Positions 1-46,382 of a stretch of DNA of 46,382 bases are shown here, one piece after another. This DNA is from Prevotella sp. (lineage in GTDB: Bacteria > Bacteroidota > Bacteroidia > Bacteroidales > Bacteroidaceae): assembly GCA_017619375.1 (NCBI GenBank), contig JAFZSL010000047.1, forward strand, positions 1 through 46,382, given 5' to 3'. Position 1 is the first letter of the stretch, and every line of letters begins with the position of its first letter. The position numbers and the translations under genes were made by a program. The notes below the pieces were generated by a model, which saw only the letters and a list, made by a program, of their open reading frames with translations, ran no database searches and had not been told where the DNA came from.

Positions 1-348
1 ACCCCCCTTGATGAGCAGTTCATTCAGAAAGCCATCAAACTTGTGGAGCAGCATATCAGCGACTCTGACTTTTCTGTCGAGATGCTCGGTGCAGAGGTCG
101 GCATGTCGCGTTCCACTCTCTACAAGAAACTCATGGCCATCACGGGCCAGGGGCCTGCAGAGTTCATCCGTACCATCCGCATCAAGCGTGGCAAGGCACT
201 TTTGGAATCTTCCCAGATGCAGATTACCGAGATTGCCTATGCCGTCGGTTTTTCCACAGTCAAGAGTTTCACCATGAACTTCAAGGCAGAATATGGGATG
301 ACCCCTTCAGAATATCTTAAAACCCATGGAAGTGATGTCGAATCCTGA
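1..348 (+). CDS. AraC-type DNA-binding domain, 3' end of a regulator (probably hybrid two-component system)
   Basis: The reading frame is open from the first base of the window and stops at 346-348, so only the last 115 residues are seen. They form an AraC/XylS DNA-binding domain with two helix-turn-helix units: one around MSRSTLYKKL and one around ITEIAYAVGFSTVKSFTMNF, followed by the usual GMTPSEYL ending. The preceding DEQFIQKAIKLVEQHI linker is typical of Bacteroidales hybrid two-component regulators, which join a periplasmic sensor, a kinase, a receiver and this domain in one inner-membrane protein. A plain AraC regulator cannot be excluded because the N-terminus is missing. It points toward the secreted-protein cluster about 1 kb downstream, so it may control that cluster, but polysaccharide-utilisation genes outside the window are equally possible targets. 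Confidence 0.9.
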   Translation, partial: TPLDEQFIQKAIKLVEQHISDSDFSVEMLGAEVGMSRSTLYKKLMAITGQGPAEFIRTIRIKRGKALLESSQMQITEIAYAVGFSTVKSFTMNFKAEYGMTPSEYLKTHGSDVES

Positions 349-587
349 CCATCCCTTTTCCTCCTATTTTGACGGAAAAGTTCAGGATTCCAGCCTCCCG
401 CGGAATGTCCCCCCTACAGTGTACATAGAGAGTTTGAAACAAGGTCGTAGTCAATAAGTTACAGACCCCACCTTGAAGGGGCGGGGATATGCGCACGGTT
501 TTTTTGCCCATTGTGCGCACCCAGTGTGTTCACTTGTAGAGATGGGATTTTTCCTGTCTCCCTCGCGGAATGTCCCTCGAAGTCGTA

Positions 588-610
588 GGGGCGGGTCTTG
601 TGCCCGCCCG
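588..610. repeat. REP-like GC-rich palindrome
   Basis: A perfect 7-bp inverted repeat, GGGCGGG at 589-595 and CCCGCCC at 603-609, encloses a TCTTGTG loop and is preceded by TCGTAG. Related, decayed units appear at about 938-965 (GGGTGGGCGCAAGAACCGCC), 1064-1083 (CGGGTGGACACAAGCCCCAC) and 1250-1290 (CGTAGGGAGCGGACCTTG). Short extragenic palindromes of this kind are known as REP sequences and in other bacteria are linked to RAYT (Y1-type) transposases. No such transposase is in the window. Confidence 0.6.
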
Positions 611-1176
611 AAGATTCCGATGATGATGTCGTCATCCCGAATTGTTAGAGATTTGTCGAAGACCCACGACCGATAGCGGGATGTTTTGCGACAAATTTGG
701 AATGGGTGGGGGAAAATGTCGCAAAATACCGGTTTGTGTCGCATGCTTAAGGGAAAGAAAAGGCTGAAATTCATTGCCGACGGTCTGAACCGCCATATCT
801 TTGCATCAGAAAACAACAAAGACAGATTCACCTGGATAAACAAAGGAGATAACGAATAGAAAGTAATAACAATTTAAAAAATTAGGCATTATGATTTACG
901 TATTTGAATGGATTCCGAGATTGATTTAAGTTGAACATTCGGGTGGGCGCAAGAACCGCCCTTATGATCTCTGGGGATATCAGGCGTTCGGACATGCATG
1001 AAGCAAGCCCCTGCGACTTCTGGTGACATTCCGGCGTTCGAATTTTCGGTGACATTCCTGCATCCGGGTGGACACAAGCCCCACATCTGATAGCACATCG
1101 TTTCGATTCTGGCAAATTTTGTTCATAATATTGGGAGATTGATAAAATCCATATAGATGAAAAAATGGTTGTATTT

Positions 1177-1208
1177 TTTCGTTTAATCGGAATTATATAC
1201 TATATTTG
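1177..1208 (+). promoter_or_regulatory. Candidate Bacteroidetes promoter for the secreted-protein cluster
   Basis: TATATTTG at 1201-1208 fits the Bacteroidetes -7 consensus TAnnTTTG. The -33 position holds only TTTC (1177-1180), 20 bases upstream, so that half is weak. Transcription from here would give a leader of about 140 bases before the ATG at 1358. Confidence 0.45.
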
Positions 1209-1357
1209 CATTATCTTGGTGTATTCCACGCGCTTTTGACTTTTGTTCAATTCGTAGGGAGCGGACCTTGATAGGTATAAAGCCCGTTTTTCAGACATAA
1301 TCAGTCATCAAAAACACCTATAAAACAAAACCAGAAGGCGGAAGCCTCAAATCGCAA

Positions 1358-2530
1358 ATGATGAAAAAGAAATTACACACTATTTGCATGCTGTTGTTCC
1401 TGTTTTGCCTTTGCCTCCAAGCCATGGCACAGGACTTTGATTACGAAGATAGTGAACAGACTATCATCTATGGACTGACGGAGGTGGGACGCTCCAAGAC
1501 GTCGCTGACCATTCCCGTCAATGTGACGATGGTGCGAAATGGTTCGTTCTGGGGCAATATCGTCTTGGAAGAGCTGCATATCGAAGGCGATCCAGACTTC
1601 GAGTCTGCGAGTGAAGCCGGTGAGGACGAAGGCACCTTGGAGGATGTCAAGGCTACCTTGAAAAAAATCGACATGGGCAGTGCCATGTCGGCAGACCATA
1701 TGAAGAAACTCTTGTTGAGTTATGGAGAGTGTGATGACACCGACCTGTTGGAGACCATAGAGATTGGCTATCTTGGAGAATCTGTCAATTGGGGTGGTGA
1801 TGAGCATATGAGTGATGCCATCAACAACGTGTTGACAGAGAATGTAAATGTCATCTTGCCCGCCGAACTCGTGGATGACCAGGTTTTCGGTTACGCCAAG
1901 GTTTTCGGCCGTTTCAACCACACCACCGAGTTGTCCACTTTTTGTGGCAAGACCACGTTCCAGGATGTTGACGATGGCTCCAATTGGCTCTTCTACATCC
2001 CTACCCAATTGAGGCCATCTGAAAAACAGGTCTATATCAAGCGTGTCTGGGTGCTCAAGGCCGGACAAGGGATTCTCATCCACAAGGCAGAGAACTCCGC
2101 ACCTTACGTCGATGTGCTGCGTGTGGCCGAGGACGAGGTCAGCTACCCGAGTTTGGAGGAAGACTATAGCCACAACATGTTGGTCGGCGTCACAGAGCGG
2201 ACGTTGATTGGCGAGACGTCGGGCGACAACGGTGAATATACGAACATGATCCTTTACCAAGGGTCTTTCCGTCGTACCTACGGAGGCTATCTTGGCGCCA
2301 ACCGCGCCTATCTGCGGGTTTTGACCTCCGATTTGAACGCCTTGGGTACAGACGCCAACCTGTCCGTCACCTACGACGATGAAATCCCCGACGCCATCCA
2401 GGATGTCATGTCCGAAGAGAAACGAAGCGAGCGAGAACTCTGGTTCTCCATCGATGGCCAACGGCTTCCCGCTCGTCCTGTACAGTCCGGCATCTACCTC
2501 CACGGAAGGAAGGTCGTAGTCATCCAATAA
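1358..2530 (+). CDS. Secreted protein of unknown function with conserved C-terminal tail
   Basis: 390 residues. The N-terminus is a clear signal peptide: two lysines, a hydrophobic run (LLFLFCLCLQ) and a cleavage site near AMAQ|DFDYED, so the protein is exported. The middle has leucine-patterned segments (for example LEELHIEGDPDFE and LLETIEIGYLGE) that may be degenerate leucine-rich repeats. The second half (about residues 215-340) looks like the beta-rich domain common in Prevotella secreted proteins. The C-terminus, RPVQSGIYLHGRKVVVIQ, closely resembles the tails of the two giant proteins downstream and recalls Bacteroidetes type IX secretion sorting tails, which direct proteins across the outer membrane. 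It is the first gene of a one-directional cluster, 14 bases before the 71-aa gene. The biochemical role is not recognisable. Confidence 0.85.
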   Translation: MMKKKLHTICMLLFLFCLCLQAMAQDFDYEDSEQTIIYGLTEVGRSKTSLTIPVNVTMVRNGSFWGNIVLEELHIEGDPDFESASEAGEDEGTLEDVKATLKKIDMGSAMSADHMKKLLLSYGECDDTDLLETIEIGYLGESVNWGGDEHMSDAINNVLTENVNVILPAELVDDQVFGYAKVFGRFNHTTELSTFCGKTTFQDVDDGSNWLFYIPTQLRPSEKQVYIKRVWVLKAGQGILIHKAENSAPYVDVLRVAEDEVSYPSLEEDYSHNMLVGVTERTLIGETSGDNGEYTNMILYQGSFRRTYGGYLGANRAYLRVLTSDLNALGTDANLSVTYDDEIPDAIQDVMSEEKRSERELWFSIDGQRLPARPVQSGIYLHGRKVVVIQ

Positions 2531-2544
2531 CAACCACAACACTC

Positions 2545-2760
2545 ATGCAGATGAAAACGAAACAAAGATATGAGCGACCGTTGACAGAAGTGGTCTGCAT
2601 CTCGCCATTCATGAACAGTTACGACCCGGAAGGAGAGTCCGGGCTGGTGGGCTACAACACCTCCGACTCAAAACTCGACGCCTCTTTGGGAGAGAGCAAC
2701 ACATCGGAATGGGACGATGCGGATGCCAGCCCTGCAAGCAAATCCTTATGGGACGAATGA
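2545..2760 (+). CDS. Small acidic protein of unknown function
   Basis: 71 residues; ATG at 2545, with an equally good in-frame ATG at 2551 (MKTKQRYERPLTEVV). There is no signal peptide or membrane segment. The N-terminal third is basic (KTKQRYERPLTEVVCI); the rest is acidic and rich in Ser and Asp, ending in KSLWDE. This layout, a YE.P..EVV start and a short acidic tail with a Trp near the end, matches by my recollection a group of small uncharacterised Prevotella proteins. It lies 14 bases after the secreted 390-aa gene and about 80 bases before the first giant gene, so it is probably co-transcribed. The codon pattern resembles the neighbours, which supports a real gene. Confidence 0.65.
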   Translation: MQMKTKQRYERPLTEVVCISPFMNSYDPEGESGLVGYNTSDSKLDASLGESNTSEWDDADASPASKSLWDE

Positions 2761-2838
2761 TAAGAAATTGGACTTTATACGTTTGGATTTCAGATTTTAG
2801 GCGTTAGAGTCTATCAGGAATCCCCTTTGGCATATTCT

Positions 2839-5800
2839 ATGAAACAACAAAACCTCAAGCATATGAAAAGACGAATATCACGTTTTTCACCCCCGCGAGC
2901 CTTGGTCATCACGTTGATGGCCGTCCTGCTCGGCTTTTCGACCACGCTTCATGCCGACGACATGAAGAATTCGAAATATTATACCATGACGAGTTACACC
3001 GACCATTTGAATTTCTCGGTGCTCCTCACTGACCTTAACTATAAGAATACTTGGGCGAAAAATGGCTACATCAAGGCCGTTTCCGGCAGCCAGACCTACA
3101 AGTTGGTTACCGTTTATACCAAGGAGATGTCAAGCGACTACAATGAGAACTACAACGTCTTTGCCAACAATGAGTTGAAAGGTGGTGTGGCCTACCTCTC
3201 CAACGCCAATGGAGGAGCTGCTGAATTAGGTTACTCCAATGAGCAATTCTGGGTGTGGAAGGGGTCGGACAACGACCGCACCTATGCCAAGATCGACTAC
3301 TACTATCCACCGGAGTTGGCCAACAAGACGTGGGAATTCTACTATTACTACCAACACAACAACGGCTCATGGTATAATATGAAACTCGGCTCTGCCTATT
3401 GCAGTCCCACCATGGGGTTGAAGGGTTTCGATGCCAACGACTTCACCATCGAGCGCACCGATGTGCGGAAGATGGAGGTGACGCTGCCCGCCCTGCCCGA
3501 CGACGTGCCGGTCAAGTTGAAGAACAACCGCAAGCACGTAGGCAAATACTCCTTCACCTTCACCTATCACCTTTACGATGGTGCCACGAAGTTGCAGAAG
3601 GAGACGTTCGACTGTGAGACAATGATGGAGAAGACCTACAGTGTCGACATCCCTGCGGAGTTAGCCAATTTCAAGAGCGTCGACATCAGTGCCGACGTCC
3701 AGGACGCACTCTATTGCACCGGGAGCGGCACCTATTTCTGGAACAACAACTCCAACGTCACGAGAAGCAATAATTTCCCCTCCGTGCCACAGCCGGAAAA
3801 CCTCAATGCGGAATACCTGCAGTTCGACCGCAAGGTGGACCTGGCTTGGCAAGCCTTCCACGACTACGGCAGCGGATACCAATACATCGAGGCCACCGTG
3901 CCATACGTCTATCGCCTGGAGACCGACCGCAACGGCCAGAAGGTCTCGGGTGAGAATTGGAAACAAATCGCCAAACGTTCCAACGTCGGGACGACGCAGG
4001 CTCAGACCTTCGCCGACAACAGTGCCGACCCCAACAAATATTACAGATACCTCATCCTCAACATCCCCAAGGCATGGGCCGGAGCGGGCATCATCACCGA
4101 CAAGGAACTTGAAAGTCCCTCTGACTACATCATAGAGATGCTTGGGCACGTGGAGTCGGGTGTCGTCGACACCCATCCTGCCATGGACATCTACGACCTG
4201 GAGCAAGACATGAAGGTGGAAGACAAGGTGGTGCTCAATTGGAAATACTCCCGTGTGCCGGTGAGCAGCAATACCGTGAGGTTCCAACTGCTGAGACGTG
4301 TCACGGGTACGAGCAGCTGGGGCGAACTCGCCACCGTGCAGGGAGAGGCCAACCCCGCCTCGGGAACGAAGTTGTCCTACACCGACAAGACCATCGCCAG
4401 CAACAGGGTGAGATACGACTACAAGGTGCGGCTCTCCATCAACGACGATGCGAACATCTTTGAGAGCGACGTCCTCACCGCCGGCGTCGTCGCCGGGTCC
4501 ACCGTCACCGCCCTCGACGCCACCAAAGGTCAGCATTCAGACCTGGTGCGCGTCACATGGAAGGTGAAGCAGGTGGGAACGGCCGACACCAATTTCGAAC
4601 TCTACCGCCGCTATGTGAACAGCGGCAGCGAGTATATGAAGATTTATGCCACCTGCGGCGCCGACGATAGTTACACCTATGAGGACAACACCGCTCAGCC
4701 CGGCTACTATTATGAATACAAGATAGAGGCTTATGCCGGCGACAAGGACTCCTACGACGACACGTCGTATCAGAACGCGCTCACCGCCATCGGCTTCTGC
4801 CAATCCACAGGCGTCATCTCCGGGCGTGTCACCTTCGGTTCGGCAGGCACGTCGGTGGAGGACGTGCGCCTCACCCTGCGCGGAAGCGACACCGGCGAGG
4901 GAGGCGACATGCAGCAGTTCTCGCAGCGTGTGAACGGTGCCTCCACGGGCATCCAGTGGGTGGCCGACTCGGCTGAGGTGGCCAAGCTCTTCTGTGAAAA
5001 AGACTACACCGTGCAACTGTTTGTCAGGCCTGACGAGAACCTTTCCGAAGGCGCCGTCATCGCCGAGATACCCGACTTCGGCCGCCTGCGCCTGGGCAGC
5101 AAGGTTGATGATGGATACAAGCTCTATGTGGAGAAATTCTCCGACCCTTCCATGGCGGAAATAACATTCACCGATTTTTGGAGGACAGAAGGGGTCATCA
5201 TCGATGTGATAGCCAAGGATAAAGGTGAGCCGAATTACTATTGCGACCTCTATGACACCTATGTCTATACTACTGAAGAAGAAGTCCAAGCCAAGCGTGA
5301 TGAAATAAGGGCAAGATTGGATAGCATCTCAAACAACAGCTATAATATTGGCGCTTGGATTCCCGACATCTATGGGAAAACTGACTATTACATGTCCTTG
5401 ATTCACATCATCCAGCCCCTTGAAGAACCCATATCGCTGAAAACAATGACGTGGAAGGGCAAGACGTTTGACTCAGGACTCACCATTCCTTCCAATGTCT
5501 ATTCCTTGGTAACACTGCAAAACAGTGAAGGTGCAGCAGTGGTTTCCGTTGGAGACAGCACGGCAGCCGTCGTATTGCAGTCTCCCCTTTCGACAAAAGA
5601 CTATACCTCAATCGTCGGTGGAGAACTCGACCCCAAATATCATATCTATGAAAACAGGTGTCTCTATACGGTCGACGGGGTGAACCTTGCCGCCTTGATG
5701 GCTTTTTACTCAAATACGCCACTTCGTACATATTGCTTCCCCACCACGGGTACTGCATTCGACTATTCCACCAGCCATATGGCCAATCATTTCTCCGTGG

Positions 5801-8800
5801 GTGGAGCAACCGGCATGGAAGACGCCGAGGCCTTCCGTGGCAACCTCTGCGAGGTGCGCGTGTGGGACCACGTCCTCACCGACAAGGAGCGTGCCAACAC
5901 CAACGACCGCATCCTCAGCGGCAACGAGCCAGGCTTGAAACTCTACTGGCCGATGAGCGAGGGCATCGACCGCCTGGTGGTCGACGCCTCACTCACCAAC
6001 GACGTGCTCAACGGCCGCCATGGCACTGTGGGCTCCAACATCAAGTCGTCGACCATCGTGCCTTCCGACAACACCCTCTCGCGCTACGCCGTCACCAACA
6101 GCAATGGCGAGTACACCTTGCGAGGCATACCTTTCATCGGTTCGGGCAGCACCTACACGCTCACCCCGACGAAGAGCATCCATGTCTTCTCACCCACCTC
6201 GCGCAACGGCTTCGTCAGCGGAGGAAGCCTGACACTCAACAATTACGACTTCACCGACCAATCGTCGTTCACCGTCCGTGGCAAGGTGACTTACAAGGAC
6301 ACCAGCATCCCCGCCGACAGCATCATGTTCAAGGTCGACGGCGCCATAGCACTGAAGGGCAACACCCATGTGATGACCGACATGAACGGCAATTATGAAC
6401 TCAGCGTGCCCATCGGCAGCCACAGCATCGAGGCCTACAAGGAAGGCCACGTCTTCAGCCGCTTCCCCAGCGACGGAGCCACATATCCCTTCTACCAGGA
6501 TGAGATCATCAACTTCTTCGACTCCACGCTCGTCAATGTCACCGGGCGCATCAATGGCGGATTCAGCGACAAGGATGCGCCACTCGGCTTCCGCAAGAGT
6601 GTCAACCGCCTGGGCAAGGCCACGCTGAAACTCAGTCTGGGGAAGGAGTCGCAGGCCTCGTTCAACTACATCATCGACAAGGATGGAAACGGGGAGTTCG
6701 GCAAGACGCCCATCCCCGTGAAGAGCGCCACCAGCAACATCCAAAGCACGGCCTACCGCGCCGGAGGATCTCTCGACGACACCTACTATGTATACATCAA
6801 GACCGACTCCCTCACGGGAGAGTTCTCCGCCATGCTGCCGCCTTTGAGATACGTGGTCAACAGCATCACCTTCGATGGCGGCAACGACTACGACAACGAG
6901 CCGGTGTTCAAGGATAACCTGCCTGTCATCGATGCCACCAACACCATCCCGGAAAAGATGATGTGCGACTCCTTGCAGGAAGAGCACGCCAACCAGCAAT
7001 ACTACTACTATTCGGCCAAGCTCATTCGGCAGTTGCGCACCGAGCCCACCATCACCGTCACACAGAATGGCATGGAAAACGGTGCGTTCGGCGAGCGCAG
7101 CATTTCCGTGCGCGACGACATCACAAGGGAACCGGAAGACGTGCCCGTGCTCAACATCACCCCGACAGGCTACCAATACCTCTATGGGTATCCCATCTTC
7201 CAACAGGGCAAGCCCTATGAGTTCACCATCACTGTCGACGAGCAATACAAGAATCTCGACACGGAGGAGATGCACAAGGAAGTGCCGCAAGACGCTGTGG
7301 TAAGCATCACCAACGAGGCAAGCACCTCTGCCGCCACCATCGTGGCACAGGTGTCGCAGGTGGACGGCAAGGAACTGCAGCCGGGAGACGTCTTCGACGT
7401 GGACAACATCGACGTCCTGTCCGACGAGGAGGGCAAGGTGGCCTATGGGTGGATCGCCGGCTTCCCCAACCTCGCCCAAGGCTACCTGCGCAACCTCACC
7501 ATCAGCGTCAACGTCAACGGGCGCACCACGATGTGGCATGCCCCCGACTCCCACACCGACGCCCTTGACATGGTGGTGACGGGAGGCATCACCACGGGCA
7601 ACAACTTCGTCACCGGAGCCCCCGACCACATTGACATGATCCTCAGGCGCCCCCCGGGAAGCAGCGCTTATGCGCAATGGAGCAACGACTCCGTGTATGT
7701 GAGGACGAAGACCGTCACCACCACGTCGTCTTACTCCATAGGTGGAGGAACCGACATCACTTTTGTCCCGACGATAGAATATGACTTGTTGGAGGCAACC
7801 GTCTTCAAGAAGAACAAGAACCGCGTCATCGCCTGGGACAACAAAGAGCGTCGCAACAATGTTTACGACGATATCTACATAGAGAAGGAACAGAACACCT
7901 ATTCGGTATCCACCGCGATAAAGACGCCGACAGGCAAGAAATATGTCCAAAACAATGGCGACACCTATATCGGCCGGGCTTCCAATCTCTTGTTTGGCAA
8001 GGGACGGTATGTGGGACTCCTCAAGCAGGACGACGGCACCTACAAGCTGGGAGACAAGACAAGCTTGTGCACCAGTCTCTCGTTCAAGACCACTTTCGTG
8101 CTCCCGCAGCAGTATGTCATCGAAACACTCATACCCAACTGGAAGGCCATCATCAAAAGCCGTCTGAAATGGGTGCCGGCACTTACCAACAATTATTGCA
8201 AGACGGTGGAGGGAGAGGTGATTTATTACACCACCCTGAAAGAGGGAGACTATGGCTATGGCACTGCCAACAGCGACTCCACCGTATGGAGCAAGGAACA
8301 ATATGCTGCCGCCGGTGGCCACCCGTCCTATTTGAGGGTCGACGGCATCAAGCACACCGACAGCGAGGAGGTCACCGACTCAGTGGAGTGGGCCAACCAG
8401 CAGATCAACGCCTGGGTGCAAAAAATCCGCGAGAACGAGAAGGACAAGCTCACGGCCTTCGACGACGAAGCCTCCTACAAGATAGGCAATTTCAGCATCG
8501 CCTCCGGAACGTCTGTCAGCCAGACCACCAAGGAGACGATAGCCATCACTGAGGACTTGGAGCACACCAAAACCTCGTATAACATCACCAGCGATACGAG
8601 GATTGGCGCGACATTCAACGATGTAGGCGCTATCGGCATATTGAACTATTCCACTACCACCAACACTGAAACAGTGTTGACAGAAAGCATCACGGAGACC
8701 CGGGGCACCACGTGGCAAATCAGCGATGCCTCGCCCTTCACCGCCTTGTCGGTGGATGTCTTCCAGTCGCCATTCGGATATGGACCCATCTTCCGCACCC

Positions 8801-11800
8801 GAGGCGGCCAGACCTGCAATCCGTATGAAGGCGCCACCTACACGAAGTATTACCAAAAGGACACGGAACTCGACAAGGCCACCATGCGCGTGGAGAATCC
8901 CAAGCTCAGTGTCGATGGAGCAGCCGAACTGTCTGATGTCCCCACCGGTACGAAGGCGGTGTTCAAGTTGCAATTGACCAATGAGAGTGAAACCAACACC
9001 ACCTGCAACTATGTGTTGGAAGTGTTGGAAGGTTCCAATCCCAATGGAGCCATCCTCACCATTGACGGCCAGCCCATCGGCAACGGCAATACAGGGCGCA
9101 CCGTGCGTCTTGGCGGCAGCGAGACCATCTATAAGACCCTTTATGTGGAGCAGTCCTCCACCAGCATCATCGACTACGAGGACATACGCTTGGTGCTGCG
9201 CTCGGCAGACGACGTGACCACACAGAGCGACCCCGTGGTGCTCAAGGTGCATTTCGTGCCATCCTCTGCCACCGTGGACATCAGCGTCGACAACACGGTG
9301 CTGAACATGAAATCCTATGAATTGAACAAGGGTGTCATCGTCACTGTCACCAACCTCAACAGGCAAGACCCAGGGCTCAGTGGCTTGCGCTTGCAATACC
9401 GCAAGAAGGGCCTCGACACCTGGTCGCTCGCCAAGGAATGGAAGGTGAACCCGGGAGCCGGCGAGACAAGGTTGCCCGATGGCAAGTTCTTCACCGAGAA
9501 GGTCAGCTTCCTCGACGACGGCGTGTATGAGTTGCGCGGGCAGACCTTCGGCTACTATGGCTCGGAAGGCTCCACCGAGGTGACCTATGCCACCGACATC
9601 ATCGAGGTGACCCAGGACTTGCGCGGACCGAAGATACTTGGCAACCCCTATCCCGAGTGGGGAGAGTTGTCGTATGACATTCGCAACCAGATGCATGTGC
9701 GCTTCAATGAGACCATCAACACCAACGCATTGAGCAAGACGGAAAACTTCCGCATCGTGGGCAACATCAACAACGCCGTCACCGATGCCAAGGTGCCCGA
9801 TGTGGCACTGCAGCTCAACGGCGACGAAATCACCACGCAGTCCACCTACCAGACGGGCGACAGCGACCTCGCCGTGGAAGGCTGGTTCTACCGTCAAAGC
9901 GACGGCTCCGTCTTCAGCTTGGGAACGGAGGACAACATGCTGGAACTCTACACCAGGGATGGTGGCAAAATCACGGCGCGAATTGGCGAGAGAGAGCACA
10001 TCTTCGAGTCGGATTCCATTCTGCCGGCCAACATCTGGAACTACATCGCCATGAGCCTGCAGGCCGACCCGGAACACCAAGGGCAGAGCCTCATGAGCGC
10101 CATCTACATCAATGCCGACATGACAACCCCCGTCTACATCGTGAAAGACCAGCCCGTCGTGGTGTCGCCGGGAGAGGGAAAGCTGCAAGTCGGCGGCAAT
10201 GGCATGAAAGGCATGATGCGCGACCTCGCCATCTGGAACATCAAGAAGACCGTCCTGCAGATGTATCAGGAGCGCAATGAGTTGAAAGCCAACTACACTC
10301 CGGGGCTCATCGGTTACTGGCGCATGGACGAAGGGCACGGCACGACACTTGTCGACAGGGTGCGTTCGTGCAACATGGTCATGCCGACGGAGAGTTGGTA
10401 TATCAACAACAGGAACCTCGCCACCCATCTCGATGGCTCGATGGCCATGGACATCGATGTGTCCACCTTCATGCCAAGGCCAACAGACAACTTCGCCGTG
10501 GAATTGTGGTTCCGTGCCGAAAAGGGTAGTGCCGATGGAGAACTGCTGGACCTTGCCAACGGCATGTCTGTGAGGTTCAGACAAGACGATTTGATGTTAA
10601 TAAAGACCACCTATTCAGATGTGGGAGTAATGAATGAAGGAATAGAATTGAGCGACGTAGACTACAAGGACAACCAATGGCATCACTTCGCACTGAACGT
10701 GCGCCGCGGAGCCAACGCCATCTTCTACATCGACGGACAGGCCGTCAAGACGATTCCTGAAACAGAGGTTCCCGTGCCTAATTCGCAATATTTCAGCATA
10801 GGAGACAAATTCAAAGGCGACATCGACGAAATACGCATCTGGAATGGCGCATTGACAGGCAACCTTATTGCCGACCGTCGATACGAACGTCTTAACAGTT
10901 CCTATGTCGGACTGATCGGATACTTCCCCATGGAGAGGATACACCGCGACGAGAGCGGGCATGTGACCACCAGCTACACGATGGAAAACCTTGGAGACAC
11001 CACGGTGGTCAGGTTGGAAATCATCAATGCCGACGGCTTCACCCAAGCCACCAACGCACCGGCGTTGCTGCCGGGGTCGCAAAGGTTGACTTTGGATGAA
11101 AACGAGTTCTACTACGTTGCTTCAGACGAAGAGATTTACTTCTCGTTCCCCGATGACATGCTGCCACGCATGGACGGCAACGAGTTCACCGTCGTCGTTA
11201 CCAACGTCAAGGACCTCCATGGCAACAATTCCGAGCTCATCGCGTGGAAGGTCAAGGCCGACTTCGCCCTCTTGAATTGGGCGAACAGCGACGTCATAGA
11301 CATCGTTTACGACAGGATGGCTCCTATGGAAATAGAGCAAAACTTGTACAACCTGTCCTCTTCGTCGCAGTCTTACGAGATCTTGAACCTGCCGACATGG
11401 CTTACCGTACACAATCCCGTAGGTACATGCTCCAGCAGCATGTACAACACCATCAAGTTCACCCTGCATCCATCGGCTCCCATCGGCACGCACACCCTGT
11501 TCACCTACGTCTCCGACTGCAATGGCATCAAGCGCAGCCTATGCTGGAGAATCACGGTGAAGGGCGACGAGCCCAACTGGTCGGTCACTCCTTCACTGTA
11601 TGAGAGCAGCATGGCCATGGTGGGACAGCTCTATGTGGCAGACAAGATTTGCGAGAACCCGCTGTCCAAGATTGCCGCCTTCGACGACCTTGGCACGTGC
11701 CGGGGAGTCGCCTATCCGGAATACATGGACACGCGCGACGCTTACTACCTGAACATGTATGTCTATGGCAACTCCGATTCCAAATACAACAAACTCACCT

Positions 11801-12984
11801 TCAAGTTGTATGACGCTTCCACCGGCATCACCTACCCGATGGTGCATGTCATGAAGCCAGACAGAACGGTTGTCGACACGTTGGATTTCGCCTCAGACGC
11901 CTTGCTTGGCACTTACGACAACCCCTTCATCTTCAAGGCTGCCGAGGAGGTGCAGCAGATGGTGCAACTGCCGCGTGAATGGTCGTGGAGGTCCATCTAT
12001 GTGCAGCCGCAGTCCACGGCCATCGCCGATGTCTTGCCCAAGGACCCGAACCTCTTGAAGCAATTCAAGAACATCAAGGGGCAGTTTGAGTTCTCTTCCG
12101 TGGACAAGAATGGAAACATCACCGGCGAGGTGACCGACATCCTGCCAGGGAAGATGTACAAGATGCAGTTGGCCAGTTCGCTCAACTTCATCGTCATCGG
12201 CACACTCATCGACGTGACCACCCATCCCCAGGTCATGCACCATGGGTACAACTGGATAGGCACCATCTCCTCGGAAGTGATGTCGCCCGCAGAAGCCTTC
12301 GCCGACCTCAACCCGGAGAAGAACGACATGGTGAAGAACCGCTCGCAAGTCGCCTTGTACAAGGGCGACGGCATCTGGGAAGGCACCTTGCAAAGCATCG
12401 TCCCGGGCGAGGGTTACATCTACCTCTCGAATGCAAAGGTGGACAAGACCTTCCATTATCCGAAACTGGGAACCCAGACGACATTGAACGAAGCGCATGC
12501 GCCGAGGAGGGCTCCCGCCGTGTATTACACACCCGTCGACCCATACACCTTCCCCGACAACATGAACGTGATTGCCGTGGTGCAGCGTGACGGGCAGCGC
12601 CTGTCAGACGCAGAGGTGGCGGCCTTCGTCAACGGTGAGTGCCGTGGAGCCATCCGCGCCAACGAGGGTAGCGAATACTACTTCCTCACCGTCATGGGCT
12701 CTTCGAGCGACGACATGGGCCGGACGGTGGAACTGCGCGTCTTCGTCGACGGCACGGAATACACCGTCGACTGCAAGAACACGTTCGTCAACGACAACGT
12801 CCTTGGCGACCTCGACAATCCCTACGTGCTCGACCTCGACGAGGCCACCGGCGTGAAGGTGCTCTACAGCGGTGACGACCTCGACGACGAGGGCTGGTAC
12901 ACCCTGCAAGGCCACAAACTGAAGAAACGACCCTCCATGCAAGGAGTGTACATCCACAAGGGCGTAAAGGTCGTGATCAAATAA
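2839..12984 (+). CDS. Giant secreted multidomain LamG-like surface protein, copy 1
   Basis: About 3,380 residues. The frame can start at TTG 2827, but ATG 2839 or ATG 2863 (MKRRISRF) is more likely; both lead into a signal peptide ending near LHADD. Along the gene I see a beta-rich N-terminal domain (to about 3770), two or more Fn3-like modules (3790-4780), a carboxypeptidase-regulatory-like module (GVISGRVTF, about 4810), a LamG-like jellyroll (5450-5970, LKLYWPMSEG), more regulatory-like modules (6100-6560, VNVTGRINGGF), a large unassigned region with an RRPPG motif (7650) and NNGDTYIG (7955), and two LamG-like domains (9800-10340 and 10410-10940; IGYWRMDEG and IGYFPM). Near the C-terminus two related modules (11575-11940 and 12540-12840) flank an IGTISSEVMSP segment. 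The tail is RPSMQGVYIHKGVKVVIK. The protein is probably displayed on or released from the cell surface, with LamG folds binding glycan or protein. The ligand is unknown, and no catalytic motif was recognised. Confidence 0.88.
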   Translation: MKQQNLKHMKRRISRFSPPRALVITLMAVLLGFSTTLHADDMKNSKYYTMTSYTDHLNFSVLLTDLNYKNTWAKNGYIKAVSGSQTYKLVTVYTKEMSSDYNENYNVFANNELKGGVAYLSNANGGAAELGYSNEQFWVWKGSDNDRTYAKIDYYYPPELANKTWEFYYYYQHNNGSWYNMKLGSAYCSPTMGLKGFDANDFTIERTDVRKMEVTLPALPDDVPVKLKNNRKHVGKYSFTFTYHLYDGATKLQKETFDCETMMEKTYSVDIPAELANFKSVDISADVQDALYCTGSGTYFWNNNSNVTRSNNFPSVPQPENLNAEYLQFDRKVDLAWQAFHDYGSGYQYIEATVPYVYRLETDRNGQKVSGENWKQIAKRSNVGTTQAQTFADNSADPNKYYRYLILNIPKAWAGAGIITDKELESPSDYIIEMLGHVESGVVDTHPAMDIYDLEQDMKVEDKVVLNWKYSRVPVSSNTVRFQLLRRVTGTSSWGELATVQGEANPASGTKLSYTDKTIASNRVRYDYKVRLSINDDANIFESDVLTAGVVAGSTVTALDATKGQHSDLVRVTWKVKQVGTADTNFELYRRYVNSGSEYMKIYATCGADDSYTYEDNTAQPGYYYEYKIEAYAGDKDSYDDTSYQNALTAIGFCQSTGVISGRVTFGSAGTSVEDVRLTLRGSDTGEGGDMQQFSQRVNGASTGIQWVADSAEVAKLFCEKDYTVQLFVRPDENLSEGAVIAEIPDFGRLRLGSKVDDGYKLYVEKFSDPSMAEITFTDFWRTEGVIIDVIAKDKGEPNYYCDLYDTYVYTTEEEVQAKRDEIRARLDSISNNSYNIGAWIPDIYGKTDYYMSLIHIIQPLEEPISLKTMTWKGKTFDSGLTIPSNVYSLVTLQNSEGAAVVSVGDSTAAVVLQSPLSTKDYTSIVGGELDPKYHIYENRCLYTVDGVNLAALMAFYSNTPLRTYCFPTTGTAFDYSTSHMANHFSVGGATGMEDAEAFRGNLCEVRVWDHVLTDKERANTNDRILSGNEPGLKLYWPMSEGIDRLVVDASLTNDVLNGRHGTVGSNIKSSTIVPSDNTLSRYAVTNSNGEYTLRGIPFIGSGSTYTLTPTKSIHVFSPTSRNGFVSGGSLTLNNYDFTDQSSFTVRGKVTYKDTSIPADSIMFKVDGAIALKGNTHVMTDMNGNYELSVPIGSHSIEAYKEGHVFSRFPSDGATYPFYQDEIINFFDSTLVNVTGRINGGFSDKDAPLGFRKSVNRLGKATLKLSLGKESQASFNYIIDKDGNGEFGKTPIPVKSATSNIQSTAYRAGGSLDDTYYVYIKTDSLTGEFSAMLPPLRYVVNSITFDGGNDYDNEPVFKDNLPVIDATNTIPEKMMCDSLQEEHANQQYYYYSAKLIRQLRTEPTITVTQNGMENGAFGERSISVRDDITREPEDVPVLNITPTGYQYLYGYPIFQQGKPYEFTITVDEQYKNLDTEEMHKEVPQDAVVSITNEASTSAATIVAQVSQVDGKELQPGDVFDVDNIDVLSDEEGKVAYGWIAGFPNLAQGYLRNLTISVNVNGRTTMWHAPDSHTDALDMVVTGGITTGNNFVTGAPDHIDMILRRPPGSSAYAQWSNDSVYVRTKTVTTTSSYSIGGGTDITFVPTIEYDLLEATVFKKNKNRVIAWDNKERRNNVYDDIYIEKEQNTYSVSTAIKTPTGKKYVQNNGDTYIGRASNLLFGKGRYVGLLKQDDGTYKLGDKTSLCTSLSFKTTFVLPQQYVIETLIPNWKAIIKSRLKWVPALTNNYCKTVEGEVIYYTTLKEGDYGYGTANSDSTVWSKEQYAAAGGHPSYLRVDGIKHTDSEEVTDSVEWANQQINAWVQKIRENEKDKLTAFDDEASYKIGNFSIASGTSVSQTTKETIAITEDLEHTKTSYNITSDTRIGATFNDVGAIGILNYSTTTNTETVLTESITETRGTTWQISDASPFTALSVDVFQSPFGYGPIFRTRGGQTCNPYEGATYTKYYQKDTELDKATMRVENPKLSVDGAAELSDVPTGTKAVFKLQLTNESETNTTCNYVLEVLEGSNPNGAILTIDGQPIGNGNTGRTVRLGGSETIYKTLYVEQSSTSIIDYEDIRLVLRSADDVTTQSDPVVLKVHFVPSSATVDISVDNTVLNMKSYELNKGVIVTVTNLNRQDPGLSGLRLQYRKKGLDTWSLAKEWKVNPGAGETRLPDGKFFTEKVSFLDDGVYELRGQTFGYYGSEGSTEVTYATDIIEVTQDLRGPKILGNPYPEWGELSYDIRNQMHVRFNETINTNALSKTENFRIVGNINNAVTDAKVPDVALQLNGDEITTQSTYQTGDSDLAVEGWFYRQSDGSVFSLGTEDNMLELYTRDGGKITARIGEREHIFESDSILPANIWNYIAMSLQADPEHQGQSLMSAIYINADMTTPVYIVKDQPVVVSPGEGKLQVGGNGMKGMMRDLAIWNIKKTVLQMYQERNELKANYTPGLIGYWRMDEGHGTTLVDRVRSCNMVMPTESWYINNRNLATHLDGSMAMDIDVSTFMPRPTDNFAVELWFRAEKGSADGELLDLANGMSVRFRQDDLMLIKTTYSDVGVMNEGIELSDVDYKDNQWHHFALNVRRGANAIFYIDGQAVKTIPETEVPVPNSQYFSIGDKFKGDIDEIRIWNGALTGNLIADRRYERLNSSYVGLIGYFPMERIHRDESGHVTTSYTMENLGDTTVVRLEIINADGFTQATNAPALLPGSQRLTLDENEFYYVASDEEIYFSFPDDMLPRMDGNEFTVVVTNVKDLHGNNSELIAWKVKADFALLNWANSDVIDIVYDRMAPMEIEQNLYNLSSSSQSYEILNLPTWLTVHNPVGTCSSSMYNTIKFTLHPSAPIGTHTLFTYVSDCNGIKRSLCWRITVKGDEPNWSVTPSLYESSMAMVGQLYVADKICENPLSKIAAFDDLGTCRGVAYPEYMDTRDAYYLNMYVYGNSDSKYNKLTFKLYDASTGITYPMVHVMKPDRTVVDTLDFASDALLGTYDNPFIFKAAEEVQQMVQLPREWSWRSIYVQPQSTAIADVLPKDPNLLKQFKNIKGQFEFSSVDKNGNITGEVTDILPGKMYKMQLASSLNFIVIGTLIDVTTHPQVMHHGYNWIGTISSEVMSPAEAFADLNPEKNDMVKNRSQVALYKGDGIWEGTLQSIVPGEGYIYLSNAKVDKTFHYPKLGTQTTLNEAHAPRRAPAVYYTPVDPYTFPDNMNVIAVVQRDGQRLSDAEVAAFVNGECRGAIRANEGSEYYFLTVMGSSSDDMGRTVELRVFVDGTEYTVDCKNTFVNDNVLGDLDNPYVLDLDEATGVKVLYSGDDLDDEGWYTLQGHKLKKRPSMQGVYIHKGVKVVIK

Positions 12985-13014
12985 ATGCTCCATAACCATC
13001 AAGATGCAATGATT

Positions 13015-16000
13015 ATGAAAAAGAATATTATGACATACCATGCGAGAATGGCATTCTCATGCTTGTTGTTGATGCTGATGGCTGTTCCATTGCAGCTGCG
13101 TGCCGACGACATGAAGGAAGCGAAGAACTTCTGGATGAACAGCCATTCCAACTATATGACGTTCACCGTCCTCGTGACCGACCTGCATGCCAAGAACACA
13201 TGGGCAAAGGATGGCTACATCAAAGCCTATGACAACCCGAACCGGTCGGGAACGCCCATCACCCTGTTGCGTGTCTATACGAAAGACATGGACAATGACG
13301 AAGAACCGTTGTGGGAGGTGTTTGCGAAGAACATGGTCAGGGGTTCCAAGGCTTTCATGCAGAACACCGTGCCCATGGGCGATGCCGACCCCCAGGGTGC
13401 ATTGAAACTCGACGAGACCACCTTCTACGTCAACAAAGGCAGTGGAGCCAACGACACCTATGTCATCATCGACTATTATTACTCGCCTGAACTGGCAGGC
13501 AAGACCTGGTATTTCTATTATGAATACGAGCACAACTCCAGCGGGCACAAGGTGATGAGCCTGGGGTCGAACTATTGTTCGGAAACGGTGGACTGCTCCC
13601 ATTTCGACGCGATGGACTACTCGCTCAAGCGCTCCAACCTGAACACCATCGAGGTGAAGCTTCCCGCCATGCCCAACGACATCGACCAGAAGCTGCAGGA
13701 TGTGCGCAAGCACGTGGGGCACTACGACCTTGCCATCAACTACACGCTCTTCGATGGAACCGTCAAGACACAGACGGAGGCTTTCGACTGCCAGACGCAG
13801 GCTGCCACGACGGCAAACATCACCATACCCTCCGAGGCACGCAATTTCAAGACCATAGACATCACGTTGGCGGTGCGCGAAGCCTTGGAGGCTGATGGAG
13901 GAGCATGCTTCTGGGACGAGCGAAAGACATTGGACCTGAAGAACGTCTTCCCCCATGACCCGCAACCCAGCAAGCTGGGAGCCGACTTCCTTCAGTTCGA
14001 CAACAAGGTGGACCTCACTTGGAACGCCTTCACATTCGTGGAGGGACTCGAATACATCAAGACCGCCTATCCCTACGTCTACAGGATAGAAACCGACCAG
14101 TATGGCACACCCAAGTCGGGGCAGTCGTGGACCAAGCGAGACCAGCTGTCATCCGTCGGCGACACGCAGCATAGGAGCTACACCGACCAAAACGTGGCTG
14201 CCGATGGCAAATACTACAAATATTTGATCATGAACGTGCCGAAAGATTGGGAGAACAAGGAAGGGCTCAATTACCAAGCCCTCCAAAGTCCGTCGGAGGA
14301 GACCATCAACTCCTTGGGACACGTCTTCTCCAATGTCGTCTCCGCCGGTGCGCATGTCAGCATCTACAATTTGAAGCAGGATGTCACTGTCAAGGACAAG
14401 GTGAGGCTCACGTGGGAGTATTCCCGCGTGCCCGGATCTTCCAGTTCCGTCTCGTTCGAGATGTGGCGTTGCATCTCCGGCACGTCCAATTGGGAAACCT
14501 ACGCCACGGGCATCATGGGCGAGGCCAACCCCAAGGCGGGCTATACCCTTGCCTTTGTCGACGCCGACCTGCCCAGCAGGGAGGAGACCTTCGACTACAA
14601 GGTGGTGCTCAAACTCAATGGTGGGAAAGACCAGTTTGAAAGCAACGTCGTGACAGCAGGACTGCTCTCCGGCACCACCGTCACCGAACTCACCGCCACC
14701 AAGGGCGTGCACGAAAAGGTGGTGCGCGTGGCATGGAAGGCCAGTCAGGTGGGTACGGCAAACAGCAACTTCGAACTCTCCCGTCGCTATGCCGGCACCA
14801 ACGACGAGTTCCTCACCATCTACAACACCAGCGGCTCCAGCGACAGTTACACCTACGAGGATAACTCGGTGCAGCCGGGACGTTACTACGAGTATCAGGT
14901 GAAGGTCTATTCAGGCGAGAAGGAGCGTTATGACGAGAACAACTTCCAGAACATGCTTTTCGACACCGGTTTCTGCCAAGCCAGGGGCGTCATCACCGGG
15001 CGCGTCACCTTCGGCACCAGCGACACCGCAGTGGACGGCGTGCGGCTCACGCTCCAATCCAGCGACGAGGGGTCGGACAACCAAGTCACCAATTACTCGC
15101 AACGTGTCAACGGTGTCTCCACCGGCATCGCATGGGATGCTGATTCGGCTGACATCGCCACGGTGTTTGGTGATGACAAGGACTATACCATTCAGATGTT
15201 CTTGCGTCCTGATTCCAGTCTGGCACAGGGAGCCGTCATTGGCGAGATTCCCGGTTTTGGCAGGATCAAAACCGGTGGATATGCCAATGGGCATTATGAC
15301 ATCCTCCTTGAAGAACGTAAGAATTACCACGATACGTACACCTACAACTATGTGAACCATTGGAGACATATATTGTATTGGGCGGATGAAAACAAACCTA
15401 CGGGCGAACTCGATGGAGAGACTTGCTATAAACACGATCAAATGGAGCAGGTAGTCAGCCAATGGAAGGCCGAAGGTTATGAGCGCATAGGCAGGGAAGG
15501 CACCCACCAGATATATGGCAACGGGGCTTTCATCGGCCTTTACTTGAAGAAGGAGGCGCTCTCCGAACCGATAGTGGTGGGAGAAAGCGTGAGCAAGACC
15601 AGTCTTTTCCAATCGAATGTGTCCATCCCGACCAATGTGTTCTCGCTGTTGTCGTTGCAATCCAGTAAAGGCGAAATCGGCATCAGGGTCAACGACAGTA
15701 TTTCCAATGACTTCACACTCATATCGGAAGATGAGAAAACCGAGGAAATGGGTGATTTGGGAGATTACCAAGTCATCAGTGGCTTCCTGGTGACATTCGA
15801 CGGCTATTACAATACGTTTTTCGACACATATCCTCTTGTCATCAAGAACAGTAGTGTTGGCGAGGGAATACATCAGACAACATCATTGCAACATGTCATG
15901 ACCCCGTTCTCGGTGGGTGGTGCGGCAGGCATCGACGACCAAGAAGCCTTCAGGGGCAATGTCACCGAAGTGCGCGTCTGGGATCATTTGCTCACCGACA

Positions 16001-19000
16001 AGGAACGCGCCACCAACGACGACCGCATGCTGGGCGGACGTGAGACGGGACTGATGCTCTACTGGCCGATGGACGAAGGCATCGACCGCCTGGTTTACGA
16101 CGCTTCATACGCCAACGACCTGCCCAACGGGCGCCATGCCGTCGTAGGATCCAACATCAACGTATCGACCATCGTGCCTTCCGACATCCAACTCTCACGA
16201 TATGCCGTGACCAGCAACAGCGGGGAGTATACGTTGAGAGGCATTCCCTTCATCGGCTCGGGAAGCACCTATACCATCACTCCCACGAAGAGCATCCACG
16301 AGTTTGCGCCAACCTCGCGAAACGGCTTCATCAGCGCCTCCAACCTGACGCTCAACAACTACAACTTCACCGACGAGTCTTCGTTTGTCGTGCGGGGAAA
16401 GGTGACCTATCTCAACACCAACATCCCCGTCGACAGCATCACCTTCAAGGTGGACGGCTCATTGGCAGAGGCGAAGAAAGGCTCCGTCATGACCGACTCG
16501 AAAGGCGAGTATGAAATCAACGTGCCGATAGGAAGCCACAGCATAGAAGCCTACAAGGAGGGACACAAGATCAACACCTTCCCGGCAGACGGCACGACCT
16601 ATGACTTCCGTGAGTCGATGGTGGTGAACTTCACCGACTCCACCCTGGTCAATGTCACCGGACGTATCAATGGCGGCTTCACCGACAAGGATGCGCCCTT
16701 GGGCTTCCACAAGAGCACCAACCGCCTGGGCAAGGCCGTGGTGACACTGAGCATCGGCCGTGAGGCGATGAGCTCGTTCAACTATGTCGTCGACGCCCAT
16801 GGCGACGGCCGCTTCGGTACAGAGCCGATACCCGTTGCCAGTGCCACCGACAGCATACAGAGCCATGCCGTGCGTGCCGGAGGCACCCAGGACGAGACAC
16901 GCTTCATCCACATCACCACCGACCCTCAGACGGGAGAGTTCTCCGCCATGCTTCCTCCCTTGAAATACAAGGTGGAGCGCATCACGTTTGAGAGCGGCAA
17001 GGATTACGACAACGAGCCGGTGTTCAAGCAAAACCTGCCCATCATCGACGCCACCAACACCACGCTGACCAATATGAAAGAAGACTCTTTGGTCATAGAG
17101 ACGGGAGAGGTGAGGCGCTATCCCTATACCGCCAAATTCGTCAGGCAGTTGCGCAACATCCCGGCCATCGATGTCGCCCAAGGCGACATGACCCATGGGG
17201 GATTTGGGGCCAAGTCTGTCAAAGTGGCGCTTGACAATGGCGACAAGGTAGACGTGGCGGTGATGAAAGAGGATGAGAACGGCCCAACCTACTTCTACGG
17301 TCATCCCTTCTTCGAGCAGCAATCCAACTATACGTTTGACATCCATGTGGCGGAGAAGTACAAGAACCTTGACACCAAGGAGGTCTTCGAGGAGATACCC
17401 GAGGATGCCGTCGTGAGCATCATGAACAATGCCAGCCTCTCCACATTGGTCATCGGCAAGGAGGCCGTCGTCGATGGCAAGACCATGACGTCCGGGCAGG
17501 TCTATGACGTGCCCAACATCCAAGTGAAACCCGACAAGAAAGGACTGGTGAAATACACCTGGACGGCTGGCTGGCCCAACCTTGCCGAAGGCTTCCTGCG
17601 CAACCTGAGCATCGGCGTGAAGGTGGACGGCAGGACGACGATGTGGCAGGCTCCCAACTCCGCCACCGACGCCCTCGACCTCGTCGTGCTGGGCGGCATA
17701 CCCACCGGCTCCAATTTCATCACACAAGCGCCAGACCACGTGGACATGGTCATAAGAAGACCACCGGGAAACACATCTTCGGCCACGCTGACAACAGACA
17801 CCATACACAACTATTACCATTTGGAAAGTTCGTATGATGGAAAAGGTACTTTCGGAGGAGCCTTTGTCAATCTGGCTCCATCCTACAAGGTAGCTTCCGG
17901 CCCCATCGCCTTCCTGATCGGCACCTCCTTCCGTCCGTATCTCGAAGAAACCTTCAAGGCCAATGCTTACAATGAGGAGGACGAAAAGGAGGACTCCACA
18001 TACACCTACACGATCAGCACGACCATGAAGACACCGTCGGGAAACCTCTATACCCAGAACAACGGCGACACCTACATCGGACGAGGGACGAACATCCTTT
18101 TCAGCAAGGGAATGACCGTGGGATTGTTCCGGCAGCCCGACGGGTCCTACAAACTCGACACCAAGGAGTCGCTATGTTTCTCCAACCAGTTCTCCACCGT
18201 TTTCGCATTCCCGCAACAGTATATCGAAGAGGTGCAGATTCCCAATTGGGAAAAGAGAAGGGAAAGCCTGCTGACCGAAGTGGAAGGCGACCTTAGTGAC
18301 GATAATGTATGCCCTGCCGTCCCAGGAAAGGTGATGTACTACACCACCTTGAAGAAAGGCGACCCAAGGCGTGGCACAAAGAACATAGACGACTGCTGGA
18401 CCAAGGAAGAGTATGAAGCTGCAGGTGGATACCCGTCCTACCGCATGGTGTCGGGGCTCTCGGCCGATAACAACGACCTCACCGACAGCATACAGTGGTG
18501 CAACAACCAAATCCTGGTTTGGAAGAAGCACATCGAAGAAAACGAAAGGGAGAAACTCGATGTCTTCGCTCAAGACTCTTGCCTTATCGGCAACTACAGC
18601 ATCGCAAGCGGAACATCGGTCACCCAAACCGTAAAGAACAGCGGCTTGGTCGATTTCGACAACTACACCTACAAGAAATCCTATAACGTCACTCTTGAGT
18701 TCCACCCCTTGGGAAACCTATGGAACAACCTCGGCGGGTACACCATTCTCGGATGGAGCTGGAAGTGGGGTTCCACAAATACGACCACCTCAAGCAGGAC
18801 GGAAGGCTCGCAGTTCAGCTGGACACTCAGCGACTCTGAACCCACGACGGCACTGTCGGTGAACGTCTATAAGTCGAACACGGGATGGGGACCCATCTTC
18901 CGCACCTTGGGAGGACAGACCAGCAATCCCTACGAGGGTGCCACCTATACGAAGTACTACCAGAAGGGCACCGAACTCGACAAGGCCACCATGCGTGTGG

Positions 19001-22000
19001 AGAATCCCGTGCTCACCGTAGATGGCGCCAACACCGTCAGCGACGTGCCCACGGGAGGAAAGGCGAAGTTCATACTGTGCCTGACCAACGACAATGACGT
19101 GAACGCGACGGCGACCTATGTGCTCGACGTATTGGAGAACAGCAACCCCAACGGCGCCAAACTGACCATCGACGGCGATGTCCTCTCGAAAGGCGATGGG
19201 GGAAGGGTGGTCAAACTCAAGTCGGGGGAGACCATCAGGAAGACCTTGTATGTGGAGCAAGGCAGCAGAGACATCATCGACTATGAGAACATAGGGCTCG
19301 TGCTGCGCTCAAAGAATACCTATTCCACCCAGAGCGACCCTGTCTTCCTGAACGTGCATTTCGTGCCGGCATCCGCACTTGTGGAGATGAGTGTCGACCA
19401 CACTGTCCTGAACAAGGAATTGTACAAGCAAAACAAAGGCTTCATCGTCACCTTGACCAACCTTGACAGGCAGGACAAGGGATTGGAGGGAGTGCGCATA
19501 CAGTACCGTAGGAAGGGCTTGGACGCATGGATTCTCGCCAAGGAGTGGAAGACAGCCCCCAAAGCCGGCGAAGACCCCATACCGGAAGGCGAGAGCTTCC
19601 CATGGCCCGTATCCATGCCCGACAACGGCATTTATGAAATGAGAGCACAAACCTGGGGCGAATACGGTTCCGGCGAGGTGACCTACGAGACCGACATCGT
19701 GGAGGTCACACAAGACCTGAACGGACCGCAAATCCTCGGCCAGCCTTATCCCGACAGTGGCTCGTTGTCGTATGTCATGCACAACGACATGCATGTCCGT
19801 TTCAACGAGGACATCAACGGCAACGCATTGAGCAAGTCGGACAACTTCCGCATCGACGGCAACTTGAACAATGTGGTGAACACCAAGACTCGAGACGACG
19901 TGGCATTGCAGCTGAATGGCGACGAGTTCTCCACGCAGGCGACCTTCGACATGAACGAGAACCATATTGCCATGGAGGCCTGGGTCTATCTGCAGAAGGA
20001 TGGCACTATCATCAGCATAGGAACGGAGGACAACGAATTCGCAATCCTGACACACGATGGTGGAAAACTGGCTTTGCAAGCCGGACCCAATTCCAACGTC
20101 CTTGAACTGGATAATATCCTTCCTGCGAACATCTGGAATTACATCGCCATCAGTTACGACCGTGAGGAAGGAGAGGCAACGGGATTGTTCAATGGCCTTT
20201 TCATCAACGCGGGCATCGACTACCCGTACTTCTTTGCCTCGAATGTACCCGTACCCGCCATGAGTGGAGCAGGAAAACTCCATATCGGAGGAGACGGCAT
20301 GGTGGGAAGGATGCACGACCTGGCCATCTGGAACATCCAGAAATCGGTGCATAACCTTTATGCCGCAAACAGGGAGACGAAGGCCAGCTTCACCCCCGGA
20401 CTCATGGGCCATTGGAAAATGGATGAAGGACACGGCACGACCGTCGTAGACCGAGTTCGTTCGCGTGACATGGTGTTGCCTGCAGAGAGTTGGTATATCA
20501 ACAACCGCAACCTTGCAGCCCACCTGGAAAACGGCGAACCACTCCAAATCGACATCGCAGCGTTCGCACCCCGCAACACAGACAACTACGCATTGGAGTT
20601 CTGGTTCCGTGGCAATAATGTCGAATCCAACACGAGTGCCACCTTGCTGCAAGTCAACAACCGACTACGCCTGGGCTATGAAAACGGTGTGATGACCCTC
20701 ACCACCTTCGAGGACCCGGGAATGGGCGAGGTGAACAGCAAACCGAAAGAGACTTTCCTGCTGACGGAAACCAACTACAACGACAACCAATGGCACCATC
20801 TGGCACTCAACGTGAGAAGGGGCACCAGCGCCATCGTCTACATTGACGGCAGGGATGTGAAAACCATGCCGGAAGACCATATGCCGGCCATCGACGGAAG
20901 CAGGCTGCTTGTCGGAGAAGGCTTCACTGGCGACATCGACGAGCTGAGAGTGTGGAGTGCGGTGCTCACGGGTGAAATGATTGCCGACAGGCAATACGAG
21001 CGCCTCGACAGCACTTACGCCGGACTGATAGGATACTTCCCCATGGAGAGCATCCATAGGGACGAGAATGGCAATGTCGTTACGGATTTCTCAACGGAGA
21101 ACTTCGGCGACAACTCACAACTCAACAATCTCAGGATGGTGAATGGCGAACTGTTGAGCAAGGCTGCCAGCGCACCGGTGCTGCTGCCGGGTTCGCGCCT
21201 CATGCGTTTGGATGACTCTGATTTCGACTTCACCGTCTCCGACCGCGATATCTACTTCACCTTCCGCGATGACGTGCTTGCAAGAATGGACGGCAACGAG
21301 TTCACCGTGACCATCAGCAACATCAAGGACAAACACGGCAACATCTCCGACCCCATCGTGTGGAAGTTCAATGCCGATTTCTCCATCATCGAATGGGGCA
21401 GCAACACCACAGTCTCTGTTGTCAAGGACCGTGCAGAAACCAAGACCGTCCAAATCCCACTCTTCAAATTCAATACAGGATCTGAGGATTATGAGATAAT
21501 GAACTTGCCCACATGGATCACGACGGAGAATAAAATCGGCATCATGAAGGATTACGTGCTTGATCTTGAGTTCACCATCCTGCCATCGGCACCCATGGGC
21601 ATACACCCCGTCTATCTCTACGTGGGCGACAGATTGGGCATCACAAGGGTGATGAAGATGGAAGTCATCGTGACGGGCGACGACCCGAACTGGGCTGTTG
21701 ACCCCAACCTCTACGAGAGCAACATGATCGTCATCGGCCAACTCTACACGGGTGACAAGGTGTGCGAGTATGAGCGTTCCTACATCGCCGCTTTCGACCA
21801 GATGGGTGAATGCCGTGGCGTGGCTCATCCGCAGTATGTGGAATCGCGCGATGCTTACTATCTGACCATGAACATCTACGGCGCGTCAAGCACGGAAATC
21901 AGCACGGGCAAGCGCAGGCTCTACTTCAAGATGTATGATGCGGAGAAGGGAATCATCAGCCCGCTCGTGCAAATCACCATGCCTGACGGCACTGTGGCCG

Positions 22001-23115
22001 ACACCTTGGGGTACTCACGCGAGGCGTTGTATGGGTCCTATGACCAACCGGTGCTCTTCAAGGCGCTGGAAGCCGTGGAGCAGTTGGCCAAGTTGGAGCG
22101 CGGGTGGAACTGGAAGTCGATTTATGTCCAGACACCAAGCACGGCCATCGGCGACGTGATGCCGAAGGAGGCCTCCAACGTCAACAATATCCTATTTGTG
22201 AAAAGCCAAGACTCCTTCTGTACAACGAAGAGTGGCGCCTTCATAGGTGAGTTGACGGACCTGCATCCAGGACAGATGTACAAGATAAATGTCAAGAAAG
22301 ACATGACCTTGAACATCGTAGGAGCGCCCATCGACGTCGCGGTCACCTCGCAGACGATACACCACGACTACAACTGGATAGGCACGCTCTCCTCCGAGGT
22401 GATGTCGCCCGCCGTGGCATTCGCTGACCTCAAGCCTGAGAAGAACGACATGGTGAAGAACCGTACGGGATTCAGCATGTACAGGGGCGACGGTGTCTGG
22501 GAAGGTGTGTTGCAGAGCATCATCCCGGGTGAGGGATATGTTTACTATTCCAAGGCTAAGAATGACAAGACCTTCCACTATCCGAAGTTGGGAACGCAGT
22601 CGTCGCACAGCCCGGCATACCATGCGCCGGAGGCACCACACCGCTCGCCTGCCGTGCACTACACTCCCGTCGACCCCTATACTTTCCCCGACAACATGAG
22701 TGTGGTGGCCGTGGTGGTGCGTGACGGCCAGCGCCTTGCCGATGCCGAGGTGGGAGCCTTCGTCGACGGTGAGTGCCGCGGAGCCATCCGCGCCAACGAG
22801 GGCAGCGAATACTACTTCCTCACGGTGATGGGCTCGTCGGCCGACGACCAGAACCACATTGTGGAGTTGCGAGTCTTCGCCGACGGCACTGAGTATGTCG
22901 TGGACCGAAAGAACACGTTCATCAACGACCTCGTTCTGGGCGACCTTGACAACCCATACGTGCTCGACCTTGACGATGCTTCCGGCATCAAGGTGGTCTA
23001 TGCCGACGACCTCGACGACGACGGTTGGTACACCCTCCAGGGTTACAAGTTGAAGAAACGGCCCACCAGGCGGGGCGTATACATCCACCATGGAGAAAAG
23101 GTCATCGTGGAATAA
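13015..23115 (+). CDS. Giant secreted multidomain LamG-like surface protein, copy 2
   Basis: About 3,366 residues from ATG 13015 (MKKNIMTYHARM). The frame is open back to ATG 12985, which directly follows the stop of copy 1, but the later ATG gives a normal signal peptide ending near LQLRADD. Domain order matches copy 1 throughout: N-terminal beta domain, Fn3-like modules, GVITGRVTF module (about 14985), LamG-like domain (to about 16080), regulatory-like modules, RRPPG (17755), NNGDTYIG (18060), two LamG-like domains (19900-20430 and 20500-21050), the paired C-terminal modules and the tail RPTRRGVYIHHGEKVIVE. Long blocks are almost identical to copy 1 (ESWYINNRNLA, RGAIRANEGSEYYFLTVMGS), while others have no clear counterpart. 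This is a tandem duplication followed by uneven divergence. The two are probably translated from one transcript that ends at the terminator at 23131. Confidence 0.88.
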   Translation: MKKNIMTYHARMAFSCLLLMLMAVPLQLRADDMKEAKNFWMNSHSNYMTFTVLVTDLHAKNTWAKDGYIKAYDNPNRSGTPITLLRVYTKDMDNDEEPLWEVFAKNMVRGSKAFMQNTVPMGDADPQGALKLDETTFYVNKGSGANDTYVIIDYYYSPELAGKTWYFYYEYEHNSSGHKVMSLGSNYCSETVDCSHFDAMDYSLKRSNLNTIEVKLPAMPNDIDQKLQDVRKHVGHYDLAINYTLFDGTVKTQTEAFDCQTQAATTANITIPSEARNFKTIDITLAVREALEADGGACFWDERKTLDLKNVFPHDPQPSKLGADFLQFDNKVDLTWNAFTFVEGLEYIKTAYPYVYRIETDQYGTPKSGQSWTKRDQLSSVGDTQHRSYTDQNVAADGKYYKYLIMNVPKDWENKEGLNYQALQSPSEETINSLGHVFSNVVSAGAHVSIYNLKQDVTVKDKVRLTWEYSRVPGSSSSVSFEMWRCISGTSNWETYATGIMGEANPKAGYTLAFVDADLPSREETFDYKVVLKLNGGKDQFESNVVTAGLLSGTTVTELTATKGVHEKVVRVAWKASQVGTANSNFELSRRYAGTNDEFLTIYNTSGSSDSYTYEDNSVQPGRYYEYQVKVYSGEKERYDENNFQNMLFDTGFCQARGVITGRVTFGTSDTAVDGVRLTLQSSDEGSDNQVTNYSQRVNGVSTGIAWDADSADIATVFGDDKDYTIQMFLRPDSSLAQGAVIGEIPGFGRIKTGGYANGHYDILLEERKNYHDTYTYNYVNHWRHILYWADENKPTGELDGETCYKHDQMEQVVSQWKAEGYERIGREGTHQIYGNGAFIGLYLKKEALSEPIVVGESVSKTSLFQSNVSIPTNVFSLLSLQSSKGEIGIRVNDSISNDFTLISEDEKTEEMGDLGDYQVISGFLVTFDGYYNTFFDTYPLVIKNSSVGEGIHQTTSLQHVMTPFSVGGAAGIDDQEAFRGNVTEVRVWDHLLTDKERATNDDRMLGGRETGLMLYWPMDEGIDRLVYDASYANDLPNGRHAVVGSNINVSTIVPSDIQLSRYAVTSNSGEYTLRGIPFIGSGSTYTITPTKSIHEFAPTSRNGFISASNLTLNNYNFTDESSFVVRGKVTYLNTNIPVDSITFKVDGSLAEAKKGSVMTDSKGEYEINVPIGSHSIEAYKEGHKINTFPADGTTYDFRESMVVNFTDSTLVNVTGRINGGFTDKDAPLGFHKSTNRLGKAVVTLSIGREAMSSFNYVVDAHGDGRFGTEPIPVASATDSIQSHAVRAGGTQDETRFIHITTDPQTGEFSAMLPPLKYKVERITFESGKDYDNEPVFKQNLPIIDATNTTLTNMKEDSLVIETGEVRRYPYTAKFVRQLRNIPAIDVAQGDMTHGGFGAKSVKVALDNGDKVDVAVMKEDENGPTYFYGHPFFEQQSNYTFDIHVAEKYKNLDTKEVFEEIPEDAVVSIMNNASLSTLVIGKEAVVDGKTMTSGQVYDVPNIQVKPDKKGLVKYTWTAGWPNLAEGFLRNLSIGVKVDGRTTMWQAPNSATDALDLVVLGGIPTGSNFITQAPDHVDMVIRRPPGNTSSATLTTDTIHNYYHLESSYDGKGTFGGAFVNLAPSYKVASGPIAFLIGTSFRPYLEETFKANAYNEEDEKEDSTYTYTISTTMKTPSGNLYTQNNGDTYIGRGTNILFSKGMTVGLFRQPDGSYKLDTKESLCFSNQFSTVFAFPQQYIEEVQIPNWEKRRESLLTEVEGDLSDDNVCPAVPGKVMYYTTLKKGDPRRGTKNIDDCWTKEEYEAAGGYPSYRMVSGLSADNNDLTDSIQWCNNQILVWKKHIEENEREKLDVFAQDSCLIGNYSIASGTSVTQTVKNSGLVDFDNYTYKKSYNVTLEFHPLGNLWNNLGGYTILGWSWKWGSTNTTTSSRTEGSQFSWTLSDSEPTTALSVNVYKSNTGWGPIFRTLGGQTSNPYEGATYTKYYQKGTELDKATMRVENPVLTVDGANTVSDVPTGGKAKFILCLTNDNDVNATATYVLDVLENSNPNGAKLTIDGDVLSKGDGGRVVKLKSGETIRKTLYVEQGSRDIIDYENIGLVLRSKNTYSTQSDPVFLNVHFVPASALVEMSVDHTVLNKELYKQNKGFIVTLTNLDRQDKGLEGVRIQYRRKGLDAWILAKEWKTAPKAGEDPIPEGESFPWPVSMPDNGIYEMRAQTWGEYGSGEVTYETDIVEVTQDLNGPQILGQPYPDSGSLSYVMHNDMHVRFNEDINGNALSKSDNFRIDGNLNNVVNTKTRDDVALQLNGDEFSTQATFDMNENHIAMEAWVYLQKDGTIISIGTEDNEFAILTHDGGKLALQAGPNSNVLELDNILPANIWNYIAISYDREEGEATGLFNGLFINAGIDYPYFFASNVPVPAMSGAGKLHIGGDGMVGRMHDLAIWNIQKSVHNLYAANRETKASFTPGLMGHWKMDEGHGTTVVDRVRSRDMVLPAESWYINNRNLAAHLENGEPLQIDIAAFAPRNTDNYALEFWFRGNNVESNTSATLLQVNNRLRLGYENGVMTLTTFEDPGMGEVNSKPKETFLLTETNYNDNQWHHLALNVRRGTSAIVYIDGRDVKTMPEDHMPAIDGSRLLVGEGFTGDIDELRVWSAVLTGEMIADRQYERLDSTYAGLIGYFPMESIHRDENGNVVTDFSTENFGDNSQLNNLRMVNGELLSKAASAPVLLPGSRLMRLDDSDFDFTVSDRDIYFTFRDDVLARMDGNEFTVTISNIKDKHGNISDPIVWKFNADFSIIEWGSNTTVSVVKDRAETKTVQIPLFKFNTGSEDYEIMNLPTWITTENKIGIMKDYVLDLEFTILPSAPMGIHPVYLYVGDRLGITRVMKMEVIVTGDDPNWAVDPNLYESNMIVIGQLYTGDKVCEYERSYIAAFDQMGECRGVAHPQYVESRDAYYLTMNIYGASSTEISTGKRRLYFKMYDAEKGIISPLVQITMPDGTVADTLGYSREALYGSYDQPVLFKALEAVEQLAKLERGWNWKSIYVQTPSTAIGDVMPKEASNVNNILFVKSQDSFCTTKSGAFIGELTDLHPGQMYKINVKKDMTLNIVGAPIDVAVTSQTIHHDYNWIGTLSSEVMSPAVAFADLKPEKNDMVKNRTGFSMYRGDGVWEGVLQSIIPGEGYVYYSKAKNDKTFHYPKLGTQSSHSPAYHAPEAPHRSPAVHYTPVDPYTFPDNMSVVAVVVRDGQRLADAEVGAFVDGECRGAIRANEGSEYYFLTVMGSSADDQNHIVELRVFADGTEYVVDRKNTFINDLVLGDLDNPYVLDLDDASGIKVVYADDLDDDGWYTLQGYKLKKRPTRRGVYIHHGEKVIVE

Positions 23116-23130
23116 GTGAAAATGACTGAA

Positions 23131-23166
23131 AAAGCCTGAAAGCACATCGCTTTCAGGCTTTTTTTT
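23131..23166 (+). terminator. Strong Rho-independent terminator after the giant genes
   Basis: A perfect 13-bp stem (AAAGCCTGAAAGC at 23131-23143 with its complement at 23149-23161) closes a 5-base loop and runs into eight T residues. It lies 15 bases after the stop codon of giant copy 2 and probably ends the whole cluster transcript. Confidence 0.9.
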
Positions 23167-23167
23167 G

Positions 23168-23356
23168 GATTACAATTGACTTCCGCTCCGCACGTCTACC
23201 TACGGTTCTGTCAGAACATTTAAAACGCCAAGGATGTTAAGGCGGCATAAACGCCAGGAATGTTCAGGCGGATAATGCTGACAGATTACAATTGACTTCC
23301 GTTACACACGTCGACCTACGGTTTCGTCAGAACATTTAGAACGCCAAAAATGTTAA
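23168..23356. repeat. Two direct copies of a 73-bp extragenic repeat
   Basis: Copy 1 (23168-23240) and copy 2 (23284-23356) both run from GATTACAATTGACTTCCG through ACCTACGGTT and GTCAGAACATTTA to AACGCCA...ATGTTAA, with scattered differences, 116 bases apart. Small CGCC...GGCG hairpins (AACGCCAAGGATGTTAAGGCGG and a second copy near 23250) lie inside and between the copies. The region between the terminator and the next gene holds nothing else recognisable. Confidence 0.75.
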
Positions 23357-23408
23357 CATTTTGGAAATGGAATGTGGGAAAAGATGAAAACACAGACCGT
23401 CTTTTCTG

Positions 23409-24050
23409 CTATGGCACTACTTTGGAGGTGAACTGATAGCCATCCCATTCCAAGAGTTCGTTCCAACGGTCTCCACCGCCGGCGGCGGAGACACGGATGT
23501 TCTTGCCTTTGCGCGGGAGAAAGAAGACGCTCAAGCCGTCGCCATCATACAAGGCACCGATATCTTCTGGGTAAATGAACCTCATCACCCTCTTGGCATT
23601 GTCGTAAACGAGGAAGTTGGTTCCTGCTGTCGATCCATAGTCGCCATTTATCTTCCAGATGGCATTGGAGCAAACCATTTTGTGCTTGCCATCGGCACAA
23701 TTCCAAAAACACATCTCAAGCACGATGGTGTCATTCTCCTCCGTGTTGATTTTCTCATAACACATATAGCCGTTCTTGACATCAGCAATGACACTCACAT
23801 TGTCGCCAAGGTCTTTTTTCTGCAAGAATCGCTTCCATGCCTCGTATACATCGACATAAAACTCCTCCTTCCCCTTTTGGTAATCCAGAAAGGCGGTGGC
23901 AAAATCAGTGATGGTGGGGCGGCTGCCTTGGTATTTCACAGAAATCTTGTCCAAATCGGGGTAGTCAGGATATTCGAATGCTTGAGCAGCCATCTCTCCC
24001 GACCACGCAAGTGAGATCAAAAGAATCACTGCATACTTGAAATATCTCAT
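23409..24050 (-). CDS. Small secreted protein of unknown function
   Basis: 213 residues with a typical signal peptide (MRYFKYAVILLISLAWSGEMAAQ|AFEYP), so exported to the periplasm or beyond. The mature part begins with a YPDYPDLDK segment and contains aromatic-rich beta-like stretches (GYMCYEKI, IVLEMCFWNCADG, NFLVYDNAKRVMRF). I recognise no catalytic motif and no lipobox cysteine near the cleavage site. It is the last gene of a minus-strand run, 59 bases after the acyltransferase gene, so co-transcription is possible. It may be a lineage-specific protein; function unknown. Confidence 0.75.
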   Translation of the reverse strand: MRYFKYAVILLISLAWSGEMAAQAFEYPDYPDLDKISVKYQGSRPTITDFATAFLDYQKGKEEFYVDVYEAWKRFLQKKDLGDNVSVIADVKNGYMCYEKINTEENDTIVLEMCFWNCADGKHKMVCSNAIWKINGDYGSTAGTNFLVYDNAKRVMRFIYPEDIGALYDGDGLSVFFLPRKGKNIRVSAAGGGDRWNELLEWDGYQFTSKVVP

Positions 24051-24109
24051 ATTCAGGTTTTGGGTTTCAGAGTGTTTTTAAGGTGGTCATCAATATCTTC
24101 GATCATCAT

Positions 24110-25210
24110 CTACCTTCTTCCTCCCATGAAGAGGTAGGTGGTGAAGGGCAGTTTGGTGCGCATCAGCCAATAAACGAGGAGGCTTAGGGCCAGGGTGATG
24201 GCGATGGCGAAGAGGTAGATGAGCAACAGGAGCCACCAGGAATGGGGCGTGAAGAAGCCGGCTCCCAGAAGAGCCATCAGGCTTCCAGAGATGAAGAAAT
24301 GGAAGGCATAGACGAAGAAACTGGCGTTGGAAAGCGACATGTCCTGTACGTACCACGTGCCAGACCTCACCATGTTTGTCGTGAGCGACATGCCGAAGAT
24401 GATGGCGAACACCGCCTCAAGGTGATAAATGAATTGGCAGGGTATCCAATGCTCGAGGCCGATGAGTACCAGAAGGAGGATGAAACTCGGCAGGACGTAT
24501 GGCAGCATGGCCACGATGAACTCTTTCTTGCGTATGCCGTAGTAGGCGCCGTAACTGAAGAAGAGCCAGCATTCGGGGTTCAGACCCGTCACTTCGGGGA
24601 TGTAGCCGAAGCCGAAAATGATGGCGAGGAAGAGGACATAGCGCACGATGGGCCGCTTGCCGGCGAGGATGATGAACCCTTTCACCAAGAAATAGACAAG
24701 TGGAGAGCACACCATCACCACCATCAGGTCGCGCATGAACCATAGCGGAACGTCGATGGGTGCCGCAATGGCGCTGCCGCCTCCTTTCACCAAGGAGATG
24801 TCCCAGAAGGATTTGAGTCCGTCGAGGAAACTCATCTGGTCCATGGGGATGCCGATGACGGGCACGCGGTTGGTGAATAGCCCCACGATGATGGCGAGCA
24901 GTAGGAGCAGCAGGTTCCACAGGAAATAGGGCACGAGTAGCGACTGCACGCGCCGTGCCAACTTCCCCAGGTAGATGTCAAGCGAGAACTTTCCCGTCTT
25001 GAAGAAGAGGTAGCCGGAGATGAAAAAGAAGAAGGGGATGGCGATGGTCGCCACGCGCTGTGAGACCATCTCGATGAACTTGCTCGCATATGGTACGGAA
25101 GCCCACTCCCCACCCAGCGTGGTGATGTCGCAATGGATGGTCAACACCAGCACGATGAGCGGGAAACGCAGAAACGCGATGACTTTTGACTGTAGGTCGG
25201 TGGGCCTCAT
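24110..25210 (-). CDS. Acyltransferase family 3 membrane protein
   Basis: 366 residues with about ten hydrophobic membrane segments. The N-terminal segment (FLRFPLIVLVLTIHCD) holds the histidine expected in the first membrane helix of this family, and IPFFFFISGYLFF is the usual second signature with its conserved Gly-Tyr. Members move acetyl or other acyl groups from the cytoplasmic side onto sugars, lipids or peptidoglycan at the inner membrane. In Bacteroidales they often decorate surface polysaccharides. It lies 44 bases downstream of the flavodiiron gene on the same strand, but the functions do not obviously link. The acceptor cannot be predicted. Confidence 0.88.
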   Translation of the reverse strand: MRPTDLQSKVIAFLRFPLIVLVLTIHCDITTLGGEWASVPYASKFIEMVSQRVATIAIPFFFFISGYLFFKTGKFSLDIYLGKLARRVQSLLVPYFLWNLLLLLLAIIVGLFTNRVPVIGIPMDQMSFLDGLKSFWDISLVKGGGSAIAAPIDVPLWFMRDLMVVMVCSPLVYFLVKGFIILAGKRPIVRYVLFLAIIFGFGYIPEVTGLNPECWLFFSYGAYYGIRKKEFIVAMLPYVLPSFILLLVLIGLEHWIPCQFIYHLEAVFAIIFGMSLTTNMVRSGTWYVQDMSLSNASFFVYAFHFFISGSLMALLGAGFFTPHSWWLLLLIYLFAIAITLALSLLVYWLMRTKLPFTTYLFMGGRR

Positions 25211-25254
25211 GTGATATGGGTGAAAGCGCCGGAAAGGCGGTTATGCAAACACAG

Positions 25255-26451
25255 TCAGCCTCGCTCGGCGATGAGACGTTCGGCCATGGCGCGGCCAAGG
25301 GCCTCGCATTGTGCACGTGTCACGTCGTTGATGGCTTGTTTCATCTCCACCGGTTCGCCCACGGCTTCGAAATGCAACGCCGTGTCGTTCCATTCCTTGA
25401 TTTTCGCCACGGCCTTGCTTGCCCATCCGAAACTGCCGAACCAGCCGATGAGGCGGTCTTTCATATCCTTGTGGGCCAACTCGGAGAGCAGCACGTCCAT
25501 CTCGTGGTAGAGGCTGGTGTTGTAGGTGGGTGCTCCCACGATGAGGGCCTTGTAGCGGAAGATGTCTCGAAGGATATAGGAGTGATGAGTCTTCGACACG
25601 TTGTAGATGACGATGTTCTTGATGCCTGCCTGGCTGGCTGCATTGGCGATGATTTCAGCCATGCGCTCGGTGTTGCCATACATCGTGCCGTAACAGATGA
25701 CGATGCCCTCCTCGCTGTCATAGCGGCTGAGGCGGTCGTAGATGTCGATGACCTTGCCGATGAAGTCGTGCCACACGGGGCCGTGGGTGGCGCATATGTA
25801 GTCGAGTTGGATGCCGGCGAGTTTCTTCAACGCGTTTTGCACGGGTGTGCCGTATTTTCCGACGATGTTGGAGTAGTAGCGCACCATCTCCAACCAGAAC
25901 GTGTCGCAGTTGATCTCGCTGTCGATGATGCCGCCGTTCAGGGCGCCGAAGCAGCCGAAGGCGTCGCCGGAGAAGAGGACGTGGCTGCTGCTGTCGAGCG
26001 TCACCATCGTCTCTGGCCAGTGCACCATGGGTGTGAGCACGAAGGTGAGCTCACGGCTGCCGAGGCTGAGGGTGTCGCCGTTCTTCACCTCTACGTCGTC
26101 GGGTGATGCCACGCCGTAGAAGCCTTGCATCATGCCGAAGGTCTTCTTGTTGCCCACCACGCGGATGTCGGGGTAGTATTTCTTGATGAGGGCGATGGAC
26201 CCGCTGTGGTCGGGCTCCATGTGGTTGACCACGAGATAGTCGATGGGGCGGTCGCCGATGACCTCGCGGATGTTCTCCAAGTACTGTGTGAAGAAGTCCA
26301 CTTCGACGGTGTCGATGAGACATGTCTTTTCGTCGACGATGAGGTATGAGTTGTAGGAGACGCCGTTGGGGAGGGGCCACAGTCCTTCGAAGAGGGCTTT
26401 GTTGCGGTCGTTGACGCCTACGTAGTAGATGTTGTTGGTGATTGCTTTCAT
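25255..26451 (-). CDS. FprA-type flavodiiron protein (oxygen or NO reductase)
   Basis: 398 residues, the usual length of a two-domain flavodiiron protein. The N-terminal metallo-beta-lactamase-like domain (about 1-250) carries the diiron ligands: HMEPDH near residue 82, the His of PMVHWPE, the Asp of SGDAFG and the His of ATHGP. The C-terminal flavodoxin domain (about 255-398) begins with an FMN-binding loop, YGTMYGNTERMAE. The family reduces O2 to water, or NO to N2O, in the cytoplasm of anaerobes, with electrons usually from rubredoxin or reduced flavin. There is no C-terminal rubredoxin module here. It fits an anaerobe coping with brief oxygen exposure. It sits 42 bases after the sugar kinase gene in a minus-strand run. 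Confidence 0.95.
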   Translation of the reverse strand: MKAITNNIYYVGVNDRNKALFEGLWPLPNGVSYNSYLIVDEKTCLIDTVEVDFFTQYLENIREVIGDRPIDYLVVNHMEPDHSGSIALIKKYYPDIRVVGNKKTFGMMQGFYGVASPDDVEVKNGDTLSLGSRELTFVLTPMVHWPETMVTLDSSSHVLFSGDAFGCFGALNGGIIDSEINCDTFWLEMVRYYSNIVGKYGTPVQNALKKLAGIQLDYICATHGPVWHDFIGKVIDIYDRLSRYDSEEGIVICYGTMYGNTERMAEIIANAASQAGIKNIVIYNVSKTHHSYILRDIFRYKALIVGAPTYNTSLYHEMDVLLSELAHKDMKDRLIGWFGSFGWASKAVAKIKEWNDTALHFEAVGEPVEMKQAINDVTRAQCEALGRAMAERLIAERG

Positions 26452-26493
26452 TGGGTGTGGTTTTTGATGTTTGTGGGTGATGTCCCGGATGGC

Positions 26494-27459
26494 TTACCAC
26501 TCCAGGTAGGTGTCTTTCTCTCCTTTGGCGTCTTCTGCCATCTCTGCTCCGAACTCCAGGGAGATGGAGTTGTCGATGCTTTGGCAACAGTTGGCGGAGA
26601 ACATCTGGGCCCAGTGTATGATTTTGTCCCAGATGCGAGCGGGCAGGCCCCTGTCGAGGGCCTCGCGGGTGATGCCGTAGCGCATGAGTCCGTAGACGAA
26701 CCCGGCGTTGAAGTTGTCGCCGGCGCCGATGGTGCTCACCGTCTGTGTCTGGATGATGGGGAAACTCTTCTTGATGCCTCGGGTGGCGCGGAGTTCCACG
26801 TTCTTCACACCGTTGGTGCAGATGAAGTTCTTGCAGTAGAACGACACCTCGGCGTTGTAGATCTTGTCGGGGTCTTCCTTGTTGTAGAGCACGCGGAAGT
26901 CGTCGACGCTGCCACGGACGAAGTCGGCGTATTCCAGGTTCTCCAACAGGTTCGGGGTGATTTTCATCACCTCGTTCTTGTGTGACGGGCGGAAATTCAC
27001 GTCGTAGTAGAGGATGGCGCCGTGGTTGCGGGCATAGTCGAGGAAACCGAGGACCTGGGGACGTATCACGGGGTTGACGGCATAGTAGGAGCCAAACATG
27101 ACGATGTCGTCTTGGTTCACCTCAGGGCAGACGAACTCCAGTTGGTCGTGGCTGTGGTCCTTGTAAAAGAGGTATTCCGCCTCGTTGTTCTCATCGAGGA
27201 AGGCCAGCGAGATGGGCGACTTGCTCTCGGGGTAGACATGCATCTCGTCGGTGTTGACGTGGTTGTCCTTGAGGAACTTGATGATGTTCTTGCCTACACG
27301 GTCGTTGCCAGCCTCACTGATGAAGGATGTGTTGACACCAGCCCGGCCGAGCGAGATGATACCGTTGAAAACGGAGCCGCCTGGCACAGCTCCGATGGGT
27401 TGCTCGTTTTTGAAGATGATGTCGAGCACCGTTTCTCCTATTCCTATTACTTTGCGCAT
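26494..27459 (-). CDS. PfkB-family sugar kinase (fructokinase-like)
   Basis: 321 residues from ATG 27459 (MRKVIGIGETVLDI). An upstream in-frame extension of 20 residues exists but lies over promoter-like sequence and is not family-like. Family signatures are the N-terminal glycine-rich PGGSVFNG segment with the substrate-binding region and the C-terminal anion-hole/catalytic motif TIGAGDNFNAGF, whose Asp is the general base. Members phosphorylate fructose, ribose or other small carbohydrates in the cytoplasm using ATP. The sugar cannot be fixed from sequence, though fructokinase is a common assignment for Bacteroidales homologues. It is the first gene of a likely minus-strand operon with the flavodiiron and acyltransferase genes. 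Confidence 0.92.
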   Translation of the reverse strand: MRKVIGIGETVLDIIFKNEQPIGAVPGGSVFNGIISLGRAGVNTSFISEAGNDRVGKNIIKFLKDNHVNTDEMHVYPESKSPISLAFLDENNEAEYLFYKDHSHDQLEFVCPEVNQDDIVMFGSYYAVNPVIRPQVLGFLDYARNHGAILYYDVNFRPSHKNEVMKITPNLLENLEYADFVRGSVDDFRVLYNKEDPDKIYNAEVSFYCKNFICTNGVKNVELRATRGIKKSFPIIQTQTVSTIGAGDNFNAGFVYGLMRYGITREALDRGLPARIWDKIIHWAQMFSANCCQSIDNSISLEFGAEMAEDAKGEKDTYLEW

Positions 27460-27478
27460 AAGTATTCTGTTTTGGATG

Positions 27479-27520
27479 CAAAGATAAGACAAAAAACCGA
27501 ATAAGCGAGTAAAAAGCAAA
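27479..27520 (-). promoter_or_regulatory. Promoter region of the sugar kinase gene
   Basis: Read on the minus strand, TATCTTTG (27479-27486) fits the Bacteroidetes -7 box and lies 19 bases before the ATG. TTTG at 27517-27520 followed after 19 bases by GTTTTTTG gives a second, partly matching promoter. A 13-base string, ACTCGCTTATTCG (27498-27510), is shared with the M16 peptidase promoter. Confidence 0.55.
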
Positions 27521-27615
27521 TATAATTTGTTTTTTTGAGCAAGAGGTTTTTATCCAAATCGAGTGGAAAGCAAAACAAAAGACAAAGTTTTTGTTTTGCT
27601 TTCTGGAGATGGATG

Positions 27616-27720
27616 TAGGGGATATTAGGAGCAAGCAAGTTTTAGGAGCAAGTTAGGAGGTGTTAGGAAATTCAAGGCTTCTTCTTCTCTCTTAAGACCT
27701 CCTGTTCTCTCCTAAGACGA
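27616..27720. repeat. Degenerate TTAGG/CCTAA repeats forming a large imperfect hairpin before queC
   Basis: TAGG occurs at 27616, 27626, 27643, 27654 and 27664, mostly 10-11 bases apart. The complementary strand sense follows (CTTAAG 27691, CCTCCTG near 27698, CCTAAG 27711). TTAGGAGcaagttAGGAGGT on the left pairs approximately with the CCTCCTGttctctCCTAA stretch on the right. It resembles the better-ordered arrays around the four-helix-bundle gene. The rest of the 404-base gap 27460-27863 holds only the flanking promoters and a leader hairpin. Confidence 0.55.
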
Positions 27721-27737
27721 AGAAATAAAGCCTAAAA

Positions 27738-27769
27738 TTTGGTGAAAAGGAAAAGAAACCATACCTTTG
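27738..27769 (+). promoter_or_regulatory. queC promoter
   Basis: TTTG at 27738-27741 and TACCTTTG at 27762-27769, separated by 20 bases, match the Bacteroidetes consensus exactly. This implies a leader of about 90 bases. In that leader TTCACATC (27806-27813) and GATGTGAA (27833-27840) form an 8-bp stem of unknown purpose. Confidence 0.8.
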
Positions 27770-27863
27770 TCAACGTCTCATAAAAAGAAACCAACAATCA
27801 TCCTCTTCACATCCTTTTGTCACAAATGCGAAGATGTGAAAAGACAAATCAAAACCCTTCCAA

Positions 27864-28520
27864 ATGAAAAAAGATGCTGTAATCATACTATCCGGCGGAA
27901 TGGACTCCGTCACCCTTCTCCATGACCAGCATGAGCGCATCGCCCTGGCCGTCACCTTCGATTATGGAAGCAATCACAACAAGCGCGAGGCCGCCTTCGC
28001 TGCCCTTCACTGCAGCAATCTTGGCATTGAGCACCTTGTCATACCCCTCGACTTTATGGGCAAGTATTTCAAGTCGTCGCTCCTTGAAGGGGCCGATGCC
28101 ATACCCGTGGGCGACTACGCCAAGGAGAACATGCTCTCCACCGTTGTGCCTTTCCGCAACGGCATCATGCTCGCCATCGCCTGTGGATTGGCCGAAAGCC
28201 GCGGCCTAACCCGTGTGATGATGGCCAACCATTTTGGCGACCACGACATCTATCCCGACTGCCGTAGAGAGTTTGTCAACCCCATGTCGGAGGCCATGAA
28301 AGCCGGCACCTACGCCGGGGTGGAGGTGCTCGCCCCTTACACAGACATCAGCAAGGCCGACATAGCCCGCATAGGGAAGCGTTTGGGCATCGACTATGCC
28401 CTCACTTACTCCTGCTACAAGGGCGGGGAGCACCACTGTGGCCAATGCGCCACCTGTCGCGAGCGCAAGGCTGCCTTGGAAGAGGCCGGCATCGAAGATC
28501 CCACCATTTACGAACAATAG
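27864..28520 (+). CDS. queC: 7-cyano-7-deazaguanine synthase
   Basis: 218 residues. The PP-loop ATP pyrophosphatase motif SGGMDS is at residues 10-15, and the C-terminal zinc site is built from C..GGEHHCGQCATC (about 190-201). QueC converts 7-carboxy-7-deazaguanine to preQ0 with ammonia and ATP, a step in making queuosine for the wobble base of certain tRNAs. Length and motifs are complete. No other queuosine genes are adjacent. It has its own promoter and is flanked on both sides by degenerate CCTAA/TTAGG repeats. No preQ1 riboswitch was recognised in the leader. Confidence 0.95.
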   Translation: MKKDAVIILSGGMDSVTLLHDQHERIALAVTFDYGSNHNKREAAFAALHCSNLGIEHLVIPLDFMGKYFKSSLLEGADAIPVGDYAKENMLSTVVPFRNGIMLAIACGLAESRGLTRVMMANHFGDHDIYPDCRREFVNPMSEAMKAGTYAGVEVLAPYTDISKADIARIGKRLGIDYALTYSCYKGGEHHCGQCATCRERKAALEEAGIEDPTIYEQ

Positions 28521-28585
28521 CCTTCTGTTCTCTCCCAAGCCCTCCTGCTTGCTCTTAAAACTTCCTAAGACCAACTAATGTTGTT
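28521..28585. repeat. Degenerate CCT-rich repeats after queC
   Basis: Starting right after the queC stop, the plus strand reads CCTTCTG, CTCCC, CCCTCCTG, CTTGCTCTTAAAACTT and CCTAAGACC. CTTGCTCTTAAAACTT (about 28547-28563) matches, with one change, the reverse complement of the segment around 27630-27650 upstream of queC, so queC is bracketed by an inverted repeat of this family. Confidence 0.5.
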
Positions 28586-28607
28586 TCTTGCTTTCGCTGC
28601 TCCAAAA

Positions 28608-28639
28608 TTTGGCTTTTCACTCGCTTATTCGTATCTTTG
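28608..28639 (+). promoter_or_regulatory. M16 peptidase promoter, abutting the start codon
   Basis: TTTG at 28608-28611 and TATCTTTG at 28632-28639 with 20 bases between is a full consensus match. The ATG follows only 5 bases after the -7 box, about where transcription should begin, so the mRNA is probably leaderless or nearly so. Confidence 0.75.
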
Positions 28640-28644
28640 CCACC

Positions 28645-29880
28645 ATGAACTACAACACATACACACTGTCGAACGGACTGCGGGTCATCCATCTCCGTGA
28701 TGCTTCGCCCGTGGTGTTCTGCGGCTATGGCGTGAATGTCGGCGCGCGCGACGAGGCTCCCGGCGAGGAGGGACTGGCCCATTTCTGCGAACATGTCAGT
28801 TTCAAGGGCACCAAGCGGAGGCGCCCCCTCCAAGTGCTCAACTGTCTGGAGCGCGTGGGCGGCGACCTCAACGCGTTCACCAACAAGGAAGACACCGTGT
28901 ATTATGCCGCCTTGTTGAGAGACCACCTGCCAAAGGCTGTAGACCTGCTCACCGACATCACCCTGCACAGCACCTATCCGCAGAGTGAGATAGACAAGGA
29001 GGTGGAGGTGATATGCGACGAGATAGAGAGTTACAACGACTCACCCGCCGAACTCATCTACGACGAGTTTGAGAACGTGGTGTTCCAGGGCCATCCCCTC
29101 GGACATAACATCCTCGGCGACGCCGCACGCGTGAGGGCTTTCACAACAGCCGACGCCCTGCGCTTCACACAACGCTTCTACCGACCGGCCAACATGGTGT
29201 TCTTCGCCTATGGCGACATCTCCTTCTCACGATTGGTCAAACTCTTGGAGAAAGCCACCAGCGACTTCCCCGCAGCCACTCCCGAACTGCCTGATTTGGA
29301 GGAGAAACAGCCTGTGCTGCCCGATTACCACCCCGCTGTCATCGAGCACCAACGTGCCACACACCAGGCGCATGTCATGATGGGCAACCGCTCCTATGGC
29401 ATACACAGCGACAAGCGCATCGCCCTCTACCTGCTCAACAACATCCTCGGAGGACCCGGGATGAATGCGAGGCTCAACCTCTCGTTGAGGGAGCGCAACG
29501 GATTGGTGTATACCGTGGAGAGTTCCATGTCAAGTTATAGCGACACGGGGGCGTGGAGCGTCTATTTCGGCTGCGACCACCATCACGTGGAGAAATGCAT
29601 CCGGCTGGTGAAGCACGAACTCAAGAAGATGATGGACCGTCCGATGACCGCCACACGGCTGGCGACCGCCAAGCGACAATTGAAGGGGCAGATAGGCATC
29701 GCATGCGACGCCAGGGAGAGTTTTGCTCTGAGTTTCGGCAAGAGTTTCCTGCATTACGGGTGGGAGCGCGACGTGGAACGTCTCTACCAGAACATCGACG
29801 CCGTCACTCCGGAATTGTTGCAGGAAGTGGCTCAAGAAGTGCTCAATCCCGAATCACTCACCACGCTCAAGTTCTTGTGA
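28645..29880 (+). CDS. M16-family zinc peptidase (processing-peptidase-like)
   Basis: 411 residues from ATG 28645 (MNYNTYTL). The start is fixed by the family's usual opening, NTYTLSNGLRVIHL; an upstream in-frame extension would cross the promoter. The inverted zinc motif HFCEH lies near residue 49, and the distal glutamate in the VICDEIESYNDSP segment completes the HxxEH...E site. The second half is the usual inactive M16 domain (GGPGMNARLNLSLRERNGLVY). Members cleave peptides inside a clamshell chamber. This single-chain form, without a signal peptide, is probably cytoplasmic. The substrate is unknown. Confidence 0.93.
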   Translation: MNYNTYTLSNGLRVIHLRDASPVVFCGYGVNVGARDEAPGEEGLAHFCEHVSFKGTKRRRPLQVLNCLERVGGDLNAFTNKEDTVYYAALLRDHLPKAVDLLTDITLHSTYPQSEIDKEVEVICDEIESYNDSPAELIYDEFENVVFQGHPLGHNILGDAARVRAFTTADALRFTQRFYRPANMVFFAYGDISFSRLVKLLEKATSDFPAATPELPDLEEKQPVLPDYHPAVIEHQRATHQAHVMMGNRSYGIHSDKRIALYLLNNILGGPGMNARLNLSLRERNGLVYTVESSMSSYSDTGAWSVYFGCDHHHVEKCIRLVKHELKKMMDRPMTATRLATAKRQLKGQIGIACDARESFALSFGKSFLHYGWERDVERLYQNIDAVTPELLQEVAQEVLNPESLTTLKFL

Positions 29881-29892
29881 TTCAAATACCAA

Positions 29893-29970
29893 TACCTACA
29901 ACAACCTACAACGACCTACAACAACCTATAACAACCTACAACGACCTATAACAACCTACAACAACCTAAA
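29893..29970. repeat. Tandem 10-bp CCTA array, left of the four-helix-bundle gene
   Basis: CCTA recurs at exactly 10-base steps: 29895, 29905, 29915, 29925, 29935, 29945, 29955 and 29965. Typical units are AACCTACAAC, GACCTACAAC and AACCTATAAC. The array fills the gap after the M16 gene and ends 5 bases before the ATG of the next gene, so it makes up that gene's upstream region. Confidence 0.92.
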
Positions 29971-29973
29971 ATA

Positions 29974-30687
29974 ATGGAATACGACACCAAGGGAAAAGTG
30001 TTGAAAAAGCCCGTGGAATGGCAGAAACTATACTTCTACCGCAAGAGTGATGCCATATACCAGTTGACGGTAGAGTTCTGTCGTCGATACCTTCCACCTT
30101 ATGGAGACCGTACGGTAGACCAGATGATACAAGCCGCCCGCAGTGGAAAACAGAACATTGTGGAAGGGAGTGAAGATGGACAGACCAGTTCGGAAATGGA
30201 GATCAAACTGCTCAATGTCGCCCGTAGTAGTCTGCAAGAACTTTCTTCTGACTATCACGACTACCTGAACAATCATCACCTCACTCTTTGGGCAACTGAC
30301 AGTCCACGTCTTTTGCGCCTTCGTCAATTCTGTCATTCACACAACGACTACAGTGATTATTCACCGTTTGTTGACAAGATGACCGATGAAGAGATGGCCA
30401 ACATGGCCATCACCCTTTGTCATCAGACCAACAAAATGATGTGTGCTTATCTACAATGGTTAGAGCGCCGTTTTGTAGAAGATGGCGGTATAAAGGAACG
30501 CATGCACGCTGCTCGCACCGGCTATCGTAAAGCACAGGACAACCACCTACAAGCCTTGGAGGCAGAAAACCAGCAGTTAAAAGCCGAAAACCAACAGTTA
30601 AAAGCCGAAAACCAACAGTTAAAAGCCGAAATAGAATCTTTAAAAAAGAGATTGAAAGAACAGGAAGAAATAAATAGGAGGTTATAG
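29974..30687 (+). CDS. Four-helix-bundle protein with C-terminal coiled coil
   Basis: 237 residues, without signal peptide or membrane segment. Residues 1 to about 160 resemble the four-helix-bundle family related to the 23S rRNA intervening-sequence protein (key motif SGKQNIVEGS near 55-64) and, at fold level, to the Avd accessory protein of diversity-generating retroelements. The helical extension fits the 'four helix bundle suffix' subgroup. The C-terminal part is a coiled coil with heptads of NQQLKAE repeated three times, then EIESLKKRLKEQEEINRRL. The heptads are encoded by near-identical 21-bp repeats (30565-30627). The function of this subgroup is not established; nucleic-acid binding is an inference from relatives. 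The gene lies inside 10-bp CCTA arrays on both sides, and its stop codon is inside the right array. Confidence 0.85.
   Translation: MEYDTKGKVLKKPVEWQKLYFYRKSDAIYQLTVEFCRRYLPPYGDRTVDQMIQAARSGKQNIVEGSEDGQTSSEMEIKLLNVARSSLQELSSDYHDYLNNHHLTLWATDSPRLLRLRQFCHSHNDYSDYSPFVDKMTDEEMANMAITLCHQTNKMMCAYLQWLERRFVEDGGIKERMHAARTGYRKAQDNHLQALEAENQQLKAENQQLKAENQQLKAEIESLKKRLKEQEEINRRL
30565..30627 (+). repeat. Three 21-bp in-frame repeats encoding heptads
   Basis: Units at 30565-30585, 30586-30606 and 30607-30627 (GAAAACCAACAGTTAAAAGCC type; the first differs by one base) each encode one coiled-coil heptad. Slippage in steps of 21 bases would keep the frame and change coiled-coil length. Confidence 0.9.
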
Positions 30688-30826
30688 GGGGTAGGTGATA
30701 ATAGGTTATTTTTAGGTGGTTATAGGATCTCCTAAATCTACCTATTTCTACCTATCTCTACCTATCACTACCTATCTCTACCTATCACTACCTATTTCTA
30801 CCTAAAACCACCTATCACCACCTATC
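30675..30826. repeat. Strand-switching 10-bp array, right of the four-helix-bundle gene
   Basis: The plus strand first carries TAGG at 30675, 30685, 30692, 30702, 30713 and 30723. It then switches at the small palindrome TAGGATCTCCTA (30723-30734) to CCTA at 30731, 30741, 30751, 30761, 30771, 30781, 30791, 30801, 30811 and 30821, exactly every 10 bases. The halves are complementary enough to fold into a long hairpin. The array starts inside the last codons of the upstream gene and ends before the WbqC-like stop at 30841, so it might also work as a bidirectional terminator. Confidence 0.9.
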
Positions 30827-30840
30827 CATCATGCAAAAAC

Positions 30841-31509
30841 CTATAGGAAAAACACGCTTTCGTTTCCTTCGTTCATCAGTAGGTCGAGGATGCTTAGGTT
30901 GGGCAGGAAACCGTGTTTCTGTTCAAACACCTGATAATAACGGCGTGGCGTGAATGATGCATCTGGCAGTGGATGCTTCGGGCGGATGACATCGCGGAAA
31001 TCATCCAAAGTTTCTAAGGACCCTGATGTCTTTGAGGCCCCTAAACTCTCCACCCCTCCAAGAGCCATGAAGTTCTCTTTGCTCTCATAGCGCTCCGTGT
31101 GCTTGATATGGGGGCGTATGTCGAGCAGTTCGCATATCTTCTCCATGATGGCCTCGTTGAAGTCCACCAGGAACTCCCATCTCCGCTCGAAAAACGGCGC
31201 CAAGTCGTCGGCATAGAACTCAAAGAAGGGCGACTCGCCGTAGGCGCTGCGGATGGCGTTCCAATGGAGGCGCCGCCATTCGCCGTGGTCGCTGATGCGC
31301 ATGTCGCGCGTGAGTGGCGACGTGCCGTCGTGGACGACGGGCACGGTGAGCGTCAGCGGACCGTGGGTGGCGGCGATGACACACCGGTTGCGGTAGGTCT
31401 GCTTGATGAAGCTGTCGTGACGCTCCAGCCACACCGTATCGTAACGGTGCAACTTCTGATACCACTGCACGGGACCGAAATAGGTGGTGGAAAGCAAACA
31501 GGCTGCCAT
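30841..31509 (-). CDS. WbqC-like family protein
   Basis: About 222 residues from ATG 31509 (MAACLLSTTYFGPVQWYQ); an upstream in-frame ATG at 31545 adds 12 basic residues and is less likely. The opening STTYFGPVQWYQKL, the following YDTVWLERHDSFIKQTYRNRC and the LTVPV segment are typical of the WbqC-like family. Members occur in O-antigen and other loci but their reaction is not settled. No signal peptide. It follows the DsbD-like gene on the minus strand with about 43 bases between this start and that stop, so they are probably co-transcribed. Confidence 0.85.
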   Translation of the reverse strand: MAACLLSTTYFGPVQWYQKLHRYDTVWLERHDSFIKQTYRNRCVIAATHGPLTLTVPVVHDGTSPLTRDMRISDHGEWRRLHWNAIRSAYGESPFFEFYADDLAPFFERRWEFLVDFNEAIMEKICELLDIRPHIKHTERYESKENFMALGGVESLGASKTSGSLETLDDFRDVIRPKHPLPDASFTPRRYYQVFEQKHGFLPNLSILDLLMNEGNESVFFL

Positions 31510-31552
31510 GGCGAAGCGTCTTTTGCGAGTTGTGCGTTCTTGCAAAAGAACC

Positions 31553-33649
31553 TTATTCCTTGTAATTGTCGAGACCCTCTTTCAGGAACTTGAGATACTC
31601 GTCGACATCCTCCTTGTAACTGAAGGAACGGGCGAGGGGATTGCCGTCGTTGTCCACCAGGACATAGAGCGGCTGGGTGAGGTAGCCGAACTTCATCTCC
31701 TCCAGGTAGCTCCATTTGTCACCAACGGTGCGCAGGGTGCGCTTCTTGCCGTTGTATTCCACCTCGACGGGTTCCTTGAGCGGTGTCTTGTCGTCGACGA
31801 AGAGGGAGATGAGCACGTAGTCCTTGTTCAGGCGGTCGGCCACCGTGGGGTCGGTCCACACGGCGATTTCCATCTTGCGGCAGTTGACGCAGCCGAAACC
31901 GGTGAAGTCGAGCATCACGGGCTTGCCATTTGCCTTGGCGACGGCCATGCCTTCCTCGTAGTTGGTGTAGGCGGCGCGCACCTCCTTGGTGTTGAGGTTG
32001 AAGTCCTGCGTGTAGAGGGGTGGGGAGAAGGCGCTGACGGCGCGGCAGGGAGCACCCCACAGGCCGGGGAGCATGTAGACGGAGAAGGCGATGGACGCCA
32101 GTCCGAGCATGATGCACAGCACGGGCATCGCCTTGCGCTCCTCGCCGTCGCTCTGGAACCTCAAGACTCCGATGAGGTAGAGGCCCATGAGGAAGAAGAT
32201 GGCTATCCACAGCGAGAGGAACACCTCGCGGTCGAGCAGGCGCCACCCGTAGGCCAGGTCGGCCACGGAGAAGAATTTTAGCGCGAAGGCGAGTTCGATG
32301 AATCCCAGCACCACCTTGATGATGTTCATCCACGACCCCGACTTGGGTGCTTGCTTCAGCCAGGTGGGAAAGAGGGCGAAGAGGGTGAAGGGCAGGGCGA
32401 GGGCGATGGCGAAGCCGAGCATGCCGATGGCCGGCCCGAGCCAGTTGCCGGAGGTGGTGCTCTCCACGAGGAGCAGTCCTACGATGGGTCCGGTGCAAGA
32501 GAAACTGACGAGTGTCAGCGTGAAGGCCATGAGGAAGATGGAGAGCAGTCCGCTTGTGGACGATGCCTTGCTGTCCACCTTGTTGGTCCACGAGGAGGGC
32601 AGGGTGAGTTCGAACCATCCGAAGAAGGACAGGGCGAAGACGACGAGCAGGAGGCAGAAGAAGATGTTGAAGACGGCGTTGGTGGCCAGATTGTTGAGCA
32701 TGTCGGCACCGAAGATGGCGGTGACGAGGAGTCCCAGCGCAAGGTAGATGACGATGATGGAGATGCCGTAGGTGATGGCGTCGCGCAAGCCTTTCCGCTT
32801 GTCCTTGTTGCGCTTGAGGAAGAAACTGACCGTCATGGGGATGATGGGCCACACGCAGGGGGTGAAGACGGCGAGCAGTCCGTAGAGCAGTCCCATGAGG
32901 AAGATGTAGAGCCATGAGCGGTCGGAGATGTTGCCGCCGTTGAGGGTCTTCAACTCGTCGACGGAGGGTTGCCACCATTTGTCGGCGGAGGAGGCGACGA
33001 GGGCGCTGTCCACGACGGTAGTCGCGACGGTGTCGGCGTTCTCTGCGATGAGAGTGCCGGTGGTGTCTGCCGGGACGGCCGCTGCGGCGAGAACGGCTGC
33101 CGGGGTGGCCTCGGCTGCTGCTGGTTGTTCCTTGGCGGCTTCCTCTTTCTTCGGTTCGGGTGTCGGGGCTTCCTCAGGGCCTTTGCCGGTGTAGTCGAAC
33201 TCCACTGTGGAAGGCGGCATGCACATTTGGTCGTTGCATGCCCCGTATTCCAGATAACCCTTCACATGGTAGGTCTTTCCCGTCACCTTGTATTTTTGGA
33301 TGAAGGTGACGTTGTTCTCGAAGTAGCGCACCTTCATCTCAAAGATTTTGTCGTCCTCGGCGATTTCCTTGCCCTGTTTCACCAGACCACCCATGGGCGC
33401 GGCGCCCTCGGCCACTTCGGTATGCATCACGGCAGACTGAGGCCCTCCAGCGGGAAGGTCGGTGGAATAGACGTGCCAGCCCTTGTCGATTTTCGCGGTG
33501 AACACCACGTCGACCTCGGTGGGCGACACCTGTTTCTGCTGCACGGTGAAGTTTACTGGCGCCTGGGCGTGGCAGAACGTGGCGACCATGGCCAGCCACA
33601 AGGCGGCGAAGAGCCACCTTGAGATGCTTGGAGTCATTCTTTCTCTCAT
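31553..33649 (-). CDS. DsbD-like thiol:disulfide interchange protein
   Basis: About 698 residues from ATG 33649 (MRERMTPSISRW); ATG 33637 is also possible. A signal peptide ends near FCHAQ. The periplasmic N-terminal domain has the CNDQMC cysteine pair. An Ala/Pro/Glu-rich linker leads to the CcdA/DsbD-like membrane core of about eight helices, with cysteines in TPCVWP and SCTGP. The C-terminal thioredoxin domain has the active site CVNC (GFGCVNCRKME). DsbD carries electrons from cytoplasmic thioredoxin across the inner membrane to periplasmic partners. All three cysteine pairs are present, so it should work. It is followed by the WbqC-like gene. Confidence 0.93.
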   Translation of the reverse strand: MRERMTPSISRWLFAALWLAMVATFCHAQAPVNFTVQQKQVSPTEVDVVFTAKIDKGWHVYSTDLPAGGPQSAVMHTEVAEGAAPMGGLVKQGKEIAEDDKIFEMKVRYFENNVTFIQKYKVTGKTYHVKGYLEYGACNDQMCMPPSTVEFDYTGKGPEEAPTPEPKKEEAAKEQPAAAEATPAAVLAAAAVPADTTGTLIAENADTVATTVVDSALVASSADKWWQPSVDELKTLNGGNISDRSWLYIFLMGLLYGLLAVFTPCVWPIIPMTVSFFLKRNKDKRKGLRDAITYGISIIVIYLALGLLVTAIFGADMLNNLATNAVFNIFFCLLLVVFALSFFGWFELTLPSSWTNKVDSKASSTSGLLSIFLMAFTLTLVSFSCTGPIVGLLLVESTTSGNWLGPAIGMLGFAIALALPFTLFALFPTWLKQAPKSGSWMNIIKVVLGFIELAFALKFFSVADLAYGWRLLDREVFLSLWIAIFFLMGLYLIGVLRFQSDGEERKAMPVLCIMLGLASIAFSVYMLPGLWGAPCRAVSAFSPPLYTQDFNLNTKEVRAAYTNYEEGMAVAKANGKPVMLDFTGFGCVNCRKMEIAVWTDPTVADRLNKDYVLISLFVDDKTPLKEPVEVEYNGKKRTLRTVGDKWSYLEEMKFGYLTQPLYVLVDNDGNPLARSFSYKEDVDEYLKFLKEGLDNYKE

Positions 33650-33694
33650 GTATGTCTTACTTTTCAATCTTGTCAGGTGATGGGAAGGGGGCGG

Positions 33695-34996
33695 CTATTC
33701 CGCCGAGGCTTTCTTGCCGGTCATGATGTCGAGCACGTAGCGGTCGGTGATGTCCATGCCACGGCTGCCGATAGCCGTCAGGTTGTGGATGCTGCGGTCC
33801 ACGTCTTCGTCGATGATGCCCTCCACAGAGGTCACCGACTTGTTTTGGATGGCGAGCATGGCACTCATCACGGCGGTGCTCACGGCGGTGGTGAGTTTCA
33901 AGGCGCAACTGGGCTTGGCTCCGTCGCAAATCATCCCCGTCAGGTTGGCAATCATGTTCTTCACCGAGGAGCACACCTGGTCGAACGACCCGCCCATCAG
34001 GTAGGTGATGCCCGTGCTGCTCCCCGTGCTCGCTACCACGCAGCCGCAGAGGGCGGAGAGCGGACCGAGACTCTGCTTGATGTAGATGGCGGTGAGGTTG
34101 CTCAGCGTCAAGGCGCGGATGAGTTCCTCCTCGGTGTTGTGGTTCTCCTTGGCGAACACCACCACGGGCATGGTGGTGCAGATGCCTTGGTTGCCGCTAC
34201 CGCTGTTGCTCATCACGGGAATCATCGCCCCGGCCATGCGGGCGTCGCAGGCGCAACTGGTGACGGAAAGAATCTTGGAGAAGATGCTCTCGCCCATGAT
34301 GCCCTTGCCCAGCGGGCTGCACAGGGTCTTGCCCAACTGATGGCCGTAGTTCTCGCGCAAACCGTCGGCGGCGGCTCGCTCGTTGAGCCGCTTGGCTTCG
34401 AGGATGAAACGGATGGTGTCGAGGTCGGTCGTGGTGGCGAAGTCGTACACCTTGCGCATGGAGAGGCATACGCCGCACTCGAGTTCTTCCTCCTCGGTGC
34501 GTTGCGAACGCATGTCAAGTTGCACGTCGGCGTCGCGGCGGAGATAGACGAAGGAGGTGTGATGTCCCTTGATGACGGCCTCGCCCTCATGGCTGTTGCC
34601 ACGGCAGATGGCGCGGATGTAGAGTTTGTCGGGGTCGTCCTCTTCTAAACGTATGGTGATGCGCCCTTCGTCGACAAATTTCCGCCCGCGGGCGACGGCG
34701 GCGTTGTCGCTGTCCTTCAACACTTCCAACTGATACTCGGAGCGGCCCACGAGGGCGCCAAGGGCCACGGCGATGGGAAGGCCGATCATCCCAGTGCCGG
34801 GAATGCCTACGCCCATGGCGTTCTTCAGGATGTTGGCGCTCAGACTCAACTCCACCGTCTCTGGTTCGTAACCGAGCAATTCGCGGGCACGGGCCACGCA
34901 CAACGCCACGGCGATGGGTTCGGTGCATCCCACGGCGGGTACCACCTGCTGCCGCATCAAGGCCACAATGGCCTGTGTATCTTCTCTTGACAACAT
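33695..34996 (-). CDS. CyuA/UPF0597-like L-cysteine desulfidase or serine dehydratase-type Fe-S enzyme
   Basis: 433 residues from ATG 34996 (MLSREDTQAIVALM). Family marks are PAVGCTEPIAVAL near the N-terminus, a glycine-rich GVGIPGTGMIGLP, and conserved cysteines in TSCACDARMAG and CDGAKPSCALK that would hold the Fe-S cluster. Relatives such as E. coli CyuA (YhaM) break L-cysteine to pyruvate, sulfide and ammonia. The wider family includes Fe-S serine dehydratase alpha subunits. Cytoplasmic, oxygen-sensitive, suited to an anaerobe using amino acids. It is transcribed away from greA and lies about 45 bases upstream of the DsbD-like gene on the same strand. Confidence 0.9.
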   Translation of the reverse strand: MLSREDTQAIVALMRQQVVPAVGCTEPIAVALCVARARELLGYEPETVELSLSANILKNAMGVGIPGTGMIGLPIAVALGALVGRSEYQLEVLKDSDNAAVARGRKFVDEGRITIRLEEDDPDKLYIRAICRGNSHEGEAVIKGHHTSFVYLRRDADVQLDMRSQRTEEEELECGVCLSMRKVYDFATTTDLDTIRFILEAKRLNERAAADGLRENYGHQLGKTLCSPLGKGIMGESIFSKILSVTSCACDARMAGAMIPVMSNSGSGNQGICTTMPVVVFAKENHNTEEELIRALTLSNLTAIYIKQSLGPLSALCGCVVASTGSSTGITYLMGGSFDQVCSSVKNMIANLTGMICDGAKPSCALKLTTAVSTAVMSAMLAIQNKSVTSVEGIIDEDVDRSIHNLTAIGSRGMDITDRYVLDIMTGKKASAE

Positions 34997-35063
34997 ATCC
35001 GTCACATTTTTATGCAAAATTAGCAATTATTCATCGTAAAGAGTCACTTTTCGATGGAAAAAA

Positions 35064-35095
35064 GTTGCCTTATTGAAAAATTAGCACTAACTTTG
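35064..35095 (+). promoter_or_regulatory. greA promoter
   Basis: TAACTTTG at 35088-35095 matches TAnnTTTG. GTTG at 35064-35067, 20 bases upstream, is a three-of-four match to TTTG. The start codon is about 115 bases downstream of the likely transcription start, leaving room for the leader hairpin. Confidence 0.7.
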
Positions 35096-35130
35096 CAGCC
35101 GAATCATTGAACTACGCAACAAAAGGAATT

Positions 35131-35171
35131 GGATTCCGACACGAGTAAATGTCGGAATTCATCATTTTTTT
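35131..35171 (+). terminator. Attenuator-like terminator in the greA leader
   Basis: ATTCCGACA (35133-35141) pairs with TGTCGGAAT (35150-35158), extended by a G-U and a G-C pair at the base, with an 8-base loop. A run of seven T follows at 35165-35171. It lies between the greA promoter and the greA ATG at 35216, so it would stop transcription before the gene unless read through. Confidence 0.7.
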
Positions 35172-35215
35172 GCATCCAAAACAAATGGATTAACTTTAAA
35201 AAAACAAATACCATT

Positions 35216-35680
35216 ATGACCTACATGTCGCAAGAAGGCTATGATAAATTGATAGCCGAACTACAACGACTGGAGTCCATCGAGCGACCGAAAGCATCGG
35301 CTGCCATCGCCGAGGCACGTGACAAAGGGGACCTCAGCGAAAATTCAGAGTATGACGCCGCCAAGGAGGCTCAGGGACACCTGGAGGACAAAATCAACAG
35401 GCTGAAAATAGCCATCTCGGAGGCAAAAATCGTGGACACGTCACGCCTGAGCACCGACGCCGTGCAAATCCTCTCGAAGGTGGAGATGACCAACCTCACC
35501 ACCAAGACGAAGATGACCTACACCATCGTCAGTGAGAACGAGGCCAACCTGGCCGAGGGAAAAATCTCCATCAAGACACCCATCGCACAAGGACTGCTCA
35601 ACAAGAAGGTGGGCGACGAGGTGGACATCAAGATCCCAAGGGGAACCATACGCCTGAGAATCGACAAAATCTCCATCTGA
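35216..35680 (+). CDS. greA: Transcript cleavage factor GreA
   Basis: 154 residues from ATG 35216 (MTYMSQEGYDKL), the normal length; the frame is open further upstream but that part overlaps the leader hairpin. The N-terminal coiled coil carries the acidic tip and signature ARDKGDLSENSEYDAAKEAQ (about 41-60), whose two acidic residues act in the RNA polymerase secondary channel. The C-terminal FKBP-like domain ends with PRGTIRLRIDKISI. GreA stimulates cleavage of backtracked RNA so stalled polymerase can resume. It has its own promoter and an attenuator-like leader. The HIT-family gene follows 128 bases later on the same strand. Confidence 0.95.
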   Translation: MTYMSQEGYDKLIAELQRLESIERPKASAAIAEARDKGDLSENSEYDAAKEAQGHLEDKINRLKIAISEAKIVDTSRLSTDAVQILSKVEMTNLTTKTKMTYTIVSENEANLAEGKISIKTPIAQGLLNKKVGDEVDIKIPRGTIRLRIDKISI

Positions 35681-35715
35681 GAATCGGGCATCCAAAATGA
35701 TGCGTCCCGTTAACA

Positions 35716-35796
35716 CAGCGTACAGCAATTCTCTAATTCGTGATAAAGAGATAAAGCAGCGTATAGCAATTCTCAAAATCTCCAATTCGTGATAAA
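35716..35796. repeat. Imperfect direct repeat between greA and the HIT gene
   Basis: CAGCGTACAGCAATTCTC then TAATTCGTGATAAA (35716-35747) is repeated as CAGCGTATAGCAATTCTC then CCAATTCGTGATAAA (35757-35796), with an 8-base insertion in the second copy. It ends 12 bases before the next ATG. No function is apparent. Confidence 0.65.
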
Positions 35797-35808
35797 AAAT
35801 TCAAGACC

Positions 35809-36201
35809 ATGACCATTTTCTCCAAAATCGCAGCAGGGGAAATCCCCAGTTACAAATGTGCAGAAAGCGACAAGTTCTACGCTTTCCTCGACATCAACCC
35901 GCTCGTGAAAGGACACACGTTGGTCATCCCCAAGCGCGAGGTGGACTACATCTTCGACCTTGAGGATGATGAACTGGCTGAAATGCAGGTGTTCGCCAAA
36001 AAGGTGGCCATCGCCATCAAGAAGGCCTTCCCGTGTGTCAAGGTGGGACAAGCCGTCTTGGGACTGGAGGTGCCTCACGCCCACATCCATCTCATTCCGA
36101 TGCAGAGCGAGAAGGACATGCTCTTCTCCAATCCCAAACTGAAACTTTCCAACGAGGAATTCAGCGAGATAGCAGCGAAAATCAGGGAGGAGTTCAAATA
36201 A
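35809..36201 (+). CDS. HIT-family nucleotide-binding hydrolase
   Basis: 130 residues. The histidine triad is VPHAHIHLIP (His-x-His-x-His, about residues 88-92), and the N-terminal IFSKIAAGEIPSYK is the standard opening of the HINT branch. Members hydrolyse nucleoside phosphoramidates or dinucleotides such as Ap4A in the cytoplasm through a histidine intermediate. The length is a little longer than minimal HINT proteins but normal for Bacteroidetes. It follows greA on the same strand; its stop overlaps by 8 bases the stop of the convergent guanylyltransferase gene. Confidence 0.93.
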   Translation: MTIFSKIAAGEIPSYKCAESDKFYAFLDINPLVKGHTLVIPKREVDYIFDLEDDELAEMQVFAKKVAIAIKKAFPCVKVGQAVLGLEVPHAHIHLIPMQSEKDMLFSNPKLKLSNEEFSEIAAKIREEFK

Positions 36202-37297
36202 ACTCCTCGCCCAGTTTCAGCTGCACTTCGTTGACAAACTTTTTTATCTGTGCTGATGAGTCTTCTTTCTTGCAGATCATCAGCACATTTTCGTTTTCCA
36301 CGATGATGTAGCCATCCAGTCCGCTGAAGACGCCGAGGCGGCCCTTTGGCAGTTTGATGATGTTGTCGTGGCATTCGTCCATCATCACCTCACTGTCGAG
36401 CACCACGTTGTCGCCTGGTACGCGACTCTCGGCCTCGTAGATGGAATGCCACGTGCCAAGGTCGGCCCAGCCGAAGTCACACTGCATCACAAACACATCG
36501 TCGCTGTGTTCCAACACGCCGTAGTCGATGGAGAGGTTGGGGAACAGCGAGAAATAGTCCCACACCAGGCGAGCCTCCTCGTCAATGCGCTCGTTGACGT
36601 GCCCGTCGATCTCCAATTGCCGGAAGAGGGCGGGCATGATCTGTTTGCAATGGTCGAGAAGGTGGCGGGCGCTGGAGACGAAGATGCCGGTGTTCCACAG
36701 GAACTCGCCGCTCTCCATGAACAGCATGGCGAAGTCACGCTCGGGCTTCTCGGAGAAAGACTTCACGGTGAACATCCGCCCGTTGTCGCAAGTGTCGCAG
36801 GGGTCGCCCATCTGGACGTAACCATAGCCGGGTTCGGAACGTGACGGACGGACGCCCATGGCGATGATGCCGTCGTGGGTGGACACGAAGTCGAGCGCTG
36901 TTGCGACATTGCTCACGAAGGCCTCTTGGCGGAGCACTGCCTGGTCCGACGGGCTGATCACCACGCGGGCGTCGGGGCACCGTTGCAGGATGCGGTAACA
37001 CGCCCACGTCACACTCGGTGCCGTGTTGCGGTTCACCGGCTCGCCAAGGAAGTTCTCTTCCGGCACCAGCGGCAACTGTTCGCGAGTGATGGGTGCGAAG
37101 TCATCGTTAGTGGTAACATAGATGTTCTCGGGGGGTATGAGTTCGGCGACACGGTCATAGGTCTGTTGCAATAGCGTGCGACCTACGCCAAAAAGGTCTA
37201 CAAACTGCTTGGGGTGGTCGTAACGGCTGCAGGGCCACAGTCGGCGGCCTCTGCCACCCGCCAGGATCACGCAGAAATTCTTCGAATCGGTTGGCAT
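36194..37297 (-). CDS. Mannose-1-phosphate guanylyltransferase
   Basis: 367 residues from ATG 37297 (MPTDSKNFCVILAGG); ATG 37306 would add three residues. The nucleotidyltransferase signature GGRGRRLWPCSRYDHPKQF is near residues 14-32, and FSEKPERDFA and GEFLWNTGIF are typical of the family. The enzyme makes GDP-mannose from GTP and mannose-1-phosphate for surface glycans and fucose synthesis. The single-domain length lacks the C-terminal isomerase of bifunctional ManC forms. No other glycan genes adjoin it. It converges on the HIT gene. Confidence 0.93.
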   Translation of the reverse strand: MPTDSKNFCVILAGGRGRRLWPCSRYDHPKQFVDLFGVGRTLLQQTYDRVAELIPPENIYVTTNDDFAPITREQLPLVPEENFLGEPVNRNTAPSVTWACYRILQRCPDARVVISPSDQAVLRQEAFVSNVATALDFVSTHDGIIAMGVRPSRSEPGYGYVQMGDPCDTCDNGRMFTVKSFSEKPERDFAMLFMESGEFLWNTGIFVSSARHLLDHCKQIMPALFRQLEIDGHVNERIDEEARLVWDYFSLFPNLSIDYGVLEHSDDVFVMQCDFGWADLGTWHSIYEAESRVPGDNVVLDSEVMMDECHDNIIKLPKGRLGVFSGLDGYIIVENENVLMICKKEDSSAQIKKFVNEVQLKLGEEFI

Positions 37298-37349
37298 GGA
37301 TAGCATAGATTTAAAATACGCGACATTTATATATCCTTAAAACGGAAAA

Positions 37350-37651
37350 AACAACTTTTTAGTGTTTTTACTCCCATTAAAAAACCGCTAAAAATGCAAA
37401 ATATTGCCCACTCATCCATTTCCTTCACTCATAAGAACAACTTTTTGGTGATTTTTCCGTGTCCACTTTAAAAAGTCTTTTAGAATGGCCGTACCCCGAA
37501 TGGTATCCCTTTCAAAGGCTCGTGCGCATCTCCCCGCTTTATACATGTCCGCCTGTCTTTAGTATTGCGGGCGTGGACGCCTGTAATATGCCAAATTACC
37601 GCCGTCTACACCTTTCCCTGCCCCATAAGAACAACTTTTTGGTGATTTTTC
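37350..37651. repeat. Three copies of an AACAACTTTTT motif, two as a perfect 27-bp direct repeat
   Basis: The 27 bases beginning ATAAGAACAACTTTTT and ending GGTGATTTTTC occur identically at 37431-37457 and 37625-37651. A looser relative, AACAACTTTTTAGTGTTTTTA, is at 37350-37370. The preceding pyrimidine-rich bases are also similar between the two perfect copies. The 396-base gap between the guanylyltransferase gene and the tRNA holds no gene; apart from these repeats and the tRNA promoter I see nothing in it. Confidence 0.9.
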
Positions 37652-37660
37652 GCGTAAAAA

Positions 37661-37691
37661 TTTGTCATTTCCAATTTTATGTGTACCTTTG
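37661..37691 (+). promoter_or_regulatory. tRNA-Leu promoter
   Basis: TTTG at 37661-37664 and TACCTTTG at 37684-37691 with a 19-base spacer match the Bacteroidetes consensus. The mature tRNA starts 11 bases after the -7 box. Confidence 0.85.
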
Positions 37692-37702
37692 CACCGCAAA
37701 AA

Positions 37703-37784
37703 GCCCAGATGGCGGAATCGGTAGACGCGCTGGTCTCAAACACCAGTGGGGCAACCCGTGCCGGTTCGACCCCGGCTCTGGGTA
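37703..37784 (+). tRNA. tRNA-Leu (anticodon CAA)
   Basis: The acceptor stem GCCCAGA pairs with TCTGGGT (first pair G-U), followed by discriminator A at 37784. The D arm is followed by the anticodon stem CTGGT/ACCAG around the loop CTCAAAC, giving anticodon CAA for UUG. The long variable arm (GGGGCAACCC) and the T arm GCCGGTTCGACCCCGGC fit a class II leucine tRNA. CCA is not encoded. Its 3' end is the apparent attachment site of the element to the right. Confidence 0.95.
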
Positions 37785-37789
37785 CTTAG

Positions 37790-37829
37790 AACACCTTGTA
37801 AGTCGTTGATTTACAAGGTGTTTTGTTTT
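37790..37829 (+). terminator. tRNA-Leu terminator
   Basis: A perfect 12-bp stem, AACACCTTGTAA (37790-37801) and TTACAAGGTGTT (37811-37822), with a 9-base loop and a T-rich tail (TTTTGTTTTT). It begins 5 bases after the tRNA. Confidence 0.88.
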
Positions 37830-37834
37830 TCTGG

Positions 37835-37862
37835 GGTGTTAAAAAGGTGTTAATTTTAACAC
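37835..37862. promoter_or_regulatory. Candidate integrase/excisionase arm-type sites
   Basis: GGTGTTAA occurs at 37835-37842 and again 11 bases later at 37846-37853, followed by the inverted TTAACAC at 37856-37862. A further GGTGTT is in the tRNA terminator stem. Phased copies beside a tRNA attachment site are what arm-type sites of a tyrosine recombinase look like, but binding is only inferred. From here to 38064 there is no gene; a TAACTTTG box (38032-38039) lies shortly before the next ATG. Confidence 0.4.
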
Positions 37863-38064
37863 ATGATAAGAAAATTGGTCAAAGAAACGAAAGAAGGGAA
37901 CGGATGGAGCAGCGAGAACCATCAAGTTTGCTTGAATGGTCGAGTCGTGACAGACGAAGGCAAAGCCAATGAGAGAAAATAAAGAATTTCACTCTATCCG
38001 TTGATTCTTTCCTTTTCTCCTCATTTTTGACTAACTTTGTGCCGAAAAAATTTCTAATCGTCAT

Positions 38065-38997
38065 ATGGATAACGAACAGGAACAAGCGATAGACATCATT
38101 CAGCAGATGATGAACCGTTGCATTCATGACAAGCGTTGGGCACTTGAAGAAACTTTGGAGCGCAAGGCAGAAGTTATGACTCCCACAGAAATGGCAAAGA
38201 TGGAGCGAAGCGAGTACATCCGCACACTGGATGAACTCGCAAACATCTATGCCAAGTATCCTGCCGTCCGTTCCATTAAGAACTATATGCACCTTTCCAA
38301 CTTTCTTTGGGAAAGTACTTTTATTGAATCTTTGACAATGGGAGAAAAACGCAAATGGTTTCATTCCCAAAGTCTGGCCACTTACGATGACTTCTGCAAG
38401 GACAATTCTGTCTTCGACCAGGCATTACCCTACTTCTCCATCATATATCAAGTGGTCGTCAATGAGCAGTATGCAGACTTCCTCAAACAGAGAATAGAAG
38501 GCAGAGAGCAGAAATCATGGGAATTCGAAGTGCCAAGGCTGGAGATTAAGGAGACAGATACGAAGAAGGAGGATGGATGCCATCAACCTTCCACAATTGA
38601 AAATGCAGATCGATATACCTTTGAACATACGTTGACTGATGCTCAAATAGACAATTTGGTGGATTGTGTCAACGAAGTTCGAATGTTCAAAGGTTCAGAA
38701 ATAACTTTTGAACAGCTCAAATCCATTTTCGACTGTCAGGCCACCACTCCTCTCAAATCCAAGAACAACCGACTTTTAGCTTTCTTTTTCGACCAACTGT
38801 CTAACCGCGAATACATTTCCGAGAACTGGCAAGTAGTTGTCGCGAAAAACCACCTTTTCCTTTCGCCGCAAAAAGATTCCTTCTTGAACCAAAACGATAT
38901 AGCCACTGCCGTGCACGATGTTCGTGACACTCCCATCCAAGGCAGATTAGCTAAGATTGACCACTACATCAAGAATCTGAAAGCATATTCTGAATAG
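38065..38997 (+). CDS. Unknown protein, first gene of the mobilizable element
   Basis: 310 residues from ATG 38065, 25 bases after a TAACTTTG promoter box. It is soluble-looking, without signal peptide or membrane segment. The first 125 residues are helix-rich (IQQMMNRCIHDKRWALEETLE...); a charged linker (about 165-180, TDTKKEDG) leads to a C-terminal region (about 190-310) with LTDAQIDNLVDCVNEVRMF and a FFDQLSNREYI segment. I recognise neither part. Its place between the attachment site and the excisionase-like gene is usually taken by an integrase or accessory gene, but no recombinase catalytic residues are visible. It is probably element-specific. Confidence 0.75.
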   Translation: MDNEQEQAIDIIQQMMNRCIHDKRWALEETLERKAEVMTPTEMAKMERSEYIRTLDELANIYAKYPAVRSIKNYMHLSNFLWESTFIESLTMGEKRKWFHSQSLATYDDFCKDNSVFDQALPYFSIIYQVVVNEQYADFLKQRIEGREQKSWEFEVPRLEIKETDTKKEDGCHQPSTIENADRYTFEHTLTDAQIDNLVDCVNEVRMFKGSEITFEQLKSIFDCQATTPLKSKNNRLLAFFFDQLSNREYISENWQVVVAKNHLFLSPQKDSFLNQNDIATAVHDVRDTPIQGRLAKIDHYIKNLKAYSE

Positions 38998-39000
38998 GAA

Positions 39001-39060
39001 AAGACCTTAAACAACAGAAAAAAGTTTAAGAATGGTTTAAGACCTTAAACATTCTCAAAC
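39001..39060. repeat. Palindrome and direct repeats, possible operator or replication iterons
   Basis: AAGACCTTAAAC occurs at 39001-39012 and 39039-39050. The second copy is part of the palindrome GTTTAAG-AC-CTTAAAC (39035-39050), whose symmetry extends to GAATG...CATTC with one gap. GTTTAAG also occurs at 39024-39030, and CTCAAAC repeats follow at about 39054 and 39064. It lies about 100 bases before the HTH gene and upstream of the RepA-like gene. Confidence 0.6.
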
Positions 39061-39153
39061 AACTCTCAAACTTATCAACAATACTTTTGCCCTCGAATTC
39101 AAATCTCGGAGGGCGCGCACTCCTATTGTTTAATTTCTAAAAAGAATTTCGAT

Positions 39154-39435
39154 ATGGAAACGAAAAGTATTGAACAGCGCATCGAGGAACTGGAGTCCCT
39201 CGTGTATGCATCCAAGAACGTGCTGAGTTTCGAGGAAGCCAGCAAATTTCTCAACCTTTCAAAGAGTTATCTCTACAAACTCACCTCGGCTGGTCTCATC
39301 CCACACTACAAGCCCCAGGGAAAGATGATCTACTTCGAGAAAAGCATTCTTGAAGAATGGCTCCGTCAGAATCCTGTCAAAACCCAGGCGCAGATAGCCC
39401 AGGAAGCACAGAAATACCTATTCAACCGCAAGTAA
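39154..39435 (+). CDS. Excisionase-like helix-turn-helix protein
   Basis: 93 residues. A short N-terminal helix (SIEQRIEELESLVYAS) is followed by a MerR/excisionase-type winged helix: LSFEEASKFLNLSKSYLYKLTSAGLIPHYKPQGKMIYF is the standard pattern of Bacteroidetes helix_turn_helix_17-type proteins encoded on mobile elements. The C-terminus is charged. Such proteins bind att or operator DNA and act as excision factors or repressors. It is 4 bases upstream of the RepA-like gene, so the two form an operon. The palindromes at 39001-39060 are a plausible binding target. Confidence 0.88.
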   Translation: METKSIEQRIEELESLVYASKNVLSFEEASKFLNLSKSYLYKLTSAGLIPHYKPQGKMIYFEKSILEEWLRQNPVKTQAQIAQEAQKYLFNRK

Positions 39436-39439
39436 GGCC

Positions 39440-40549
39440 ATGGAAGCACAGAATCATAACAATCTTATGCAGCAGATGACCCGTGACGAATTCCGCGTCA
39501 TCTGGCAGTCCATCCATCTGAAAGTGACCGATGTGTATGCCGTGCCACCCGAAATACTTCGGGTGAACGGCTCCACCATCGGAACGCTTGGCAATTTTAG
39601 TGCATCAACAGGAAAGGCAAAAAGTAAGAAAACTTTCAACGTCTCTGCCATCGTGGCAGCAGCACTCAGCAACAGCGAAGTGCTTTGTTATGCAGCCTCT
39701 TTCCCGAATGATAAGCGCAAAGTACTCTACATCGACACCGAACAGAGTAAGTATCATTGCCTAAAAGTGATGAAGCGCATACTCTGGCTGGCAGGTCAGC
39801 CGACCGACCAAGATTGTCCGAATCTTCTTTTCGTCGCCATGCGTGAGTATTCACCGGAGAAGCGTCGAGAACTCATTGACTATATGCTCTCCAATATAGA
39901 AGGTGTTGGATTGGTCATCATCGATGGAGTCCGTGACTTGATGTATGACATCAACAATCCAACAGAGTCCACCGAAATCATCAATTTGTTGATGAGATGG
40001 TCAAGCAGTTTCAATCTTCACATTCATACCGTACTGCACTTGAACAAAGGTGATGACAACACACGTGGACATATAGGAACCGAGTTGAACAACAAGGCCG
40101 AAACCGTATTGCAGATAACCAAGAGCCAGATGGACGCCAACGTCAGTGAAGTGAAGGCCATGCACATCCGCGACAAGGAGTTTGAACCGTTTGCGTTCCG
40201 TATCAATGATGAGTCTATGCCTGAACTGGTCGTTGGCTACGAAAGCCAGCAGAAGCAAGAACGTATTGCCCTCACAGACCTACCAGATGAGAAGCATCAG
40301 GAAGCCCTTGCTGTCACTTTCGACAATGGCGAGATCCACGGCTACAACAATCTGATTGATGCGCTGAAACGTGGATATACCGCCATCGGCTATGAACGTG
40401 GACGAAACACTTTGGTCACGCTTAACAAATGGCTGATGTCCCGTGAAGTTATCGTCAAACACGACAAGACATACAGTTTGGCACGGGGCATATATAAGGA
40501 GAACCAACATAAACCTAACCCTCAAAATCTCTTTGACGATGAACATTGA
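39440..40549 (+). CDS. RepA-like AAA/RecA-fold ATPase
   Basis: 369 residues. A Walker A-like loop STGKAKSKKTF (about residues 54-64) has lysine where the second glycine of the usual GxxxxGK[ST] stands. The Walker B strand is GLVIIDGVRDL (about 156-166), followed by a HTVLHLNKGDDNTRGHIGTEL sensor-type segment. Proteins of this type are RepA/DnaB-related hexameric helicases of mobilizable elements and are probably needed to copy the excised circle. A C-terminal winged-helix-like part (EIHGYNNLIDALKRGYTAIG) follows. Its end overlaps the primase-like gene by 11 bases, indicating translational coupling. Confidence 0.85.
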   Translation: MEAQNHNNLMQQMTRDEFRVIWQSIHLKVTDVYAVPPEILRVNGSTIGTLGNFSASTGKAKSKKTFNVSAIVAAALSNSEVLCYAASFPNDKRKVLYIDTEQSKYHCLKVMKRILWLAGQPTDQDCPNLLFVAMREYSPEKRRELIDYMLSNIEGVGLVIIDGVRDLMYDINNPTESTEIINLLMRWSSSFNLHIHTVLHLNKGDDNTRGHIGTELNNKAETVLQITKSQMDANVSEVKAMHIRDKEFEPFAFRINDESMPELVVGYESQQKQERIALTDLPDEKHQEALAVTFDNGEIHGYNNLIDALKRGYTAIGYERGRNTLVTLNKWLMSREVIVKHDKTYSLARGIYKENQHKPNPQNLFDDEH

Positions 40550-41414
40550 GCAAGCCAAACAAATCCGATTGGAGGATTTTCTTCTTTCCCTCGGTCATCT
40601 GCCAGTACGGCATAGCGGAATAAAAACCTGGTACTACTCGCCATTGCGTATTGAACGCACCCCATCCTTCAAGGTTAATACCAACCGCAATCTTTGGTAT
40701 GACTACGGTTTAGGAAAGGGTGGCGGCATCATAGAACTGATGATGGAGATGCACCATACAAGGGACATTTCCCATATTCTTAAACTGTTAGTCAAGCAGT
40801 CGCCAGTTTCTATATCTATGCTATCAACCACTTTTCGACCACTACCTTCAGAACCTGTTTTCAAGAATGTGGAGGCGTTGCCACTTTCCAAGCCTGCCTT
40901 GTTGAAGTATTTGGCGGAAAGGTGTCTTGACATCGCCATCTGCCAAAAGTATTGTCGTGAAGTACATTACTCCATCAAAAATAAACGATACTTTGCTATC
41001 GGTTTTCCGAACCGGGCTGGTGGGTATGAGTTACGCAATCCCTTCTATAAGGGCTGTATGACTCCGAAGGACATCAGTATCATCAATACAGACGACCAGC
41101 AACATGAATGCTGCGTCTTTGAGGGCTTTGCTGACTTCCTTTCCTATCTGACCTTTCAGCAGCATAATAATTCTCCTTTCGGCAGCAACAGCCATCAAGA
41201 CTTCGTTGTATTGAACTCGGTGAGCAATCTGCGAAAAGCGATACCTGTGCTTGCTGATTACGGCAGCATCCTAACCTTCCTCGACAATGACAAAGCAGGA
41301 CAGGATGCCCACCAGAGAATAGCTACGGAATATGGTGATAAGGTGCAGAACATGTCCTTGTTTTTTCCTGATTTTAAGGATGTGAACGACTTCCTTTGCA
41401 AGTCGGGGCGATAG
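40539..41414 (+). CDS. DnaG-type primase-like protein with Toprim domain
   Basis: 291 residues from ATG 40539 (MNIEQAKQIRLEDFLLSLG). The N-terminal part matches the CHC2 primase zinc-ribbon layout (SPLRIERTPSFKVNTNRNLWYDYGLGKGGGIIEL), but the cysteines that would hold zinc are not there (TWYYSPLR replaces the first pair). The Toprim domain has the glutamate of FEGFADFLSYL and the acidic pair of FLDNDKAGQDA (about residues 190-260). It probably primes replication of the element together with the RepA-like ATPase. It is a common gene on Bacteroidetes mobilizable elements. Confidence 0.85.
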   Translation: MNIEQAKQIRLEDFLLSLGHLPVRHSGIKTWYYSPLRIERTPSFKVNTNRNLWYDYGLGKGGGIIELMMEMHHTRDISHILKLLVKQSPVSISMLSTTFRPLPSEPVFKNVEALPLSKPALLKYLAERCLDIAICQKYCREVHYSIKNKRYFAIGFPNRAGGYELRNPFYKGCMTPKDISIINTDDQQHECCVFEGFADFLSYLTFQQHNNSPFGSNSHQDFVVLNSVSNLRKAIPVLADYGSILTFLDNDKAGQDAHQRIATEYGDKVQNMSLFFPDFKDVNDFLCKSGR

Positions 41415-41436
41415 CCCTGTTTTTCTGTGAGTTCTA

Positions 41437-41517
41437 TGCAAGAAGTGCCAATGTCGAACAAATTGCTTTGCTTCATGTCCGCTTATTGGCATTCTTGCAG
41501 ACGCTCGCAGGCTCGCA
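41437..41517. other. Candidate origin of transfer (oriT)
   Basis: TGCAAGAAGTGCCAAT (41437-41452) and ATTGGCATTCTTGCA (41485-41499) form an inverted repeat with one bulged base, separated by 32 bases. Directly after it, GCTCGCA occurs twice (41503-41509 and 41511-41517). It lies in the 139-base gap just before mobC, where oriT is found on Bacteroides mobilizable elements. The nick position cannot be placed from the sequence. Confidence 0.65.
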
Positions 41518-41553
41518 TCAGTTTATCATTTTATCAATCAAAACAAAAATGTC

Positions 41554-41931
41554 ATGAAGAAGAACTCACAGATAAATAAAGCTGAAAAGACGCATTTGGA
41601 ATGTCGTCTGGCATTCCGGGTAACGGCAAAAGAGAAAGAAAGAATTGTGGCCAAAGCCAGGCTATGCGCCATTTCCCAAAGTGATTACATCCGGCGTTGT
41701 GTTGTGGGACATAAACCCAAATTGCATCTTACAGAACGAGAAACGGCTGCTTTCATCAGTCTGGCAAATGCCCGTGGTGACATCGTTCATATCAAGAATG
41801 CTCTCAGCGGCAAGAGCCAGGACGAACTGTTACGCTATTTCCGCGATGCTAATTTTATGAACTACTGGATTATGGCGACCGACAAACTGGTCCGTCGTTG
41901 GTATGACATAGAACACCAATTATCCGAATAA
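41554..41931 (+). CDS. MobC-like relaxosome accessory protein
   Basis: 125 residues, basic and helical. The opening LAFRVTAKEKERIVAKARLCAISQSDYIRRCVVGH is a ribbon-helix-helix-like DNA-binding segment of plasmid mobilization proteins, and the C-terminal half (DIVHIKNALSGKSQ) is typical of Bacteroidetes MobC/BmgB-type proteins. It would bind oriT and help the relaxase nick. It sits between the candidate oriT and the relaxase gene, 3 bases before the latter. Confidence 0.82.
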   Translation: MKKNSQINKAEKTHLECRLAFRVTAKEKERIVAKARLCAISQSDYIRRCVVGHKPKLHLTERETAAFISLANARGDIVHIKNALSGKSQDELLRYFRDANFMNYWIMATDKLVRRWYDIEHQLSE

Positions 41932-41934
41932 GAC

Positions 41935-43158
41935 ATGATAGCAAAGGCAGAAAGCATTTCGCATGGAAGCATTTCCATCGATTACATCACCCGTATGGGG
42001 AAGGCAGAGATTGTAAAACTCAATCATCTTCCCAAGGATGTTGATGTAGAAGCTTGGTGGGCCCACATGCAAGCACACCAAATGAAATTCAGACACAAAC
42101 GATCAAAAAACCGTCCGATGAAGAATTTCATGATTCGAATCGAGATCTCTCCTGCTCGGGAAGAGACAGAAGGTTTCACCCATGCAGACTGGGAGAAATT
42201 GGCTGATGATTTCATCAAGGCATTTGATGCCATTGATCTCTCAAAAATAGCAGACCGCAAATCTGCATCCCATACCAACATTGCCAATTCACAATATGTT
42301 GTTTCCCTTCATCGAGACAGCAAGTCGGGCATTGTCCATATGCATCTTGACTGTAACCGTATTGATATGGATGGCAACGTGAACGATGACCACTATATCG
42401 GGCGTCGGGCTACGATGGCCGCCAATGAGGTGACTCGACAGCGTGGATGGGTGCAGGCAGAACAGCGGTCTGAGGAAAACAAGGAGCGAATCACTCAGGA
42501 CTGCATGGACACGCTCAGAGCCATATCAGTCTTTTCCTGGGAAGTCTATACACGGAGGCTTTCTACCAAAGGCTATGACTTGCAATTGCGCTGGGATTCC
42601 AATGGCGAGGTAAGAGGATATACCGTCCGTATGGGTAACTCCATCTACAAATCTTCTGAGCTGGGGAAAGGTCGGAACCTTGTTCCTTCCAAAATCGAAG
42701 CCACGTGGCGAAAATTGCATCCTGGTATTCCAAGTCACACCTATAATCATTATGGAAAAGGTGGAAAAACTGGCATCGCATCGGTAACACAGCCAAAGCC
42801 TATACCCAAAGCCGAACCTCAAATAAACTATCTTCGTGAGATAGATGTGGAGGGTCACACCTACAGCATAGAAATTCCAGATAAGGCTTATGATGCAATG
42901 AAGGATGAAATCGCAGGTTTCAAGGTGGACAATGGTATTGCTGAACATATCACTAACGTTGCCCTTTTGCTCTTCGCCAGCTACATTGATATAGCCACTT
43001 CTCTATCGGAAAGCATAGGTGGCGGTGGAACCTCTCCTTCCTCTGGTTGGGGCAAAAATGACGATGAAGATTGGGAATGGGCACGACGCTGCGCTCTGAT
43101 GGCCCACTCTATGGTGATGAATCCGAAGCCAAAAGTTAAACGAAGTCACGGAAGATAA
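41935..43158 (+). CDS. Relaxase/mobilization nuclease
   Basis: 407 residues. The N-terminal relaxase domain has the metal-binding histidine motif GIVHMHLDCNRID (about residues 124-136), preceded by NSQYVVSLHRD, as in Bacteroides MobA/BmgA-type enzymes of the PF03432 group. A Tyr in SIDYITRMGKAEIV near the start is a candidate nicking residue. The enzyme would cut oriT and lead the single strand to a recipient through a helper element's secretion channel, since no type IV secretion genes are present. The C-terminal third (EPQINYLREIDVEG onward) is less conserved. It is coupled to mobC upstream. Confidence 0.88.
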   Translation: MIAKAESISHGSISIDYITRMGKAEIVKLNHLPKDVDVEAWWAHMQAHQMKFRHKRSKNRPMKNFMIRIEISPAREETEGFTHADWEKLADDFIKAFDAIDLSKIADRKSASHTNIANSQYVVSLHRDSKSGIVHMHLDCNRIDMDGNVNDDHYIGRRATMAANEVTRQRGWVQAEQRSEENKERITQDCMDTLRAISVFSWEVYTRRLSTKGYDLQLRWDSNGEVRGYTVRMGNSIYKSSELGKGRNLVPSKIEATWRKLHPGIPSHTYNHYGKGGKTGIASVTQPKPIPKAEPQINYLREIDVEGHTYSIEIPDKAYDAMKDEIAGFKVDNGIAEHITNVALLLFASYIDIATSLSESIGGGGTSPSSGWGKNDDEDWEWARRCALMAHSMVMNPKPKVKRSHGR

Positions 43159-43168
43159 ATCACGTCCT

Positions 43169-43738
43169 ATGAAGAAGAAATATAACATCAACCAAGAAAT
43201 ACCTGTCCAGCCACCTATACAGGAGCCTGGAAACGCCAGTCCTCTTGAACACATGCTGAGTTCCATAGACCATCAGCACGAGTTCAGTGAGGAAGACAGA
43301 AGACTGACAGCTCAAATAGAGACAATCAAACTTCTGATATCCAAACTCGAAGGGTTTGCCACATCCAACGAGGAGACATGTGGCAAATTTGACGAACATG
43401 CCAATGCCATGTCATCGTTGGCCGATCATCTTGACGAGCAAACGGATAAGATGAAAACAATTGTCATTCCGGCAAAAGTGACCACCCAATCTTTGCGAGA
43501 GTTGGAGAAGTATGTCAATGACATCATCCAGAAAGAAAAGAATCTGCTGTCTCAACACCGGATTCTCCAAAAGCAGGAATGGGAGATTTGCAATGACCAT
43601 CTCAAATCCATCATCCGTGATAACAAGGGTGTATGGCTATCAAACAAAGTGTTCTGGTGGGCCATTGGTATCTTTGAAGTGGCTGTGTGTCTCGCCATCT
43701 ACTTTGGCGGAAACGCACTGATAAAAGCCATCCAATGA
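43169..43738 (+). CDS. Coiled-coil protein with C-terminal membrane anchor
   Basis: 189 residues, starting 10 bases after the relaxase gene, so in the same operon. A proline-rich N-terminus (QEIPVQPPIQEPG) is followed by coiled-coil stretches (about 35-150) and one membrane helix near the C-terminus (WWAIGIFEVAVCLAIYFGG), with almost nothing beyond it. No enzyme motif. Genes of this shape follow mob genes on many Bacteroidetes mobilizable elements. A role in bringing the relaxosome to the membrane is a guess from position. Confidence 0.75.
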   Translation: MKKKYNINQEIPVQPPIQEPGNASPLEHMLSSIDHQHEFSEEDRRLTAQIETIKLLISKLEGFATSNEETCGKFDEHANAMSSLADHLDEQTDKMKTIVIPAKVTTQSLRELEKYVNDIIQKEKNLLSQHRILQKQEWEICNDHLKSIIRDNKGVWLSNKVFWWAIGIFEVAVCLAIYFGGNALIKAIQ

Positions 43739-43756
43739 CGACTCTCTAATAGCAAG

Positions 43757-43792
43757 AAGCCCAGCTGATCATACGAATCAGTTGGGCTTTTT
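43757..43792. terminator. Terminator between convergent operons
   Basis: A 13-bp stem (AAGCCCAGCTGAT 43757-43769 with ATCAGTTGGGCTT 43777-43789, one G-U pair) with a 7-base loop and a short T-run. It ends the mobilization operon; the A-rich left side also suits the opposite strand weakly. Confidence 0.8.
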
Positions 43793-43924
43793 CGAATAAA
43801 GTGGGATAAATCTCACTTAAAGTCACTTAAATTTCATTTTCTTCATTACTTTAAAAACGTCTGATAATCAGATGTTTAATAAAATATGGAGATAAAAATA
43901 TACTCAAAAAGTTGTCTAAACTCG

Positions 43925-43968
43925 CTTAAATCTCACTTAAATCTCACTTAAATCTCACTTAAAATCGG
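43925..43968. repeat. 11-bp tandem repeats overlapping the 3' end of the AlbA_2/ATPase gene
   Basis: CTTAAATCTCA begins at 43925, 43936 and 43947, with a fourth, partial unit at 43958: exact 11-base steps. Looser units (AAATCTCACTTAAAGTCACTTAAATTTC) lie at about 43808-43836. The array crosses the stop codon (43955-43957) of the minus-strand gene, so the last three residues are encoded by repeat DNA. Confidence 0.88.
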
Positions 43969-45595
43969 ATAAATGCCAAAGACGGTTTTCATCTGCCTCA
44001 ATCAATCCGTTTTTGCGCATCTTTGTGAGTAAATTTCCAATTCTACCTAATTTTTGGTCTTCACTAAAATCTATCGGCAGTTTATTCCATAATAATTCAT
44101 TGATTTGTTTACGGCTCAACATAGAATGGTCTTTGAGTGCTTTGATTATCCATTCTTGACACTCAGCATCATCAAAGCCTTTCCTTAAAGTGTACTCCAC
44201 CTCCGTATTGGTGGCTTTTGCTATTCGCTTGGAAACATACAGGTGTGGCTTGCGCCCCTCTATCAGTTTTTTCTTTCGCAGCATCTTGATGGCCGCATCG
44301 CTGATGGGCTTTCCTTTCTGCACCTTGTCCAACAAGACCGCTGTTGTCAGGTCAATATCCGCATTCTCAATAAGCAGGAGGCTGTAATTCTCGTCTATCA
44401 CATTGCCCGGGATGGTCAGTACAACATTGGAATCGTCGCTCTTGTCGTAATCGGGCATTGGCAGGAAGCGCTCTTTTTGTGAGACATACATCTTATGAAT
44501 ACCGAATCCCTCAGTGTCTATCATCTTGATGTTTGCCATTGCCTGGGCCAAGAAAGGATTGCGGTAATGTTTGGGTATGCGGTCGCCGGAGATATAATCT
44601 TCATATGTCCCATCAAAGAAACGCCCGCAATTCTGGAACTCCAGCTCGTTCTCACGCTCAATCACGATGATTCTGGCATTCTGTTGATACGACTGGTGGG
44701 CTATACAATTATGAAGAGCCTCAAGTATAGACTCACTATCATACTTCATCCCCTCGCTTGGAATCAACCTGTTGTTGGGGAATATCTTGAAAGGATAGTT
44801 CCGGATTTTATGCATCACCTCTGTAGTAGTCAAAAGGAATGGTATGGAGAACACCTGACCCACATTGTCCTTGGTAGCCAACCGCCAAACAATCTCGCCG
44901 ATATGGTCAAGATAATGCACCGATTCGGGCTTGCCAAGCAACAAAATGGCAGCCTTTGTGATTTTTCCGTCTATCGTCAGCTTCGCCTTGTTCAAAAACA
45001 CTTCATCACTCCATCCGTCAACCTCTTTCTTTAATTTTGGATAGTGCTCCTTGAAACCTTTGCGGGCTACTTCTATGGCTTCTTCGTCCAAATCAGCCAC
45101 TGTGGCTCCGTTCACAATCTGCTTTGACCAATCCTCATCAACCGTCTGTCGACGGATTTCATCATATTTATTCATGTCAAGAGCCACCAAACTCTCACCC
45201 CTTCTGCCATAGAAATGTCCTTGCCAGGCGATGGGAATACCACGTGGGGCTGCCGGTATCTGGAATAGCAGCACACGTTTCCCCTCAACCATCAGTTCGA
45301 TAATGTCACGAAACGTATTATTATCTGTGATATGCTGGGCAATGTCATGCTTCAACTTCTGCAAACTTTTGTCGCTGTTCTTATATGTCGTGCCAATGAT
45401 CTCACGTGTCTTGTCATGCACTCCGAACACCAACCAGGCGAAATCCTTGTATCTTAAATTCGCCTCGTTGCTTAATGCCGAGAAGTATTTGCCCAAGTCA
45501 TCGAAATCGAAACTATTCTCTGCTTTCTTGAACTCCACCACCTCGTTCTCTGGATAGTAACGGAGATTGTCGAATAATTTGCTTATATCTGTCAT
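43955..45595 (-). CDS. AlbA_2 (Schlafen-like) and HATPase_c_4 domain protein
   Basis: 546 residues. Residues about 10-150 form an AlbA_2/Schlafen-type domain (ENEVVEFKKAENSFDFDDLG, then WLVFGVHDKTREIIGT), found in nucleic-acid-binding and RNA-cutting proteins. Residues about 270-420 match the HATPase_c_4 region found in so-called RecG-like ATP-binding proteins (LEALHNCIAHQSYQQNARIIV, NPFLAQAMANIKMIDTEGFGIHKMY). The C-terminus has winged-helix-like pieces (LGRIGNLLTKMRKNGLIE). Such proteins are widespread in bacterial accessory DNA and often labelled transcriptional regulators; some lie near defence genes. It is encoded opposite to the mobilization genes, as cargo. Function uncertain. Confidence 0.85.
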   Translation of the reverse strand: MTDISKLFDNLRYYPENEVVEFKKAENSFDFDDLGKYFSALSNEANLRYKDFAWLVFGVHDKTREIIGTTYKNSDKSLQKLKHDIAQHITDNNTFRDIIELMVEGKRVLLFQIPAAPRGIPIAWQGHFYGRRGESLVALDMNKYDEIRRQTVDEDWSKQIVNGATVADLDEEAIEVARKGFKEHYPKLKKEVDGWSDEVFLNKAKLTIDGKITKAAILLLGKPESVHYLDHIGEIVWRLATKDNVGQVFSIPFLLTTTEVMHKIRNYPFKIFPNNRLIPSEGMKYDSESILEALHNCIAHQSYQQNARIIVIERENELEFQNCGRFFDGTYEDYISGDRIPKHYRNPFLAQAMANIKMIDTEGFGIHKMYVSQKERFLPMPDYDKSDDSNVVLTIPGNVIDENYSLLLIENADIDLTTAVLLDKVQKGKPISDAAIKMLRKKKLIEGRKPHLYVSKRIAKATNTEVEYTLRKGFDDAECQEWIIKALKDHSMLSRKQINELLWNKLPIDFSEDQKLGRIGNLLTKMRKNGLIEADENRLWHLSDFK

Positions 45596-45607
45596 AGTCT
45601 ATTTATT

Positions 45608-45925
45608 TTAAACAATAATCTCCCAGAAGCCACCTTTGTCGGGACGTAACAACTCATGGAGTTTTTCCGTATGCTGGTGAACTCCTTCTATTTTCCGAAT
45701 CTTATCCAACACACCTATGGCTATTACCCCTCTATCAGCATTGGCAAATGCCACAATAGTCACAGCCAAAGCCTTCGACTCTATCTGAACGTTTTCGATA
45801 AGCCAAATGACCAAAGTAGAATTTACCCCAACTTTGGCATGGCGAGAAAACGTAGAATTGTCTTCAATGCTCTTGCAGTCAAATGTCTGGTCTTCCTTGC
45901 GGGTTTGTATTTCTTGTATGGTCAT
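45608..45925 (-). pseudogene. Damaged AlbA_2-domain gene fragment
   Basis: 105 residues. The N-terminus (EIQTRKEDQTFDCKSI) and the later AVTIVAFANADRGVIAIGVLD followed by KIEGVHQHTEKLHELLR are characteristic of AlbA_2-domain proteins. Between them about 28 residues (from EDNSTFSRHAKVGV to LIENVQ) have no counterpart in the family as I know it; the two halves normally meet almost directly. The frame then stops soon after LLRPDKGG, where family members continue for hundreds of residues. It is therefore probably a truncated remnant with an insertion. It lies 12 bases upstream of the full-length AlbA_2 gene on the same strand. Confidence 0.6.
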
Positions 45926-45944
45926 AATTATTCAATACAAATTT

Positions 45945-46382
45945 TCAAGGTTCTAAAAAGGCTGGAGTCCCTTCATCTTTAGGAGGGTTCATCTTAATCA
46001 GTTTTTCTATTAGATGCTGATTTGCAATAAGAGTTAAATCCATTTCAATGGGAGTTATTTGGAATATCATATATCTCATTCTTTGTGGGTTTGGATAACC
46101 CATCTGCAACAGCTCTTGTTTGGTCATCTCCTTATTACCTATTATGGAATATGCAGAGAGCATGTCTGGTTTCTTAAAATCATAGAGCAATAAAAGAGAA
46201 GTTTGTTCAAACATGTCTCGATACTTCTCCATCGAACCTTTCGTATCTCCTAATCTTACATTATATAAATTGTGAGAAACAATCCATTCAAGATGCTTTT
46301 TGTTCTTGCTGCAGCCCACAAGAATAGTCTTGTCACCACCAAAAAAGTCAATAATGTTCTGGTCAAAACGATTCCATTTGTA
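45945..46382 (-). CDS. Unknown protein, 5' end beyond the window edge
   Basis: The frame is open from the window edge to the stop at 45945, giving 145 visible residues; a GTG at 46319 exists, but the upstream codons (YKWNRFDQNIIDFFGGDK) read like real protein, so the start lies to the right. Visible features are TILVGCSKNKKHLEWIV, an aromatic and hydrophobic stretch LLLLYDFKKPDM, and a GYPNPQRMRYMIFQI segment. No signal peptide is seen in this part, and I recognise no family. It heads a minus-strand group with the AlbA_2 fragment and the AlbA_2/ATPase gene, so it is probably cargo of the element. Confidence 0.65.
   Translation of the reverse strand, partial: YKWNRFDQNIIDFFGGDKTILVGCSKNKKHLEWIVSHNLYNVRLGDTKGSMEKYRDMFEQTSLLLLYDFKKPDMLSAYSIIGNKEMTKQELLQMGYPNPQRMRYMIFQITPIEMDLTLIANQHLIEKLIKMNPPKDEGTPAFLEP

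Follow-up and report, generated by a model that had tools for sequence, protein, structure and literature searches.

Between an M16 peptidase gene and a convergent WbqC gene in the window (the whole stretch of 46,382 nucleotides analyzed here) lies a gene that is bordered on both sides by arrays of evenly spaced CCTA units. The question raised by this locus is whether the gene and the arrays belong together and, if so, what the encoded protein, assigned to a family whose name (four helix bundle suffix, TIGR04258) carries no function, has to do with the repeats.

Results

Gene and arrays in the window

The upstream array (Table 1), with its eight CCTA units at 29895, 29905 and so on to 29965 in exact 10-base steps, fills the space between the stop codon of the M16 peptidase gene (29880) and the ATG at 29974, leaving 5 bases after the end of the last unit at 29968, just as the preliminary description had it. 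That description had also recognized a larger array starting in the final codons and running on past the gene, which is borne out by the coordinates (from the TAGG at 30675 to the CCTA that ends at 30824); beyond what it recorded, this downstream array is an inverted pair, and such arrays are also scattered genome-wide (see below). In the inverted half, TAGG units are found at 30675, 30685, 30692, 30702, 30713, and 30723 (steps of 10, 7, 10, 11, and 10), beginning within the last codons of the gene, whose TAG stop (30685–30687) is itself part of a TAGG unit. The ten direct units span 30731–30824 at exact 10-base steps and the array reaches the convergent WbqC gene, both convergent genes ending with a stop codon inside array units. 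TRF detected the upstream array and, of the downstream one, its direct half, and the pattern CCTA-N6-CCTA-N6-CCTA occurred 14 times in the window, always within the two arrays, as compared to a mean of 0.00 in 100 shuffles. The predicted RNA fold of 30670–30830 was better than that of shuffled sequences (z = −3.64). A search of Rfam over 29500–31600 returned nothing above the gathering score, and a promoter and terminator scan returned about the same number as in shuffles.

Elsewhere in the window we observed two adjacent giant ORFs (2827–12984, 3385 aa, with a Laminin_G_3 domain, and 12985–23115, 3376 aa) and a short 11-bp tandem array at 43917–43963 (TAAATCTCACT, 4.4 copies).

Table 1. Features of the bundle gene locus, in window coordinates.
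Feature	Position	Strand	Basis
Upstream array, eight direct CCTA decamers	29895..29968	+	Repeat count, TRF, triplet pattern
Four helix bundle suffix gene, 237 aa	29974..30687	+	TIGR04258 and TIGR02436 scores
Strongly conserved family block, residues 46–65, RTVDQMIQAARSGKQNIVEG	30109..30168	+	97-row alignment
Suffix domain, residues 138–186	30385..30531	+	TIGR04258 match, 97-row alignment
21-bp tandem repeat in coding region	30565..30631	+	TRF; repeated heptads of C-terminal helix
Downstream array, inverted half, six TAGG	30675..30726	−	Repeat count, RNA fold
Downstream array, direct half, ten CCTA decamers	30731..30826	+	Repeat count, TRF, triplet pattern
WbqC last codons	30841..30846	−	TAG stop within CCTATAGG, array edge

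The encoded protein exceeds the curated cut-offs of both TIGR04258 (73.6 bits, cut-off 40, residues 138–186) and TIGR02436, the four helix bundle protein family (29 bits, cut-off 24, residues 28–92), and is therefore a member of both; PF05635 (23S rRNA IVP) scores 26.3 bits, under the Pfam gathering score of 33.8. Its matches in Pfam and NCBIfam are to bundle, suffix, and coiled-coil entries. In the AlphaFold model (mean pLDDT 95.7) the protein is predicted to be all-helical, with residues 173–236 forming a single predicted helix. Among family members, the polar residues D45, D49, Q53, R56, Q60, N61, E64, E89, and D93 are invariant, as is GG-x2-E-x-M-x3-R at residues 171–181 of the suffix domain. 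No transposase family matched the protein at its curated cut-off (the IS3 transposase scored 13.5 bits, cut-off 160), and none of five scanned neighbors (QueC, M16, WbqC, DsbD, and serine dehydratase) is a reverse transcriptase.

Two further identities were tried and rejected. The PADLOC matches that would make this a defense protein were weak (LmuB scored best, with E = 8e-4 and 16.7 bits over residues 74–234), and we take them as coiled-coil likeness. Pfam bZIP_1 fell under its cut-off for the suffix, and a bZIP reading of that domain survives as a mere idea.

Arrays beside other copies of the gene

We pooled the best 80 of 195 loci, 30 from a search of 399 genomes, and the copies of 49 genomes (which hold 50 of the collected loci), together with 21 matches in ten relatives, three of which (G638, G581, and G614) were, judging by coordinates, already within the 49, and 29 loci, mostly distant, from a phylum sample. 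After genes that were split, low-scoring, or truncated at the start had been removed, 242 copies remained, and counting those identical over the first 160 residues once left 196, a sample that leans to near relatives. Periods of 8 to 11 bp were tried, and an array was called at a score of 18 or more.

The preliminary description had proposed that the flanks of homologues be scanned for short tandem repeats. Among the 188 copies with both flanks readable, an array was found on at least one side in 142 and on both sides in 52, with no array at threshold in the other 46. By side, arrays were present in 101/192 upstream and 99/192 downstream flanks, as compared to 1/226 control segments of the same loci. 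The period was 9 bp in 121 arrays, 10 bp in 62, 8 bp in 12, and 11 bp in 5; a separate scan of lags 5 to 25 likewise ranked 9 and 10 highest, together with 18 and 20, and, at a threshold of at least 30 of 40, gave 58/108 upstream, 60/109 downstream, and 5/215 controls. Other tandem repeats, with periods of 22–24 bp, adjoin some copies. Of 99 downstream arrays, 54 have already begun by the last base of the stop codon. In 48 of the 52 copies with an array on each side, both arrays have the same period (shuffles averaged 25.6 and never exceeded 36), and the units of a gene's own two arrays have a similarity of 0.90, versus 0.64 for cross pairs. The copy in Prevotella nigrescens has only a weak CCTAG run, with no array over threshold in the ∼90 kb examined.

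Several individual loci are recorded here as observations. Copies L380–L408, mostly from other families of the phylum, have weaker 9-bp arrays that are mostly under threshold, and in some distant copies the upstream and downstream units are inverted relative to one another (e.g., GGGAC before and GTCCCA after the gene in L386). The viral contig L410, with a distant relative of the gene (35% identity), has 9-bp arrays at 114–156 and 1063–1104, ∼2–3 kb upstream of the gene. Three copies (L072, L074, and L109), from contigs that bear the name Kiritimatiellae or Victivallales, have TCTAGA- or GCTAGA-like arrays and represent either transfer or binning error.

The unit varies by clade. A 6-bp palindrome with 3–4 variable bases is found in 64 of 113 typed copies, the common units being CCTAGG+4, CTATAG+3 or +4, TCTAGA+3, ACTAGT+3 or +4, and TCCGGA+3; other clades have GTCNGAC+2 or CTCNGAG+2, and the unit of the window is a less palindromic relative within the CCTAGG clade. 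With types assigned by our own rules and 83 copies typed as “none” or “other” excluded, the unit type of the 113 typed copies changes 25 times on a 194-row protein tree (versus a mean of 79.7 and a minimum of 72 in 300 shuffles). The five palindromic hexamers alone (64 copies) change 4 times, the minimum possible (shuffles: mean 32.9, least 27), and the array period changes 19 times versus 51.6 when shuffled. The unit thus follows the protein tree, which would also be expected of arrays inherited with the gene and so is alone no proof of recognition; the comparisons of dispersed arrays that follow reach further. The hexamer core is less variable than the spacer (0.90 versus 0.69–0.70 in the two largest types), although the hexamer used for labeling also determined which columns counted as core.

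Dispersed arrays

The genome of the window (G000) has one copy of the gene and 237 (124+113) matches to the CCTA-N6 triplet pattern, as compared to 3+2 for a reversed-pattern control, and 62+51 quintuplet matches; the CCTA form was counted in this genome only. Because matches overlap, and because the counts include the gene's own arrays, dispersed arrays are fewer than these numbers. We sought clusters of at least 4 units in 34 fetched stretches of this genome and in the window, and located 36, with none in five of the stretches and three cut on one side by the end of a stretch. All but one of the 36 lie outside ORFs, often abutting stop codons, and the orientations of the flanking ORFs are mixed (++ 11, +− 10, −+ 6, and −− 5 of 36). 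The preliminary description had taken gene and arrays to be one cassette; the framing holds, with 142 of the 188 copies framed on at least one side, but the arrays are also dispersed over the whole genome.

Runs of both orientations were observed in five of these clusters. In the window (30675–30826), L200, and L202, the TAGG run comes first and the CCTA run lies apart from it, so that the two can fold into a hairpin; the opposite runs of L188 and L209 overlap because the units are CCTAGG.

Array type is associated with both the presence and the type of the gene. Of 399 genomes from one bacterial family, 35 contain CCTAGG triplets, and the gene is in 32/35 of these versus 111/364 others (Fisher P = 1e-12; this and the P values below are too small because the genomes are related to one another). 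The three with CCTAGG arrays and no gene found are G053, G065, and G204. In the 49 gene-bearing genomes, CTATAG triplets were present in 16/16 with a CTATAG-framed copy versus 9/29 others (P = 2e-6), four genomes with the 10-bp CTATAG form having been dropped and G417 typed from a separate run. For G441, the count of 130 CTATAG matches preceded retrieval of its gene copies, among which a CTATAG-framed one (L257) was then found. The association for TCTAGA in the 49 genomes is weak (P = 0.009): the two highest counts (179 and 53) belong to TCTAGA-framed genomes, but 2 of 7 such genomes have zero matches. Arrays for which no matching copy was found are present for CTATAG in G399, G400, G408, and G426 (29–44 matches) and for TCTAGA in G399, G400, G410, G418, G427, and G446 (9–34 matches). 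These exceptions are metagenome-assembled or uncultured records and may therefore have missing or foreign contigs; loss and wrong typing are also possible.

Orthologous sites and distribution

A 9-kb stretch of the window's genome with three arrays was aligned against ten relatives, and one intergenic site was found to have different arrays in different genomes. The first site has a CCTA array in G491 and a short remnant in G638. The second site has the CCTA decamer in G000, a CTAGA nonamer array in G491 and G638, and a ACTCCGATT nonamer array in G674, with none visible in the other seven relatives. At the third site G479 has a TTTAAGGTC-like array, the others being without a clear array. The gene copy of G674 (L361) is framed by a unit of the same kind as that genome's second-site array; no gene copy was found to match the array of G479 or the CTAGA array of G491 and G638, so that a matching copy is known for one of three other array types at these sites.

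Genomes with and without the gene were compared at the M16-WbqC junction, as suggested by the preliminary description. The gene is present there in G638 and absent in G491, whose M16 gene is 93% identical, and M16 and WbqC are about 50 bp apart in G524 with no gene between, but no target-site duplication was readable from G491 or G524. In place of the gene, the G491 junction (L349:1330–1860) has a ∼200-bp sequence in two diverged copies.

The gene was found in 143/399 sampled genomes of the one family and in 50/395 of the phylum sample, at varied places: among the best 80 of 195 loci, no cluster of neighbors (built from ORFs of at least 110 aa within 4 kb) occurred in more than 8. It had no match in 50,697 phage records, a single match in 72,556 plasmid records (on a 568-kb replicon of Prevotella nigrescens), and one distant relative (35% identity) in viral contigs, so in those collections carriage by phages or plasmids is not the usual route of spread.

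A constant accessory gene was rejected since the largest common neighbor cluster comprised just 8 of those 80 loci. These are L038, L043, L053, L065, L071, L081, L082, and L092; the shared neighbor is hsdM in the two members scanned, and in L043 and L082 the bundle gene is situated within a type I restriction-modification locus, with hsdS and hsdR on its two sides.

Discussion

We consider it probable that the gene encodes a sequence-specific protein that, with its cognate arrays, acts in trans and establishes or maintains a non-autonomous repeat family. The closest parallel is RAYT/REP, in which, according to PMC2817692, the gene is framed by repeats, repeats and protein coevolve, and the abundance of dispersed repeats tracks the gene. 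The bundle gene is similarly flanked by repeats, on at least one side in most copies and on both in 52 of 188, and its cognate repeats are dispersed and correlated with gene presence (for CCTAGG and CTATAG, and weakly for TCTAGA). From the framing, the matching units, and the gene-associated dispersed cognates, which together make up the RAYT/REP pattern, we infer recognition and upkeep of the arrays by the protein. The two systems differ in their proteins, an S23/Avd-type all-helical bundle here and a Y1/HUH tyrosine transposase there, and in their repeats: REPs are described in PMC3733652 as 20–40 bp palindromes with a GTAG or CGTC tag, whereas here the units are short and tandem, mostly 9 or 10 bp, with variable spacers.

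Under this explanation the gene product would be a sequence-specific nucleic-acid-binding protein, made up of an S23/Avd-type helix bundle and an added C-terminal helix. Its cognate site would be the short tandem unit, mostly of 9 or 10 bp and built in several clades from a 6-bp palindrome and a 3–4 nt spacer. The protein would act on its own framing arrays and on the many cognate intergenic arrays of the same genome, and may establish or maintain them as a non-autonomous repeat family, as has been proposed for RAYT/REP. The protein would bind the unit physically and may be the cause of array spread or upkeep. The unit is probably recognized by an oligomer; a homopentamer has been reported for Xcc0516 (PMC4990558). 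Judging from the sequence, neighboring palindromic units could form 6-bp hairpins with 3–4 nt loops, which would fit single-strand recognition.

A bolder and, to us, doubtful extension is that the bundle protein is a repeat-writing element, one that itself creates its cognate short arrays and drives their spread. An active site would then be formed by the invariant polar residues (D45, D49, Q53, R56, Q60, N61, E64, E89, and D93), the unit would be set by the varying N-terminus and the suffix, and each clade would install its own unit across the intergenic DNA of its host.

It is unlikely that the protein is instead a host regulatory or architectural factor, with arrays that serve as its sites (in insulation, as roadblocks, or in nucleoid organization) and are selected for fitness rather than spread by the protein. 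Conserved cores with variable spacers would suit such a factor, as would the occupation of intergenic spaces of all orientations, but a site whose array type differs among relatives and a gene as patchy as this one (143/399 genomes of one family) are unlike a core host function, and the arrays favor no single gene context. An RNA-level system, in which array hairpins in transcripts are bound by the protein for autoregulation or for RNA processing like that of the 23S IVS, strikes us as quite improbable even though the downstream array of the window folds better than shuffles, adjacent palindromic units should be able to pair (6-bp stems, 3–4 nt loops), and rRNA inserts that RNase III excises are known to encode S23 proteins, the S23/IVS ORF of Coxiella being preceded by tandem heptamers (PMC4990558); the arrays are also found in divergent and convergent spacers, palindromy yields hairpins regardless of function, and no Rfam match over the gathering score was found in 29500–31600. 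Ordinary slippage, by which tandem repeats arise anywhere and the gene merely sits in repeat-rich spacers, is highly improbable, for although other tandem repeats (e.g., periods of 22–24 bp) adjoin some copies and linked arrays would likewise track the protein tree, controls had just 1 array in 226, and array types elsewhere in the genome are associated with gene presence and type. This reading would gain from equal frequency of the units in gene-free genomes; CCTAGG triplets occur in 3/256 of those.

The protein shares with S23 (PF05635; TIGR02436) the bundle fold (2gsc, 2rld) and, at residues 57–64, the S...N..E part of a motif described for the IVP family in PMC3936711, in which IVP-family genes are also noted to occur in cas loci; it shares with S23 of Coxiella the short tandem repeats before the ORF. 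Unlike S23, the window gene lies between the M16 peptidase and WbqC genes and not within a 23S rRNA gene, its PF05635 score is below cut-off, it has an extra suffix domain, and its arrays are dispersed in trans. Suffix-less S23 genes for comparison were not found among the sequences collected or in plasmids. Alignments with Avd of diversity-generating retroelements gave 6–9% identity. No pairing of a gene with repeats that involves this protein or repeat form is known to us, and no description of an association of TIGR04258 genes with arrays was found in searches of open PMC papers. The gene-repeat relation itself resembles RAYT/REP.

A family of unassigned role gains a testable partner, its own short array, and the natural protein-unit pairs are a ready specificity series for binding tests. 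The proposed relation would connect a family of dispersed repeats with the S23/Avd fold and provide a second case, unrelated in protein, of the RAYT/REP relation, and it may account for much of the decamer and nonamer repetition seen in the spacers of these genomes.
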